A stretch of DNA of 53,991 nucleotides from Candidatus Nitrotoga sp. 1052 (GTDB lineage Bacteria > Pseudomonadota > Gammaproteobacteria > Burkholderiales > Gallionellaceae). Under the pieces are notes generated by a model, which saw only the letters and a program-made list of their open reading frames with translations, had not been told where the DNA came from and made no database searches. Below, piece by piece: positions 1 through 53,991 of this stretch. The stretch covers positions 1-53,991 of the forward strand of contig NZ_CAKMHQ010000056.1 of assembly GCF_927312905.1 (NCBI RefSeq). Direction: 5' to 3'. Both the position numbers and the translations under genes were made by a program. Each line of letters begins with the position of its first letter. Within the stretch, counting starts at the first letter, position 1.

Positions 1-175
1 CCGGCAATACCAGGTGGCTGGCAGAATTAACGGGTAGCCCGACAGGCTGCTAGCCTGTAGATATATTGTGTAACATTAGCATCTAAGAGCTAGGTTGCTT
101 CATAAGTTTATTTGCATGTCTATCTTGCGAGCCATATTGTGCAGAAAGTTTTGCTGGTGTATAAAAGCCGTGTTC

Positions 176-202
176 TAAAGTTTTGCATTTAGCTGCCGAT
201 AG
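176..202 (+). promoter_or_regulatory. Sigma-28 (FliA) promoter of flgM-flgN
   Basis: TAAAGTTT at 176-183, an 11-nt spacer, then GCCGATAG at 195-202. This matches the enterobacterial FliA consensus (TAAAGTTT-N11-GCCGATAA) at all but the last base. It lies 33 nt upstream of the flgM ATG, which suits a late flagellar promoter. The rest of 1-235 contains no gene I can recognise; the first 30 bases may be the tail of an upstream gene, but this cannot be assigned. Confidence 0.85.
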
Positions 203-235
203 TACATTTTATCCGCGTTGGAAAAAGAGGTCATC

Positions 236-541
236 ATGAAAATCGAAAAAAATAGTAAACCGTTGCCTACTACCACGTCGGGTGAAGAGCGAGCGCGTGC
301 GCCCACCGCTAACCCTGCGGGTAGCACACAATCCACCGACACCAGCGTACATCTGGGAGCAACTTCCGCACAACTTCAAAAAATGGAAAGCAGCATGGCA
401 AACACACCGCTAGTGGATGCAGCTAAAGTCGCAGATATTAAGCAAGCCATCAGTGAAGGCCGTTTTCAGGTAAATTCCAGTGCTGTGGCTGATGGTCTGA
501 TCCAAACGGTGAAGGACTTGATTAGTTCGCACAAAACCTGA
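236..541 (+). CDS. flgM: Anti-sigma-28 factor FlgM
   Basis: FlgM binds and inhibits the flagellar sigma factor FliA in the cytoplasm until it is exported through the completed hook-basal body. The 101-residue product has the expected disordered, Ser/Thr/Pro-rich N-terminal half. Its C-terminal half carries the family signature VDAAKVADIKQAISEGRFQV followed by an ADGLI segment, the sigma-binding helices. I chose the ATG at 236 because AGAGG lies just upstream; a TTG at 218 in the same frame would add six residues and is less likely. It is the first gene after the sigma-28 promoter and is followed 6 nt later by flgN. Length and order match other betaproteobacteria, where flgM and flgN are adjacent. 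Confidence 0.93.
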   Translation: MKIEKNSKPLPTTTSGEERARAPTANPAGSTQSTDTSVHLGATSAQLQKMESSMANTPLVDAAKVADIKQAISEGRFQVNSSAVADGLIQTVKDLISSHKT

Positions 542-547
542 CGCAAT

Positions 548-1036
548 ATGGTTAACGACACACCTGCCGCAGCGACGGCAGAATTTATCTCTCAGATACA
601 TGCAGAGCGCACTGCCTTGCATGCATTCATACGCTTGCTCGAAACTGAACAACAAGCCTTACTTAACGAACAGACCGAACAAATACAAGCGCTGGCTGAT
701 AACAAGACCCAAATGGTGCAGGAGTTGACCAAGTTGGTGAATGCGCGGAGGAATGGCATGCTTGCGCGGGGTATAAAAATTGAACCCGGCAGTATGGAAT
801 CCTGGTTGCAAACCCACACTGCAATTAATTTGCCAACGTGGCAAGAAATCCGGCAACTGGCTACCCATGCACAGCATATGAACCGCACCAATGGTGAATT
901 AATTCAAGTAAAAATGCGTCATAACCAGCAGACACTAACCGTGCTGCACAATGCCACACATAGTGCCAATGGTTTATACGGCCCTGATGGCCAGCCCAGC
1001 TTGCCCGTATCAGGCCGCATCTTGAACAGTGTCTAA
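548..1036 (+). CDS. flgN: Flagellar export chaperone FlgN
   Basis: FlgN is the cytoplasmic chaperone that keeps the hook-filament junction proteins FlgK and FlgL export-competent. The 162-residue protein is predicted almost all helical, with long heptad-like stretches rich in Gln, Glu and Leu (about residues 15-70, for example LLETEQQALLNEQTEQIQAL) and a short polar C terminus, as in the FlgN family. It follows flgM by 6 nt and must share its sigma-28 promoter. Sequence conservation in this family is low, so the call rests on size, helical composition and the position behind flgM. Downstream, 1037-1222 separates it from the convergent glnK; I see no clear terminator there. Confidence 0.87.
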   Translation: MVNDTPAAATAEFISQIHAERTALHAFIRLLETEQQALLNEQTEQIQALADNKTQMVQELTKLVNARRNGMLARGIKIEPGSMESWLQTHTAINLPTWQEIRQLATHAQHMNRTNGELIQVKMRHNQQTLTVLHNATHSANGLYGPDGQPSLPVSGRILNSV

Positions 1037-1222
1037 TATAAATTCATGACAGTTGCCATTACGGTCGCTACCCTTCCCGCGTAGGTGGGAATCTACAGTT
1101 TTATGTAGCAGCCCGCACAAAGCCATCCCCCGCATAGCGCCGTACAACAGAGCCGTTCCTTGATCGAGCAAGTATTCAAGTTGTGATGCGGAAACGTAAT
1201 GCGTTCAGCTTGACGTGCCACC

Positions 1223-1637
<415 letters not shown>

Positions 1638-1671
1638 TCGAGCGCAATCAGCCTTGGGATACACCTAATCC

Positions 1672-1695
1672 AAAAAAGGGCGCCTTGCAGCACCC
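1672..1695 (-). terminator. Rho-independent terminator after amtB
   Basis: Read on the minus strand: a 6-bp stem GGGTGC/GCGCCC (one G-U pair), a 6-nt loop TGCAAG, then six T. It lies 44 nt past the amtB stop and before the second glnK. It would separate the glnK-amtB transcript from the downstream glnK copy. Confidence 0.65.
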
Positions 1696-1738
1696 GTGAA
1701 TGAGTGAAACTAATGGGAATGCTTCGGGATAAGACAGA

Positions 1739-3238
1739 TTAGAGGTTGTAAGCGCGTTCGCCGTGAGTTGTAGTATCCAGCCCTTCGCGCTCCTCTTCTT
1801 CTTTCACACGCAAACCGATGGTCATATCTACAATCTTGTAGCAAACGAAGGCGACTACACCGGACCAAATTATCGTGGTCAGCACGGCTTGCGTTTGTAT
1901 CCACACTTGTCCGCTGATAGTGGTGTCGACGATAGTGTTATTGACATAATCAACGATACCGGTGCCACCCATGCTCCAGGTGTTGAACACGCCGGTGAGT
2001 AATGCACCCAAAATACCACCGATACCGTGGATGCCGAACACATCCAGCGCATCATCTGCCCCCAGCAGTTTCTTCAGGCCGGTTACGCCCCAGAAACAAG
2101 CCACGCCAGCCAGTGCCCCAATGATCAAGCCGCCGCCTACACCCACCCAACCGCAGGCGGGAGTAATGGCAACCAAGCCAGCGACCGCTCCGGAAACTGC
2201 ACCCAGCACGGATGGCTTGCCTTTCAATAACTGTTCAGCCAGCGTCCATGTGAGTGCGGCGGCTGCAGTAGCAACGAGCGTGTTGACAAAGGCCAGCGTG
2301 GCCGTACCGGATGCTTCTAGAGCCGAGCCGGCATTGAAGCCGAACCAACCAACCCACAGCAGAGAGCCACCTATCATGGTCATGACCATGTTGTGCGGTG
2401 CCATTGGTTCCTTGCCGTAGCCAATGCGCTTGCCAACCATGAAGGCACCGACCAAACCCGCAACAGCCGCGTTGATATGCACCACAGTGCCGCCTGCGAA
2501 GTCCAATGCGCCCTTCTGGAACAGCCATCCTGCTGCTGCCGTTGCAGTATCAGCCGCAGCCTGAGTGGTGTAGGCATCCGGCCCCATCCAAAACCACACC
2601 ATGTGCGCAATCGGCACATACGCGAAGGTAAACCACAATGCGGAGAACAACAGCACAGCGGTGAACTTCATCCGTTCGGCGAAAGCACCCACAATCAATG
2701 CAACGGCGATAGCGGCGAAGGTAGCTTGAAAAACTACGAATGCGAACTCAGGAATCACCACGCCCTTGCTGAAGGTTGCCGCATTAGCGACACTACCGGT
2801 TACCGGATCAAAGATACCCTTCAGGAACAGCCTGTCAAATCCGCCGATAAATGCATTACCCTGCGTGAATGCCAGCGAGTAACCGTAGATGGCCCACAGC
2901 ACGATGATCAGCGCGAAGATGGCGAACACCTGCATCAGGATGGACAACATATTCTTGCTGCGCACCAGGCCGCCGTAGAATAGCGCGAGGCCGGGGATGG
3001 ACATCATGATTACCAGCAGGGTGGCCGTAAGCATCCACGCTGTATCACCCTTGTTGGGCGTGGGTGTGGCAGCGTGTGTGGCTGCCGCTTGGGCGGGCTT
3101 GACCGCGTCGGTTGCCGTAGCAGTCTGGACTGCGGTTATTGTCGATGCTGCCGTAGGGGCGGGCTCATCCGCAAATGCCGGGACTACCAGGCCATACAGC
3201 ATGCCCAGCAGCAAGAAAAGAGTAAGAAGGTTTTTCAT
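1739..3238 (-). CDS. amtB: Ammonium transporter AmtB
   Basis: Inner-membrane trimeric ammonium channel with 11 predicted membrane helices. The 499-residue product starts with a cleavable signal peptide (about residues 1-23, ending AFA), followed by a low-complexity Ala/Thr/Pro linker of about 40 residues before the first helix. Both pore histidines are visible, in the AGGTVVHINAAVAG and FGIHGIGGILGALLTG segments. The short cytoplasmic tail ends in an acidic stretch (KEEEEREGLD) and HGERAYNL, the region GlnK contacts. AAGGAG precedes the ATG, and the gene starts 10 nt after the stop of the upstream glnK, so glnK-amtB is a classic co-transcribed pair, presumably induced by nitrogen limitation. 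I found no clear sigma-54 promoter. Confidence 0.97.
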   Translation of the reverse strand: MKNLLTLFLLLGMLYGLVVPAFADEPAPTAASTITAVQTATATDAVKPAQAAATHAATPTPNKGDTAWMLTATLLVIMMSIPGLALFYGGLVRSKNMLSILMQVFAIFALIIVLWAIYGYSLAFTQGNAFIGGFDRLFLKGIFDPVTGSVANAATFSKGVVIPEFAFVVFQATFAAIAVALIVGAFAERMKFTAVLLFSALWFTFAYVPIAHMVWFWMGPDAYTTQAAADTATAAAGWLFQKGALDFAGGTVVHINAAVAGLVGAFMVGKRIGYGKEPMAPHNMVMTMIGGSLLWVGWFGFNAGSALEASGTATLAFVNTLVATAAAALTWTLAEQLLKGKPSVLGAVSGAVAGLVAITPACGWVGVGGGLIIGALAGVACFWGVTGLKKLLGADDALDVFGIHGIGGILGALLTGVFNTWSMGGTGIVDYVNNTIVDTTISGQVWIQTQAVLTTIIWSGVVAFVCYKIVDMTIGLRVKEEEEREGLDTTTHGERAYNL

Positions 3239-3248
3239 GGCGTTCTCC

Positions 3249-3663
<415 letters not shown>

Positions 3664-3739
3664 CTCAAAAATGAAAACCATCATTTCATTGTGAGTGTGT
3701 TTGGTAAGGCAGAGTTCGGCCTATCCAAAAAATGCTGAC

Positions 3740-5041
3740 TCAGAACGGGATCGTCGCATCGACCGAAACTAGCAATTGATCCTTTCTATTATCAAAAGGC
3801 CTGTAAGCCTGACCAATGCCATCCACTCTGTCGTAACGGATGTTTGGGCGAATATTCAGCTTTTGCATCGGCTTCGAATCCATTTTTAACTGTTTCGCCG
3901 GTTTCCAATTCATGCCTATGGTGACACCATAATAATCGGCAGGTTTACAGGTAGCCAGGAAGTCAGCCGCGAAGCTAATGTGTACGCTATTGGTTGCTTG
4001 AGCGACCCGGACTGGCGAGCAAACACGGAAGCCGTCTTTATCACGGAACCACTCACCACGGATGCCCACCGACAAATCCTCCCTGAGATCATGATGCAAC
4101 TGCATGTCGAGGCCATGCCAAGTAACATCCTTATGGCCGTCAGGCATGAAAGTCCCGCCCGCGAATCCACTAGTTTGGTGCAAAACCAGGAGCGTTTGTG
4201 GGGTGATTTTATGTTGCAATACAAGGCTGTAGAAACTCCAAGGCTCATTGCTTCGTGTAGAAGTCCTGCTGTAGGAGCCGGTGAGATTGGCTGAGCTTCT
4301 CTTGTCGTCGCTGGTCCAGGTAGTTCCGGCTAATCCTCCCCAATTACTCATTTCTTTATCCCAACCACCATCCCAACCGCCGGTTGCGCTGCCGGTGATT
4401 GCGCCGCCCATAAACGACCAATTCTTGTTGACCGCATAGTTGCCCACCAAGCCGGTATGGGTAAATGGTTCGCCATTACTAAAGGTGTAGGAACGTGTAT
4501 AAAAGAAGTTATCAGGTGCTGGAACAGTTTCATAACCGGTTGGCGAGTAAAAATGACCGATCTTGAGATTCAGGCCGTTTCCGACCGGCACATAGGTTTC
4601 TATATAAGCCTGTGGTAATGCCATATTGTAGAAGCGGCTAGAAGAACAGCATAAATTCAGATCCCAATTGCTCCTTTTCAAAGGTTGCCCGGTATTCACA
4701 TCGAATGCGGGGATGCCGTACGCTTGGGCAAAAATTGCGTCGGTACCGAACATTAAATCGAATCGTCCCCCGAAATCCCACGCTTTACCCTCCGTTACCA
4801 CGGCGCGCTGTATAAATACATTAAACTGATTCAATTGAAATTCTTTGGAGCGATCAGCGAAAGTGACAGGGCCATTGAATCTATCAGCTGGGTTATTCGC
4901 GTTATAAGTTATTCCCGCATTGATCCAACCGCCGACTTCAATGCCATTATCTTTAAATAGAGAAGCGGGTTCGTCGGCAGCTACTGCTGGAAGCATAAAC
5001 AAACCACCTAGAGCAATAATGAATAATTTAGTTTTGTACAT
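3740..5041 (-). CDS. Outer-membrane beta-barrel porin (BBP2/OmpL-like)
   Basis: The 433-residue protein has a signal peptide (about residues 1-22, ending AVAA). It is then built of alternating polar/aromatic strands (for example GVEVGGWINAGITYN-type segments, FGGRFDLMFG, LKIGHFYSPTGYE) and ends VDATIPF with a terminal Phe, the usual C-terminal signal for outer-membrane insertion by BAM. The repeated pattern of a GWINAGI-like first strand and a PQAYIE/NGLNLKIGHFYSP middle fits the putative beta-barrel porin-2 family. Substrate is unknown. It precedes glnK-amtB on the same strand with 152 nt between, so it might supply nitrogen compounds across the outer membrane, but that is inferred from position only. 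Confidence 0.8.
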   Translation of the reverse strand: MYKTKLFIIALGGLFMLPAVAADEPASLFKDNGIEVGGWINAGITYNANNPADRFNGPVTFADRSKEFQLNQFNVFIQRAVVTEGKAWDFGGRFDLMFGTDAIFAQAYGIPAFDVNTGQPLKRSNWDLNLCCSSSRFYNMALPQAYIETYVPVGNGLNLKIGHFYSPTGYETVPAPDNFFYTRSYTFSNGEPFTHTGLVGNYAVNKNWSFMGGAITGSATGGWDGGWDKEMSNWGGLAGTTWTSDDKRSSANLTGSYSRTSTRSNEPWSFYSLVLQHKITPQTLLVLHQTSGFAGGTFMPDGHKDVTWHGLDMQLHHDLREDLSVGIRGEWFRDKDGFRVCSPVRVAQATNSVHISFAADFLATCKPADYYGVTIGMNWKPAKQLKMDSKPMQKLNIRPNIRYDRVDGIGQAYRPFDNRKDQLLVSVDATIPF

Positions 5042-5472
5042 GGCGTTTCTTTCTAAGATTGAGAGCGAAATTAAGGAACGCCCAATCAGTGAAAAGCAGC
5101 TTTCGTGCCACTATAATTTAGTTAATAAAAACAATATATTGATATATTTTATTAATATATAAAAGGATTTTTATGCACCAATTTTATGCATCTTCAAATG
5201 CATGTCGCACTAATTAAGTGCTCGGAATTCGTCATTTGTAATAAAGTGTTTGTTGTGAATGAACTGTATGCATATTATTTCTTAATTTATCTTTAGTTAA
5301 AGATTTGTAAAGTAATCGATATGCGCAGTGGGTCAGGAAGCATGTAGTCCGCCAGCACATAAAACTGTTTTGCCCACCATTATTATTGATATTTGTTGGA
5401 GTTATAATTAACTATTACACTCCGAACTTGAATTAGCCATACTTTATATACTATTCACTGACTGTCGCCGTA
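5042..5472. other. AT-rich divergent intergenic region
   Basis: About 430 bp between the divergently transcribed porin and sugar dehydrogenase. It is strongly AT-rich, especially 5110-5165 and 5260-5310, and must hold both promoters. I see no gene, no clear operator palindrome and no sigma-54 site. Confidence 0.6.
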
Positions 5473-6606
5473 ATGCATAGAATCACATTCAGATTACTGT
5501 CTCTTTGCCTCATGCTGCTCGGACTAACAAATATGTCCTTGGCCGATAGTCTGCAACTCGATAAGCTGCGCCTTCCGCCTGGTTTTCAAATTGAATTGCT
5601 GACCGATGCCGTGCCGAATGCGCGTCAGATGGCCCTAGGTCGATACGCGGATGGGCGGGGTATACTTTACGTAGGTAGTATGACTGCCGGAAACGTCTAT
5701 GCAGTTGAGCTGAAGCAGGATCGAGCTGCTGCGGTACACATTATTGCATCGGGTCTGACTAAGCCCGTAGGCGTGGCTTATCGAGAGGGCCAGTTATATG
5801 TATCTGCCGTATCCCGAATTCTTCGTCTGGATGGAATCGATGATCGATTAACCAATCCGCCCAAACCCATTGTTGTCACTGATCGCCTTCCCATCGAAGC
5901 CCATCACGGCTGGAAGTTTATTGCCTTCGGTCCGGATGGCTGGCTGTATGTACCAGTTGGTGCGCCTTGCAATATCTGCAATCCAGACGAGCGCTTTGCC
6001 AATATCCAGCGGATGAAACCCGATGGTAGCGCAATGGAAGTTGTGGCACGTGGCGTAAGGAACTCAGTCGGCTTTGACTGGAGCCCGACCGATAGTTCGC
6101 TGTGGTTCACCGATAATGGGCGGGACATGCTGGGAGATGATCTACCGAGTGACGAACTCAATCACGTCTTAAAGCCCGGTCAACATTTCGGCTATCCATA
6201 CTGCCATCAAGGTGATACGCCAGACCCGGAATTTGGGAACAAGCGAAAATGTGAAGAGTTCGTGACGCCGGTGGTTAAGCTTGGGGCACACGTCGCGTCT
6301 CTAGGCATGCGGTTTTACACAGGTAAGCAATTCCCAGATGCATATCGGAACAACGTGTTCATTGCTGAACATGGTTCATGGAACAGAAGCAAAAAAGTTG
6401 GCTACCAGATTGTCAGGGTGGCGCTTGACAACCAGGGTCAAGTCGTTCGTCATGAACCTTTCATTAACGGCTGGTTGCATAAGGATGCCAGCGGCAAAGA
6501 ATCGGTTTGGGGTCGTCCTGCCGACGTTCTAGTCATGCCTGACGGTTCGCTGCTCATTAGTGACGACCTTGCAGGGGCAATTTACCGCGTGAAGTATACG
6601 CTTTGA
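5473..6606 (+). CDS. Secreted PQQ-dependent sugar (sorbosone-type) dehydrogenase
   Basis: The 377-residue product has an N-terminal signal peptide (about residues 1-24, ending SLA), then a six-bladed beta-propeller of the glucose/sorbosone dehydrogenase superfamily. The protein opens with the typical LPPGFQIELLTDAVPNARQM. It has the conserved HHGWKFIAFGPDGWLYVPVG segment, whose His would sit in the active site, and the NSVGFDWSP...LWFTDNGRD and GYPYCHQG segments. The C-terminal AEHGSWNR and VWGRPADVLVMPDGSLLISDD blades complete the fold. The expected role is periplasmic oxidation of an aldose or aldehyde with PQQ as cofactor, feeding electrons to the respiratory chain; the true substrate cannot be read from sequence. 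Cys pairs (CNIC; CHQG...RKC) suggest disulfides or a haem-free redox cluster. It is monocistronic. Confidence 0.85.
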   Translation: MHRITFRLLSLCLMLLGLTNMSLADSLQLDKLRLPPGFQIELLTDAVPNARQMALGRYADGRGILYVGSMTAGNVYAVELKQDRAAAVHIIASGLTKPVGVAYREGQLYVSAVSRILRLDGIDDRLTNPPKPIVVTDRLPIEAHHGWKFIAFGPDGWLYVPVGAPCNICNPDERFANIQRMKPDGSAMEVVARGVRNSVGFDWSPTDSSLWFTDNGRDMLGDDLPSDELNHVLKPGQHFGYPYCHQGDTPDPEFGNKRKCEEFVTPVVKLGAHVASLGMRFYTGKQFPDAYRNNVFIAEHGSWNRSKKVGYQIVRVALDNQGQVVRHEPFINGWLHKDASGKESVWGRPADVLVMPDGSLLISDDLAGAIYRVKYTL

Positions 6607-6945
6607 GTACTTGCATTGTTGCGCGCTGCAGGAGCTTGAATGCACGTCCGAGGAAATCGCTCGGATTTCGATCGCCGGTCGCGGTTTTCAACGAGCTCCT
6701 GCTCAGTATGGATCTCGCTAAATTTGAGACTAAACATTAACTGTTGTGGTTGATTCTTGAGCCTGCCAATTGTTTGCTCTGCATTTTACGAGGTTGCACA
6801 CTTTTTGAAATAGGTATCCGTTATTTATTGTCTTGACTGAGGATGCCACTTTACATAGACTGCGACGGCTTTGCTGCTATCAGTAAAGTTGTCCATGCTT
6901 GTTTTATATTTTTTATGCTTTAAATTGTCAAACAGGAAAAAAATT
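6607..6945. other. Intergenic region with nested inverted repeats
   Basis: GCAGGAGCT at 6628-6636 pairs with AGCTCCTGC at 6694-6702. Inside it, TCCGAG at 6647-6652 pairs with CTCGGA at 6660-6665. This could fold in the 3' end of the dehydrogenase mRNA; there is no T-run, so it is not a standard terminator. The remainder to 6945 should contain the promoter of the DsrC-like gene; no other gene is seen. Confidence 0.45.
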
Positions 6946-7299
6946 ATGCCCGCCATCGATGTTAATGGAAAAACCTATGAAACCGACAAGGAAGGTTATC
7001 TCGTCAATTTTGACGACTGGAACATGGACATCGCGAAATTCATTGCACAGGCCGAAGAATTGGAAATGACCGATAATCACTGGGAAATTATCAAATTTTT
7101 GCGCGCGTACTACAAACAACATCAAAGCACTCCAAATATTCGTGAATTAACCCAAGCAGTCAGCGAGGAATTAGGCGAAGAAAAAGGCAAAAGCCCGTAC
7201 CTGTACGATCTGTTCCCTTCAGGTCCGGCGGAGCAAGGATGTAAGATCGCGGGATTGCCTAAGCTTTTTGTAGATCCCAATGCACATACAGTTATCTAA
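6946..7299 (+). CDS. DsrC/TusE-family sulfur-carrier-like protein lacking the terminal cysteine
   Basis: The 117-residue product has the DsrC/TusE/DsvC fold throughout: a YETDKEGYL start, the NMDIAKFIAQAEELEMTDNHW core, the FLRAYY and PNIRELT helices, and the YLYDLFPSGPAEQGCKIAGLPK C-terminal arm. In DsrC the arm carries two cysteines, one in the CKIAGLPK motif and one as the penultimate residue (GLPKPTGCV-type end); TusE keeps the penultimate one. Here the first is present (Cys before KIAGLPK) but the arm ends LFVDPNAHTVI with no second Cys. It therefore cannot form the intramolecular disulfide or act as a normal TusE, and may be a regulatory or alternative sulfur-handling paralogue. AGGAAA precedes the chosen ATG. 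It is a lone gene, with no dsr or tus neighbours visible. Confidence 0.88.
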   Translation: MPAIDVNGKTYETDKEGYLVNFDDWNMDIAKFIAQAEELEMTDNHWEIIKFLRAYYKQHQSTPNIRELTQAVSEELGEEKGKSPYLYDLFPSGPAEQGCKIAGLPKLFVDPNAHTVI

Positions 7300-7943
7300 G
7301 TTGATGTTTTCCGGTAAAAAAAGGCTGACAATGCATGTCATAGACCCTAAGAGTTTTAGTAGCCAATTCAAAGCTAAATCAGTCTAGAAGATTATCTGAT
7401 TTTTGATTCAGCTGCCCTATTGCTTATTCCGTCTGCTATGCTTGGTCAGTGAGCTCACTGACCAAGCATAGCCCCTCCACAATCTTATTCAGTCCTGCCT
7501 GGTAGTGTCATTGTCTATTTTCTTGCAGCTTTAGGTGATTGAAGATAGTGCGATGATGGTCACTTCTGATTTTGATCGTGTCGAAATGCGCTGCCAGCTT
7601 TGCTGATGGCGCATACTTCGCTCTTGACACAGGCATACAACCAACGCATCAAATTTACTCCGTGACCGTAATGATTTTCGCGCAGGGGGATTTGATCAAG
7701 TGTGCATTGATACCTGAACAGATTTGTTGGCGCTCGTGCAACTTGATTAAAAACTATGGTTGCTCTGAGTATCCGGACGATGTATTTGAATTGAGGTTAA
7801 GACGCTGGCGTTGGTTTATAGCGATGGGCATAATAATATGCGAGCGCCGGAAATAATTGCGGCGGAGCGTAGCTTGGATGTTAGGGTATTTGCGTCAGAC
7901 TAATTCCAACGCAAATACCTTCTCTCGTTATCCTATACAATCA
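7300..7943. other. Non-coding or degenerate stretch after the DsrC-like gene
   Basis: About 640 bp with no convincing gene. It holds the 38-bp palindrome at 7435-7472. A 94-codon open frame at 7572-7856 shows no recognisable domain and has mixed codon usage, so I do not call it. The region adjoins transposase remnants and is probably insertion debris. Confidence 0.5.
7435..7472. repeat. Perfect 38-bp palindrome
   Basis: Nineteen bases (starting gctatgcttgg) are followed at once by their exact reverse complement, centred on GAGCTC. There is no loop and no T-run afterwards. It could be a dimer-protein binding site, a bidirectional terminator without U-tract for the DsrC-like gene 136 bp upstream, or an insertion-sequence-related fold. 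Confidence 0.9.
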
Positions 7944-8282
7944 TTAGCGTGCTGCATTGGCCAACGCAGCCAGCGTGTCGGCTCCCAAATCGGCACTGTA
8001 GTAGCCCAGGTTAGCGCCAGTCTCATCTATACTCACCTTTGGCATCAGCCCGGCGGCTAGTAGCGATTCATTCTTGGCAGCACGATGCACGTCGTGAGGA
8101 TCAACGATACCTGCATTGCTATACACGTTAGAAACTGCGCTGCTATCGTTCTTGTCTGTGCTGTCGTCCAGCGTGTATATGGTGCGTTGGTTAAGTAGGG
8201 ATACAGCATGGGAATCATACTCATTAAGTAGAAAAACCAGAATGTTTCTGCCGAATACTTCTTTCTTGTTAGTTGATTTCAC
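7944..8282 (-). CDS. Uncharacterised protein, possibly a fragment
   Basis: A 112-codon frame starting at a GTG. I do not recognise it. The N-terminal part (MKSTNKKEVFGRNILVFLLN) is basic then hydrophobic. The rest is acidic and polar with a C-terminal Ala-rich ending (ADTLAALANAAR). The composition of the last 80 residues looks like true coding sequence, perhaps the end of a longer, now truncated protein, since it lies within a transposon-scarred interval. No partner gene is visible. Confidence 0.3.
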   Translation of the reverse strand: MKSTNKKEVFGRNILVFLLNEYDSHAVSLLNQRTIYTLDDSTDKNDSSAVSNVYSNAGIVDPHDVHRAAKNESLLAAGLMPKVSIDETGANLGYYSADLGADTLAALANAAR

Positions 8283-8366
8283 ATGCAGGATCGCGCTTTG
8301 GATTACGCGGTGGAAGGCAAGTGTAGGTTGCGTATTAATTTCGTCGCTGTCAGGTGCGACAGCATG

Positions 8367-9139
8367 CTGCGTGCGGTATCACGACAACGCGACATGTTGC
8401 TGACCTCTCAAGGTCGGCATATTCAGCACATGCAAAAAAACGTTAACCCAGATGAACGTGCAACTGGCCAACGTGATTTCAGACATCGTTGGCGAAACGG
8501 GGCAAAAAATTGTACGCGGTATTATTGCGGGCGAACGTGACGGTCATGTGCTGGCGAAGATGAAGAATGCCCGCATTCGCGCCAGCGAAGAGGAGATCGC
8601 CAAGTCGCTTCAGGGCAACTGGCGCGAGGAGCATTTGTTCGCACTCAAGCAGGCGATGGCGCTCTATGATAATTATGGAACGCTGCTGACTGAATGTGAC
8701 ACCAAACTCGAAAGCATACTGGCAACGCTCGTTGGCGATGATGATAGTGATCCGGGCCGGGGTCGACGCGCATCGAACTCCAAGAATGCACCGCAATTCG
8801 ATGTGCGAACCTACCTGTTTCGACTGTGCGGTGTCGATCTGACTCGGATCAACGGTATCAACCAGATGACCGCGCTCAAGGTGATTGCCGAAGTCGGTCC
8901 CGACATGTCCCGCTTCAAAAGCGCGAAGCATTTTGCCTCCTGGCTGGGACTGTGTCCTGGCACAAAGATTTCCAGTGGTAAAGTACTCTCGTGCGCATCC
9001 AAACGCACAACCAATCGCGCTGCTCAGTCTTTGCGGTTAGCGGCCGCCGCACTTCACAAAAGACGGCTTGCCGCTCGTCCTCGCCAAGCGCGCTGAAAAA
9101 CTTGGCATGCAACTCGTTCCCGCTCCTCAATCAATTTAA
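8367..9139 (+). pseudogene. IS110-family transposase remnant (frameshifted, internally deleted)
   Basis: The C-terminal IS110/IS1111 (transposase_20) domain is recognisable: INGINQMTALKVIAEVGPDM, then FASWLGLCPGTKISSGKVL and KRTTNRAAQSLRLAAAAL. The preceding piece (LRAVSRQRDMLLTSQGRHIQ, from about 8367) lies in another frame; the shift is at a run of seven A at about 8434-8440. After AAAALHK the next part of the domain is missing. The true tail (LAKRAEKLGMQLVPAPQSI, 9083-9139) resumes in a third frame. The N-terminal DEDD catalytic domain is absent. It is inactive, and the longest open piece runs 8452-9096. Confidence 0.85.
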
Positions 9140-9225
9140 AAAATCATTCAACTAATGATGTGGATATATTGTGATTCTTGAGAGTCTGAAATTGATTTGC
9201 TGGGTCGGTCATTATGCGAAGCATG

Positions 9226-9310
9226 GTGATCAACATGGAAGAAGCAAAGCTACAGACCTTGGTGCAGATCAAGGCATTTTTGGACGGGACATCGGATTCC
9301 ATACCTATCC
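9226..9310 (+). pseudogene. N-terminal fragment of an integrase-type transposase
   Basis: A short frame reading MEEAKLQTLVQIKAFLDGTS resembles the first residues of a DDE/integrase-core transposase family common in betaproteobacteria. It breaks off near 9310, just before the 3' end of the convergent asparagine-synthetase gene. No catalytic domain follows. The assignment rests on memory of the family N terminus and is tentative. Confidence 0.45.
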
Positions 9311-9343
9311 AGGTTGCCGGGCTGCAAATTTTGCTCATATCCT

Positions 9344-11188
9344 CTAGCTTTCATGATGCTGCAGCCATTGCTCCAGCATCATCAGCACCCAAATCATAAC
9401 GCCGTAATAAGCTGCATGTCCCGAGCGGTGTTGTTCTATCAACGCATCAAGGTATTCTGGTCTGATATAACCGCGCTTGCGCAATGATTTCAAGCTGTCG
9501 TAGGTCAATTCTTGCAGTGGGAGATAAGATTGCATCCAGACGCCAAAAGGTAAACCAAATCCTTGCTTGCTCTTGGTGAGAGTCTCTTGGGGCAAAAAAT
9601 CTTTGAGCGCTTCCTTGAAAAAATATCTGAGCTTCAACCCCTTTACTTTAAGCGAAGGGGGAAGTTGCGCTGCGAACGTGACAATGTCTTCATCCAACAG
9701 AGGGTAATGGACAGCTACACCCGCCAATTCGCACATTCGGTTAACCTTGCGCAAGTCATTGTCGGCCAATGTGAATTTCAAATCGAGATTAAGCATTCGA
9801 TTGATGGATGAAATGGAATCGGTACGCCCATATTCTGCTCGCAGCAGTGCGTCCGGTTCTTGGTGATTCACTTGAGCCAAGAAGTCAGCAGTGAATATCT
9901 CGTTCAGCGAAGCGCGACGTAAAAAATTATAAGATTCCAACCGATCTGGTAATGGAATTCGGGCTTGTGCGATGTAGCTTTTTAATTTTCTCAATAATGG
10001 AATGTGATCTATGCCCGGCACGCCAAACATAACAGGCTCCAGTATGCTATGTCGCAGCATTGCGGGTACAAGAGAATAAGCTTCGAATATTTTTTGTTTG
10101 GCATAGCGCGCGTTTCCGCCAAAAATTTCGTCCCCACCGTCCCCCGCCAGCATCAGCCGGATGCCTTGCTCTTTGGCCAATTTGGCACAGCAATATGTAG
10201 GGACTGCCGATGCATTTCCAAAGGGCTCGTCGTAGGCTTGGGCAATCAGCGGGATCGTATTAACGACATCTTGTGCCGTAACATAGTATTCGTGAGCACG
10301 GGTGCCAAAATGCTTGCTAGTAATTCGTGCAAATTCCATTTCATCGTAGCCTTCGGCTGCAAATCCAATAGAAAAAGTATCTGCTGGTTTATTAAATGAC
10401 TGGGCGAGTACCCCCGCGATAGTAGAGCTGTCCGTACCACCACTTAGAAAGGCGCCTACTTGTTCATCAGTTACCGATCTTCTCAAAGCGGTTTGCAGCA
10501 ATTTTTTGAGACTTTCCTGGCGTTGTGTAAAGTGGCTTTGACCCGAATCAGCATACTTCAGGTGCCAATAAAAATTCGTTTCAACTTTCCCATTTTGGAA
10601 TAGCGCATACTGTCCGGGCAGAAGCTTGCGCACATTTTTATATATACTTCCTGGAGAAGGAACTGAATGAAAAAATAAATAATTAAATATCGCTTGAGGA
10701 TCAATCACTCGCTCCATATCGGGATGAGCGACTACCCCGTTTGTGCTGGTCGCGAAAATAAAATGGTTCCATGGTGCGGCATAGCAAATGGAATAAATAC
10801 CCAATCGATCAATGGCGACAATGGCCGTACCTTCCTGTGCATTAATAACAGCAACGCAGAAAGCTCCATGCATATCCTCAAGAAAGGCATTCCCTGACCG
10901 AGAGTAGGCTTTAGCCACTGCAGCGGCTGAAGTTTCCTCTTGAGCCAACTCATTTAACTCATCGTTTCCCCAATATACATTGCCGACAATAACTACCTTG
11001 AGCAAGCCTTCTTCATGGCAACTTGCCTGGTCAATTTTTGACCAAGCTGCTACTCCCACACAACAACCGTAAAGCGACCGGATCGAATCGGCTTTTTCGT
11101 CAGTCATAGCGTCCACCATGGCATCGGTTATTTCCTTAGCAAGAATAGGATCCCTCTCGCCACCAAACCAACCACACATTCCATTCAT
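9344..11188 (-). CDS. Asparagine-synthetase-like amidotransferase with degenerate glutaminase domain
   Basis: The 614-residue protein has the class-II glutaminase plus ATP-pyrophosphatase layout of AsnB. The C-terminal synthetase half is intact: the PP-loop GAFLSGGTDSSTIAG at about residue 246 and LAGDGGDEIFGG further on. The N-terminal glutaminase half is unusual. The protein starts MNGMCGWFGG, so the Cys is not residue 2 unless translation begins at the second ATG (11179); GGAG spacing favours the first. The canonical RGPD motif is missing, and GNVYWGNDEL stands where NGEIYN is expected. It may use free ammonia or another amine, perhaps to amidate a uronic acid or sugar in the glycan made by this locus. 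It is transcribed toward the transposon scar, apart from the other cluster genes. Confidence 0.85.
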   Translation of the reverse strand: MNGMCGWFGGERDPILAKEITDAMVDAMTDEKADSIRSLYGCCVGVAAWSKIDQASCHEEGLLKVVIVGNVYWGNDELNELAQEETSAAAVAKAYSRSGNAFLEDMHGAFCVAVINAQEGTAIVAIDRLGIYSICYAAPWNHFIFATSTNGVVAHPDMERVIDPQAIFNYLFFHSVPSPGSIYKNVRKLLPGQYALFQNGKVETNFYWHLKYADSGQSHFTQRQESLKKLLQTALRRSVTDEQVGAFLSGGTDSSTIAGVLAQSFNKPADTFSIGFAAEGYDEMEFARITSKHFGTRAHEYYVTAQDVVNTIPLIAQAYDEPFGNASAVPTYCCAKLAKEQGIRLMLAGDGGDEIFGGNARYAKQKIFEAYSLVPAMLRHSILEPVMFGVPGIDHIPLLRKLKSYIAQARIPLPDRLESYNFLRRASLNEIFTADFLAQVNHQEPDALLRAEYGRTDSISSINRMLNLDLKFTLADNDLRKVNRMCELAGVAVHYPLLDEDIVTFAAQLPPSLKVKGLKLRYFFKEALKDFLPQETLTKSKQGFGLPFGVWMQSYLPLQELTYDSLKSLRKRGYIRPEYLDALIEQHRSGHAAYYGVMIWVLMMLEQWLQHHES

Positions 11189-11519
11189 GCAATCTCCTTA
11201 GTTAATGCTCACGATAGAATTTCACATATCAATGCAATAACCATGTATTTCTCCCATGCAATTCTTTTGTTACTTATACTTATGCCAGCATGTTACTTTA
11301 TAATATTCAATTATGGAAAACGCCAATTGATGATATTAAAAAGCTATGGGATGCAATCTGAATACGGCTATCCTATCCCATCATCTACCGGAAAGAGGGA
11401 TTCACGCCTTCTTTCTCGATAGAGAGATTTGGCAACTTGATGATAAGGGCATACACATCAAAAGTTCTGTTCCAGTTTAAGGTTCTAGATTTTCATAAAC
11501 ATTATTTCAAAAATTTCAA
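11189..11519. other. Divergent intergenic region
   Basis: About 330 bp of AT-rich sequence between the divergent amidotransferase and sulfotransferase genes. It must hold both promoters. No open frame or clear operator is visible. Confidence 0.5.
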
Positions 11520-12443
11520 TTGAGTGAGTTCTGGATAAAAGTCGATAAAACGCTTCGCTATCATGGGCGGCAGATCCTACGTTCAACGCGTGGTGCGTTG
11601 TGGGGTATGCGCCGTTTACCTGTAGAGCGTCCTGTCTTCGTCATCGGCTGTAGCCGAGCGGGTACCACTTTGGTGTACAAAACCTTTTCTGAATCAAAGA
11701 ATTTAGGCACACTTCAGCGGGAAACGCATGATTTTTGGACGGGAATGCACCCTCTGGCCAACAAGCACTGGGCTACCCATGCATTGGGTACACAAGACGC
11801 CACTCAGAACGACAGGGATGCTGTGGCTCGCTATTTTTATGCTTATACTGGTAAAACGAGGTTTGTCGACAAGAACAACCAAAATGGCTTATGCGTACCA
11901 TATCTATATACTTTATTTCCTGATGCGCATTTCGTTTATGTAAAACGCAATCCTGGTGACAACCTTCACTCTCTGATTGAGGGTTGGGGCAAGCCCGAAG
12001 AATTCGCCACTTGGTCCAGCGAACTGAAGGAAAAAGTCTCAGTAGACAACGGGCGCTACATACAATGGTGTTTTTTTCTGTCCAATGGCTGGCGCGATTA
12101 TCTCGACAAATCTATTGAGGAGGTCTGTGCTTTTCAATACCGCGCTATTAATGAAGAAATTCTTGCGGCAAAAAAACGAATTCCCGCACAACAGTGGACT
12201 GAGGTGTTTTATGAAGACTTGGTACGTGACCCGGTTGCAGGATTTCGCCAAGCTTTCGAGCAATGTGGTCTGACGTTTACTCACGATCTTGAACAACACT
12301 GCGCAAATGTCTTGTCTACGCCCTATAACGCCTTTTCTGAAATTCGGCTAGACAAATGGAAAGATGGGCGCAACTGTGACCGCGTCGAGCGCGTGCTGCC
12401 GGAAGTGGCCGCTGTGGCGCGGGCGATGGGGTACAAGCTCTGA
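11520..12443 (+). CDS. PAPS-dependent sulfotransferase
   Basis: The 307-residue protein belongs to the sulfotransferase family that transfers sulfate from PAPS to sugars or other acceptors. The 5'-phosphosulfate loop is FVIGCSRAGTTLVYKTF at about residues 40-56. The 3'-phosphate-binding segment is YVKRNPGDNLHSLIEGWG at about 140-157, with the usual Arg-Asn-Pro core. The later FYEDLVRDP is also typical. The start is uncertain: a TTG at 11520 gives the full length, while an ATG at codon 30 would leave only about 10 residues before the loop. It is followed 2 nt later by a deacetylase-fold gene and appears to open an operon of glycan genes (sulfotransferase, deacetylase-like, GT2, GT4). The substrate is presumably the locus polysaccharide. 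Confidence 0.85.
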   Translation: MSEFWIKVDKTLRYHGRQILRSTRGALWGMRRLPVERPVFVIGCSRAGTTLVYKTFSESKNLGTLQRETHDFWTGMHPLANKHWATHALGTQDATQNDRDAVARYFYAYTGKTRFVDKNNQNGLCVPYLYTLFPDAHFVYVKRNPGDNLHSLIEGWGKPEEFATWSSELKEKVSVDNGRYIQWCFFLSNGWRDYLDKSIEEVCAFQYRAINEEILAAKKRIPAQQWTEVFYEDLVRDPVAGFRQAFEQCGLTFTHDLEQHCANVLSTPYNAFSEIRLDKWKDGRNCDRVERVLPEVAAVARAMGYKL

Positions 12444-12445
12444 AC

Positions 12446-13630
12446 ATGTTGCTGCTGCTGCCGTTGCTGGCTTGGGCGCTGTTATTGGCGTTGTATGCCG
12501 GGCGGCTTATTACCTTGTGGCATGAGCCGGTATGGCGCTGCCCTGTACTGGTGATCGAAAGCGACGACTGGGGCGCGGGTGTGCTGTCCCAGGCGGTAGC
12601 GCTGGATGCTCTGCGTACGCTGCTCAACCGCCACTGCGATCACACTGGGCGGCCCCCGGTGATGACGTTGGGCATTGTACTGGCCATCGCCGACACCGAG
12701 GCGATACGCGCTGCTGCTGGCCGTGAGTATCTACGTATCGCATTGGACGATGTGCGCTTGACGTCAGTGCTGGCCGCGTTGCGCGCCGGTATCGATGAGG
12801 GCGTGTTCGCTCCCCAGTTGCACGGCATGGAACACTACTGGCCCCCTGCCGTCATGGCCGCCGCCCAAACCGACAAGCGGGTGGCAGCATGGCTGGCGGG
12901 CGATGCCCTGCCGCGCACCGAAGACCTGCCCTCGCCGCTGCAAAGCCGCTGGACTGCGGCTGCCGTATTGCCCTCGCTGCCGCTCTCAATCCCGGAAATC
13001 AACGAAGCCGCTGCCGCTGAAACCGCTGCATTCCAGCGCATTTTCGGCATGACGGCGCAGGTTGCCGTGCCTACTACCTTTGTATGGAATGATGCGGTCG
13101 AACATGCCTGGTCGGCGCATGGCGTGCGCTGCATCATCACCCCTGGCACGCGTTACGAATACCGCGATGCACAAGGTCGCCCGGCGGGTGATGGGCGGAG
13201 CATACTGAACGGCGAACGCGGCCAGGGCAACGTGCTATACGTGGTGCGCGACCAGTATTTCGAGCCTGCTCTCGGCCACCGCGCTGAACAAGGGCTGGCG
13301 GCGCTGGCGCGGCAAACTGGGTGCGCTCGTCCAACGCTGCTGGAAACCCACCGCTTCAATTTTATTGGAGAATCTGCCAACGCAGCCATACAAGAGCTGG
13401 ATAGCTTGTTGGGTAAGGCTTGCGCTGCATACCCCACGCTGCGTTTCTTGTCCACCAAGGAAATCGCCGAGGCTATGGCGCACAAGGATGCGGAACTGAT
13501 CGAAACCGGCCTGCACCAACATCTGAGTGCGTGGCTGGCACGCATCCACAACCTCCCGCGTTTTACCAAACTGGCGCGCCTCACCGGGCTGGTGTTGCCG
13601 TTGTGGCTACTGGGAAAGTTTGCAGCATGA
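12446..13630 (+). CDS. Membrane-anchored polysaccharide-deacetylase-like protein
   Basis: The 394-residue protein has an N-terminal membrane helix (about residues 1-20, LLLLPLLAWALLLALYAG) and a catalytic-looking region that resembles the NodB/glycoside-hydrolase-deacetylase fold. VLVIESDDWGAG at about 34-45 has the DD pair expected of a metal-binding deacetylase. HGMEHYW at about 130 and LETHRFNFIG at about 303 supply candidate histidines. The C terminus ends in another hydrophobic stretch (LTGLVLPLWLLGKFAA). Deacetylation of an N- or O-acetylated sugar is the likely role, but the family is poorly characterised. It is tightly coupled: 2 nt after the sulfotransferase stop, and its stop overlaps the next ATG (ATGA). 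GC content is higher than in the flanking sulfotransferase. Confidence 0.7.
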   Translation: MLLLLPLLAWALLLALYAGRLITLWHEPVWRCPVLVIESDDWGAGVLSQAVALDALRTLLNRHCDHTGRPPVMTLGIVLAIADTEAIRAAAGREYLRIALDDVRLTSVLAALRAGIDEGVFAPQLHGMEHYWPPAVMAAAQTDKRVAAWLAGDALPRTEDLPSPLQSRWTAAAVLPSLPLSIPEINEAAAAETAAFQRIFGMTAQVAVPTTFVWNDAVEHAWSAHGVRCIITPGTRYEYRDAQGRPAGDGRSILNGERGQGNVLYVVRDQYFEPALGHRAEQGLAALARQTGCARPTLLETHRFNFIGESANAAIQELDSLLGKACAAYPTLRFLSTKEIAEAMAHKDAELIETGLHQHLSAWLARIHNLPRFTKLARLTGLVLPLWLLGKFAA

Positions 13631-14556
13631 GTAACCCACGATTTTCCGTTATCATCCCCGCCTACAATGCGGCGGCGACGCTGGCGCGCGCACTGGATTC
13701 GGTGCTGGCGCAAACCTGGCCAGCGCACGAGATTATTGTAGTAGACGACGGCTCCAGCGATGCCACCGCCGCGGTGGTGGCCGCGTATGGCGATAAAGTT
13801 CGTTATCTGTATCAGTACAACGCGGGTGTATCGGCCGCACGTAACGCCGGGGCACAGGCAGCTAGCGGCGACTGGCTGGCATTTCTCGATGCTGATGACT
13901 GGTATTATCTCAACCGCTTGAAATGGCACGCCGACTGGATTGCGTGTGATTCTGAACTCGATTTTCTGACCGGAGATTATGAATACCGCGACCCGGCGGG
14001 TAAGCTGATTGGCACGTCGATGGCTGCCAATCACTCGGGGCAACACATGCTGCTAAAAGCGGCGGGCGCACGCGAGGTGGTGATGCAAGGGTGCGAATTC
14101 GAGGCTTTTGTGGCCGATCATTTTGGCGATACCCACACACTCAGTGTGCCTCTGGCCACGTTTCTTGCGCTGGGCGGGTATCCGCTGGGCTTCGAAGTGT
14201 GCGAGGACGTGCACTTTCTCACCCGTCTGGTCGCGCGTAGTCGTCGTGTTGGGGTCGTTTGCGCGCCGTTGGGGGTTTACTTCATACACTCGGCCAGTGC
14301 CACACGTGCCGACCCGGTGCGCGCGCAGTTCGAAAATGTGCGTACTTTGATTGCCCTGGGTGAACAGGTCGCCAACTTGCCCGCCGTAGTGCGTCGTGGG
14401 TACACCACGCGGCTGCGCCAGGCACGCCTGAATCTGGGCTATGCGTTGAGTAAAACAGGCAATCGCACGGATGCGATACGTGCCGTATTACCTTCGTTAA
14501 TCGAAGCGCCGAGCCTTGGCAGCGTGCGCAATTTGTTCTCCATTCTTAAAGGCTGA
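13627..14556 (+). CDS. Family 2 glycosyltransferase
   Basis: The 309-residue, soluble-looking GT-A enzyme begins MSNPRFSVIIPAYNAAATL, the canonical GT2 start. VVDDGSSDAT (about residue 39) binds the nucleotide, the DXD-type motif lies in FLDADDWYY (about 92), and the acceptor-side CEDVHFLTRLV segment is at about 197. The ATG overlaps the stop of the deacetylase-like gene by 4 nt (ATGA), and the next gene starts 2 nt after its own stop, so the three are translationally linked. A longer in-frame extension to 13420 overlaps the previous gene and is rejected. It transfers a sugar from a nucleotide donor in the cytoplasm; donor and linkage are unknown. Confidence 0.92.
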   Translation: MSNPRFSVIIPAYNAAATLARALDSVLAQTWPAHEIIVVDDGSSDATAAVVAAYGDKVRYLYQYNAGVSAARNAGAQAASGDWLAFLDADDWYYLNRLKWHADWIACDSELDFLTGDYEYRDPAGKLIGTSMAANHSGQHMLLKAAGAREVVMQGCEFEAFVADHFGDTHTLSVPLATFLALGGYPLGFEVCEDVHFLTRLVARSRRVGVVCAPLGVYFIHSASATRADPVRAQFENVRTLIALGEQVANLPAVVRRGYTTRLRQARLNLGYALSKTGNRTDAIRAVLPSLIEAPSLGSVRNLFSILKG

Positions 14557-14558
14557 AC

Positions 14559-15701
14559 ATGCCGTGTTACCTGGTACTCACCGAATTATTCCTGCCCACC
14601 AAGGGCGGCACCGCAGTCTGGTTTGCCGAGGTGTACCGGCGCCTGTCGGGCAAGGAAACTCACATTGTGACTGCCGACGTGCCGGATGCGGCGGCGGTGG
14701 ATGCAGTGCATCCCAACACAGTACATCGTATCCGTATGCATCGTGTGACTTGGCTCCGACCGGAATCGTTGGGCATGTATGCTAACCTGTTTGTTAAATC
14801 CTTATGGTTGGCGCTTACCCACCGCTTCACTGCTATCCATGCCGGTCGCGCCCTGCCGGAAGGCATTACAGCCTGGGCAGTGGCGCGGCTGACATTCCAC
14901 CCGGTCGTGATCTACGCCCACGGCGAGGAACTTACCACCTGGGGGCACGGTGGCAAATATAAGGCAATGCGCTTTGCTTTATGTCACGCTGACCGAGTCA
15001 TTGCTAATAGTGAATTCACTCGCGATGCACTCATCAAAATGGACGTGGATCCTGCCAGCATCACACTTATTTATCCTGGTGTGGACGTGACCCGCTTTCA
15101 CCCAGGTTTGGCGTGTGCAAACTTGCGTCAATCAGTTGGTGTAACGGATGCTGGCAAGCTGATTTTGTCGGTAGGGCGGCTGTCACGGCGCAAAGGGTTT
15201 GACCAGGTGATCCAGGCACTACCTGCACTGATTCAGGCGGGGTTGGATGTACAGTACGTGCTAATTGGTATTGGCGAAGATTACGATTATTTGTTCGATC
15301 TCGCACGCAAACACGGCGTGGCTGACCGCGTGCACTTATTGGGGCACGTCAGTGCTGATGACCTGCCGCGTTGGTACAATGCTTGTGACGTATTCATCAT
15401 GCCTAACCGTGAGATCAATGGTGACAATGAAGGTTTTGGCATGGTGTTTATCGAAGCAGCGGCGTGTGGCAAGCCCGCCATTGCCGGGCAAGCTGGAGGC
15501 ACTGGGGCAGCGGTAGTGGATGGGGTGACGGGTTTTAGAGTGAATGGCACGGATACCGTTGCAGTCACCATCGCATTGCAGCGGATACTGGAAAACACAA
15601 AATATGCCCTGCAGATTGGGAACCATGCATTAACAAGAGCAATCAAACAATTTGATTGGTCTATAGTGGCTGAAAAAACTCAACAATTGCAAACGAAATA
15701 A
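14559..15701 (+). CDS. Family 4 glycosyltransferase (GT-B)
   Basis: The 380-residue retaining glycosyltransferase has two Rossmann domains. The N-terminal acceptor domain opens YLVLTELFLPTKGGTAVWFAE, with a glycine-rich GGT loop. The C-terminal donor domain begins ILSVGRLSRRKGFDQVIQAL (about 205) and carries the EX7E-type motif in EGFGMVFIEAAACGKPAIAG (about 290). An HGEELTTWG loop resembles PimB-like and WcaL-like mannosyl/glucosyl transferases. It starts 2 nt after the GT2 gene in the same operon. Donor specificity cannot be read from the sequence. Confidence 0.9.
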   Translation: MPCYLVLTELFLPTKGGTAVWFAEVYRRLSGKETHIVTADVPDAAAVDAVHPNTVHRIRMHRVTWLRPESLGMYANLFVKSLWLALTHRFTAIHAGRALPEGITAWAVARLTFHPVVIYAHGEELTTWGHGGKYKAMRFALCHADRVIANSEFTRDALIKMDVDPASITLIYPGVDVTRFHPGLACANLRQSVGVTDAGKLILSVGRLSRRKGFDQVIQALPALIQAGLDVQYVLIGIGEDYDYLFDLARKHGVADRVHLLGHVSADDLPRWYNACDVFIMPNREINGDNEGFGMVFIEAAACGKPAIAGQAGGTGAAVVDGVTGFRVNGTDTVAVTIALQRILENTKYALQIGNHALTRAIKQFDWSIVAEKTQQLQTK

Positions 15702-15755
15702 TACCTGATCATTAGCCGCTGCTGCATTTAAGTAGTATTTAATACAAGGATAAAA

Positions 15756-16511
15756 ATGATGAGACTAATCAAATTACGGATTGCATTTTCACTGTCAATA
15801 CTTGTCGTGTTTGGATCAAATCAGGCTTTAGCTTTCGATAGTAGTTATGCAGGTACTGAGGCTGATAGATTAAGACTCCCTTCCTTTTGCCAGGCAAACA
15901 GCAGCGTCCACCCCCCCCCCCATTATTGTTCTGCACTCAATTTTATTAATCGGTATAAAAGTCATTTTGGTAACAAAACTGCGCAACGTTTTTATTTAGA
16001 TAGTGCATTAGATGATTTAGGTTATGCTTTCGGTCATTCGTCACCCACGAACCCGTTTTGGCCAGAGATGCATGTTCAGAAAGGCAAGTTGCTTGCTGCC
16101 GCTAAACGCAATGTCGAAGCGGTAAGCGAATTTGAGCAAGCGCTACAAAGAAATCCAAACTATGTTGAAGCGTATGTTGCGCTCAGTGATCTTTATCAGA
16201 ATACCGGTCAACAATCGAAATCTATTACGGTAGTGGAGCAAGCGTTACAGCGTGCGCCAAATAATAAATCTATGCAAAGACGATACAAACAGCTGACAGG
16301 TAAAGTTTTTACGCCTCCCCCACTCACGGCCGAGCAGGCTGCGCAAATCCCTCCCACGCCAATACCTGTTGTGCAAGCCGCTGCGACAAGCGGAGTTAGC
16401 TCGACCACTACACAACCAGTTCCTGCTTCATCGCCAGTTGTCGTGCCAGAAAAGATTGGCTCACCCACCAACCCCTGGTGTCGTTTCTGCACTGATTCTG
16501 ACCAGCCTTGA
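15756..16511 (+). CDS. Secreted TPR-repeat protein with internal poly-C tract
   Basis: The 251-residue product has a signal peptide (about residues 1-27, ending ALA), then a Cys-containing N-terminal region (SFCQANSS...HYCSALNF). Two to three TPR units follow at about 105-180 (WPEMHVQKGKLLAAAKRN; AVSEFEQALQRNPNYVEAYV; SKSITVVEQALQRAPNN). A Pro/Thr/Ser-rich linker and a short NPWCRFCTDSDQP C terminus with a CxxC close the protein. It is probably periplasmic and may act as a scaffold for glycan assembly or secretion. AAGGA precedes the ATG. An 11-base C run inside codons 52-56 (VHPPPH) could switch the gene on and off by slippage; the present length is in frame. Its base composition is lower in GC than its upstream neighbours. 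Confidence 0.75.
   Translation: MMRLIKLRIAFSLSILVVFGSNQALAFDSSYAGTEADRLRLPSFCQANSSVHPPPHYCSALNFINRYKSHFGNKTAQRFYLDSALDDLGYAFGHSSPTNPFWPEMHVQKGKLLAAAKRNVEAVSEFEQALQRNPNYVEAYVALSDLYQNTGQQSKSITVVEQALQRAPNNKSMQRRYKQLTGKVFTPPPLTAEQAAQIPPTPIPVVQAAATSGVSSTTTQPVPASSPVVVPEKIGSPTNPWCRFCTDSDQP
15911..15921. repeat. Poly-C (11) homopolymer inside the TPR gene
   Basis: Eleven consecutive C within the coding region, about 155 nt after the start codon. A loss or gain of one base would truncate the protein. Tracts of this length are known slipped-strand contingency sites in surface-structure genes of other bacteria. Confidence 0.9.
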
Positions 16512-16544
16512 ATGAACAATTGAGCCGGACTCGGTAGCCCTATC

Positions 16545-18398
16545 ATGTGCGGTATTTGCGGAGTGTTTTCTTTCAGTGGACCCGATCTCCTCGATCCCTT
16601 GCCGGATATGGTGGAGCTGATGGTGCGACGCGGCCCGGATGACGAAGGGTTGTGGAGCGATCACGTGCGCTGCGCTTTCGGCTTCCGGCGGCTGTCGGTT
16701 CAGGACTTGTCGTCTACCGGGCATCAACCGATGCCAAGCGATGATGGGCGCTATGTCATTGTGTTCAATGGTGAGGTTTACAACTTTCGCGAACTGCGCA
16801 CCGAGCTGCAAAGTCAGGGCGTTCGCTTCCGTTCAAGCGGCGATACCGAAGTCGTCCTGTATGCGCTGGTCCGCTGGGGCCGGCAGGCGCTCGAGCGTTT
16901 CAATGGTATGTTTGCGCTGGCCTTCTATGACACGCTGGAAAAGCGCTTGCTGCTGGCGCGTGATCACGCCGGAATCAAACCGCTCTATGTCCTGAACACT
17001 GCACAAGGCCTCGTGTTTGCTTCACAGTATGACCAGATTTTGGCGCATCCGCTGAGCCGCGCCTGTGCAGTCAACGGTGATGCGCTCGGTTTGTATCTGC
17101 GTCTGGGTTACATACCCGCGCCCTACGCGTTGCTCAAGGGCAGCCAGATGTTGCCAGCAGGCGCCTGGATGGAAATCGACGCACTGGGTGCAATACGTGA
17201 AGGTCGCCATTTCGAGTTTCTGGTTTGGCGCGAACCCGACCTGCGCGGCGATGCAGCCGTGGAGGCACTGGACGAGGCCATCACCGCCAGTGTGAAAAGC
17301 CAGTTGGTGAGTGATGTGCCGGTCGGCACCTTTCTCTCGGGAGGCATTGATTCGCCCTTGGTCGCCGCCAAAATCCACGCTCTCGGTCGCGAAGATGTCA
17401 AAGCCTTCACCATTGGCACCGCCGGACACGCCACGGACGAATCCGCCGATGCAAGCATCTATGCAAAGGAAATCGGCATCACTCAAGTGATCGAGCACAT
17501 CACGCCGGAACAAAGTCTCACCATGCTTCATGAAGTCGTCGAAGCCTGCGGTGAGCCCTTCGGCGACTTCTCCATGTTCCCAACCCTGCTGGTGTCGCGG
17601 TTGGCACGGCGCGAGGTGACCGTCATGCTATCCGGCGATGGTGGCGACGAATTGTTCTGGGGCTACGCCAAACGTTTCGCAGATGTGGTGGCACGTAGCC
17701 CAGACTTTGCGCAACCGCTGCTACTGCGCAAAATGCGTTGGGGGATGAAACGCCATCTCGGCATTGGCAACGCCTACCCACAGCTTACCTGGCCCACGAT
17801 CGGTGACTGGTACCGTTCTAAACAAAGCCATCTGCACGAAGACTGGCTGTGTGAAGTATTTCCCGAAGGACCTTTCTGGCCGGATGATTGCAACCTTTTT
17901 CAGTACGCGGGGCATGACCGATCGGAAACAGCCCAATGGGCTCGCCACAATGAGTTCGTCGGGCGCATGAGCATGATCCTGCTCAAGGTAGATCGCGCCA
18001 GCATGCATGAGTCGCTCGAAGTGCGCGTTCCCTTGCTGGATCGCCGCGTCATAGAAGTCGCCAGCCGCACCGACTGGCAAAGCTGTCTCGACCTCGAGCA
18101 ACGCGTTGGCAAACTGCCCCTGCGCCGCCTGCTCAGCCGTCACGTCAAACACCAAACCCAGGCCAAGCGCGGCTTCACCGTTCCCATGGGCGTATGGTTG
18201 CGCGGGCCATTGCGCGAAGTGTTCGAAGCTGAAGTGCTGTCACGGACCGAGTTTCTCGGCTATCCCATCAATCAACGCGCGTTGCGCCGCCGGTTTGCAG
18301 AGTTTTTGTCTGGATCATCGGACGAGGCATGGGGATTCTGGTTACTGTTGAGCCTGGCATTGTGGGAGAAACAGCACTATCGAAAATTCAGATATTGA
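16545..18398 (+). CDS. asnB: Asparagine synthetase-type glutamine amidotransferase
   Basis: A complete 617-residue class-II glutamine-dependent amidotransferase. The glutaminase domain starts MCGICGVFSFSG with the nucleophile Cys2 exposed after Met removal. It has RRGPDDEG (about 28-35), the FNGEVYNFREL segment (about 74) and the GDTEVVLYAL segment. The synthetase domain has TFLSGGIDSPLVAAK (Ser265) and MLSGDGGDELFWGYAK. Such paralogues in glycan loci often amidate a sugar acid or amino acid rather than make free asparagine. It contrasts with the paralogue at 9344-11188, which lacks these glutaminase motifs. It starts 33 nt after the TPR gene and its last 11 nt overlap the convergent glycosyltransferase. 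Confidence 0.92.
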   Translation: MCGICGVFSFSGPDLLDPLPDMVELMVRRGPDDEGLWSDHVRCAFGFRRLSVQDLSSTGHQPMPSDDGRYVIVFNGEVYNFRELRTELQSQGVRFRSSGDTEVVLYALVRWGRQALERFNGMFALAFYDTLEKRLLLARDHAGIKPLYVLNTAQGLVFASQYDQILAHPLSRACAVNGDALGLYLRLGYIPAPYALLKGSQMLPAGAWMEIDALGAIREGRHFEFLVWREPDLRGDAAVEALDEAITASVKSQLVSDVPVGTFLSGGIDSPLVAAKIHALGREDVKAFTIGTAGHATDESADASIYAKEIGITQVIEHITPEQSLTMLHEVVEACGEPFGDFSMFPTLLVSRLARREVTVMLSGDGGDELFWGYAKRFADVVARSPDFAQPLLLRKMRWGMKRHLGIGNAYPQLTWPTIGDWYRSKQSHLHEDWLCEVFPEGPFWPDDCNLFQYAGHDRSETAQWARHNEFVGRMSMILLKVDRASMHESLEVRVPLLDRRVIEVASRTDWQSCLDLEQRVGKLPLRRLLSRHVKHQTQAKRGFTVPMGVWLRGPLREVFEAEVLSRTEFLGYPINQRALRRRFAEFLSGSSDEAWGFWLLLSLALWEKQHYRKFRY

Positions 18399-19413
18399 AA
18401 ATCCAAGCCAGGATGCGATCTTGTAGCCCTGCTGCCATTTGGGACTGCAAAGGAGAACTGATAACCCTTTCCACTACCTTCAACCATTGCGTGGAAATGT
18501 TTTCGGGACTGAAGTGCATCCAAGCACAATCCCGTGCATGGTATCCGAGTTTCTCCCGCGTAGCCTGATCTTGAAGCATGTCGATTCCCAGAGCGAATTC
18601 CTCTATGCTCGTGGCCAGAAGGCAGTTTTCACCATGCCGTGCGAAAGATTCATAAGCCGGCAAAGGGCTGGCGATCGTAGGCATGCCCAAGGCCATGAAC
18701 ATGTTTAGACGGTTTGCCGATTTCGCAACATACTGTTGCCCTTCCGGCATGGGGACAATGGCAATGTCACAATTGAGAATGTATGAGAACACAGTATCAA
18801 GCGACCACTTGTGTGTCGGCCAGTTTCCCTTTGAGATGGTCACGAATTCTACCTTGTCGCTGATGCTTTGGAGGCTGGACAACCGGTCAAGGTATTGCGA
18901 GATGAAGTCACGGTAGCTGCCATGTCCCACCCAAACAACCTTAAGTCGTTCGCCAGAAGCGGCGTAGTTATTCTTGAATACCTTGGGTGGCACCTCGATC
19001 ATGTCTTCGATCACAAACGCGCGCCTTACGCTTAAAAGTGCCTTAAGCTTTCCAGTAGGGACGATAGTAGCATCGAAATAACGGTCATATTCCCCCGGAA
19101 TGTCGTCACAGCGGATGGCGATTGTGCGAATCCCGTTGAGTCGGCACCAAAGACTCAGCTTGTACATCATCCAATTGGGGCGTTCAAATAGCAACACATC
19201 ATAGCCATTTCGGAGCAAGCGCCGTGCTAAACCAAGCAGTTTGCCTGAGTAGTTCGTGTGCTGACTATTGAAATCAGAAGCAACTATTTCTGAGTTGATG
19301 CCTCGCTGAAGAAATTCTTTGTGTACATGGAATCCTTGCAATCGTGAACTCGCGACTGTCATGTCGCCGGATATGCACCATCCCACCTTTATTGTTTTAT
19401 TCGTTTCTGGCAT
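18388..19413 (-). CDS. Glycosyltransferase, GT4-like (GT-B fold)
   Basis: The 341-residue protein (counted from the ATG at 19413; a TTG at 19434 adds seven residues) has a divergent GT-B layout. The N-terminal half contains GWCISGDMTVASSRLQGFHV and YDVLLFERPNWMMYKLSLW. The C-terminal half has LKVVWVGHGSYRDFISQYL, CDIAIVPMPEGQQYVAKSANRLNMF and MALGMPTIASPLPAYESFA, the donor-binding part of GT4/GT1 enzymes. The Ser-Arg-Leu-Gln start resembles transferases that act on rigid carrier-linked acceptors. It is the last gene of the minus-strand block that begins near 31.6 kb and converges on asnB with an 11-nt overlap. The acceptor is unknown. Confidence 0.72.
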   Translation of the reverse strand: MPETNKTIKVGWCISGDMTVASSRLQGFHVHKEFLQRGINSEIVASDFNSQHTNYSGKLLGLARRLLRNGYDVLLFERPNWMMYKLSLWCRLNGIRTIAIRCDDIPGEYDRYFDATIVPTGKLKALLSVRRAFVIEDMIEVPPKVFKNNYAASGERLKVVWVGHGSYRDFISQYLDRLSSLQSISDKVEFVTISKGNWPTHKWSLDTVFSYILNCDIAIVPMPEGQQYVAKSANRLNMFMALGMPTIASPLPAYESFARHGENCLLATSIEEFALGIDMLQDQATREKLGYHARDCAWMHFSPENISTQWLKVVERVISSPLQSQMAAGLQDRILAWIFNI

Positions 19414-19437
19414 GGCAATTATTGAATACGGCAAAAT

Positions 19438-20061
19438 TTAGCCATGTTTATGCAAATCGATTTTATGTAACTGGTATCGAATTTCATAACATGGAAAGAT
19501 ATGGCAAAGGTTTTCCTCATAGAACTCCGTTGTGTATACATTGAAGTTAACGATTTTCTCTATGATTTTTTTAATTTTTTTGCGCCCGCGGAATGGCGAA
19601 GTAAAAATTAACTTCACACCAAGCAACTCTAACGAAGGCTTGTTCTTATAGTTAGGCACCTTTCTTTTTAAGAATCTATCAATAGACAGATAGGAAAAAG
19701 AGTAAAGCCCGAAGAATTGTTTGTGTGTGTAGTCTGAATAAAAATAGGGATTCGTGAAGTGAGGCACAACACATACTAATTTCCCGCCAGGCTTTAGCAC
19801 TCTGCTCACTTCCTCTACCAACTTAGGCAAGTCTTGAATATGCTCGAAAAAGTGAAATGAATGCAACTCATCAACCGTATTCTGTGGGATGCGTTCGAGA
19901 ATTTCAAATACGTCACCGACAATGTCTACACCCTCATAATCGATAGCGTCTATGCCTATTGCTTCTGGTATCTTCTTTCTTGGGCCGCATCCGAGCTCAA
20001 GTATCACTGGGCTGCATTTTGTAATATTGGTCAATAAGTTTTGATGATCAATGATTGGCAT
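19438..20061 (-). CDS. SAM-dependent methyltransferase (class I)
   Basis: The 207-residue Rossmann methyltransferase has motif I as VILELGCGPRKK (about residues 19-30), an acidic post-I IGIDAIDYEGVDIVGD, and a motif IV-like HSFHFFEHIQDLPKLVEEV. RVLKPGGKLVCVVPHF follows, the Methyltransf_11 pattern. The C-terminal third is Lys/Tyr rich (KKIKKIIEKIVNFNVYTTEFYEEN) and AT-rich, unlike the GC-rich genes upstream, which suggests separate acquisition. It may O-methylate a sugar and so cap or diversify the glycan. It lies 24 nt before the GT4-like gene and 140 nt after the acyltransferase remnant. Confidence 0.8.
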   Translation of the reverse strand: MPIIDHQNLLTNITKCSPVILELGCGPRKKIPEAIGIDAIDYEGVDIVGDVFEILERIPQNTVDELHSFHFFEHIQDLPKLVEEVSRVLKPGGKLVCVVPHFTNPYFYSDYTHKQFFGLYSFSYLSIDRFLKRKVPNYKNKPSLELLGVKLIFTSPFRGRKKIKKIIEKIVNFNVYTTEFYEENLCHIFPCYEIRYQLHKIDLHKHG

Positions 20062-20201
20062 AATATGGGGCCTCTAAATTGCTTTCAAGTTCGCCATTCT
20101 GGCGACAAGCCGTAATCTCGTGGAGAAAATCAACAACCCATATCCAGAGCTTCCAGGCTTTCTTCGGGTTAGAATAGTCGTTGTCCGATATTGGTCGCGA
20201 A

Positions 20202-20678
20202 TCATGTGTTTTGATTCTTTCCCGTGATCAAACGGCGCGCAACAGAAATGCCTGGAAGCTCGATCCATCGATATGTTGCTGAAGCAAAGAAATAGGTGGT
20301 CAGTACAGTGAATGCCAGCGTAACAGATAGCTTCAATGACTCACCCCACAAGCCGAGGTTGACGATGAGCAGCACCGAAATACCAACGAACAGGTTGAAT
20401 GTCGGCCAGATTCTGAAGGTACGCTTGAGATAGTAATGCCGGATGTCACGCAGGCCGGACATTTTGCCGTTGCTGATCCATAGCGTGCATCCGCTCAATA
20501 CGAAAAACAGGGCTACCGCATAAGAGCCCAGATCGAGCAAGCCCAATGGCAAAAAATAGCTGGGCTCGTCCAAGCTGGAATATTTAATCTCCGTTGCCCT
20601 GATCGAGTGCGACACAATGACCAGAAAGGCGGCAATGCCTCTCAACCAGGTCAATTGTTCAAGACGAGGTTTGCTCAT
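20202..20678 (-). pseudogene. Acyltransferase-3 (OafA-like) with internal deletion
   Basis: Counted from the ATG at 20678 (4 nt after the upstream stop), the product is 158 residues, against about 340-380 for intact acyltransferase-3 membrane enzymes. The N-terminal part is right: QLTWLRGIAAFLVIVSHSIR with the catalytic His, then LFFVLSGCTLWIS and HYYLKRTFRIWPTFNLF. It then jumps almost directly to the family C terminus (TYFFASATYRWIELPGISVARRL). About six membrane helices are missing, by an in-frame deletion. It probably once O-acetylated the glycan and is unlikely to function now. The reading frame is open, so a truncated protein could still be made. Confidence 0.75.
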
Positions 20679-20682
20679 GGTT

Positions 20683-23600
20683 TCATTGTCCGATTGCCGA
20701 CGCCTGAACCCGCTGCCATCCAGCACTGTCTGTCGTACTGACACGCCCGATTTTTTGAATCAACCCCGCCATGTATTCCGCCGAATGGCCTTCGTGCGCG
20801 TAGAACGTGCGGCGCATGTGCGCCCGGCCTTCGGCCTTGGCCTGCGGGTTGGACAACGCGGCTTGGCAGGCGGGCACGAGCTCGTCGAGACGGCTGAATG
20901 AATGCGAGGCGCCGACGAAAATATCCTTCAAGCCGGCAAAGGTGAACTCAAAATCCGGTTGGTCGAAGAATACGATGGGGCGGTCGAGCAAGCTGTAAGT
21001 GGACATCACCGAACTGTAATCGCCAACCAAAAGATCAGCCGCCGCCAGCAGGGTTTCGACATCGCTGGTCTGAATGAAACGGACATGGGGATACTGTGCT
21101 TCGATGATGCGCATGTCTTCGAGCACGGCGGCCTGCCAATCAGCGGGCACGTTGTGGTTGGCTTTCCACAGCCAGGGATGCCCGGTCTGGATGAGATTGC
21201 ACTCGGGGAAGGCTTGCGCCAGCGCGCGCAGTGGTGCGGCGTTGTAACTGCGCAAAATGGCTTGCGGCTGCCAGTGTGAGGTGATGAGCAGGGTCATGCG
21301 ATCGGGAAGCCCCAGTTGTTCGAGCACGGCACGGCGGTCGAATTCCCCCCTGCAGAGTGCGTCACTCTTGGGGAAGCCAACGGGGATGAATACCCGCCGT
21401 TCATTGAAAAGTCCAGGCTGGTAACGGTCGAACCAATCATATTCGGCTTCCGAGAGGCCGCAAAAAATATCGCATTGCTTGATCGGTCCGGTTTTATTGC
21501 CGAGGATGCCGAACCCGGGGCCGTGATGCATGTATAGGCGTAAAGCGTTGAATGCCGGGTAAAAGGGGTTCATGTGTGTGCTGACCAGCATGTGCCATTT
21601 ACTTAGGCGGGCGCGCCGGCTTGGTAGTTGCAGGGAATGGAATAGTACGCGATCTTCCGGCGTGGCGAAATCGATGTCGTTTACTACGTCGGGTTTGTCG
21701 GTCGTGATCAGCACCAGCACATCCGGGCAGGCCTGCAGTGCACGGATGACTGGCGATTGACAGGCAAAGCCATAGCTGTCGGTCAGCACAAAAAGCACTC
21801 GAGTACGGTGGGCGAATCTTTCGAAGCACCAGTCGAAGGCAGCTCGGACATTCGCCAGTATTTTTCTGCGCAAGTGCGTGGACGTGAGCGCGGGCAATTT
21901 CACGATTGCACCCTCACCGCAAGTCACTGCATGGTGATTTGCAATGCGCTCCTCCGGTTGTATGTAGAGCTCGAGTCGCTGCCACAGTGATTGAGCGACT
22001 TCGGGTTGGCAGTCGATGACATCGCGGGTACAGCCGGGGTCGCTTTCAACATCGAAGAGCATCAGCTGATAGCCCTCTTCCAAGGGTTGGTATACCAGTT
22101 TCCAGCGCCCGCTGCGCAGCATGCGATCTTTGGCCGTGAGCACAATAGGCAGGTATTCGGGCTTGAGCGTGAGGGTGCCGCTTTCGCGGTCGGGCACTGC
22201 GATCAGTTCCAGCAGGTCGGGATAACGCAAGTGTTTGTCGGGCAGCCCCGGAATGTCAGTGATCCACATGCCGGTTTCGTTGAAGGCATCGAGTTGCGGA
22301 CAGTGTTCATGTTGACTAAAACAAGCCGCAAGGGAAACCCCATCCATGTTGGCGGCGGGGTTTGCACCGGCCAATTCCAGCAGTGTGGGCGCAAGATCGA
22401 TGCTGCGAACCACTTGGTCTACTTTTCTGCTGGCGGGCTTGCGAGGATCGCTGATCAGAAGTGGAATGCGCGGGCTGAAATCGCCCACCGCCGAATTGCC
22501 CTGCCCCCAGGTATTGTGCTCGAAAAACTCCATGCCGTGATCGGAATAGACGACGACGATAGTGTTACCCGCCAGCCCACAGGTGTCGAGGTGTTGCAGC
22601 ATGCGCCCGACTTCATCGTCGAATTGCGCCACGCAGCTGTCATACAGATCGATGATCTGGTCAAGATCGAACTCTTCTTTAGGCGCGCCCTGGCGACGGA
22701 TGATATCGAACGGATCGGTCAGCTTGGCCATGGCGAACTTGGATTCACCGTTATAGGACGGATCGGCAAAGCGCGTGTACCACGGCCATTCGGAGGCAAA
22801 CGGCGGGTGCGTGGTGGAATAAAACACATTGAGAAAAAATGGTTGGGTACTTTCCGATAGACGCGAAACCAGATGCCGGGCATATTTGCCCATCGGTTGG
22901 GTCAGCGGTACGCCTCCTAGGTAATAAATTTCCGGGAGCATCAGTCGCCCCAACCGGTTGTGGGTAAACAGCGATAAAAAAAGGCGTAAATCCTTAGGCC
23001 CCTGCCGGATCAGATATTTTAGGTTCCACTGGTCTTCTGGCAGGTCGGTGTAATCGAAACCGAAGGAGAATTTGCCCATGTCGCCGCCGCACCAGTCGGA
23101 GATAGCAGCGGTGCGGTAGCCCTGTGCCTTGAGAAGATGGGGCAGTGCATCGACTTTTAGCCGGGTAACATCGTCCGCGTTAAAATTGTCGCGAATGCCG
23201 TGGGTGTGCGGCCAAGTACCTGTCATTAGCGAAATCAGGCTGGGAGCGGTGCGAGCGCAGGGTACATAGCAATTGGAAAACAGCACCCCCAGCTCGGCCA
23301 GTTTATCAATATTGGGCGTGAGGGCGCGTCGATATCCCAGCGTACCCAGCCGATCTGCACGCAAGGTGTCTGATCCGATCATGAGAATATTGGGTGGCGC
23401 ATCGGCCGCACGTTCGGGTGTTCGGCGGGGTGGACGTGCCTCGGGCAACCAAGCCGCCCAGGTAATTGTGCCTGCAAAAAATAGCACAGCAGCCCACAAC
23501 GCAATCAGATCGGCCATCTGGTTCTGCTTGATCAATTGTAATGAAGTGGCGATCAGCAACAACAAAGTGGCAGAAATACACGCAAACTGCATTAGATAAA

Positions 23601-25047
23601 TGCGCTCCGGCGTCATCCAGCGCCACAGCCCATAAAAGCGGCTAATGCGGTAATGCATGGAGGCGACGAGCAACCCCGGATTGAAGCGCAGCTTGCGGAT
23701 AAATTGCAGCATGACCGCGCCCGATATACCCAGCACTGCCGCGAGTGTTGCAAGGCCACTTGACCATTCGCCGCTCAGACTTACATTCAACATGTAATAC
23801 AGTAATACTCCTGCACTGCCAGTAAATAGCATGATAGAAAATGCCCAGGCAGATAGACGGGCGAGCGCAAACAGGGTGTAGCGCCGGTAATGGGCGAGTA
23901 CTTCTTTTTGAATGCGTGGCCCGGTTTGAGAAAAATCCATTAGCGATTTTGTCAGCAGTGCCATAGAACCTACGCCTGCCACAAATAACGCAGGTAATCC
24001 ACCAGCCCAGCGTGCACTGCCGCTGGTAAACCAGGCAATCAATCCACAGGTAACTGTCGAAATCGCCAGCGCTACAATGAGCAAGTTGCCGCGATCAGGG
24101 GGAAGCGAAAGGTCTTTACCACGATGGCCCGATTCCCGACGGCCTTGCAGTTCTCCCAAGGCGGCAGCCGTCCGCATCCAGTAGAAACGCCGCTTGGCCC
24201 ATGATCGGCTGAACACGCTGTGAAGCCCATATTCAGCCAGCTTGCGCCACATATAGAGCGGTATCCGGCCATGGCCCTGAATGCGCGAGGTGGAGCGGGT
24301 GCGCTGAAAACTTTTTTTAAGCAGGTAGCTGAGTTTCAGGCGATCAATATCCACATAATGATGCTGAACTATGTCCGGCGCGTACTGGCAACGTATACCG
24401 CGAATCATGGCACGCAATACATATTCGCTGTCCTCGCCGCCACCCAAATCGTGACCGTGCGGCCCAAGCTCGGTTGAAAACTGCCCGGCAAGGGCGAACA
24501 CGTGGTGTCGCACCACGAGATTGCCGCCCCCGGGGATAGGGCCTTCTTCCGCCGTGATCGTTTTGGGTTGATCGCCCTGGTTATAGCGTGGCACTGGCAG
24601 CGGGTAAATTCGATACGGTCCTTCGTCATGCACCCATGCGGGCTCAGTTCCATTCCAGTCAGGCAAGATGCGACCACAATACAAACCCGCATCGGGCCAG
24701 CTTTGGGCAGCATGTGCAATTGCAACCAGATAATTTTCATCGACTCGATGGTCATCATCGACAAAGGCGGTCAGTTCAGTGTCGATTTCTGGAATGGCCC
24801 GATTGAGCGCATGCGACTTGCCCGGCGTGGGTACTTCAATCAGGCGTAGCGGCAGCCAACCATTAGTTGCTTGTTGCGTCTCATATGCCTGCATGCGCGC
24901 CACCGTATCGTCGGTGCAGGCATTTGCTGCCACCAGAATCCGTACTGGCATTTCTGGTCGATGTGCTGCATTCAGTGAAGCCAGCAGCCGTTCCAGCAAA
25001 TCGGCTCGGTTGTGGGTGCAGATGAGAACAGTGATCAGATTGGCCAC
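20683..25047 (-). CDS. GT2-membrane-AP/sulfatase-fold-CDP-glycerol-transferase-like fusion protein
   Basis: A single 1454-codon frame from GTG (25047) to TGA. Domain 1 (about 1-290) is a GT2 glycosyltransferase: ITVLICTHNRADLLERLL, FVDDDHRVDENYL, GGEDSEYVLRAM. About 320-535 has roughly six hydrophobic helices. Domain 2 (about 550-1000) has the alkaline-phosphatase/sulfatase fold: ILMIGSDTLRADRLG (metal Asp about 559), ARTAPSLISLMTG with Thr600 where sulfatases carry the formylglycine Cys/Ser and Leu where they have Arg, then YSDHGMEFFEHN (Asp836, His837). Domain 3 (about 1090-1440) resembles CDP-glycerol glycerophosphotransferases: LYMHHGPGFG (His about 1175) and DYSSVMSTYSLLDRPIVFFD (about 1343). 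Thr600 points to a phosphotransferase such as LtaS/EptA rather than a sulfatase. It follows another GT2 gene by 3 nt. I know of no named family with this architecture. Confidence 0.85.
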   Translation of the reverse strand: MANLITVLICTHNRADLLERLLASLNAAHRPEMPVRILVAANACTDDTVARMQAYETQQATNGWLPLRLIEVPTPGKSHALNRAIPEIDTELTAFVDDDHRVDENYLVAIAHAAQSWPDAGLYCGRILPDWNGTEPAWVHDEGPYRIYPLPVPRYNQGDQPKTITAEEGPIPGGGNLVVRHHVFALAGQFSTELGPHGHDLGGGEDSEYVLRAMIRGIRCQYAPDIVQHHYVDIDRLKLSYLLKKSFQRTRSTSRIQGHGRIPLYMWRKLAEYGLHSVFSRSWAKRRFYWMRTAAALGELQGRRESGHRGKDLSLPPDRGNLLIVALAISTVTCGLIAWFTSGSARWAGGLPALFVAGVGSMALLTKSLMDFSQTGPRIQKEVLAHYRRYTLFALARLSAWAFSIMLFTGSAGVLLYYMLNVSLSGEWSSGLATLAAVLGISGAVMLQFIRKLRFNPGLLVASMHYRISRFYGLWRWMTPERIYLMQFACISATLLLLIATSLQLIKQNQMADLIALWAAVLFFAGTITWAAWLPEARPPRRTPERAADAPPNILMIGSDTLRADRLGTLGYRRALTPNIDKLAELGVLFSNCYVPCARTAPSLISLMTGTWPHTHGIRDNFNADDVTRLKVDALPHLLKAQGYRTAAISDWCGGDMGKFSFGFDYTDLPEDQWNLKYLIRQGPKDLRLFLSLFTHNRLGRLMLPEIYYLGGVPLTQPMGKYARHLVSRLSESTQPFFLNVFYSTTHPPFASEWPWYTRFADPSYNGESKFAMAKLTDPFDIIRRQGAPKEEFDLDQIIDLYDSCVAQFDDEVGRMLQHLDTCGLAGNTIVVVYSDHGMEFFEHNTWGQGNSAVGDFSPRIPLLISDPRKPASRKVDQVVRSIDLAPTLLELAGANPAANMDGVSLAACFSQHEHCPQLDAFNETGMWITDIPGLPDKHLRYPDLLELIAVPDRESGTLTLKPEYLPIVLTAKDRMLRSGRWKLVYQPLEEGYQLMLFDVESDPGCTRDVIDCQPEVAQSLWQRLELYIQPEERIANHHAVTCGEGAIVKLPALTSTHLRRKILANVRAAFDWCFERFAHRTRVLFVLTDSYGFACQSPVIRALQACPDVLVLITTDKPDVVNDIDFATPEDRVLFHSLQLPSRRARLSKWHMLVSTHMNPFYPAFNALRLYMHHGPGFGILGNKTGPIKQCDIFCGLSEAEYDWFDRYQPGLFNERRVFIPVGFPKSDALCRGEFDRRAVLEQLGLPDRMTLLITSHWQPQAILRSYNAAPLRALAQAFPECNLIQTGHPWLWKANHNVPADWQAAVLEDMRIIEAQYPHVRFIQTSDVETLLAAADLLVGDYSSVMSTYSLLDRPIVFFDQPDFEFTFAGLKDIFVGASHSFSRLDELVPACQAALSNPQAKAEGRAHMRRTFYAHEGHSAEYMAGLIQKIGRVSTTDSAGWQRVQASAIGQ

Positions 25048-25050
25048 AGG

Positions 25051-25962
25051 TCAGCGCGAACGGTACAGACCCTGCATCAGGCCGAGAAAATGGCACACCA
25101 CCATTTCTCGGTTGAATGCTTCATCCAGGGGCTGGGTCATGTGTCCCCACAGCATGCGCGCCATGGCGCGCATGAACTGGGGTAAGACATACAAGGGAAT
25201 GTTGAACAGCCGGCGTTCACCGGCCAGCCCGCGGCTCTGCGCGATGTTGAGGCTGGTCTGGAAGCGCCAGCGGCGAAAGTAGCGCTTAGTCAGGCGGAAA
25301 GCTTCAACTTTATGGTGAACTCGGGACTGTCCCAGGAAAATGGCTTTTAGCCCGGCCGCCAGGATCCGCTCGAACATCTCGCCGTCCTCACCGCTGGCCA
25401 ACAAGTTTCCTTTGCGACCGCGGTTGGTATCGAACAGGGCGACGCGGTCGAACACCGTCCGTTTCATGGCCATGTTTGCACCAAATGGCGCCTGGCTCGC
25501 CAGCGTGATCGGGTAGTCATCGGTACGGTCGGTGCGAATCGCGAGAAAGCCATAAAAGCGCTCAGTGAGCCACGCGGGTGGCGGTGTTTCCCAGATCGGC
25601 GCGATGTATCCGCCGCAGGCATCTGCGTTGGACTTCTCCAGTCCACTTAGTGTCACTTCCATCCAGTCCGGTTCAGGCAGCACGTCGTCGTCGGTAAAAA
25701 GAAGGACGTCTCCCCGCGCTGCGGCGATGCCGTGATTGCGTGCGTGTGACAATCCTTGGGTTTGCTCGAACTCATAGCGGAGGAGGGGCCACTCGCGCTG
25801 CACCTCCTTCACGACCCGGTGTGTGTGATCTCTCGAATTGTTGTCGACAACAACAATTTCCCAGCTGCGAGACGGGCTCGTTTTTTGGGCGCGCAGTGCG
25901 TGCAGCGTGTCGCGGAGCGACTCGGCGCGATTGTAGGTGCAGACGATGATGCTAGCATCCAT
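25051..25962 (-). CDS. Family 2 glycosyltransferase, paralogue of the fusion's first domain
   Basis: The 303-residue GT-A enzyme starts MDASIIVCTYNRAESL. It has VVVDNNSRDHT (about 37), GLSHARNHGIAAARGDVLLFTDDDVLPEPDW with the DDD metal motif (about 92), and GEDGEMFERILAAGL (about 190), followed by a VHHKVEAFRLTKRYFRRW helix. The same order and spacing of motifs occurs in the N-terminal domain of the adjacent 1454-residue fusion, so the two are paralogues. Three nt separate its stop from the fusion's GTG start, so the pair is probably co-translated and may act in sequence on the same glycan. The C-terminal helices (PQFMRAMARMLWGHM) may associate with the membrane. Confidence 0.9.
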   Translation of the reverse strand: MDASIIVCTYNRAESLRDTLHALRAQKTSPSRSWEIVVVDNNSRDHTHRVVKEVQREWPLLRYEFEQTQGLSHARNHGIAAARGDVLLFTDDDVLPEPDWMEVTLSGLEKSNADACGGYIAPIWETPPPAWLTERFYGFLAIRTDRTDDYPITLASQAPFGANMAMKRTVFDRVALFDTNRGRKGNLLASGEDGEMFERILAAGLKAIFLGQSRVHHKVEAFRLTKRYFRRWRFQTSLNIAQSRGLAGERRLFNIPLYVLPQFMRAMARMLWGHMTQPLDEAFNREMVVCHFLGLMQGLYRSR

Positions 25963-26018
25963 AACTTATTTCCGTAATATTTTACGTTATCTAATATTAG
26001 CGAAAGGTCATAAGATAA

Positions 26019-26167
26019 TAAAGGGCACCTCTAAAAATCCAATTTCCATCACAATACGGCGTTACTCGAAAAAAATTATCGCTTACATATCAACTATATG
26101 CCGCGCTCAAATTTTTTACTCGTGCCTTGTCTTGCTTAGAAACTTGAATTTTTAGAGGCGCCCTAAA
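26019..26167. mobile_element. MITE-like element with 4-bp target duplication
   Basis: Eighteen-base terminal inverted repeats, GGGCACCTCTAAAAATCC at 26023-26040 and its inverted partner at 26146-26163, match at 16 of 18 positions. TAAA directly flanks both ends (26019-26022 and 26164-26167), as expected of a target-site duplication. The 105-bp interior is AT-rich and non-coding. It is a non-autonomous element that would need a transposase in trans. It separates two glycan operons. Confidence 0.8.
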
Positions 26168-26536
26168 GTGGAGTCGCCTCGTGGCAGAGATGTGTATTAA
26201 GCGTGAGGTTTTCATCATTGTGTAGGATGACCGTGTATTTTCCGTCGCCGTGACGGAGTGAACTTTTTACAGATGACAGAACCATTCCGACATGTTTATG
26301 CGCCAGTAAAGTGTGAAGTTGAAGGTGAGGACATCCTCTCCGATCAGGCCGGGTGGATAATACTCTGGAATTATAGTACCGATATAGCAATTGAAGGTTT
26401 AGTCACGTGATTGTCTGAATTAACCGCCACGGCAAGCGCCTTTCGCGCACGAAACCCGAAACCAGATTCAGGATGTTTCCAATCCGAGATGGTGCTTTGT
26501 TTGTATCCATCAGCCCCCCTTGTTTAAGTGTGGCAA
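26168..26536. other. Intergenic stretch downstream of the Gtr-like cassette
   Basis: About 370 bp. Short open frames exist on both strands (45 codons at 26274 plus, 75 codons at 26390 minus), but neither shows a recognisable domain. Possibly decayed coding sequence next to the MITE. No clear terminator found. Confidence 0.4.
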
Positions 26537-27517
26537 TCAATCGCCGATTTTCGTATCTAAATCTGTATATTCATCGATCAGATATGCGGGACGCGCTTTC
26601 ACCTCTTCGTAAATCTTGGCGATGTATTCTCCAATGATGCCCAGGCTGATCATAATGAAGCTGCCAATGATCAGCAGGGTCAGGATCATGGTGGCAAAAC
26701 CGGATACGGCGCGGCCCTGAAACCAGGACCACAGAGTTTCAACGGTGAGTCCGAGTCCCAGCGCCAAGGTCAGAAGCCCCATTAGGGTCACGATACGCAA
26801 CGGTGCGCTGGTGAAAGAAACCAGTGCGGTAAGCGCCAACTCGACCAGCCCCAGGAGGGACCACCTGCCCTCCCCGTCGCTTCGTTCTGCTACGTCGAAA
26901 GGAATTTCGACGTTCCTGTAACCCACCCAGTCGGCCAGCCCGCGGAAGAAACGCCGTCGTTCGGGCAGCTGTTTTGTAATCACATCCACGACAACCCGAT
27001 CCATGAGCTTGAAATCGGACGAGTTCTGGATGTTGATTCCCCCGAGCCAGGATATGGTTTTATTGAAAATCCAGGCACGGAGGCGTGTAGCCGCGCTGTC
27101 GTGCTGGCGCTGGCGTTTGACGCCATGTGCCACTTTGGCTCCACCACGCCATGCGTCCAGCATTTGGGGTATCACACTGGGAGGATGCTGCAGATCCGCA
27201 TCCATGGTAATCACCGCATCACCCCGGGCGGCATCGATCCCTGCCATCAAGGCGGCTTCCTTGCCGAAATTGCGGCTGAAGTGGATGCCGCGTATCCGGC
27301 TGTCGTCGCGGGCGCGCTGAGAGACCACGGCAAAGGTCTGGTCTTGGCTCCCATCATCAACAGCGATGATTTCCCACCTGACGTCGCAGTCATCCAGGGT
27401 GCGGCCTATCACGTCAAATGCATGGCTTATGCCCACTTCTTCGTTATGTGCGGGCAGGACAACGCTGATAAGTGCCTGGGCAAAGTCCTCGCCAGGTAGG
27501 GATGTGCGTTCCGTCAC
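26537..27517 (-). CDS. GtrB/DPM1-type polyprenyl-phosphate glycosyltransferase
   Basis: The 326-residue membrane GT2 enzyme moves a sugar from a nucleotide donor to undecaprenyl phosphate on the cytoplasmic face. The catalytic domain has ISVVLPAHNEEVGISHAF, IAVDDGSQDQT, MDADLQHPPSVIPQML (about 113) and RRRFFRGLADWVGY. Two C-terminal membrane helices follow (about 240-262 and 275-300), with the SLGIIGEYIAKIYEEVKARP tail that marks the GtrB/ArnC subgroup. The start is GTG at 27517, overlapping the upstream TGA (GTGA). It belongs to a four-gene operon, gtrA-like, GT39-like, YdjC-type deacetylase, gtrB-like, which looks like a side-chain glycosylation cassette. Confidence 0.9.
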   Translation of the reverse strand: MTERTSLPGEDFAQALISVVLPAHNEEVGISHAFDVIGRTLDDCDVRWEIIAVDDGSQDQTFAVVSQRARDDSRIRGIHFSRNFGKEAALMAGIDAARGDAVITMDADLQHPPSVIPQMLDAWRGGAKVAHGVKRQRQHDSAATRLRAWIFNKTISWLGGINIQNSSDFKLMDRVVVDVITKQLPERRRFFRGLADWVGYRNVEIPFDVAERSDGEGRWSLLGLVELALTALVSFTSAPLRIVTLMGLLTLALGLGLTVETLWSWFQGRAVSGFATMILTLLIIGSFIMISLGIIGEYIAKIYEEVKARPAYLIDEYTDLDTKIGD

Positions 27518-28428
27518 GTGTTGATCTCCTCTGGATTTACTCGCAGACCTTCTCTTGTGGTCAGCAGATGGCGGTAACCGATTAGTCTGATGTTGTTGGT
27601 TGCAAACGCTTTTTTCAGTTCAGGATCGGAGAGCGTTTGTCGCTCAAGCTCCCAGTCGTGATATGCAAGGAGACGCCTGCCCTTAACTTCCCCGGGATCG
27701 GCCATGCCGGGGTGACACATCAGTTCATAAACCTTTCCCGGTTTCAGCTTGGGTAGCCGGCTCGAAAGGTACCGCTGTGAGAGTCGGCCGCTCTCACCCA
27801 TGCCAAGAAAAATGGGGACGGCATGCGCCATGTGGAAACGGTTCATTAGCGTTAGGGCAGACATGATGCTATCGCGAAGCAACGCACTGGCGGACCATGC
27901 TCGCGGCCATTCGGGGGTGGCAAAACGCACATGCTCGATGCCGTATTCACGCGCTAGCGCCAACGCTATCGGGTATAGGGGGGGCAGCATATGAATGTGC
28001 TCGTGAGAATTCAGGAAACTGAGCTGGAGGTTCCTGGCCAGGCAATGTTCGATTTGGGCACGCCACTCATCGCGAATCAGGTCGACCGGGATTCGACGCG
28101 ACAGGACTGCTTTTGCAATGGAAAACTTGCCAGGAAATTGTCCACCCCAAGTGTTCAATGCATCTGAAAGAGGCCTTGTAAGCGGCAAGCGATCAGTCAG
28201 ATTGAGGTGTACTCCGATATCCACGTCCGGCTGGTCTGCAAGCCAGGAGGCATGCTCATCCAGAAAAGGACTGTTTGCGAACACGCCCGTAGCTGTAACG
28301 GTACCTTGGCGCACACAGTCCAGAATGCCCCGGCTGACCCCCTTAAAGTAGCCGTAGTCATCAGCATTGATGATCAGGTAAGCGGGTTCGGGCCCGCTTC
28401 TGGTGGATAACTCCCCGGGTCCGTTCAT
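27514..28428 (-). CDS. YdjC/ChbG-type carbohydrate deacetylase
   Basis: The 304-residue product belongs to the YdjC family of metal-dependent deacetylases acting on N-acetylated sugars (ChbG, HpnK). The metal-binding Asp pair is in YLIINADDYGYFKGVSRGIL (about 18-37). Further family motifs are DIGVHLNLTDRLPL (about 90) and FLNSHEHIHMLPPLYPIAL (about 140), with the conserved histidines. I chose the ATG at 28428 because it overlaps the upstream stop (ATGA); a longer frame would run into the upstream gene. Its position between a GT39-like transferase and a GtrB-like enzyme suggests that it deacetylates the lipid-linked sugar before transfer, in the way HpnK-type and ArnD-type enzymes process carrier-linked substrates. 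Confidence 0.88.
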   Translation of the reverse strand: MNGPGELSTRSGPEPAYLIINADDYGYFKGVSRGILDCVRQGTVTATGVFANSPFLDEHASWLADQPDVDIGVHLNLTDRLPLTRPLSDALNTWGGQFPGKFSIAKAVLSRRIPVDLIRDEWRAQIEHCLARNLQLSFLNSHEHIHMLPPLYPIALALAREYGIEHVRFATPEWPRAWSASALLRDSIMSALTLMNRFHMAHAVPIFLGMGESGRLSQRYLSSRLPKLKPGKVYELMCHPGMADPGEVKGRRLLAYHDWELERQTLSDPELKKAFATNNIRLIGYRHLLTTREGLRVNPEEINT

Positions 28429-30104
28429 GGTTGGGATTTCACCCCGTTGGAGGGTGGGTGCGCAAGAAATATCAACAGGTTCACTTCCCTGCCGACCACC
28501 TGGTAGCCTACGGGCAATCTGCTTGCAATTTTGTCCTGCCAATTCGCGCCATCTGGACTGCGGACAATGTGGTTGTCAGGCACGAGCACGACGTACACTG
28601 GGCGGTTCCTGCGCATGTCACGGAAGACCTGGCTTACCGCGCCCGTTACGATGGACAGGTTGCTTTCACTCGGAAATGGAAGCGTGCGCACCGGACGGCC
28701 GCTGAAATAAGCAAGCAACTGGCCTTGATTGGACAAGATCAATGCATCGCCGGGTAGAGCGCGCACTGCAGCCGGAATGGTCGCGTCTTTGGCAAGACGT
28801 TGCTTGATCTGATCGGTGAGGATCCGTCCATTTGCAAGAAAGGGTTGCGCTGCCTCGACTATGTTAGTGCTTCGGGAAAAGGCTTCCTGCATTGTGTGTT
28901 CCGTGCGCAGGTCGTCGACAATGAACCAGAGCCGGCTGGCCAGCAATATTGCCACGAGCAGCCCGGTCAACAGTTTCGCCTTCCGATCGCCAAGCGCCAG
29001 CAGCGCAACCACCATCAAGGCAAACAGGATCCAGACGTATTGCATCATATGACGCAAGAGGTAGTGGAAATCCAGCCCGTGGTAGGTATGGGCGATCACG
29101 AGCATGGCGGCGCCAGCACCGGAATACAACAATCCGTATAGCACGGCGAATCGTGCAGGCAGCCCCGCGTTGCGCCAGTGGCGTGTCAATCCCCAAGTCA
29201 GCAGCCCGGCTGTAGGCGCAGCCGTGAGCACAAGAATCTTGAAATCCCAGGCCAGATACCTGGCTAAGGTGGGCGAGCCGGTGATATCCCATAACAGGCC
29301 ATGGAGATAGACACGAAAGGACTCGAGCAGGGTTGCATCTGTGCCAACCATCAGGACGTAAGGCTGTACCTCGCCAAAGACAAGGTAATTTCGCAGCAAT
29401 AACAACCCAATGACGGGGGCGCTACCGAGAAGGATCCAGCCACAGTTCTTCGCCGCGGATGAAACGGGCATCAGCCGCAGCAGCGATGCGCCAATCAAGG
29501 CCGCTACCATCCCCGCAAAAGCCGCGGTGACAGAGTTGCGCAGCGCATATGCCAGGCCCAGGATTATGCCGGCAGAGAGCAGGAGGGCGATGCGCGGTCG
29601 CTCAGCGACACCCCGGACCATGAATCCCGTGGCCAACACGATCAGTAACAGCGTGGGCACATCCGTGTTGACCGTGGAACCATATAAATAGATGCCCGGA
29701 GAAAACACCGCCAGCGCTGTGACAGCTGCCGCCCATGCAAAGGGAAGGATTGGACGCATTGCAAACAGCAATGCCATTGGCAGCAAGGCCCATGAAAGGC
29801 GCGAAAACGCGAACGCTGCGTTTTCGACGCTTAACCCAAGCGCAGAAAGGCCGGCGATCGTCAGTGCGAACCCCGGGGGTTGATAGCGGGTGGGTGCATA
29901 GTCCAGGTCTGGCGACTCTGTTTCGTTGACGACACTTGTAATCCCCTGACCTTTGAGAAGATTCGTTGCGGACACCATATATCCGATGGCATCGTTGCCG
30001 ATCGGGAAACGAACCTGAGCCGTGACGGTCGCCAGTGCCCAGATCAGGACTGCCAACGTCAACGCAAACAAAATCGAGAATCTGGAATTAGCTTCATGCG
30101 GCAT
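28425..30104 (-). CDS. GT39/ArnT-like integral membrane glycosyltransferase (GT-C)
   Basis: The 559-residue polytopic protein has about 11-12 predicted helices in its first 400 residues and a soluble C-terminal domain of about 150 residues. The first periplasmic loop has the acidic pattern of GT-C enzymes (RFPIGNDAIGYMVSATNLL with Asp38), followed by DYAPTRYQPPGFAL. This is the place where ArnT and protein O-mannosyltransferases hold their catalytic Asp. It would take a polyprenyl-linked sugar made by the GtrB-like neighbour and transfer it to the glycan outside the cytoplasm. It starts 42 nt after gtrA and overlaps the deacetylase gene by 4 nt. Donor and acceptor are unknown. Confidence 0.82.
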   Translation of the reverse strand: MPHEANSRFSILFALTLAVLIWALATVTAQVRFPIGNDAIGYMVSATNLLKGQGITSVVNETESPDLDYAPTRYQPPGFALTIAGLSALGLSVENAAFAFSRLSWALLPMALLFAMRPILPFAWAAAVTALAVFSPGIYLYGSTVNTDVPTLLLIVLATGFMVRGVAERPRIALLLSAGIILGLAYALRNSVTAAFAGMVAALIGASLLRLMPVSSAAKNCGWILLGSAPVIGLLLLRNYLVFGEVQPYVLMVGTDATLLESFRVYLHGLLWDITGSPTLARYLAWDFKILVLTAAPTAGLLTWGLTRHWRNAGLPARFAVLYGLLYSGAGAAMLVIAHTYHGLDFHYLLRHMMQYVWILFALMVVALLALGDRKAKLLTGLLVAILLASRLWFIVDDLRTEHTMQEAFSRSTNIVEAAQPFLANGRILTDQIKQRLAKDATIPAAVRALPGDALILSNQGQLLAYFSGRPVRTLPFPSESNLSIVTGAVSQVFRDMRRNRPVYVVLVPDNHIVRSPDGANWQDKIASRLPVGYQVVGREVNLLIFLAHPPSNGVKSQP

Positions 30105-30146
30105 GTTGTCTATCCCTTGGGCGACTATTTATTGAATCCGATAGAA

Positions 30147-30554
30147 TTAACGCGCATCGTTAAAGGTCCAAAACCTGTTTCCAACGAAGTTCCAGACCAG
30201 TACGAGTCCGGTGGAAAGTACTTGGGCCAACAGATAATACAAGCTTAATATTTTGACAAAAACAAGCATGAAGGAAGCATTAAGTGCTAGCCCTGATGCA
30301 GCAATAATAAAGAATTTTGTAAGCGCTTCTCTATGTCGTTTCTTGCTGCGGAATGTATAACGCCGATTAAGCAAATAGTTCACCACGGCTCCCAGTGTGG
30401 CCCCGGCCGTCGAGGCAGCCACTGCGTTCGCGCCAAGCACCTCCACCAGCATCACCAGCAGCACATAGTGTGCCATTGTGCCAATTGCGCCCACTCCGGC
30501 GAACTGCATGAACTGCAATTGCCATTTTGGACGGAGTTGGTTCTGTTCCGGCAT
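30147..30554 (-). CDS. GtrA-like flippase
   Basis: The 135-residue protein has four membrane helices and the GtrA family pattern: FMQFAGVGAIGTMAHYVLLV, then AVNYLLNRRYTFRSKKRHREAL and a C-terminal VWNFVGNRFWTFND. The two similar halves (NYLLNRRYTF and NFVGNRFWTF) are the usual internal repeat. GtrA proteins are thought to flip undecaprenyl-phosphate-linked sugars across the inner membrane. It is the first gene of the cassette ending in the GtrB-like gene, with 42 nt to the next gene. The upstream gap to the sulfotransferase is 76 nt. Confidence 0.9.
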   Translation of the reverse strand: MPEQNQLRPKWQLQFMQFAGVGAIGTMAHYVLLVMLVEVLGANAVAASTAGATLGAVVNYLLNRRYTFRSKKRHREALTKFFIIAASGLALNASFMLVFVKILSLYYLLAQVLSTGLVLVWNFVGNRFWTFNDAR

Positions 30555-30630
30555 GGTGTCAGTCAGGCCGTAAGATCAAAACGTCGCGTGCTCGTTGCTA
30601 AACGAGTCGCTCCCATCGGCACACGGTTGC

Positions 30631-31560
30631 CTACCATTCATATCCTAGTGCCTCGGCCACCGGCGCGACAGCGCGCCGAAGCAACCACCGTTCCAGCGCA
30701 TTTACCCGAGCCTTTTCGCCGCCACGCTCCGAGGTGCCAACCTTTGCTTTCAGCACGGTGCGGTCAATGGTGATGTTCAGATAGGCTTCAAGTTCATCTA
30801 GCGGCGTGAGGCCAGCCACCAGGTCCTCATACCGAATCACCAGTGCATCCAGGGCCTTTGCATCCGTCAGGAACCCTTGCATCAGATTGCGCCAATGCGT
30901 ACCAAAGGCTGTCGGGGTGAACACAGGCTGGTCGGGGAATGTATTGTACCAGCTGCGGCCGTAGCGACAATAGGAACGGTAAGCCTCAAGTGGATTGCGG
31001 TACAGCAATACGAAGCGCGCTTTTGGATAGAGCCAGCGTAAATAGGCGCAATGCTCCGCGTCCAGACGCACCTCTTTTATGCCCCAGCGCGCAGCGCCCG
31101 CGCATTTCGCGGGCGCTGCGAACATCGCATCGAACAAGGCACGTTGGCCTTTGCGCCAATCCTCGAGCGAAGGAAAAAGGTTGGCAATCCACTCGCCGGA
31201 TAATTGATTGGGCGGTGTGCCGTCGTAGAAATATTCCTGCGGCGGCCAGTCGGGCCGGAACGCCTTCATGCTCGTCGCCAGCGCCTGGATCAGGCCGCAC
31301 TCGTCGTAGGGCTCGCCCCAAATCAGCACTCTGGAATCGGACATGATGAGCCGCTGCAGCAGCGTCGAGCCGGATCGCCAGCCTGCTGACAACAGGAAGA
31401 TGGGCGCCTCGGGATCATTCGTGGCATCCGCGGGACACAGCTTCTGAAGCTGCGCCACCCCGGCCATAACGTCCGGGCTCTGCCGCAGCGACTGGCAGTG
31501 TTGGGCACGTGCCTGAGTGGGACCTTTGAGGGCAGTCAGGATCGTTTGGAACATGAGCAT
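30631..31560 (-). CDS. Sulfotransferase (second of the locus)
   Basis: The 309-residue PAPS-dependent sulfotransferase has the 5'-phosphosulfate loop FLLSAGWRSGSTLLQRLI at about residues 55-72 and the 3'-phosphate motif FVLLYRNPLEAYRSYCRY at about 190-207. LVIRYEDLVAGLTPLDELEAY near 245 and a short basic C terminus follow. It is not closely similar to the sulfotransferase at 11520, so the two probably act on different positions. The chosen ATG at 31560 shares one base with the stop of the upstream GT2 gene (TGATG), so the two are coupled. It implies a sulfated glycan if PAPS is available; no PAPS-synthesis gene is in the window. Confidence 0.87.
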   Translation of the reverse strand: MLMFQTILTALKGPTQARAQHCQSLRQSPDVMAGVAQLQKLCPADATNDPEAPIFLLSAGWRSGSTLLQRLIMSDSRVLIWGEPYDECGLIQALATSMKAFRPDWPPQEYFYDGTPPNQLSGEWIANLFPSLEDWRKGQRALFDAMFAAPAKCAGAARWGIKEVRLDAEHCAYLRWLYPKARFVLLYRNPLEAYRSYCRYGRSWYNTFPDQPVFTPTAFGTHWRNLMQGFLTDAKALDALVIRYEDLVAGLTPLDELEAYLNITIDRTVLKAKVGTSERGGEKARVNALERWLLRRAVAPVAEALGYEW

Positions 31561-32540
31561 CAAGTCCTGGGGGCGATGTAGGCGAGGGTGCCGTGCGCAC
31601 CGACACGATTCAGCAGCGCGGCGCGGGTATCACCGAAACTCGACTGGCTGGACTGATAGCGTGCAAACAATGGCTCGATCTCGCGGGCAAGCCTGCTCCG
31701 CAATTTGGATTGGCCGCGCTCAACCAGCCAGGCGCCGAGACGATAGGAGGCGCGCTGGCGGATTGCGAGTGCGCGCCGCAAGCCTGCGTCCTTGAGTTCG
31801 GCCGGGTGCTGCAGCAGCAGATTGGCAAGAATCTCAGCGGCGGTGTCGGCGTCGATCACGCCGTTCTTGAACCGCACCAGAACGTCAGACGCCTTGACCT
31901 CTGGGAAGCGTGAGCAATACAGCGTTGCGTCATCGCGACGGAAGTAATACAGCGGTTCGGCAAGATGGCAGAAGCGGAATTGGCGGGCGGCACGCAGGAA
32001 ATAATCGTAATCCTCGACCAGGAACAGTTCGGGATCGTAGTCGCCAACGCCTTCATAAAGCTTGCGTGTGTACATGAAACATGCGCCAATGTGGTTGCCC
32101 TTATCCAGTTGCAGGGTGTCCGGCAGGCGATCGTGCTGCGGCGCGAGCGGGCGGCCGTTTGCATCCTGTTCCGAAAACAGCCAGTAATCGGCGTAAACAA
32201 AATCGCAGTCACCCGCCGCCAGCTCGCCGACCATTTTTTCGATTGCCATGGGGGCTAACAGGTTGTCGTCCGATGTCCAGGTGAGGTAGTCGCCACGCGC
32301 GAGCGAGAAGCCCTTGTTCAGGGTCTTGGGCAGTTTGAGATTCGGGTCGTTCTTCACGTAGCGGATGCGCGGGTCCTCAAAGGACTGCACCACGGCGGCG
32401 GTGTCGTCGGGCGAGTTGTCGTCGACGACGATGAGCTCCAGGTTGGCGTGCGTCTGGTCGAGCACGCTGCGGATCGCCTGCGCCAGCAAATGCGCCCGCT
32501 TGTAGGTGGGCAGGACGACGCTGACGAGCGGCTGGGTCAC
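31560..32540 (-). CDS. Family 2 glycosyltransferase
   Basis: The 326-residue enzyme starts at a GTG that overlaps the wecB stop (GTGA). Motifs: VSVVLPTYKRAHLLAQAI, LIVVDDNSPDDT (about 36), LTWTSDDNLLAPMAIEKM (about 88) with SDD as the metal motif, FLVEDYDYFLRAARQFRF (about 170) and YYFRRDDATL. The C-terminal 100 residues are helical and basic. Close coupling to wecB suggests that it may use a ManNAc-type donor derived from UDP-GlcNAc epimerisation, but this is positional inference. Confidence 0.9.
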   Translation of the reverse strand: MTQPLVSVVLPTYKRAHLLAQAIRSVLDQTHANLELIVVDDNSPDDTAAVVQSFEDPRIRYVKNDPNLKLPKTLNKGFSLARGDYLTWTSDDNLLAPMAIEKMVGELAAGDCDFVYADYWLFSEQDANGRPLAPQHDRLPDTLQLDKGNHIGACFMYTRKLYEGVGDYDPELFLVEDYDYFLRAARQFRFCHLAEPLYYFRRDDATLYCSRFPEVKASDVLVRFKNGVIDADTAAEILANLLLQHPAELKDAGLRRALAIRQRASYRLGAWLVERGQSKLRSRLAREIEPLFARYQSSQSSFGDTRAALLNRVGAHGTLAYIAPRT

Positions 32541-33664
32541 GCTGCGGGTTCCAAGTTTGCAAAAATCTTCTGCACGATCTTGATGCTCGCGGTGCCGTCG
32601 CCGTAGGGGTTGGCGCGCGTCGCCATCGCCTGATACGCGGCGGGGTCGTCGAGCAGGCGGCTCGCCTCGCGTACGATGTCGGCGGCGTCCATGCCGACGA
32701 GCTTCAGGGTGCCGGCCTCGACGCCTTCCTGCCGCTCGGTGACCTTGCGCAGCACCAGCACGGGCTTGCCCAGGCTGGGCGCCTCTTCCTGCAGGCCGCC
32801 GGAATCGGTCAGAACCAGGTAAGCGCGCTTCATCAGCTGCACCAGCGGCAAATAGTCGAGCGGGTCGAGCAGGCGAACATTGGGGATGTCGGCCAGGTAG
32901 CGGCTAACGACCGCACGCACGTTGGGGTTCCGGTGCACCGGGTAGACGAGCTCGATGTCGTCGGCATATTTTTGAGCAAGCTCGGCCAAGCCTTTGCAGA
33001 TTGACTCGAACGGCCAGCCGAAGCTTTCGCGCCGGTGCGCGGTGACGAGCACGATGCGCCTCGAGTCGAATGGGATCGCCTCGAGCGGCGAGCCAGCCAT
33101 CTCGAAGGGGCGGGCAGAAACGTCGAGCAGCGCGTCGATCACGGTGTTGCCGGTGACCGCGATCGCCGATTCGGCGATGCCTTCGTTGAGGAGATGCTGC
33201 CTCGCCTTGTCGCTGTGTGCAAAGAAAATGTCGGCCACTGCGTCGATCATCCTGCGGTTGGCTTCCTCGGGGTAGGGATGATGCTTGTCGAAGGTGCGCA
33301 GGCCGGCCTCGACGTGGCCGATCTTGACCCCCGCGTAGAAGGCCGCCAGTGCCGCCGCCATCGAGGTCGTCGTGTCGCCTTGGACCAGCAGCAGATCGAA
33401 TTTCTCCTCACGAAGCATCCTGCCAATTTCCTGCAGCACGCTGACAGTAATATGCTCCAGAGTTTGGTTTTTCCGCATCAGGTTCAGATCGTGGTCGACG
33501 CGGATGCCGAACAGGTCGATCAGCGGCGCCACCATGTCCTTGTGCTGCCCGGTCAGGCAGTTGCGGTTGTCGATGACACCGGGATGACGCTCAAGTTCGG
33601 CGATCAGCGGGGCCATCTTGATTGCCTCGGGGCGGGTACCAAAGACGGTGAGTACCTTAAGCAT
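32537..33664 (-). CDS. wecB: UDP-N-acetylglucosamine 2-epimerase (non-hydrolysing)
   Basis: The 375-residue enzyme interconverts UDP-GlcNAc and UDP-ManNAc, supplying ManNAc or ManNAcA for surface glycans. It begins MLKVLTVFGTRPEAIKMAPL, the family hallmark. VQGDTTTSMAAALAAFYAG, GHVEAGLRT, PEEANRRMIDAVAD, VTAHRRESFG, YPVHRNPNVR and LTDSGGLQEEAPSLGKPVLVLR are all present, including the catalytic Asp, Glu and His positions. GGAGG sits 7 nt before the ATG at 33664, and a 12-codon upstream extension is rejected. Its first 8 nt overlap the end of the upstream toroid-fold gene. No wecC-type dehydrogenase is in the window. Confidence 0.96.
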   Translation of the reverse strand: MLKVLTVFGTRPEAIKMAPLIAELERHPGVIDNRNCLTGQHKDMVAPLIDLFGIRVDHDLNLMRKNQTLEHITVSVLQEIGRMLREEKFDLLLVQGDTTTSMAAALAAFYAGVKIGHVEAGLRTFDKHHPYPEEANRRMIDAVADIFFAHSDKARQHLLNEGIAESAIAVTGNTVIDALLDVSARPFEMAGSPLEAIPFDSRRIVLVTAHRRESFGWPFESICKGLAELAQKYADDIELVYPVHRNPNVRAVVSRYLADIPNVRLLDPLDYLPLVQLMKRAYLVLTDSGGLQEEAPSLGKPVLVLRKVTERQEGVEAGTLKLVGMDAADIVREASRLLDDPAAYQAMATRANPYGDGTASIKIVQKIFANLEPAA

Positions 33665-34577
33665 GTTTATCCTCCGCGCGCATTTTAAGCAGGTGCGCAT
33701 CGAGGAAATATTTCACCGCCCAACTGATTTCCGCACCCGAAATGTATTTTGCGCCCTTGCCGTAGCTGCCGTTGAATCCACCGGACTTGTTCTGGATCTT
33801 CTCCAGGTAGCGCATCGCTTTGTCCGCCAATTCCTTTTTGCCCAGTGTATACCAGACGATGGCGTACTGTGCTATCCCGGTCGAGCACACCCAATCCACA
33901 TCTGGATAGGCCGGAATGCTGCCGTCGCGCCGCTGGCATTTTTCCACGTCGGCCATGCCTTGGGCAGCCAGTTCCAGTTCGCCCATCTCGCACAATGCCT
34001 CCATGGCATAAGCATGAAAATGCGACAGCCGGTTAAAGGGCACCAAGTCTTCCCGCTGCTTGTAATGGGCAAGCACGAAGTTCGCCGCATCTTCATATTC
34101 CTTCACCCCCAGCAGCTTGCCAGCCTGGGCCAGCGGCGGCAGCGCGTAGGTGTGGATCAGGTCGCTGGCGATGTCGGTCCACAATTCGGTCGTAGGCGTA
34201 TTGAGGCGGCCGCTGGCATCCACCTGCGTCAGCATCCAGTCGCTTGCGCGCCGCAGCGAAGCTTCCGCGCCCTCCACATCGCCAAGGGCGGCGCATAGCC
34301 CGCGCATGATCTGCGCGGTATCGAACGTATAGGGCACGCCATCGGGCGCCGGAAAGGCGCCATCCGGCAGCTGGATCGACAGCAGCCACTTGGTGCAGGT
34401 GCGCGCCAGTTCTTTCTCGCCCCAGTTGTAGAGGGTGGGAATGAAATATCCCGTGACCTCCGGGTAGGGTACCGGCTGTTTCGTGTGAACGATGATGCCT
34501 TTGCCGGTCACCATGTTTTGTTTGAACCAGTCCATGGCTCTTTCATAACTGGGCTTTGATTTTTGCCAAAAAAACAT
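33657..34577 (-). CDS. Alpha/alpha-toroid (terpenoid-cyclase/prenyltransferase-like) protein
   Basis: The 306-residue soluble protein is made of helical-hairpin repeats with QW-like motifs: WLLSIQLPDGAFPAPDG, ASDWMLTQVDASGRLN, CQRRDGSIPAYPDVDWVCSTG and YLEKIQNKSGGFNGSYG. This is the (alpha/alpha)6 barrel seen in squalene/prenyl-type cyclases and in some polysaccharide lyases and glycosidases. No signal peptide is seen. Its stop lies 8 nt inside wecB, so it is coupled to UDP-ManNAc formation. It could bind or trim glycan or lipid carrier, but no catalytic residue set is obvious and function is unknown. I have seen similar proteins in other glycan loci, which makes it a genuine biosynthesis-associated family member. 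Confidence 0.6.
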   Translation of the reverse strand: MFFWQKSKPSYERAMDWFKQNMVTGKGIIVHTKQPVPYPEVTGYFIPTLYNWGEKELARTCTKWLLSIQLPDGAFPAPDGVPYTFDTAQIMRGLCAALGDVEGAEASLRRASDWMLTQVDASGRLNTPTTELWTDIASDLIHTYALPPLAQAGKLLGVKEYEDAANFVLAHYKQREDLVPFNRLSHFHAYAMEALCEMGELELAAQGMADVEKCQRRDGSIPAYPDVDWVCSTGIAQYAIVWYTLGKKELADKAMRYLEKIQNKSGGFNGSYGKGAKYISGAEISWAVKYFLDAHLLKMRAEDKHA

Positions 34578-34628
34578 CTACATTTCCTCGTCTTGTTCTG
34601 AGTCGCTAAGATGCAAGCACGATGCTGT

Positions 34629-35579
34629 CTAGCGCCCCAAAACTGCTGAGTCCACTGCCGCGTCAAACTTGCGTCCGAAGTCTTTACCAGAGCGCGTTAT
34701 GGCGTCGAGATCTAAAAAAGTGAGTGTTTTGGGATGCTCCACCCTGGAGGTTTTCCACACAATAAATCTGCGGTTGTCATCACATACCTTTAGTTCCTTG
34801 CAATTCCATAGCACCGTCTGGAAGTAGGATTCAGATGGTATAAATGTATGGCGAAAATACTCAAGCACTTCCGGTCGGTGCTGCCCAAACGCAATGAGGT
34901 GCGTAAGTGCGCGGTGCGAACAGGTAAACCAGTCACTGCCTTTGTAGCACAATAAGGCGTCCGAGAATGGATGCCTTATTGTGCGTATGCCAAGCCGCAG
35001 TGGTGTATTGTGCGGACCGCCTTCGATCCGCAACAGCGATTGTTGAAGATTCAACTGCTGACGCCCCCAATTGAAGGCGGCACGCAGCCACCGTGGAATT
35101 CGGTACGCATAGCGAAAGCGCGGTAACGGCCGATAATGCAAATAGTAGCGGGCGTGATACGGGCCGTTTTTTACCGGTGCAGCTTTAACAAACGCGTCGT
35201 AGTGAGTGACTCTAAGTTCGGTTTCTATAGTGGCAAGGGGACGAAGTGGGTAGTCTTGGCCTGAAATAACCGACAACCAAGAGAAGTCTAGATTTTTGAG
35301 AGCATAGGCGATGCTGTGAAGGTATGCATCCAAAAAACTGTTATCTCCCCACTGCACCTCCACTCGTGGTACCACTGAATACACTCCATCAAGTTCCCGT
35401 AGGGCGCACTCGTCGAGAGGAGGGCTCTTCGCATCATGATGCAACAAGATGGCGGAATTCGGGCTCGTGGCACGCAGGGTTCGAATCAAACGAAACAGCT
35501 GCTCTACCTTGCCGTAAGACAAGATCAGATAAACGAACTCATGCCACGGTAAGTTGCTTGGCTTTGTCAGCTCAGTCAT
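34629..35579 (-). CDS. Core-2/I-branching-type glycosyltransferase (GT14-like)
   Basis: The 316-residue protein (from the ATG at 35579, which overlaps the upstream TAA by one base) shows the GT14 branching-enzyme pattern. FVYLILSYGKVEQLFRLIRTL and AILLHHDAKSP lie near the N terminus, then FSWLSVISGQDYPLRPLATI (about 105), where the SGQDYPL motif is diagnostic. GSDWFTCSHRALTHLI (about 220) and HTFIPSESYFQTVLWN with Glu as likely base follow. Family members add beta-1,6 GlcNAc or xylose branches. This suggests the polysaccharide is branched. It is translationally coupled to the ASPIC/UnbV gene. Confidence 0.85.
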   Translation of the reverse strand: MTELTKPSNLPWHEFVYLILSYGKVEQLFRLIRTLRATSPNSAILLHHDAKSPPLDECALRELDGVYSVVPRVEVQWGDNSFLDAYLHSIAYALKNLDFSWLSVISGQDYPLRPLATIETELRVTHYDAFVKAAPVKNGPYHARYYLHYRPLPRFRYAYRIPRWLRAAFNWGRQQLNLQQSLLRIEGGPHNTPLRLGIRTIRHPFSDALLCYKGSDWFTCSHRALTHLIAFGQHRPEVLEYFRHTFIPSESYFQTVLWNCKELKVCDDNRRFIVWKTSRVEHPKTLTFLDLDAITRSGKDFGRKFDAAVDSAVLGR

Positions 35580-37561
35580 TACGCGGCCCCCCCGATCGCG
35601 GGCTGACCTGGCTCCTTGATGCGCAGCACCTGATCGGCCTTCACTCCCTGTAGTTCCTGTACCACTCCACTTGGCCACACGACCCTAATTTTTTCGACTT
35701 GCTGATGTTTGGCAAGGCCAAAATGCAGGCGCTGATGATTCTGCCCCCGCTCATGTATCCCGCCATCCTGGACGCGTACTTGGGTTACTCCTCCTGCCGT
35801 GACGCGAATTATCGCACCGATTCCGTCGCGGTTGGATGACGTTCCTTCAAGATCGAGTTCCAGCCAGTGGTTGCCATTCCCGACATTATGGTAGAGCCGA
35901 TAGGTGCCGTTTTCGGAAGGCAGACCCAAACTTCGCCCCATGCTTCCCCCAGTGGCGACAAGAAGGTCGAGAAACCCGTCGCCGTTATAATCCACGGTTG
36001 TGACGGAGTCACCTACGCCTTTCCGGTCTCCGGCAGCACCTCCCGCCGCGCGCACCACATCGAAGTGTCCGTCGCCGCGATTGAGCAGCAGCAGATTCTC
36101 CTGCTTTCCGATTTCGCCGGAAGCCACCACGAAAAGATCCAGATGCATATCGTTGTCGAAATCTCCGGCAACGACATTGACACCGGCGATGATCCGCTTG
36201 TTGATACCCCGTTTGTCACTTTCTTCGACTAGCTTGGCATCTCGGTTCATAAATAGCCGCGCTGGTGCTTCTTCCGGGCTTGGCGGGTCGCCGATGGCCG
36301 CCAAGTCGGTAATGGCTCCGGTAGAGGTGACCTTGATTGCGATCTGTTGATGTTTGGACTTGTCTAACACCTCACGGGGTGCGGTTACACGCACCTCCCA
36401 TTGATCCGGTGCGGTCATCCCGATAAAAACACCCGCTTGCTTGCCCGGTTCGTTGGCAGGTAAACCGGCGACGCCTGGTATTTTGGACGACAAGGCGAAC
36501 GTGAAGTTGCCAGGGTGTGTGCCTTGCTTGCCAAGATGTATGCGATCAACCGACAGGGCATTATTAGGCGAGGCAGAGGCCACCCGGAATGTCAGCTGCC
36601 CAGTTGAGCGGAAGGTAAAACCTATCGGCTTGTCCACGTTTGCCTGGTCGCTCCGCACGTCGGCAATGACCTCGTTACTTCCGGGACGGCCAAAAGCGAC
36701 TGGCCCCGGAGGGTTTTTTCGCGCTAGGTACAGATCAATGAAACCATCATTATCAAAGTCGCCGGCGGCGATATCTTCGAAGGCGGTTTTTGGTAGAAGA
36801 TCAAGCTCTCTTGTAGGGAGTGTTGAAGTGTCGAATATTTGCGAGGTAGTTTTCCCCCCCGTGACTTTGCATACCACGTTGGGATGGTTGTCGTTATTGA
36901 GTGAGGTGGTAATGCAGAACATCGGCGACCTTGAGACGAACTTCAAAGCATCAGTCGATGCGGAAAACTTGCCGCCTTGCTGAAGAAAGATAAATGGCGG
37001 TTCAAGCTTGTCGAATCTTGATTCCGCACCCTGGAATAGATCGAGCTGACCGTCCCGGTTGAAGTCGTGCCACAAGGGCATGCGCGTTCTGCCAAAAGGA
37101 TTTGCTATACCGGAAACCTCAGCTACATCCTCAAATTTTGTACCAAGATTTTGAAAAAGACGTTTCGGTTCCGAACCGACACCCTGGCCTGCGCCGGTCA
37201 GCTGAACCAGATCCATACGGCCGTCATTGTCGAAATCAGCCCAGGCCGCGCCGTGTTTATCACCTGAAAGATCCTTTGGTGCAAATAGAGTGTCTGTCAC
37301 ATCGGAAAAACGCCCTTGCCCCAGATTTCGAAAGAGTTTCGCCCCACGCAGGTGGTTGGTTACATAGAGGTCCGGCAGGCCATCGCCATCGAAATCACCC
37401 CAGGCTGCACCGTGGGTCATGCCGATGTATGTTATGCCGGAATTGGAGGTGGAGTCTTCAAAGATGATGGTGTTGACTTCAGCGTGGCGGAGGAAAGTCA
37501 CGCCAAAGGCAAGAGCGATTATTATCACGATCAAGATAAAATAGCGCAGTGTCTTAGGCAT
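35579..37561 (-). CDS. Membrane-anchored FG-GAP/VCBS-repeat protein with ASPIC/UnbV C-terminal domain
   Basis: The 660-residue protein has one N-terminal membrane helix (about residues 6-24, YFILIVIIIALAFGVTF), then an extracytoplasmic beta-propeller of FG-GAP/VCBS repeats with calcium-loop motifs DFDGDGLPDLYV, DFDNDGRMDL, DFNRDGQLDLF, DFDNDGFIDLYL, DFDNDMHLDLF and DYNGDGFLDLLV. The end is an ASPIC/UnbV domain (NRDGIGAIIRVTAGG, QNHQRLHFGLAKHQQVEKIRVVWPSG). The middle (about 290-420) holds an extra beta-rich insert. It probably binds carbohydrate or organises the surface glycan on the periplasmic side. Its stop overlaps the GT14 start, which ties it to glycan assembly rather than to a separate process. 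Function is not established for this family. Confidence 0.85.
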   Translation of the reverse strand: MPKTLRYFILIVIIIALAFGVTFLRHAEVNTIIFEDSTSNSGITYIGMTHGAAWGDFDGDGLPDLYVTNHLRGAKLFRNLGQGRFSDVTDTLFAPKDLSGDKHGAAWADFDNDGRMDLVQLTGAGQGVGSEPKRLFQNLGTKFEDVAEVSGIANPFGRTRMPLWHDFNRDGQLDLFQGAESRFDKLEPPFIFLQQGGKFSASTDALKFVSRSPMFCITTSLNNDNHPNVVCKVTGGKTTSQIFDTSTLPTRELDLLPKTAFEDIAAGDFDNDGFIDLYLARKNPPGPVAFGRPGSNEVIADVRSDQANVDKPIGFTFRSTGQLTFRVASASPNNALSVDRIHLGKQGTHPGNFTFALSSKIPGVAGLPANEPGKQAGVFIGMTAPDQWEVRVTAPREVLDKSKHQQIAIKVTSTGAITDLAAIGDPPSPEEAPARLFMNRDAKLVEESDKRGINKRIIAGVNVVAGDFDNDMHLDLFVVASGEIGKQENLLLLNRGDGHFDVVRAAGGAAGDRKGVGDSVTTVDYNGDGFLDLLVATGGSMGRSLGLPSENGTYRLYHNVGNGNHWLELDLEGTSSNRDGIGAIIRVTAGGVTQVRVQDGGIHERGQNHQRLHFGLAKHQQVEKIRVVWPSGVVQELQGVKADQVLRIKEPGQPAIGGAA

Positions 37562-37800
37562 ATGGTTTACTCATTATTTTGGCTGGTATAAGTGCCATTC
37601 TACCCGATTGGTGAAGCCAGAATAATTCATCTGTTTGCACTGCTCGGTCATCGCTGTAGGGTGGCGCTGATTCATTCTTTTCCTGTTATGCCCGCGAAGA
37701 CCAGGCATTCATAAATACCTATAAACACTGTATTCTGCATGCACGGCAATGGTAACGCAGAGTTGCAATTAATCCAGCGCTTTCTTAGCGGATCACATGT

Positions 37801-38925
37801 TTATCGAGATTCAGTAACTACCATTCCATCTAAGTCATGATCTTTCTTGACAAGTTCACTACGCAAAACCTCCAGATAGGCGTGCCCAAAGCGTAGATCC
37901 GGCTCCAAGTGGTTGCCTTCTGCCCACTCGTTCCAGGATTTCAGAAAAACCAACCTATGCTCGGGGGGCTTGCCTGATACATACTCAAGTGCTTGGCGCA
38001 AACTTTGGCGAAAGAGCTCGGGGGTAGAGCCTTCCATGACCAACCCATTCATCCCGCTTCGTGGTGTGTTGTCCCAACTTGGAATAACGCATGGCAGATA
38101 TTCCATCTGTTGCGTGCATTCAGGAACAAAATTTTTCAGCAGGTCCTTGTATTGGTAGATAGAGAGACGATGCCCACCGAGTTTGGCCCTAAGCTTGAGT
38201 AGGGTATGTCGCCATGGTACCTTGCTCGTCAAGCCTGGCAGATTCTGAACCACTGCGGCATCAAAGCCGTTAATCTTGGGATCCCAATTATCGTGATGAG
38301 ATACGCCCACTAAATAAATGCCAGGTAGCCCGGCTTGTTCCGCCATTTGTCGGAATAGTTGGGCAACGTGTTGAACATCGGGCACGTCTTTTGGTTTATA
38401 GATGATGAACAGCGGCTTGCCATCTACCTTGAGGTAACGCTCGTCTCTGAAGGCCGGCAGAAGCTCGCGGAAATGGGCCTCGTAATCCTCCGTGCCGGGA
38501 TAAGTCTGCTCCATCAATATCCGCTTGGGGTTGCCATGCCAGATACCCGACCATGTGGCGTTTGCCCAGCATAGGCAAAATGGAAAATCTGGTTGACCTG
38601 ACGCAAGCACTTCACTGAATGGTCGTTCGAGTAGGCGTTGACCCCCGAACCAATAGTGATAATAGCAAAAGGCCTCAATCCCATATGCGCGTGCCATTTC
38701 TGCCTGCGCAACGCGTGTTTCCGGGACGCGTAGATCGTAGAACCCAAGATCCGCTGGGACATGGGGTTGGTAGTGACCATGGAAAAGCGGCTTGGCCTTT
38801 GCGGCATTGGCCCACTCTGTAAAGCCTTTTCCCCACCACTCATCGTTTTCCGGGATGGGGTGGTATTGGGGGAGATAGAAAGCGATGGCGCGTGTAGCGG
38901 CCTTAGTGGTTAATTGCTTTAGCAT
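37801..38925 (-). CDS. WbsX-like glycosyltransferase
   Basis: The 374-residue protein belongs to the WbsX family found in O-antigen and capsule loci. The hallmark AIAFYLPQYHPIPENDEWWG plus GKGFTEW is at residues 14-40. YGIEAFCYYHYWFGGQRLLERP, FCLCWANATWS, VDGKPLFIIYKP and LVFLKSWNEWAEGNHLEPD (about 330) also match, with Glu residues that recall a TIM-barrel (GH99-like) fold. No membrane segment. It lies 12 nt after the GT4 gene and 239 nt before the ASPIC gene on the same strand; I see no feature in that gap. Specific sugar unknown. Confidence 0.88.
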   Translation of the reverse strand: MLKQLTTKAATRAIAFYLPQYHPIPENDEWWGKGFTEWANAAKAKPLFHGHYQPHVPADLGFYDLRVPETRVAQAEMARAYGIEAFCYYHYWFGGQRLLERPFSEVLASGQPDFPFCLCWANATWSGIWHGNPKRILMEQTYPGTEDYEAHFRELLPAFRDERYLKVDGKPLFIIYKPKDVPDVQHVAQLFRQMAEQAGLPGIYLVGVSHHDNWDPKINGFDAAVVQNLPGLTSKVPWRHTLLKLRAKLGGHRLSIYQYKDLLKNFVPECTQQMEYLPCVIPSWDNTPRSGMNGLVMEGSTPELFRQSLRQALEYVSGKPPEHRLVFLKSWNEWAEGNHLEPDLRFGHAYLEVLRSELVKKDHDLDGMVVTESR

Positions 38926-38937
38926 ACTTTGTCTCAG

Positions 38938-40125
38938 TTATTGGAAGAGTGGGTCTGCAGTCAACCTAATAATAATGGCTTCAATATTTCTGACATAGAC
39001 ATCCACGCTGAACAGGTCTTTAGCTCGTGCGCGGCCTGTGATGCTGAAATGTGATGCCAAATCGTTATTAGACAGAACCTGCGCGGCGGCAGCCGCTAGT
39101 TCTTCTGGGTGGTTAACAGGTACCAGGAAGCCGGTAATGCCATCGACGACGATTTCTTCTGGTCCGCCGCACCGAGTTGCAACTACAGGAACGCCAGCCG
39201 CCATAGCTTCCACAATGGTTCGGCCAAATGCCTCTTGCTCCGCCGAGACTACCAATAGATTAATGCCGGCCAGCATATTGGCTACATCAGTTCTCCATCC
39301 AACAAAATGGCATATATTTTCTAATCCAGCCTTTCGAGCTTTGATAATAAGCTCTCCAACCAATTTCTTCTCGCCATCACCAACAATTAAAAAGGCAATA
39401 TCGTCAAAGGAAGCCTTCAGTTTTGATGCCGCCTCAATAAAGATACTATGGCCTTTTCTTGGTGTTATAGAACCTATCGTGGCAATGATCTTCGTATCTG
39501 ATCCGACGCCAAGTTCTTGACGAAGCCCAGACTCCGTGTCCTGGATTAACTGGAATGAATCTAGATCAATTCCGTTATAAACCACAGACACTTTATTGTT
39601 GATGTTGCTACATGAGTACGCTTGGGCTAACGCCCGTGAATTCACAATCACATGATCTGAGAGTGCACCAACGATGTAAGAAATGAGGGATTGCGGTAGC
39701 AGTGGCTTGAGGTCTTTGTTTCCGGCTACATGTTCTCGTAGATGCCACAAATGGCGTCGATGGGTAGCGCGAGCGGCAAGAGCGCCCTCAATGCAGGTGA
39801 CGGTATTGGTATAGACAAGGTCGATATCATGCTTCTTGATCACGGTCGCGATAGCATTAGCTCGCCTCTTTAATCCAATGAGTACTTTGGCTATACGTTT
39901 TGGGTAAATCTCTTTGGCCGCCTGGCCAAAAGCCACCCAATGATTAAGAGGAAGAATAATTACTGGAATATCCAGTTCCCTAGCTTCGTCAGTTAACGGC
40001 CCGTTCCGAGGTACAAGTAGATAAGGTGTAACAAGGTCGCGGTTAATGCCTGCCAGGAGCGCCAACAATGAGCTTTGGGCACCATAGAGCATTGGGCCAT
40101 GTGAGATGAAAAGCACTTTAATCAT
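38938..40125 (-). CDS. Family 4 glycosyltransferase
   Basis: The 395-residue GT-B enzyme starts MIKVLFISHGPMLYGAQSSL, with the GA(Q/E)-type acceptor loop. VSVVYNGIDLDSFQL links the domains. The donor domain carries IATIGSITPRKGHSIFIEAA (about 210), FLIVGDGEKKLVGELI and the EX7E motif in EQEAFGRTIVEAMAAGVPVVAT (about 300). It precedes wbsX by 12 nt. Upstream, 40126-40362 (237 bp) separates it from the methyltransferase gene; no feature is recognisable there. Confidence 0.92.
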   Translation of the reverse strand: MIKVLFISHGPMLYGAQSSLLALLAGINRDLVTPYLLVPRNGPLTDEARELDIPVIILPLNHWVAFGQAAKEIYPKRIAKVLIGLKRRANAIATVIKKHDIDLVYTNTVTCIEGALAARATHRRHLWHLREHVAGNKDLKPLLPQSLISYIVGALSDHVIVNSRALAQAYSCSNINNKVSVVYNGIDLDSFQLIQDTESGLRQELGVGSDTKIIATIGSITPRKGHSIFIEAASKLKASFDDIAFLIVGDGEKKLVGELIIKARKAGLENICHFVGWRTDVANMLAGINLLVVSAEQEAFGRTIVEAMAAGVPVVATRCGGPEEIVVDGITGFLVPVNHPEELAAAAAQVLSNNDLASHFSITGRARAKDLFSVDVYVRNIEAIIIRLTADPLFQ

Positions 40126-40362
40126 TATGATGAAGTGCGGGGCGTGTTGTTAGTCCTTGTCATCTGGAATGCGGCATTTATGTTGACACAAGAGGATACC
40201 TGATTAGCCATGAAGTTCAGCCAGCGCAATCGACAAGCCTGAAGAGGCGCAAGATATGCGTCATTCTGACGAAAGGCGATGTGAAATTTGGATCAACAAC
40301 GTGCAGTTTCAAAGGTTTTTCATCCATACCGGACGACGAAATTGTGTGGCTGAACATTGTGG

Positions 40363-41145
40363 CTAATCAGGATAGGATATGATTTGTCTTGTAAGAACTG
40401 CTATTCCTTTGCCGCGCTTTAGCCGAGTCAAGTGAAACTCGGGATATGCTTGTAACCATTCCTTAGATACCGCTATTTCTCCCGGTCTGTTCGCATCATC
40501 GAGAATGATGGTGCATTTCTCCGCCAAGTGTGGATATAAAACCAGCAGCGCGGGTAGTCGTGCTCTTTCTTGCCCATCTTGATAAGCGGGTGGTCCATCG
40601 ACGATTAAGAGGTCAATTTTTTTGCCTTCCAGCAACTGGGGAACGTCAGCGTACCACTCCATGCCAAGTGGCTCGATTTTCACGAGCGGACAGTGAGCGA
40701 ACTTGACGCGATCTTCGACGCCGTTTGCTTGCGCATACCTCCTGGAAATCTCCAGGAAATGACTTTCATGGTCGATTGAGATATGAAGATAATCTTTAGC
40801 TTTTTGCAATTCCATGGTGCGCGCTATTAGTACGGTCGAACTTCCGGAACCAAGTTCAAGGATGGTTCGAGGCGGTTCGGCGATGAGCTGCTGGATCAAA
40901 TATTTGGCGTGGAAGCTATCGATACTTACATCACCTAGAAAGACCGGGAATCTCAGGCCAAGCGCCGTTATGGCCACAGTGTTTTCAATTTCGGCCGTTT
41001 TCTCGTCTAGCACGGTCAGAAATTGACGATCTATGTGGGAGGTTAGGTGGGAAATTTGGTTGCTAAGACGCCAAATCATTAACCCAATAATTCCAAAGGC
41101 GCCTACAAGTAAAACGGCAACGAATATAGATAAGATTGATAACAT
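40363..41145 (-). CDS. Membrane-anchored SAM-dependent methyltransferase
   Basis: The 260-residue protein has an N-terminal transmembrane helix (about residues 5-27), a short coiled stretch (NQISHLTSHIDRQFLTVLDEKTAEIE), then a class I methyltransferase domain. That domain has TILELGSGSSTVLIARTM (motif I, about 95), a YLHISIDHESHFLEISRRYAQ acidic loop, KIDLLIVDGPPAYQDG (about 178) and CTIILDDANRPGEI. The layout resembles O-methyltransferases of surface-glycan loci tethered to the inner face of the membrane. It lies 28 nt downstream of wzt, so it is probably part of the exporter operon and may cap the chain; Wzt C-terminal domains recognise such caps in O9a-type systems. Confidence 0.78.
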   Translation of the reverse strand: MLSILSIFVAVLLVGAFGIIGLMIWRLSNQISHLTSHIDRQFLTVLDEKTAEIENTVAITALGLRFPVFLGDVSIDSFHAKYLIQQLIAEPPRTILELGSGSSTVLIARTMELQKAKDYLHISIDHESHFLEISRRYAQANGVEDRVKFAHCPLVKIEPLGMEWYADVPQLLEGKKIDLLIVDGPPAYQDGQERARLPALLVLYPHLAEKCTIILDDANRPGEIAVSKEWLQAYPEFHLTRLKRGKGIAVLTRQIISYPD

Positions 41146-41173
41146 ATTGTCCTCGAATGGTTGTTTTAAAAAA

Positions 41174-42421
41174 TCATGCGGTGAAGGTTGATTCCTGAGA
41201 AAATTCCCACCGCGCTGGAATATCCACCAACCCTAACATTGCCATCTTGGAAACTGCAACATCCTTTGGGTGAACTGTAAATATTTTCATATTTTCACCA
41301 TAAAATATTTCGCGCCGGTTCCTATCTAGTACGCCGACGCGAATACCGTATGTGCCAGGAACCAATGGTAATCGCTCGATTTTGCACTCTATGAAATTAC
41401 GACCAACCATTACAGTTGCTCGATCTTCAAGGTGCGCAGTTCCCATGGAGGCAATGTAAACCATGTCGGTAGTATGGAAGCCATAGACAATTTCTGCATT
41501 TATAATTTCACGGTTAGCATTAAATATTCCGTGGATAGTAGCTGGTGCTCCACAAACTAATTCGTCTCGCTCGCTCCCTTCAGCATCGAAAAGAGTGAGC
41601 GATTCTAGAGTCACTTCGCCGGTCATACGTACATTCCGTCCGGACTTGTATTGTTGAGCAACCTGCTCGGAGATTTTGGCGTTGCTTTGTTTGTAGAAAA
41701 GTTCGCAAATATCTTTAGGTGCGCCCTCGGCACTAATTCTGCCATGATCGAGCAGTAGGGCGCGCGTACAGAGGCGCTCAACTTGCCGTATGTTATGACT
41801 AACGAGTAGTACCGTCCTGCCTTGTTGATGGATCAGATCTTCCATTCGATCAAAACACTTGCGCTGAAAAGCCAGATCCCCCACCGCCAGCACTTCGTCC
41901 ACGATCAGGATATCTGCGTCGATGCTGGTAGCGATGGCAAACCCAAGGCGTACCGACATACCGGAACTATAACGTTTGATCGGTGTATCGATGAATTCTT
42001 CCAGTTCGGCGAATGCGACGATGTCGTCAAATTTCCTCTTGATCTCGGCCTTGGGGATGCCGAGGATGGCGCCATTGAGGTATATGTTCTCGCGTCCGGT
42101 GAGATCGCCCACCAGGCCGGCACCCACTTCGATCAGTGGCGCTATCTTACCTTTGACGGTGATGTTGCCGCTGGAGGATTTTGAAATATTGGCCAGCAGT
42201 TTGAGCATGGTGCTTTTGCCGGCGCCGTTGTGGCCAATTATGCCAACGACTTCACCTGCTTCTATGTTGAAGCTGACGTCGTCCAGCGCCTTGAATGGGG
42301 CACGTTCTTCAACTGGCTGGCCTGTGAGCCGCCGCCACTGGTTTAGTGCAGTGGATTTCAGGCTCTGCAACTGGCCAAGCTGGTATTCTTTGGTGACGTG
42401 GTTGACTTCGATGATGGGCAT
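41174..42421 (-). CDS. wzt: ABC transporter ATPase Wzt with C-terminal carbohydrate-binding domain
   Basis: The 415-residue protein powers export of undecaprenyl-linked polysaccharide with Wzm. The ATPase domain (about 1-245) has Walker A GIIGHNGAGKST at about 62, signature YSSGMSVRLGF at about 150, Walker B ILIVDEVLAVGD at about 172 and the switch His in LLVSHNIRQ. Residues about 255-415 are a beta-sandwich like the Wzt C-terminal domains that recognise the end of the glycan. The gene starts 2 nt after hicA and is separated from wzm by 3.8 kb of toxin-antitoxin modules and three broken copies of its own first 200-300 bp. It remains intact and probably functional. How it is transcribed so far from wzm is unclear. 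Confidence 0.95.
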   Translation of the reverse strand: MPIIEVNHVTKEYQLGQLQSLKSTALNQWRRLTGQPVEERAPFKALDDVSFNIEAGEVVGIIGHNGAGKSTMLKLLANISKSSSGNITVKGKIAPLIEVGAGLVGDLTGRENIYLNGAILGIPKAEIKRKFDDIVAFAELEEFIDTPIKRYSSGMSVRLGFAIATSIDADILIVDEVLAVGDLAFQRKCFDRMEDLIHQQGRTVLLVSHNIRQVERLCTRALLLDHGRISAEGAPKDICELFYKQSNAKISEQVAQQYKSGRNVRMTGEVTLESLTLFDAEGSERDELVCGAPATIHGIFNANREIINAEIVYGFHTTDMVYIASMGTAHLEDRATVMVGRNFIECKIERLPLVPGTYGIRVGVLDRNRREIFYGENMKIFTVHPKDVAVSKMAMLGLVDIPARWEFSQESTFTA

Positions 42422-42423
42422 GG

Positions 42424-42627
42424 TTATTTAAAGTCTTCCTTACTAAGGCCGGACTGCCTGGGAATAGAGGCAAACGTGCCTAATGGTATTTTCTTCTTGG
42501 GATCAGGAACAATCACGGTTCTTTCACCTTTACGGAATTTCTTATGGCTGCTTTTTTGGGAAATAAAGATGAAACCGTGCCGCAGCAAGATATTAACAAT
42601 CGTATTTGATGAATAAAGCTCAGCCAT
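42424..42627 (-). CDS. hicA: HicA-family mRNA-interferase toxin
   Basis: The 67-residue toxin with the HicA double-stranded-RNA-binding-like fold cleaves mRNA. The N terminus MAELYSSNTIVNILLRHGF is followed by the conserved catalytic-His region KSSHKKFRKGERTVIVPDP and the C-terminal GTFASIPRQSGLSKEDF. It overlaps the upstream hicB by 8 nt (ATG at 42627), so the antitoxin comes first in this operon. It ends 3 nt before wzt, so read-through from the module would reach the exporter ATPase gene. Confidence 0.88.
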   Translation of the reverse strand: MAELYSSNTIVNILLRHGFIFISQKSSHKKFRKGERTVIVPDPKKKIPLGTFASIPRQSGLSKEDFK

Positions 42628-42826
42628 TGACAGCGTATTCTCCAAGCAGGGCTTCTTCTATGGGGTGGTATTCTGCCTCCCCTTCTTCAAAGTAGAGCTC
42701 GGTGGCGTCCTTCAGATTCTGGATCGCTTCGTCAATAGTGTCGCCACAGCTTGCTACGTCAATATTTAAGCATTGTGAAACGTAATATTTATCTTCCCGG
42801 TAAACGACAAATTTAAGGTTTTTCAT
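42620..42826 (-). CDS. hicB: HicB-family antitoxin
   Basis: The 68-residue protein begins MKNLKFVVYREDKYYVSQCL, then ASCGDTIDEAIQNLKDATELYF, the partial RNase-H-like HicB domain that neutralises HicA. No separate C-terminal DNA-binding domain is present, so autoregulation may be weak. Antitoxin-first order with an 8-nt overlap with hicA. The start lies 14 nt inside the end of the hybrid frame made by the DUF5615 remnant. Confidence 0.87.
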   Translation of the reverse strand: MKNLKFVVYREDKYYVSQCLNIDVASCGDTIDEAIQNLKDATELYFEEGEAEYHPIEEALLGEYAVNG

Positions 42827-42916
42827 GGTTCACTTCCATCCATAATAAAAGGAAACCGACTATCTGGAATAAGTGAAATGGGGTCGCACCAGTCAATTGG
42901 GATAGACACCATTTCC

Positions 42917-42950
42917 CGGTTTTCGCAGCTAAAGCCGCTCCTATAAAAGC
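42917..42950. repeat. REP-like extragenic palindromic element
   Basis: Read on the minus strand, TATAGGAGCGGCTTTAGCTG is the typical REP core found in many Proteobacteria, with a short imperfect stem. It lies just where the DUF5615 toxin frame loses its homology and may mark the insertion or deletion junction. Confidence 0.65.
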
Positions 42951-42965
42951 GTTCGAGACTGAGGC

Positions 42966-43046
42966 CGCATGGGCAGAGCCCAGGTAATGATCTGCCAGCT
43001 TTGTTACCAGACGCGGCGAGAGATTTTGGTCGAACAACAGCTTCAT
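42966..43046 (-). pseudogene. DUF5615 PIN-like toxin, 3'-truncated
   Basis: The first 27 residues (MKLLFDQNLSPRLVTKLADH and the following YLGSAHA) match the start of DUF5615 (Mut7-C/PIN-like) toxins that pair with DUF433 antitoxins. After that the frame runs on to 42813 through unrelated sequence containing the REP-like element. The conserved acidic residues of the nuclease are lost. Its ATG overlaps the DUF433 stop (ATGA), the usual arrangement for this pair. The truncated product should be inactive. Confidence 0.8.
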
Positions 43047-43267
43047 GCCGCAACGGCGATCTGGTGTCTCTCGCGGTCGGCTGCATAGGCCAGGCAGGCC
43101 TGGATATCTTCCGCAGTAAGGTAGGGGAAGTCGGCCAAGATTTCACCAGGCGTCATGCCAGAGGCCAGATAGTCCAGAATGTCATATGCCGTCATGCGTA
43201 TGCCACGGATGCATGGTTTGCCTCCGCGCTTACCTGGCTCGATGGTGATTCTGTCTCTGTAGTTCAT
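43043..43267 (-). CDS. DUF433 (VapB45-type) antitoxin, intact copy
   Basis: The 74-residue helix-turn-helix protein starts MNYRDRITIEPGKRGGKPCI and contains GIRMTAYDILDYLASGMTPG and ILADFPYLTAEDIQACLAYA, the complete DUF433 domain. It normally binds DNA and a DUF5615/PIN-type toxin, here truncated, so this is an orphan antitoxin. AAGGAG precedes the start. The 85-bp leader and the wzt fragment upstream also occur, diverged, upstream of the second DUF433 copy at 44786-44944. Confidence 0.88.
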   Translation of the reverse strand: MNYRDRITIEPGKRGGKPCIRGIRMTAYDILDYLASGMTPGEILADFPYLTAEDIQACLAYAADRERHQIAVAA

Positions 43268-43354
43268 GCTTGATCTCCTTATGTATTCCGCAGAATCAAT
43301 AAACTCATTGCATATGGTGCGGGCCAGCCTGCAATTTGCTGTGACGTGCGGTGC

Positions 43355-43623
43355 TACCTTGATAATGATTGACGTCTGTTTAGCGTGTTGGCCAGCAGAT
43401 TGAGCATCGTGCTCTCGACTGACCTGTTGGTGCCAATAATACCAAACAATACCGCGCCTTGCTCGACAGAGAACGTGACATCATCAAGTGCCTTGAACGG
43501 GGTGCGTTCTTCAATCGGTTGTCCGGTGAACCGCCGCCACTGGTTGATCATGGTGGTTTTCAGGTTCTGCAATTGGCCAAGCTGGTATTCTTTGGTGACG
43601 TGGTTGACTTCGATGATGGGCAT
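43355..43623 (-). pseudogene. Partial wzt copy C (5' end)
   Basis: Starts with ATG and MPIIEVNHVTKEYQLGQLQ, as in wzt, and runs about 85 codons. It passes through ERTPFKALDDVTFSVEQG, then a ruined Walker A (GTNRSVEST instead of GHNGAGKST) with one inserted codon, and MLNLLAN. It then stops. It encodes no signature or Walker B motif. It has GQLQNLKTT where wzt has GQLQSLKST, so it is not a fresh copy. It lies between the MNT/HEPN pair and the DUF433 gene. Confidence 0.9.
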
Positions 43624-43663
43624 GGGGCGATATCAGTTGGAGTGTGGTAACGCGATATTACTA

Positions 43664-44125
43664 TCAGCGGACGGGGTACTTTTTTTCTAGTTCGTGAGCA
43701 TAGGCAGTGACCTTTGGCACCACAGCGAGAAGCTCTGGAGCGAGGGCCGCGACAGCGGCATAAATTTCGGCCATCTTGTCCGCCGCGTATTCATGTGCGA
43801 TCAGATTTCTAAGTTCACGAATTCGTACAAGCTTTATGGCGTCATCTACCCACCCGCGCTTTTCAGCACGATGAATGCGATCCAACAGTGTTCCTGTAGC
43901 CGTGAGCTCCAGATCGTCAATAAGTCGCATCACTCTTTGCATGAGCAGATCGGATAGTCGGGCAAACCTGCTGGCTAATGATTCCAGGCGTTCCAGTTCT
44001 TCCGGCTGCCAGTCTTGCTGATTGAGCAGGTTGTGCGTCGGGTTGAGGGAAAAGCGCAAATGAGTAGCGGCGTTTTCCAGGCCGCGCAGCTCTTCCTGCA
44101 GTAGGAGCAGTTTATCCACATTCAT
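43664..44125 (-). CDS. HEPN-domain toxin (HepT-like)
   Basis: The 153-residue all-helical protein carries the HEPN RNase motif R-X4-H in RELRNLIAHEYA (about residues 104-115). It starts 4 nt inside the end of the nucleotidyltransferase gene, the standard MNT-HEPN gene order, and begins MNVDKLLLLQEELRGLENAA. In known pairs (MntA-HepT) the HEPN protein is a ribonuclease or tRNA nuclease, and the MNT partner neutralises it by binding or AMPylation. This is the intact pair of the two in the exporter locus. Confidence 0.85.
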   Translation of the reverse strand: MNVDKLLLLQEELRGLENAATHLRFSLNPTHNLLNQQDWQPEELERLESLASRFARLSDLLMQRVMRLIDDLELTATGTLLDRIHRAEKRGWVDDAIKLVRIRELRNLIAHEYAADKMAEIYAAVAALAPELLAVVPKVTAYAHELEKKYPVR

Positions 44126-44403
44126 AGCAGTTTCCCTTCTTTTACAGCCAGACGAGCGAATGGCCTGGAAAGATCAGCGTAGACGGCAAGATCAATTTTC
44201 TGCTCACCCAGTTGTTGATGGAGTTGGGCAAGGATGGTTAATTTCGTCATCAGGTTTATTTTCCTGGATAAAACAAGAAGGTCAATATCGCCACCCTTGG
44301 CGATATCGTCCGCACGCGAGCCAAAAAGGTAGACAATCGCATCCGGGTCCACCGATCGGATGGATTGAATGATGGCGTGTCGTTCAGTTTCGTGAAGGCG
44401 CAT
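44122..44403 (-). CDS. MNT-domain nucleotidyltransferase antitoxin (MntA-like)
   Basis: The 93-residue minimal nucleotidyltransferase has the GSX10DXD catalytic pattern in FGSRADDIAKGGDIDLLVL (about 27-45), with both Asp present. This suggests an active AMP-transferring antitoxin. A KIDLAVYAD segment supplies the third acidic residue. It overlaps the HEPN gene by 4 nt. Two 12-bp direct copies of a cattgatttgtt-like motif lie just upstream (44405-44445), next to the broken edge of wzt copy B. Confidence 0.88.
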   Translation of the reverse strand: MRLHETERHAIIQSIRSVDPDAIVYLFGSRADDIAKGGDIDLLVLSRKINLMTKLTILAQLHQQLGEQKIDLAVYADLSRPFARLAVKEGKLL

Positions 44404-44454
44404 CGGGGTGATGAAAACAAATCAATGAACAAATCAATGGGGGCAGACACCAAT

Positions 44455-44670
44455 TCTCGTTACTCTTGCCGGCGCCGTTGGTACCAATAATACCAACAAC
44501 ATCGCCTTGCTCGACGGAGAAGTTGACATCGTCCAGCGCCTTGAATGGAGCGCGTTCTTCAATCGGTTGGCTTGTGAGCCGCGCCACTGGTTGAGCACGG
44601 TAGTTTTCAGGCTTTGCAATTGGCCAAGCTGGTATTCCTTGGTGACGTGGTTGACTTCGACGATGGGCAT
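44455..44670 (-). pseudogene. Partial wzt copy B (5' end)
   Basis: Starts MPIVEVNHVTKEYQLGQLQS in one frame. It shifts frame near NQWR (a one-base loss) and continues as ERAPFKALDDVNFSVEQGDV and VGIIGTNGAGKS, an intact Walker A. It then breaks off at once into unrelated sequence ending ENWCLPPLICSL. About 216 bp of wzt remain. Upstream is a tract of 7-base units (44672-44720) shared with the region before copy A. Confidence 0.9.
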
Positions 44671-44741
44671 GGTGAGTAGCGTATAGGGGTAGCGGGTAGT
44701 CAGCAGCGGTAGTGGGTGGGACTGATTCCCCCTTGTAATTT

Positions 44742-44829
44742 TCATGCTGCTTTGTATTGTCTGACATCCAATTCTACGCCTGCTTTCAGCGCTTCCTCAG
44801 CGTGTTCAAGCAAGCGCCTGACGACGGCA
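44742..44829 (-). pseudogene. C-terminal remnant of an unknown small gene
   Basis: In a frame different from the DUF433 remnant, this stretch reads RRLLEHAEEALKAGVELDVR and then QYKAA before TGA. It looks like the acidic end of a small antitoxin-like protein whose 5' part has been replaced by the DUF433 copy. I cannot name the family. Confidence 0.4.
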
Positions 44830-44944
44830 TCATGCCAGAGGCCAGATAGTCCAGAATGTCATATACCGTCATGCGTATGCCACGGATGCATGGTTTGCCG
44901 CCGCGCTTGCCTGGCTCGATGGTGATTCGGTCTCTGTAGTTCAT
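44786..44944 (-). pseudogene. DUF433 antitoxin, truncated copy
   Basis: Repeats the start of the intact DUF433 gene (MNYRDRITIEPGKRGGKPCI, GIRMTVYDILDYLASGM) with one Ala-to-Val change, then loses homology after codon about 38. It ends 14 codons later in foreign sequence. The recognition end of the domain is gone. The leader sequence, including AAGGAG, matches that of the intact copy. Confidence 0.85.
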
Positions 44945-45009
44945 GCTTGATCTCCTTATGTATTCCGCAGAATCAACAAGCTCACTGTATTTGGTGCGAG
45001 CTAGCCTGC

Positions 45010-45306
45010 AACTAACTACGACATGCGGCGTCACCTTAAGCTTGATAGTGCCTGATGTCTGTTTCGGCGTTTTGGCCAGCAACTTGAATATGTTACTCTT
45101 GTCGGCGCCGTTGTGGCCAATACTTAATGCCAAGTACCTCACCTTGCTCAACGGAGAACGTGACGTCATTTAAGGGCCTTGAATGGAGCGCTCTTCAACC
45201 GGCTGGTCTGTGGCCGCCGCCACTGGTTGAGCGCTGTAGTTTTGAGGCACTGCAACTGGCCAAGCTAGTATTTCTTGATGACATGGTTGGCTTCAAAGAT
45301 GGGGAT
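45010..45306 (-). pseudogene. Partial wzt copy A (5' end, most decayed)
   Basis: The wzt start codon has become ATC (45304-45306). The following sequence still aligns with wzt but has stops and shifts. A readable part is IGHNGADKSNIFKLLAKTPK, a damaged Walker A (GADKS for GAGKS). Similarity fades toward 45010, then continues as the leader shared with wzt copy C and its DUF433 gene. The 3' boundary is uncertain. Confidence 0.85.
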
Positions 45307-45359
45307 AGGGGTAGCGAACAGCGGATAGGGGTTGGTGGGTAGTCAGCAGCGGTAGTGGG

Positions 45360-45817
45360 CTACGGGCTGGTTTCAAAACGGGCGCGCCAATTTCGATACA
45401 GTCGGCTAAAGTTTTGGCTGCATCAATTGCAGCCATAAGGGCAGCAAAGCGAACCTCCGATTGGTCTGGATATTCGTGGGCCAACCTGTTACGAACTTCG
45501 CGCCAAGCCAACCAATTGTCCACATCAAGGTATCCCAGCTTTTCCAAACGATTTAGCCGGTCACGCATGGGCCAATCTTCAAATGGCTCACGCAGACTGG
45601 CCAGTGTTGCTGGTATTAAGCGCTCTCCCACCGTGTCCTGCAATTTGATAAAGCGAAAAAGCAGTTGGTCCACAATCCGGACGCGGGCGGGATCACTTTC
45701 CAACGCTTGCCACGTGATCGCAGGCGATACATTCTATTCAGCTAATACTTCCGTAAGGATGTCAAAGTGGCGATTCGCCTCCCAAAGCACAGCAACAAGT
45801 TTGTCTGTCGGCATCAT
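45360..45817 (-). pseudogene. HEPN toxin gene with in-frame amber stop and 3' frame slip
   Basis: Reading starts at ATG 45817 (overlapping the MNT stop) as MMPTDKLVAVLWEANRHFDI. It hits TAG at 45734-45736 and resumes in the same frame with ITWQALESDPARVRIVDQLL and the HEPN motif REVRNRLAHEYP. Near the end, a single-base loss after CIEI shifts the frame; restoring it gives WRARFETSP and a stop at 45360. So two independent lesions have killed an otherwise normal HEPN gene of about 150 codons, while its MNT partner remains open. Confidence 0.85.
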
Positions 45818-46131
45818 ACTTGCGCCACCTGGATTCCTTCACGTTTTGCCGCAGCAACTACCTCCCGCGAATCTTGCTGGACTTGCGTGGCAATAACGAC
45901 GTCAATGCGCTGTTCATCAAGCAGCCGGTAAATGCGCGACACAAAACGGGTGCGACGGCGCACCAACTCCGCAGGGGGCATGGCTTCGGTAATCTCAACC
46001 AGCAGATCAATTTCTCCCCCACGCTTGCTGTCATCCACACGGGAACCAAAGAGAAACACTGATGTACCAGGTGTAAATGCTTCCCGGGCAGCTTGTGCAA
46101 TGGCATTCACCTCGTTGGGTTGCAATCTCAT
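45814..46131 (-). CDS. MNT-domain nucleotidyltransferase antitoxin (partner toxin broken)
   Basis: The 105-residue minimal nucleotidyltransferase starts MRLQPNEVNAIAQAAREAFT. The catalytic pattern is FGSRVDDSKRGGEIDLLVEI (about 28-47): GS is present, but the first Asp of DXD is Glu. RIDVVIATQ supplies the third acidic position. I chose the ATG at 46131; an 18-codon extension upstream is unlikely. It is the first gene after wzm (80 nt). The Glu substitution and the dead HEPN partner suggest a module in decay. Confidence 0.83.
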   Translation of the reverse strand: MRLQPNEVNAIAQAAREAFTPGTSVFLFGSRVDDSKRGGEIDLLVEITEAMPPAELVRRRTRFVSRIYRLLDEQRIDVVIATQVQQDSREVVAAAKREGIQVAQV

Positions 46132-46210
46132 GTTTATCCTAAAAAAACGCGCATAGCAGGTAACACCTGTAATCTTTACGCGCAATCCGCTAACGTCTAT
46201 CTACTTGCCC

Positions 46211-47029
46211 TCAAATCACATCCGCGAAATAAGACTCCGCCCGCTTGAAGAAGGCGTAGCTTAGAGGGAGCAGGATCGTAACCAAGATAAGGCCGGGTAC
46301 CATGGCCGCCAGATCCGGCGGCTGGTTTCTCAGCACTACGCTCTGAAACGCGTCAATGATGCCCGCCAGAGGGTTAAGGGTATATAGGGTATAGAGCAGG
46401 TTGGACCACTCGCCGGCAGCTTGTTGCTCCAAAAGCTTATCCTTCACCAGTTGCAATGGGTAGATCACCGGAGATGCATACATGAGCAGGGAAAGCAGCA
46501 CGGGCAAGGCAGTCCCCATATCCCGGTAGTAAACATTGATTGCTGCGCCAGCAAATGCGATGCTTAAGGCTGCCAGAATCGTGTAAAGAATGATGAAAGG
46601 TACCCATAGGATGTACATGCTCGGTATATATTGAAACCAAATCATGAGTCCGGCCAGGATAATAAAGTTGATGCCAAGCTCCACAAGCTTGGTGACGACT
46701 GCCGTTATGGGGAATATCTCGCGCGGGAAATAGATTTTTTTGATCAGGTTGGCATTGCCCACCACACTGTTTACTCCCTCTGATGCAGATTCTTGAAAGA
46801 AAATCCAGGGCATGAGTGCAGCGAAGGTTAGGAGGGGATAAGGAATGTTGCCACTGTCAATGCCAACGAAGCTCTTGACCAATGTAAAGATCAGCATGAG
46901 GATGAGCGGCTTCACTACAGCCCAGGCAATGCCCAGATATGCCTGTTTGTAGCGCAGCGTGACGTTCTTCCAAGCAAGTACTGTCATCAGTTCGCGGTAT
47001 TCGACAAGATTTTTTACTACTGCAATCAT
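46211..47029 (-). CDS. wzm: ABC-2 type polysaccharide exporter permease Wzm
   Basis: The 272-residue inner-membrane permease forms the channel of the Wzm/Wzt exporter. The N-terminal amphipathic stretch REL(M)TVLAWKNVTLRYKQAYLGIAW, six predicted helices, and the LIKKIYFPREIFPI and INVYYRDMGTALPVLLSLLMYASPVIYPL segments are typical of ABC-2 glycan exporters. It is the first gene of the minus-strand locus, with a 724-bp upstream region. Its partner wzt starts 3.8 kb downstream instead of following directly, the unusual point of this locus. Confidence 0.94.
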   Translation of the reverse strand: MIAVVKNLVEYRELMTVLAWKNVTLRYKQAYLGIAWAVVKPLILMLIFTLVKSFVGIDSGNIPYPLLTFAALMPWIFFQESASEGVNSVVGNANLIKKIYFPREIFPITAVVTKLVELGINFIILAGLMIWFQYIPSMYILWVPFIILYTILAALSIAFAGAAINVYYRDMGTALPVLLSLLMYASPVIYPLQLVKDKLLEQQAAGEWSNLLYTLYTLNPLAGIIDAFQSVVLRNQPPDLAAMVPGLILVTILLPLSYAFFKRAESYFADVI

Positions 47030-47753
47030 CTGCGTTGTTGCTCCCTTTGATCTGTTGATGGATTATAAATTTGAGTTGCACATACTTTGGATATCGGCCT
47101 GACTGGCACTGAGTCCGATACCTCGTATAGTTTGCGCCACCTGCCACCAGTATTCTTATTTGTTTGTATTGTTATTTTTGCGATTTTTTAGCTGTAAGCA
47201 TGAGCCCGCGCAGATCAAATCTTAAATGGCATTTTTCGACTAAGCTTCAGAATTTGCGTCCTCTTTTCATTATTGTCGGCTATACAATTTTTATTGAAAA
47301 TACCTGCCGTCATTAGCTTAATGAAAAACCTCTTTGCTTGCTTTGTATCCTAACATTTTTAATAAACTCTGTGCCAACTATGGTTTCGGGGATTGCTTGA
47401 GCATGATTGAAGTTTTTGATTTGTTTATGGGACAAGCCGAGAGCACATGTCTGAGTTGCTGGAGAACTCAAAATAAAACTGATAGTTGAAAGTTGTAAGC
47501 TAATGGAATGGTTTTAATAATTATAAGCACACGAATAATCATGCATGCCAAATTGATTGCGCCAGTATCAGCATGAACGATGGGGGTATTATGCAGCGTT
47601 CAATTGCACGCCCTCTTCAGGAGTGTTTGGCATTGCATGTTAACGAGAGTTTTTTAAGAAAAGCAGGATAGAATTGGCTAAAATTACAAAAATTGCAGGT
47701 CAACAAAAGTTATTTAATCTAACTGACTTTCATGTGCAGCCTGGTAACTATAA
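47030..47753. other. Long divergent intergenic region (wzm / ppk)
   Basis: About 720 bp, AT-rich, without a convincing gene on either strand. It should contain the main promoter of the exporter and glycan operon and the ppk promoter. I looked for a Pho box (CTGTCAT-type repeats) in front of ppk and did not find a good one. Confidence 0.5.
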
Positions 47754-49850
47754 ATGAACCGTACAGCAAGTAAAGATTTTCGCTCGCAGCATTTTATTAA
47801 TCGTGAGCTAGGTCAACTTGAGTTCAACCAGCGCGTGTTGGCACAAGCAGAAAATGTCAGCATCCCGATTCTGGAACGTCTGAAATACCTGTGTATTGTC
47901 AGCAGCAACCTGGATGAGTTTTTTGAAATCCGTGTCGCCGGGTTGAAGGAACAAATCAATCTTAAAATTATTGCCTCCGGGCCAGACGGCATGGATGCAC
48001 GCCAGACACTCAAGCAAATACGGGAGCAAGCGCATCGTCTCATCGAGCGGCAATATCGCATACTTAACAGCGACATTCTGCCTGTATTGGATATGCATGG
48101 CATTCGTTTCCTGCGCCGCACTAGCTGGAATGATACTCAACGCGCCTGGATCAAAAATTTCTTTTTGTGTGAAGTGATGCCGGTGCTTACTCCAATCGGC
48201 CTTGATCCATCACACCCTTTTCCTCGTGTACTTAACAAAAGTCTGAATTTTGCTGTCGATCTGGTAGGCAAAGATGCCTTCGGGCGCAATTCTGCCAAGG
48301 CCATTGTGCAGGCGCCGCGCGTGTTGCCGCGCACTATTTTATTGCCGTCTGAAATCAGCGGTTGTGCGCATGGCTTTGTATTTCTTTCTTCTATTTTGCA
48401 TGCTCATGTCGGCGAGCTGTTCGGCGGAATGGAAGTGTTGAGCTGCCACCAGTTCCGTGTTACGCGCAACAGCAATCTGTTTGTGGACGAGGAAGAGGTG
48501 AAAAATCTACGCATCAGTTTGCAGGGTGAATTGCCGCAGCGGCACTTCGGCAATGCTGTGCGCCTGGAAGTTACAGACAATTGCTCGCCGCAGGTAGCCA
48601 CGTATTTGTTGCAGCAATTCGAGCTGGGACAGGATGACCTGTATCGCGTAGATGGCCCGGTAAATTTGGTGCGCCTGATGGGTATTCCCGACCAGGTCGC
48701 GCGCGATGACCTGAAATTCCCTGCTTTTGCTCCTGGCATACCCAGCGATTTGCTGAAGAAGGGCGCAGATATGTTCAAAGTCATCCGCAAGAACGATATT
48801 CTGCTGCATCACCCTTTCCAGTCGTTTAAACCTGTCATCGATCTTATCCAGCAGGCCGCCGCCGATCCAAGTGTGGTGGCCATCAAACAGACCGTGTATC
48901 GCACCGGTGTGGATTCAGAATTAATGGAAGCACTCGTCACCGCTGCCCAACATGGTAAAGAAGTGACTGTCGTGGTGGAGCTGCTGGCGCGTTTTGATGA
49001 GGAAGCCAACATCAACTGGGCAAGCCGTTTGGAAGAAGTGGGGGCGCATGTGGTGTATGGTGTTGTTGGACACAAGACACATGCCAAGATGTTGATGGTG
49101 GTTCGGCGCGAGGATGGCAAGCTGCGCCGCTATGTGCATCTGGGCACCGGTAATTATCATCCGCGCACTGCACGGCTTTATACGGACTTCGGCCTGTTCA
49201 CGAGCAATGAGCAAATGTGTGCAGACGTAAATGAGGTATTTACACAGCTGACCGGTCTGGGCAAAGCGGGCAAATTAAATTATTTGTGGCAATCGCCTTT
49301 TTCGTTGCACAGCCAGATTCTGCGTGCTATTCAGAATGAAACCAAACTCGCCAAGGCAGGCAAGCGCGCGCACATTATCGCCAAGATGAACGCGTTGCTT
49401 GAACCGGAAATCATCAGGGCGTTGTACGAAGCAGCGCAGGCCGGTGTGAAGGTGGATCTTATTGTACGCGGGGTGTGCGCGCTTCGTCCGGGAGTGCCGG
49501 GACTATCCGAAAATATCCGTGTGCGCTCGATAATTGGCCGTTTTTTGGAACACACACGCATATTCTATTTTCGCAATAATCTGGCGCATAACGTGTATCT
49601 GAGCAGTGCCGATTGGATGGACCGCAATTTCTTCCGTCGTATAGAGGTGTGTTTTCCAGTGCTCGACAAGAAGCTGAAAAAACGCGTGATCGATGAAGGA
49701 CTGAAAGTTTATCTACAGGACAACTTTCAAGCTTGGGAAATGGATTCGAATGGCCATTATCGAGCGAAGGCCCCCCGTCGTTCTGTGCTGAAATGTGCGC
49801 AATTTTCATTATTGCAGCGACTCGCCGATCCGGCGCTTAAGCTGCCATAA
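47754..49850 (+). CDS. ppk: Polyphosphate kinase 1
   Basis: The 698-residue PPK1 makes inorganic polyphosphate from ATP at the membrane. The N-terminal domain starts HFINRELGQLEFNQRVLAQA and has YLCIVSSNLDEFFEIRVAGL. The catalytic domains hold RYVHLGTGNYHPRTARLYTD and GHKTHAKMLMVVRR with the autophosphorylated His equivalent to E. coli His435. The second conserved His lies in FLEHTRIFYFRNN. Arg residues in AIKQTVYRTGVDSELMEAL bind phosphate. Length matches other PPK1 proteins (about 690). It is a single gene, followed by a 220-bp gap. Confidence 0.97.
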   Translation: MNRTASKDFRSQHFINRELGQLEFNQRVLAQAENVSIPILERLKYLCIVSSNLDEFFEIRVAGLKEQINLKIIASGPDGMDARQTLKQIREQAHRLIERQYRILNSDILPVLDMHGIRFLRRTSWNDTQRAWIKNFFLCEVMPVLTPIGLDPSHPFPRVLNKSLNFAVDLVGKDAFGRNSAKAIVQAPRVLPRTILLPSEISGCAHGFVFLSSILHAHVGELFGGMEVLSCHQFRVTRNSNLFVDEEEVKNLRISLQGELPQRHFGNAVRLEVTDNCSPQVATYLLQQFELGQDDLYRVDGPVNLVRLMGIPDQVARDDLKFPAFAPGIPSDLLKKGADMFKVIRKNDILLHHPFQSFKPVIDLIQQAAADPSVVAIKQTVYRTGVDSELMEALVTAAQHGKEVTVVVELLARFDEEANINWASRLEEVGAHVVYGVVGHKTHAKMLMVVRREDGKLRRYVHLGTGNYHPRTARLYTDFGLFTSNEQMCADVNEVFTQLTGLGKAGKLNYLWQSPFSLHSQILRAIQNETKLAKAGKRAHIIAKMNALLEPEIIRALYEAAQAGVKVDLIVRGVCALRPGVPGLSENIRVRSIIGRFLEHTRIFYFRNNLAHNVYLSSADWMDRNFFRRIEVCFPVLDKKLKKRVIDEGLKVYLQDNFQAWEMDSNGHYRAKAPRRSVLKCAQFSLLQRLADPALKLP

Positions 49851-49998
49851 GCGATATCTCTGGGCCAGGAAATGAGGAAGATGTAACGTCAGGAGGAAGA
49901 ACAGTTTGATGGATTTAAAAGAGGACGAATAAAATATTACGTTGAATTCCCTTTCGATTCAATTTGTTCAAATATGAACCATATATATCAGGCGATGC

Positions 49999-50029
49999 AA
50001 AAAAAGTGCGTCAGGGGGAGCTGACGCAC
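49999..50029 (-). terminator. Rho-independent terminator of the EF-hand gene
   Basis: On the minus strand: a perfect 9-bp stem (GTGCGTCAG/CTGACGCAC), a 6-nt loop, then seven T. It starts 44 nt after the stop of the EF-hand gene. Confidence 0.9.
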
Positions 50030-50072
50030 CAGAAGGGGAGCTTTCATGAACAAAAACAGAACAGAACTCAGA

Positions 50073-50351
50073 TTATTTCGTTTGCCTACTTTCTTTCGCA
50101 AACTCATCTTTGCTTAATTTGCCGTCATGGTTGGCATCCAGTTCTTTGAATACCTGGGTGGGCATTTGCTTGGTTGTGGCTTCTTCCAAACTAACAAAGC
50201 TATCATGGTTTGTGTCGTAAGCTACCCAAGACGGCGTATCTTCTTTTGTTATGGAATCAGCCTGAACAATGCCAGTCGCGCCAATTAACAGCATAGAAAC
50301 TAGAGCTATTGATTGGGCCGCTTTATTTTGTAACGTTGATGAATAATTCAT
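50073..50351 (-). CDS. Small secreted EF-hand protein
   Basis: The 92-residue protein has a signal peptide (about residues 1-31, ending VQA) and two EF-hand calcium loops, DTNHDSFVSLEE (about 46-57) and DANHDGKLSKDE (about 73-84). Both have Asp at positions 1, 3 or 5 and Glu at 12. It is probably a periplasmic calcium-binding or buffering protein. GGAAACAAG-type sequence precedes the ATG, and a strong terminator follows, so it is a stand-alone transcription unit. Confidence 0.85.
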   Translation of the reverse strand: MNYSSTLQNKAAQSIALVSMLLIGATGIVQADSITKEDTPSWVAYDTNHDSFVSLEEATTKQMPTQVFKELDANHDGKLSKDEFAKESRQTK

Positions 50352-50767
50352 CTTGTTTCCTTTATCAGCTCAGCAATATTGCTGTATTGATAAGCTAAGC
50401 ATATATCATGCCATTTTTAATTTGTATTAAAAAACAGATAATTAATATTATTTTTTTATAAAATTTAAATAATTGGAATATTTGTGTCGCTACATGGCAA
50501 CAGAAAACCTGCATGATAATTCTAACTACTTGAAATAGAGTAAGTACTATTGTCGTCGAGAACAGACGTATTAGAAATATCCATATGGATATGTGAGATT
50601 GAGTTATAAGTGCATCGCACACAACGTTCACAGCGAAGGCAATTCAGATTATTACGATTGAGTTGCTGACGCGGGTTAAAACTTTATTTATCTCCAGAGC
50701 TATGGATTTCTACAGTATTTATTTTTCAGTCAGTGCGTTGCACTTTGATTATTTGGATAAGTAGCGC
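50352..50767. other. Divergent AT-rich intergenic region
   Basis: About 415 bp with long A/T runs (50395-50480). No convincing gene: a 78-codon open frame on the minus strand is composed of hydrophobic residues that simply reflect AT-rich sequence. Promoters for the EF-hand gene and for the uracil-DNA glycosylase must lie here. Confidence 0.5.
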
Positions 50768-51427
50768 ATGGAATTTTCTACTGCCTGCCGATTATGTCCG
50801 CGCTTGGCGAACTTTCTGGATGAGGTGCGCCAAGCACATCCAGATTACTATGCTCATCCGGTCCCATCCTTCGGTGACGCGCAGGCGCGCCTGCTAATAG
50901 TGGGGTTGGCACCCGGCATGCACGGAGCGAATCGCACAGGTCGGCCGTTCACCGGTGATTTTGCCGGCAAATTGCTGTATTCCACACTTTATCAATTTGG
51001 TTTTGCCAGTCAAGCCGAGCCTTTGAACATGGCAGGCCAAGCTAATGCCGAACTGATTTTAAGCGATTGCCGCGTTACCAATGCTGTGCGTTGCCTGCCG
51101 CCGCAGAATAAGCCGGAACCTGCAGAGGTGCGGCAATGCAATCAATATCTGGTGGCTGAACTGGCTTCTTTGCCGTTGGGCGCAGTAGTACTGGCTTTAG
51201 GAGCGATTGCCCATCTGGCGGTGTTGTGTGCGCTGGGCTTGCAAATCAAAGACTATAAATTTACGCATGGCGTGCGGCATGCACTACCGAACGGCATAAT
51301 GCTGTATGACAGTTACCATTGCAGTCGCTACAATACCCAGACCAAGCGCCTGAACGAAGCGATGTTTCATGCCATTTTCAGCGCAATTACTCTATATTTG
51401 CATAGCCTTGATCCAAACAATAAATAG
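50768..51427 (+). CDS. Uracil-DNA glycosylase, family 5 (UdgB-like)
   Basis: The 219-residue base-excision-repair enzyme starts [20 protein letters not shown], with Cys residues typical of the iron-sulfur-binding UDG families. Motif A is [25 protein letters not shown] (about 43-67). The GLAPG..GAN form, rather than GEAPG, indicates family 5 (UdgB). The C-terminal motif with the DNA-binding His is [10 protein letters not shown]. Family 5 enzymes remove uracil and also hypoxanthine. It is followed 2 nt later by uvrC, another repair gene, so the two are probably co-transcribed. Confidence 0.87.
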
Positions 51428-51429
51428 CC

Positions 51430-53241
51430 TTGACCCAAACAATCGAGTTTGATCTTAAATCATTTGTCGCTAGTTTGCCCCTGCTGCCTGGTGTGTATCG
51501 TATGCTGGATAGTCAAGGGCAAGTGCTTTATGTCGGCAAAGCTGGGCAGCTTAAAAAACGCGTCGCATCCTACTTCCAGAAAACAAATATCTCGCCGCGT
51601 ATCAGCCTGATGGTGTCGCATATTGCCTGTATTGAGGTGACGGTCACTCGCTCCGAGGCTGAGGCCCTGCTGCTGGAAAATAACTTAATAAAAGCATTAA
51701 AACCGCGATATAACATACTTTTTAGAGATGATAAATCCTATCCATATATCGTCCTGACCGGGCATGGCTTTCCTCGCTTGGCATATTATCGTGGTGCGAT
51801 TGGTAAGCACCAACAATATTTCGGACCCTACCCCAACTCACATGCCGCCAAGGAAAGCATACAGTTGCTGCAAAAAGTATTTCGCATCCGTACTTGCGAG
51901 GACAGCACATTTTCCAATCGCGCCCGCCCCTGTTTGCTGCACCAGATTCATCGCTGTACTGCCCCTTGTGTTGGGTTGATTAGCCAGCAGAATTACGCAA
52001 TCGATGTACGTAACGCGAATTTGCTATTACAAGGCAAGCAAGGTGAGGTAGAAGGATTGCTGCGACTAGCCATGGAGCAAGCGGCAGAAGCCCAACACTA
52101 CGAGCAGGCCGCTGCGCTACGCGACCAGTTGCATGCGCTGCATACGGTGCAGCAAAAGCAGTTCATGGAAAGTGGTCGTGCAACGGATGCGGATATCGTC
52201 GCCGTCGCTGAGTTGAATGGCGCGCTGTGCGTGAATCTGGCCATGGTGCGCGGCGGCAGACATCTGGGTGATAAGAGCCTTTTTCCGCAAAATGCCGAAG
52301 GGCAGGCGGCTGATGAAGTGCTGCATGCCTTTCTGACACAGCATTACTTAAATCATAGCGTGCCGCCTCTTATTCTCACCAGCACGCCTCTCGCGGCAGA
52401 TGCCTTGGAAGAACTGCTTGGAGAGCAGGTAGGACATAAGGTGCAGATACGCCACAGCGTAAGTGGTGAGCGGCGCCAATGGTTGGATATGGCGCTGAAA
52501 AATGCTCTACTGGCATTACATCAGCAAGCAGGTCAGCAGGCCGGGCAGCTTGCTCGACTGGAAAAACTGCGCGAAGCGCTTGCGCTCCCGCAACTGTCAC
52601 GCATCGAATGTTTTGATGTCAGCCACACCATGGGTGAAGCGACTGTGGCTTCCTGTGTCGTATACGATAGTTTGGCCATGCGTACTGCCGAGTATCGGCG
52701 CTACAACATTAGCGGTATTACTGGGGGAGACGACTACGCAGCAATGCGCCAAGCCTTGTTACGTCGCTATCAAAAATTACAGGCAGGGGAAGGCAAGCGT
52801 CCCGATTTGATTTTGATAGATGGCGGTGCGGGTCAGCTAAGTGTGGCTTGTCAGGTGTTGGAACAACTTGGCCTGATGGAAATCCCGTTAATGGGTGTAG
52901 CCAAAGGCGTGGAGCGCAAGCCCGGGTTAGAGCAATTGTTGCTACCGCAGCATGAAAAACCGCTACAATTGTTGCCGGACAATCCAGCATTGCACTTGAT
53001 TCAGCAGGTGCGCGATGAAGCGCACCGTTTCGCTATTAGGGGACACCGTGCCAAGCGTGGTAAAGCGCGCACAACGTCCATGCTGGAGGAAATCAGCGGG
53101 GTAGGGGAGAGGCGCAGACGTAATTTGCTGGCCCGGTTTGGAGGTCTGCAAGGCGTGTACCAAGCCAGCTTGGAAGAATTGGCGCAGGTAGATGGTATTA
53201 GTCTGGCGCTGGCGGAAAAAATTTATCAACAATTGCACTGA
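51430..53241 (+). CDS. uvrC: UvrABC excinuclease subunit C
   Basis: The 603-residue nucleotide-excision-repair nuclease makes both incisions around DNA lesions with UvrB. The GIY-YIG domain is at the N terminus ([34 protein letters not shown]). The UVR (UvrB-binding) motif is about 200-235, the RNase-H-like domain follows ([34 protein letters not shown]), and tandem HhH motifs end the protein ([14 protein letters not shown]). The start is TTG at 51430; a stop lies three codons upstream and the next Met is inside the GIY-YIG domain. It ends 2 nt before pgsA, the widespread uvrC-pgsA pair. Confidence 0.97.
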
Positions 53242-53243
53242 TC

Positions 53244-53813
53244 ATGCCACTCAATATCCCAAATCTGCTGACTTGGTTTCGCATTATGCTCATACCTGTG
53301 TTTCTCGGGGTGTTCTACCTACCCGACACAACACTTTCCCTGCACCACAAGCATTTAGTCAGCACGGTAATATTCGCGTTGGCCGCTCTTACAGATTGGC
53401 TAGATGGTTATCTGGCGCGCGCGCTCAATCAGACTTCCGCTTTTGGCGCATTTCTCGATCCAGTCGCTGACAAGCTGATGGTGGCTGCTGCATTGATTGT
53501 GCTGGTAAAGCTTGGCTATGTGGATATGGTCATTGCATTCATCATTATCGGTCGTGAAATTGCCATCTCTGCTTTACGCGAATGGATGGCTCAGCTTGGT
53601 GAAAGTAAGAGTACCGCGGTTTCCATGTTGGGTAAGGTGAAAACTGTATTTCAGATGAGTGCCATATTGCTGCTGCTTTGCCATGAATCGCTGGTTGGTT
53701 TGCCTGCTAATACATTGGGTACGTTGCTGATTTATCTTGCTGCTATTTTGACATTGTGGTCTATGATTTATTACTTGAAACTTGCGCTGCCACAAATTGC
53801 CCGCAACAAATAG
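53244..53813 (+). CDS. pgsA: CDP-diacylglycerol-glycerol-3-phosphate 3-phosphatidyltransferase
   Basis: The 189-residue integral membrane enzyme catalyses the committed step of phosphatidylglycerol synthesis. It begins MPLNIPNLLTWFRIMLIPVF. The CDP-alcohol phosphotransferase signature is complete: the Asp-Gly-Ala-Arg series in TDWLDGYLARALNQTSAFGA with the second Asp pair in FLDPVADKLM. Six membrane helices are predicted. It starts 2 nt after uvrC. A weak hairpin (GTGGC-AAGGC-GCCAC, 53849-53863) lies downstream without a T-run. Confidence 0.96.
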   Translation: MPLNIPNLLTWFRIMLIPVFLGVFYLPDTTLSLHHKHLVSTVIFALAALTDWLDGYLARALNQTSAFGAFLDPVADKLMVAAALIVLVKLGYVDMVIAFIIIGREIAISALREWMAQLGESKSTAVSMLGKVKTVFQMSAILLLLCHESLVGLPANTLGTLLIYLAAILTLWSMIYYLKLALPQIARNK

Positions 53814-53920
53814 AAGGGGCATTATGTTGCATAAAATGTCCACTTCTAGTGGCAAGGCGCCACGAAATAATGCTTCGCCATTGTGCTATACAGAAAAGAA
53901 CATTTCATTGAGCCCCCTAC

Positions 53921-53991
53921 AAACAACCCGAACATTATGTTAGCCCAAAGTAGTAATGTCCGGTTTCTCCCAAGTAGAAATGTCCGCTGGT
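53921..53991. mobile_element. Probable insertion-sequence end at the window edge
   Basis: Two near-identical short units, AAGTAGTAATGTCCGGT and AAGTAGAAATGTCCGCT, occur about 21 bp apart, like the transposase-binding repeats at the ends of some integrase-type insertion sequences. The element would continue beyond the window. No coding part is visible, so the family is not assigned. Confidence 0.4.

Follow-up and report, generated by a model that had tools for sequence, protein, structure and literature searches.

A conserved GT2, membrane and alkaline-phosphatase-fold core of surface-glycan loci, fused to a TagF-like domain in one Candidatus Nitrotoga genome

The window, the whole 53,991-nucleotide stretch of Candidatus Nitrotoga sp. 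1052 that was analysed, carries on its minus strand a frame (20683..25047) that starts with GTG, has no internal stop and encodes 1454 amino acids; it is the uninterrupted 1454-codon frame of the preliminary description, which had named no strand. A Pfam scan of the protein returned Glycos_transf_2, Sulfatase and Glyphos_transf, all above cut-off, which bears out the claim of three catalytic domains in one frame. These are a GT2 (GT-A) domain at 24355..25032 (residues 6-231), an alkaline-phosphatase-fold (AP-fold) domain, Pfam Sulfatase, at 22363..23394 (residues 552-895), and a TagF-like GT-B domain at 20686..21867 (residues 1061-1454). Between the first two lies the expected multi-pass membrane region (23443..24084, residues about 322-535), with six hydrophobic segments; all four parts are on the minus strand. 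The GTG start is 3 bases past the stop of an upstream GT2 gene read in the same direction (25051..25962, minus strand), and a GT2 of the same cluster directly precedes the corresponding gene in many relatives among the best 80 of 134 loci.

Residues 1 to about 1035, comprising GT2, six predicted membrane helices and AP-fold domain, form a core that is present in 12 of 19 Candidatus Nitrotoga genomes (the window genome included, and G006 with another GT2) and in 2 of 42 genomes outside the genus (whole in G050, without the GT2 part in G023). It was also found in all of the best 80 of 134 matching stretches, some of them cut by contig ends, which belong to Thiobacillus, Aromatoleum, Marichromatium and others. 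The match extended from residue 12 or earlier to residue 1018 or later in 59 of these 80 loci; the remaining 21, which were partial or cut or had a different GT2, were left out of the core alignment, and the near-duplicate-looking L054, L058, L064, L075 and L103 were omitted, so that the alignment holds the window protein and 54 relatives (55 sequences). Of the alignment columns, 169 are invariant in the 54 relatives, and the fused protein matches every one of them, so that its core is not decayed. In the GT2 domain the Pfam match (residues 6-146, 50.7 bits, cut-off 23.3) is accompanied by D97-D98-D99, which we take to be the acidic metal-binding motif, and by E205-D206, presumably with the catalytic acidic residue, both conserved in 55 of 55 sequences.

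Judged from the relatives, the GT2 part of the core is exchangeable or can form a separate gene: in nine loci (L102, L104, L111-L117) the GT2 and membrane-AP parts are two genes within 2 kb of each other, and in L078, L082, L085, L086, L087 and G006 the GT2 is of a different type. In the tree, the window core clusters with eight other Nitrotoga rows (support 100/99), while the genus members G013 and G018 fall outside the Nitrotoga clade, suggesting that transfer of the core gene between lineages occurs as well. Neither Pfam, NCBIfam nor the literature yielded a named family or function for the core or, in agreement with the preliminary description, a named family with all three domains; nothing was found in the literature on the triple fusion or the core family.

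The proposed surface-glycan setting is supported by the locus. A conserved convergent module on the plus strand (11520..16511) encodes a sulfotransferase, an unnamed 394-aa protein, a GT2, a GT4 and a TPR protein. Among the best 80 of 134 loci, matches near the core were found for the TPR protein in at least 57, the GT4 in at least 51, the GT2 in at least 45, the 394-aa protein in at least 37 and the sulfotransferase in at least 23. The comparison covered the neighbouring genes other than the YdjC gene of the window, and its counts are lower bounds since the flanks were limited to 8 kb or by contig ends. There are two sulfotransferase clusters, in at least 23 and at least 20 of these best 80 core loci, so a sulfate-related role is possible. 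Downstream of the fused frame, and also on the minus strand, lie an acyltransferase-3 fragment (20202-20744), a methyltransferase (19438-20061, GC 0.385) and a group-1 glycosyltransferase (18388-19434), each with no match in the best 80 of 134 core loci; the TagF-like domain thus adjoins genes absent from these loci. We take wbbL to be a GT2 gene name. In the available part of the source, the psc1 polysaccharide cluster of Rubrivivax gelatinosus includes a gene, RGS1_10427, designated “Sulfatase (wbbL)” (PMC3684757); this double naming, and neighbours that include a GT2, a polysaccharide deacetylase, an asparagine synthase and wzxC, as around the core gene, offer a lead, from comparison by annotation alone, that the two may be orthologous.

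The three domains do not form one established unit: two belong to an old family, and the third was found fused in the window genome only. The sequences indicate that the parts of the fused protein differ in age, with a conserved core and a later C-terminal domain. A TagF-like domain is fused to the core in 1 of 19 genomes of the genus, that of the window, and in none of the best 80 of 134 loci. Since the window core groups with eight other Nitrotoga rows, the fusion appears to be young. In a wider search of 399 genomes of the order a Glyphos_transf match occurred in 25, above cut-off in 23, and the triple fusion was not found among the five long frames checked with Pfam, out of a list that also held long frames of 612, 667, 861, 898, 1010, 1035, 1226 and 1232 aa. 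Sulfatase was absent from all five at E <=0.001; one carried GT2, two had TPR, GT41 and GT61, one combined a methyltransferase, RgpF and GT2, and one TPR and a group-1 glycosyltransferase. A search with the C-terminal domain (1061-1454) gave hits in 3 of 300 genomes of the order and 13 of 398 of the phylum, its own included and the others remote. In a collection of genome contigs there were nine pattern matches and no relative, and among plasmids a single Streptomyces record, whose annotation reads bifunctional GT2 protein and which aligned to 36% of the query at 32.1% identity.

The fusion might also be apparent only, either because a sequencing or assembly error erased the boundary of two genes or because the C-terminal domain is translated separately from an internal start. 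Similarity to relatives runs to about residue 1034, and relatives end at about the junction (21901..21945, minus strand, residues 1035-1049); 79 of the best 80 of 134 loci reach the core end, with at most 31 residues following the match end. A clear linker is lacking, the arrangement is confined to one genome (among 19 of the genus and the best 80 of 134 loci), and a GTG at codon 1049, preceded by GAGGG, might be a former or additional start site for the C-terminal domain. Against this stands the frame itself, which is similar to relatives up to the junction and then stays open. The stretch beyond it looks coding: its G+C is 0.617 at the first, 0.434 at the second and 0.68 at the third codon position, and with this base composition 424 codons would stay open by chance with a probability of about 7e-7. 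We consider a merely apparent fusion unlikely, though it is the strongest of the alternatives.

The last 350 residues, where a significant domain match had been proposed as a check, contain the Glyphos_transf (PF04464) match at 20950-21393 (minus strand, residues 1219-1366), with 45.3 bits against a cut-off of 22.1, covering only profile positions 159-296 of 367. Alone, the C-terminal domain matches TagF only at E=0.018, while a profile that includes 17 remote rows does so at 4.5e-35 and also finds TarL, Cps3D and Bcs3 and, weakly, UDP-GlcNAc 2-epimerases. In the alignment, mapped by eye, the two TagF-type histidines (HHG, GHP) and DYSS are kept. Among the Cps3D residues reported, in the available part of the source, to contact CDP-glycerol (F391, T481, P482, R542, A573, R607 and D652; PMC11666461), the four that were mapped, by eye, are T481, P482, R607 and D652; they are replaced by Pro, Gly, Thr and Thr. 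The genome has no match to TIGR01518 (glycerol-3-phosphate cytidylyltransferase, TagD-type), whereas the same search gave matches in 12 of 14 control genomes, in 2 of them above cut-off; its four CTP_transf_like (PF01467) matches are CoaD, NadD, PanC and RibF, each above an NCBIfam cut-off. For the CDP-ribitol route, PF01128 has two matches: a 483-aa protein identified as GlmU, and one of 235 aa (230.9 bits) that we take to be IspD. Glycerol phosphate on the glycan, as had been suggested, is judged unlikely, as a source of CDP-glycerol was not found in the genome and contact residues are changed. The capsule polymerases Cps1B, Cps12B, CslB and Ccs2 likewise unite a GT-A glycosyltransferase and a TagF-like GT-B domain in one polypeptide, such domains transferring hexose-phosphate or glycerol-phosphate; membrane helices and an AP-fold domain are not described for them in the available part of the source (PMC5974469), and the TagF-like domain of the fused protein differs further in its several changed contact residues.

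The membrane region has hydropathy peaks at residues 331, 357, 407, 441, 492 and 523. When 21-residue helices were placed on these peaks and Lys+Arg summed per side, the mean totals were 17.5 inside and 2.4 outside, and every one of the 55 sequences had the larger total inside. When windows of 10 residues each were compared, the segment leading into the AP-fold domain had a higher Lys+Arg count than the preceding loop in 42 of 55 sequences, an equal count in 9 and a lower one in 4. From these counts the AP-fold domain is predicted to lie on the cytoplasmic side. We hold this topology with moderate confidence because Lys+Arg per residue is not always lower in the short outer loops (0.15, 0.02, 0.14) than inside (0.18, 0.13, 0.14, 0.24); if one of the six segments did not cross, the domain would be outside.

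The AP-fold domain matches Pfam Sulfatase with 161.7 bits (cut-off 25) and, in NCBIfam, arylsulfatase with 134.8 and LtaS with 21.6 bits, both under curated cut-offs. D560, T600, H747, D836, H837 and Q849 occur in 55 of 55 sequences, and position 604 is Leu in 54 and Met in one. By homology, T600 would be the nucleophile and D560, D836 and H837 the ligands of a single metal site. With the sulfatase/phosphonate monoester hydrolase group (PF00884; PDB 6hhm, 7oz8, 4upl, 2w8s) the core shares the fold, by sequence, as well as the Asp and Asp-His at metal-ligand places and the substrate-side His; it differs in being membrane-anchored and fused to GT2, and in T600, L604 and Q849, which align, by eye, with the Cys/Ser, Arg and Lys of two sulfatase chains. 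In place of the signature Cys/Ser-X-Pro-X-Arg it has Thr-Ala-Pro-Ser-Leu. These three replacements suggest phosphoryl chemistry.

LtaS and EptA act outside the cytoplasm, and have five membrane helices and Thr at the nucleophile position. The core resembles them in this Thr and in the order of membrane helices and AP-fold domain, but it has six predicted helices, the opposite predicted side and a sequence nearer to sulfatases, whose models score far higher, so that the earlier comparison with these enzymes is weakened and LtaS/EptA-like periplasmic action is judged unlikely. The corresponding one-pass scheme, in which a surface glycan is both built and phospho-decorated by an LtaS/EptA-like AP-fold domain and a C-terminal domain adding glycerol phosphate, accords with the Pfam identities, the Thr and the TagF-type histidines; it is opposed by the predicted cytoplasmic position, the lack of a TIGR01518 match in the genome and the four replaced Cps3D contacts, and we regard it as improbable. 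A true formylglycine sulfatase, removing sulfate added by the sulfotransferases of the locus, would suit the best Pfam and PDB similarity and the two sulfotransferase clusters but is very improbable and was rejected on its active-site residues, as Thr cannot be converted to formylglycine and the signature Arg and Lys (partners by eye) are Leu/Met and Gln in 55 of 55 sequences.

We tentatively favour, at a little under even chances, a membrane-anchored exopolysaccharide assembly enzyme of the cytoplasmic face with a recently added transferase for a phosphate-linked unit. With six helices, all three catalytic domains would face the cytoplasm. GT2 would add a sugar to a lipid-linked glycan, and the AP-fold domain might use Thr600 and its one metal site for a phosphoryl reaction on that acceptor or on its donor; transfer and hydrolysis would both be possible, a phosphate ester being favoured over desulfation. 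The C-terminal domain may use a nucleotide donor and transfer from it a phosphate-linked unit, for which sugar-1-phosphate is a likelier candidate than glycerol phosphate. The probable origin of the fusion is the arrival of a gene set downstream of the core gene, with loss of the boundary between two adjacent genes.

A broader proposal, possible but doubtful, is that GT2-membrane-AP proteins constitute a new class of exopolysaccharide enzyme, in which a cytoplasm-facing, Thr-type AP domain would transfer or trim phosphate on a lipid-linked glycan before export, and exchangeable GT2 and add-on TagF-like modules would vary the polymer between strains. We know of no AP-fold enzyme for cytoplasmic-side phosphoryl chemistry in polysaccharide assembly; if the domain is truly cytoplasmic, it would carry out such chemistry at this step. 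Among sulfur- and nitrite-oxidising bacteria the conserved core is a widely shared glycan enzyme. The fusion in the window genome illustrates the gain of domains in glycan loci, and cautions against inferring the chemistry of a glycan from a Pfam name.

The fused protein is encoded on the minus strand (20683..25047) as a 1454-residue frame with a GTG start and no internal stop, and Pfam matches above the cut-off were obtained for Glycos_transf_2 (residues 6–146), Sulfatase (residues 552–895) and Glyphos_transf (residues 1219–1366). The preliminary description of one uninterrupted frame with three catalytic domains was right, its strand having been left unstated. The codon pattern of the C-terminal stretch resembles that of coding DNA, and the chance of 424 open codons at its base composition is about 7e-7.

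The first two enzymes and the six predicted membrane helices between them (the core, residues 1 to ~1035) appear to represent an old, conserved two-enzyme family. When 61 genomes were searched, 19 of them from the same genus, long core matches were found in 12 of these 19 (the host's own included), among them G006, where the GT2 part differs. A match without the GT2 part occurs in a genome of the host's family (G023), and a long match in one of another family (G050). The genome_contigs scan gave 134 matching stretches, the best 80 of which were kept, each with a core sequence; these loci come from Thiobacillus, Nitrotoga, Sulfuricella, Sulfuriferula, Aromatoleum, Marichromatium and further relatives. 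The fused protein keeps each of the 169 alignment columns found to be invariant across the 54 other core proteins. The family is modular. In nine loci (L102, L104, L111–L117) GT2 and the membrane-AP part (AP, alkaline-phosphatase fold) form two genes with under 2 kb between them, and another kind of GT2 precedes the membrane-AP part in G006 and in L078, L082, L085, L086 and L087. In the latter five loci and in L011, where the N-terminal GT2 is swapped, the membrane-AP part is 69–79% identical to that of the window.

The third, TagF-like domain is apparently an addition to this core. Its sequence is present in one of the 19 genus genomes, the host itself; no match to it was found in the ORFs of the 80 kept core loci, and core proteins from these 80 extend at most 31 residues beyond the match end, which 79 of them reach. 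Two other genus genomes have a separate Glyphos_transf stretch, and one of these, in a 488-residue protein on the contig that carries the Nitrotoga sp. BS core gene (G001:C64:56295–56747; L119, L121), bears little resemblance to the fused domain (phmmer E 0.017). In a tree of cores the window's core clusters with eight other Nitrotoga rows (100/99), and the genus members G013 and G018 are placed elsewhere.

Behind the core, relatives most commonly have a convergent TPR gene (36 of 75), while in the best match, G008, an FkbM-like and then a GT4-like gene follow directly (named from sequence, without domain search). In the window this position holds the C-terminal domain, an acyltransferase fragment, a low-GC methyltransferase and a glycosyltransferase, and the last three have matches in none of the 80 core loci. 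The acyltransferase-3 fragment (20202–20744, minus strand) matches only profile positions 3–112 of 326. The genes further on are a conserved set, with matches in the 80 loci for TPR (57), GT4 (51), GT2 (45), unnamed (37) and sulfotransferase (23) genes, and DNA similarity to G008 reaches position 22084 and returns at 15710. Codon 1049 of the fused frame is a GTG preceded by GAGGG, and may mark where a once independent gene began. The fusion point may be an assembly error; the simplest history we infer is a gene exchange followed by loss of a gene boundary. Remnants of a further core gene also occur in the host genome (G000:C30, L122; 4868–5152 and 7292–8101) as two fragments, which match core residues 629–723 at 96% and 760–1029 at 72%. 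FkbM-like and GT4-like genes, again named from sequence only, adjoin the larger piece in the same order as in G008.

Six hydrophobic peaks are seen in the average over 55 sequences (the window's core and 54 relatives). With 21-residue helices set on these peaks, mean Lys+Arg counts of successive loops are 5.7, 0.75, 3.7, 0.25, 4.0, 1.4 and 4.0; hand-set borders give 6.0, 0.6, 3.7, 0.1, 5.6, 1.1 and 3.9. The totals favour GT2 and AP domain both inside in 55 of 55 sequences (17.5 vs 2.4). The three outer loops are short, with per-residue values of 0.15, 0.02 and 0.14, vs 0.18, 0.13, 0.14 and 0.24 for inner loops, and two of them reach the level of some inner loops. When windows of 10 residues each are compared, the stretch leading into the AP domain has the higher Lys+Arg count in 42 sequences, the loop preceding it in 4, and the two tie in 9. 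By eye, the split-gene form lacks the first of the six helices; its N-termini are acidic in L114 and L117, as expected of an end lying outside, while the L102 N-terminus contains a single Lys; the start is uncertain in several cases. With moderate confidence, we place GT2 and AP domain on the cytoplasmic side.

The GT2 motifs D97-D99 and E205-D206 are present in all aligned sequences, and the AP-fold residues D560, T600, H747, D836 and H837 in 55 of 55. In alignments with an arylsulfatase and a choline-sulfatase chain, read by eye, T600 lies opposite Cys/Ser, L604 opposite Arg and Q849 opposite Lys. As formylglycine cannot form from Thr, the domain is unlikely to hydrolyse sulfate in the usual way or to be an ordinary formylglycine sulfatase. 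Thr in the AP fold is typical of phosphoryl transfer (LtaS, EptA, NPP), and the domain probably performs phosphoryl chemistry. The C-terminal domain contains HHG, GHP and DYSS. Compared by eye with the Cps3D residues named in a legend of PMC11666461, it keeps H479, G480, H609, S647 and S648 but lacks T481, P482, R607 and D652, with F391, R542 and A573 outside the comparison. TagF-like domains can also move hexose phosphate, according to PMC5974469. A search of the host genome found no glycerol-3-phosphate cytidylyltransferase, its four CTP_transf_like proteins being CoaD, NadD, PanC and RibF; the domain would more likely transfer a sugar-1-phosphate than glycerol phosphate.

The host genome comprises 3.2 Mb in 99 contigs (completeness 100), the window being contig C56. 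A GT2 gene precedes the fused gene by 3 bases. The surrounding polysaccharide locus encodes many glycosyltransferases, two sulfotransferases and a Wzt-like ABC protein, and also has two asparagine-synthase-like genes. Degenerate partial copies lie behind the ABC gene, as 41838–42832, 43386–43623 and 45072–45308 all align with one and the same 5' part of its Wzt-like counterpart in G008. Within the locus, 33657–34577 (minus strand) encodes a product with squalene-hopene-cyclase-like matches, 90% identical to its counterpart in a Thiobacillus core locus (L045) and with relatives in 8 of the 80 loci. An unnamed 394-residue protein (12446–13630, plus strand) has relatives in 37 of the 80 and no Pfam match at E 0.001.

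In the best-supported reading, the fused protein is a membrane-held exopolysaccharide assembly enzyme at the cytoplasmic face, where the core would carry out one glycosyl transfer step and one phosphoryl step, a TagF-like transferase having presumably been added in this strain. A possible lead to a core relative, by gene name and not by sequence, is ‘Sulfatase (wbbL)’ in the psc1 polysaccharide cluster of Rubrivivax gelatinosus; a transposon screen done for work on biofilm formation turned up this cluster, whose sulfatase gene is tabulated without an insertion mark (PMC3684757). The fusion is real in the sequence and unusual. Among the genomes examined it is confined to one, as an addition to a conserved protein of two enzymes, and it is this protein, rather than the fusion, that is the more interesting object.
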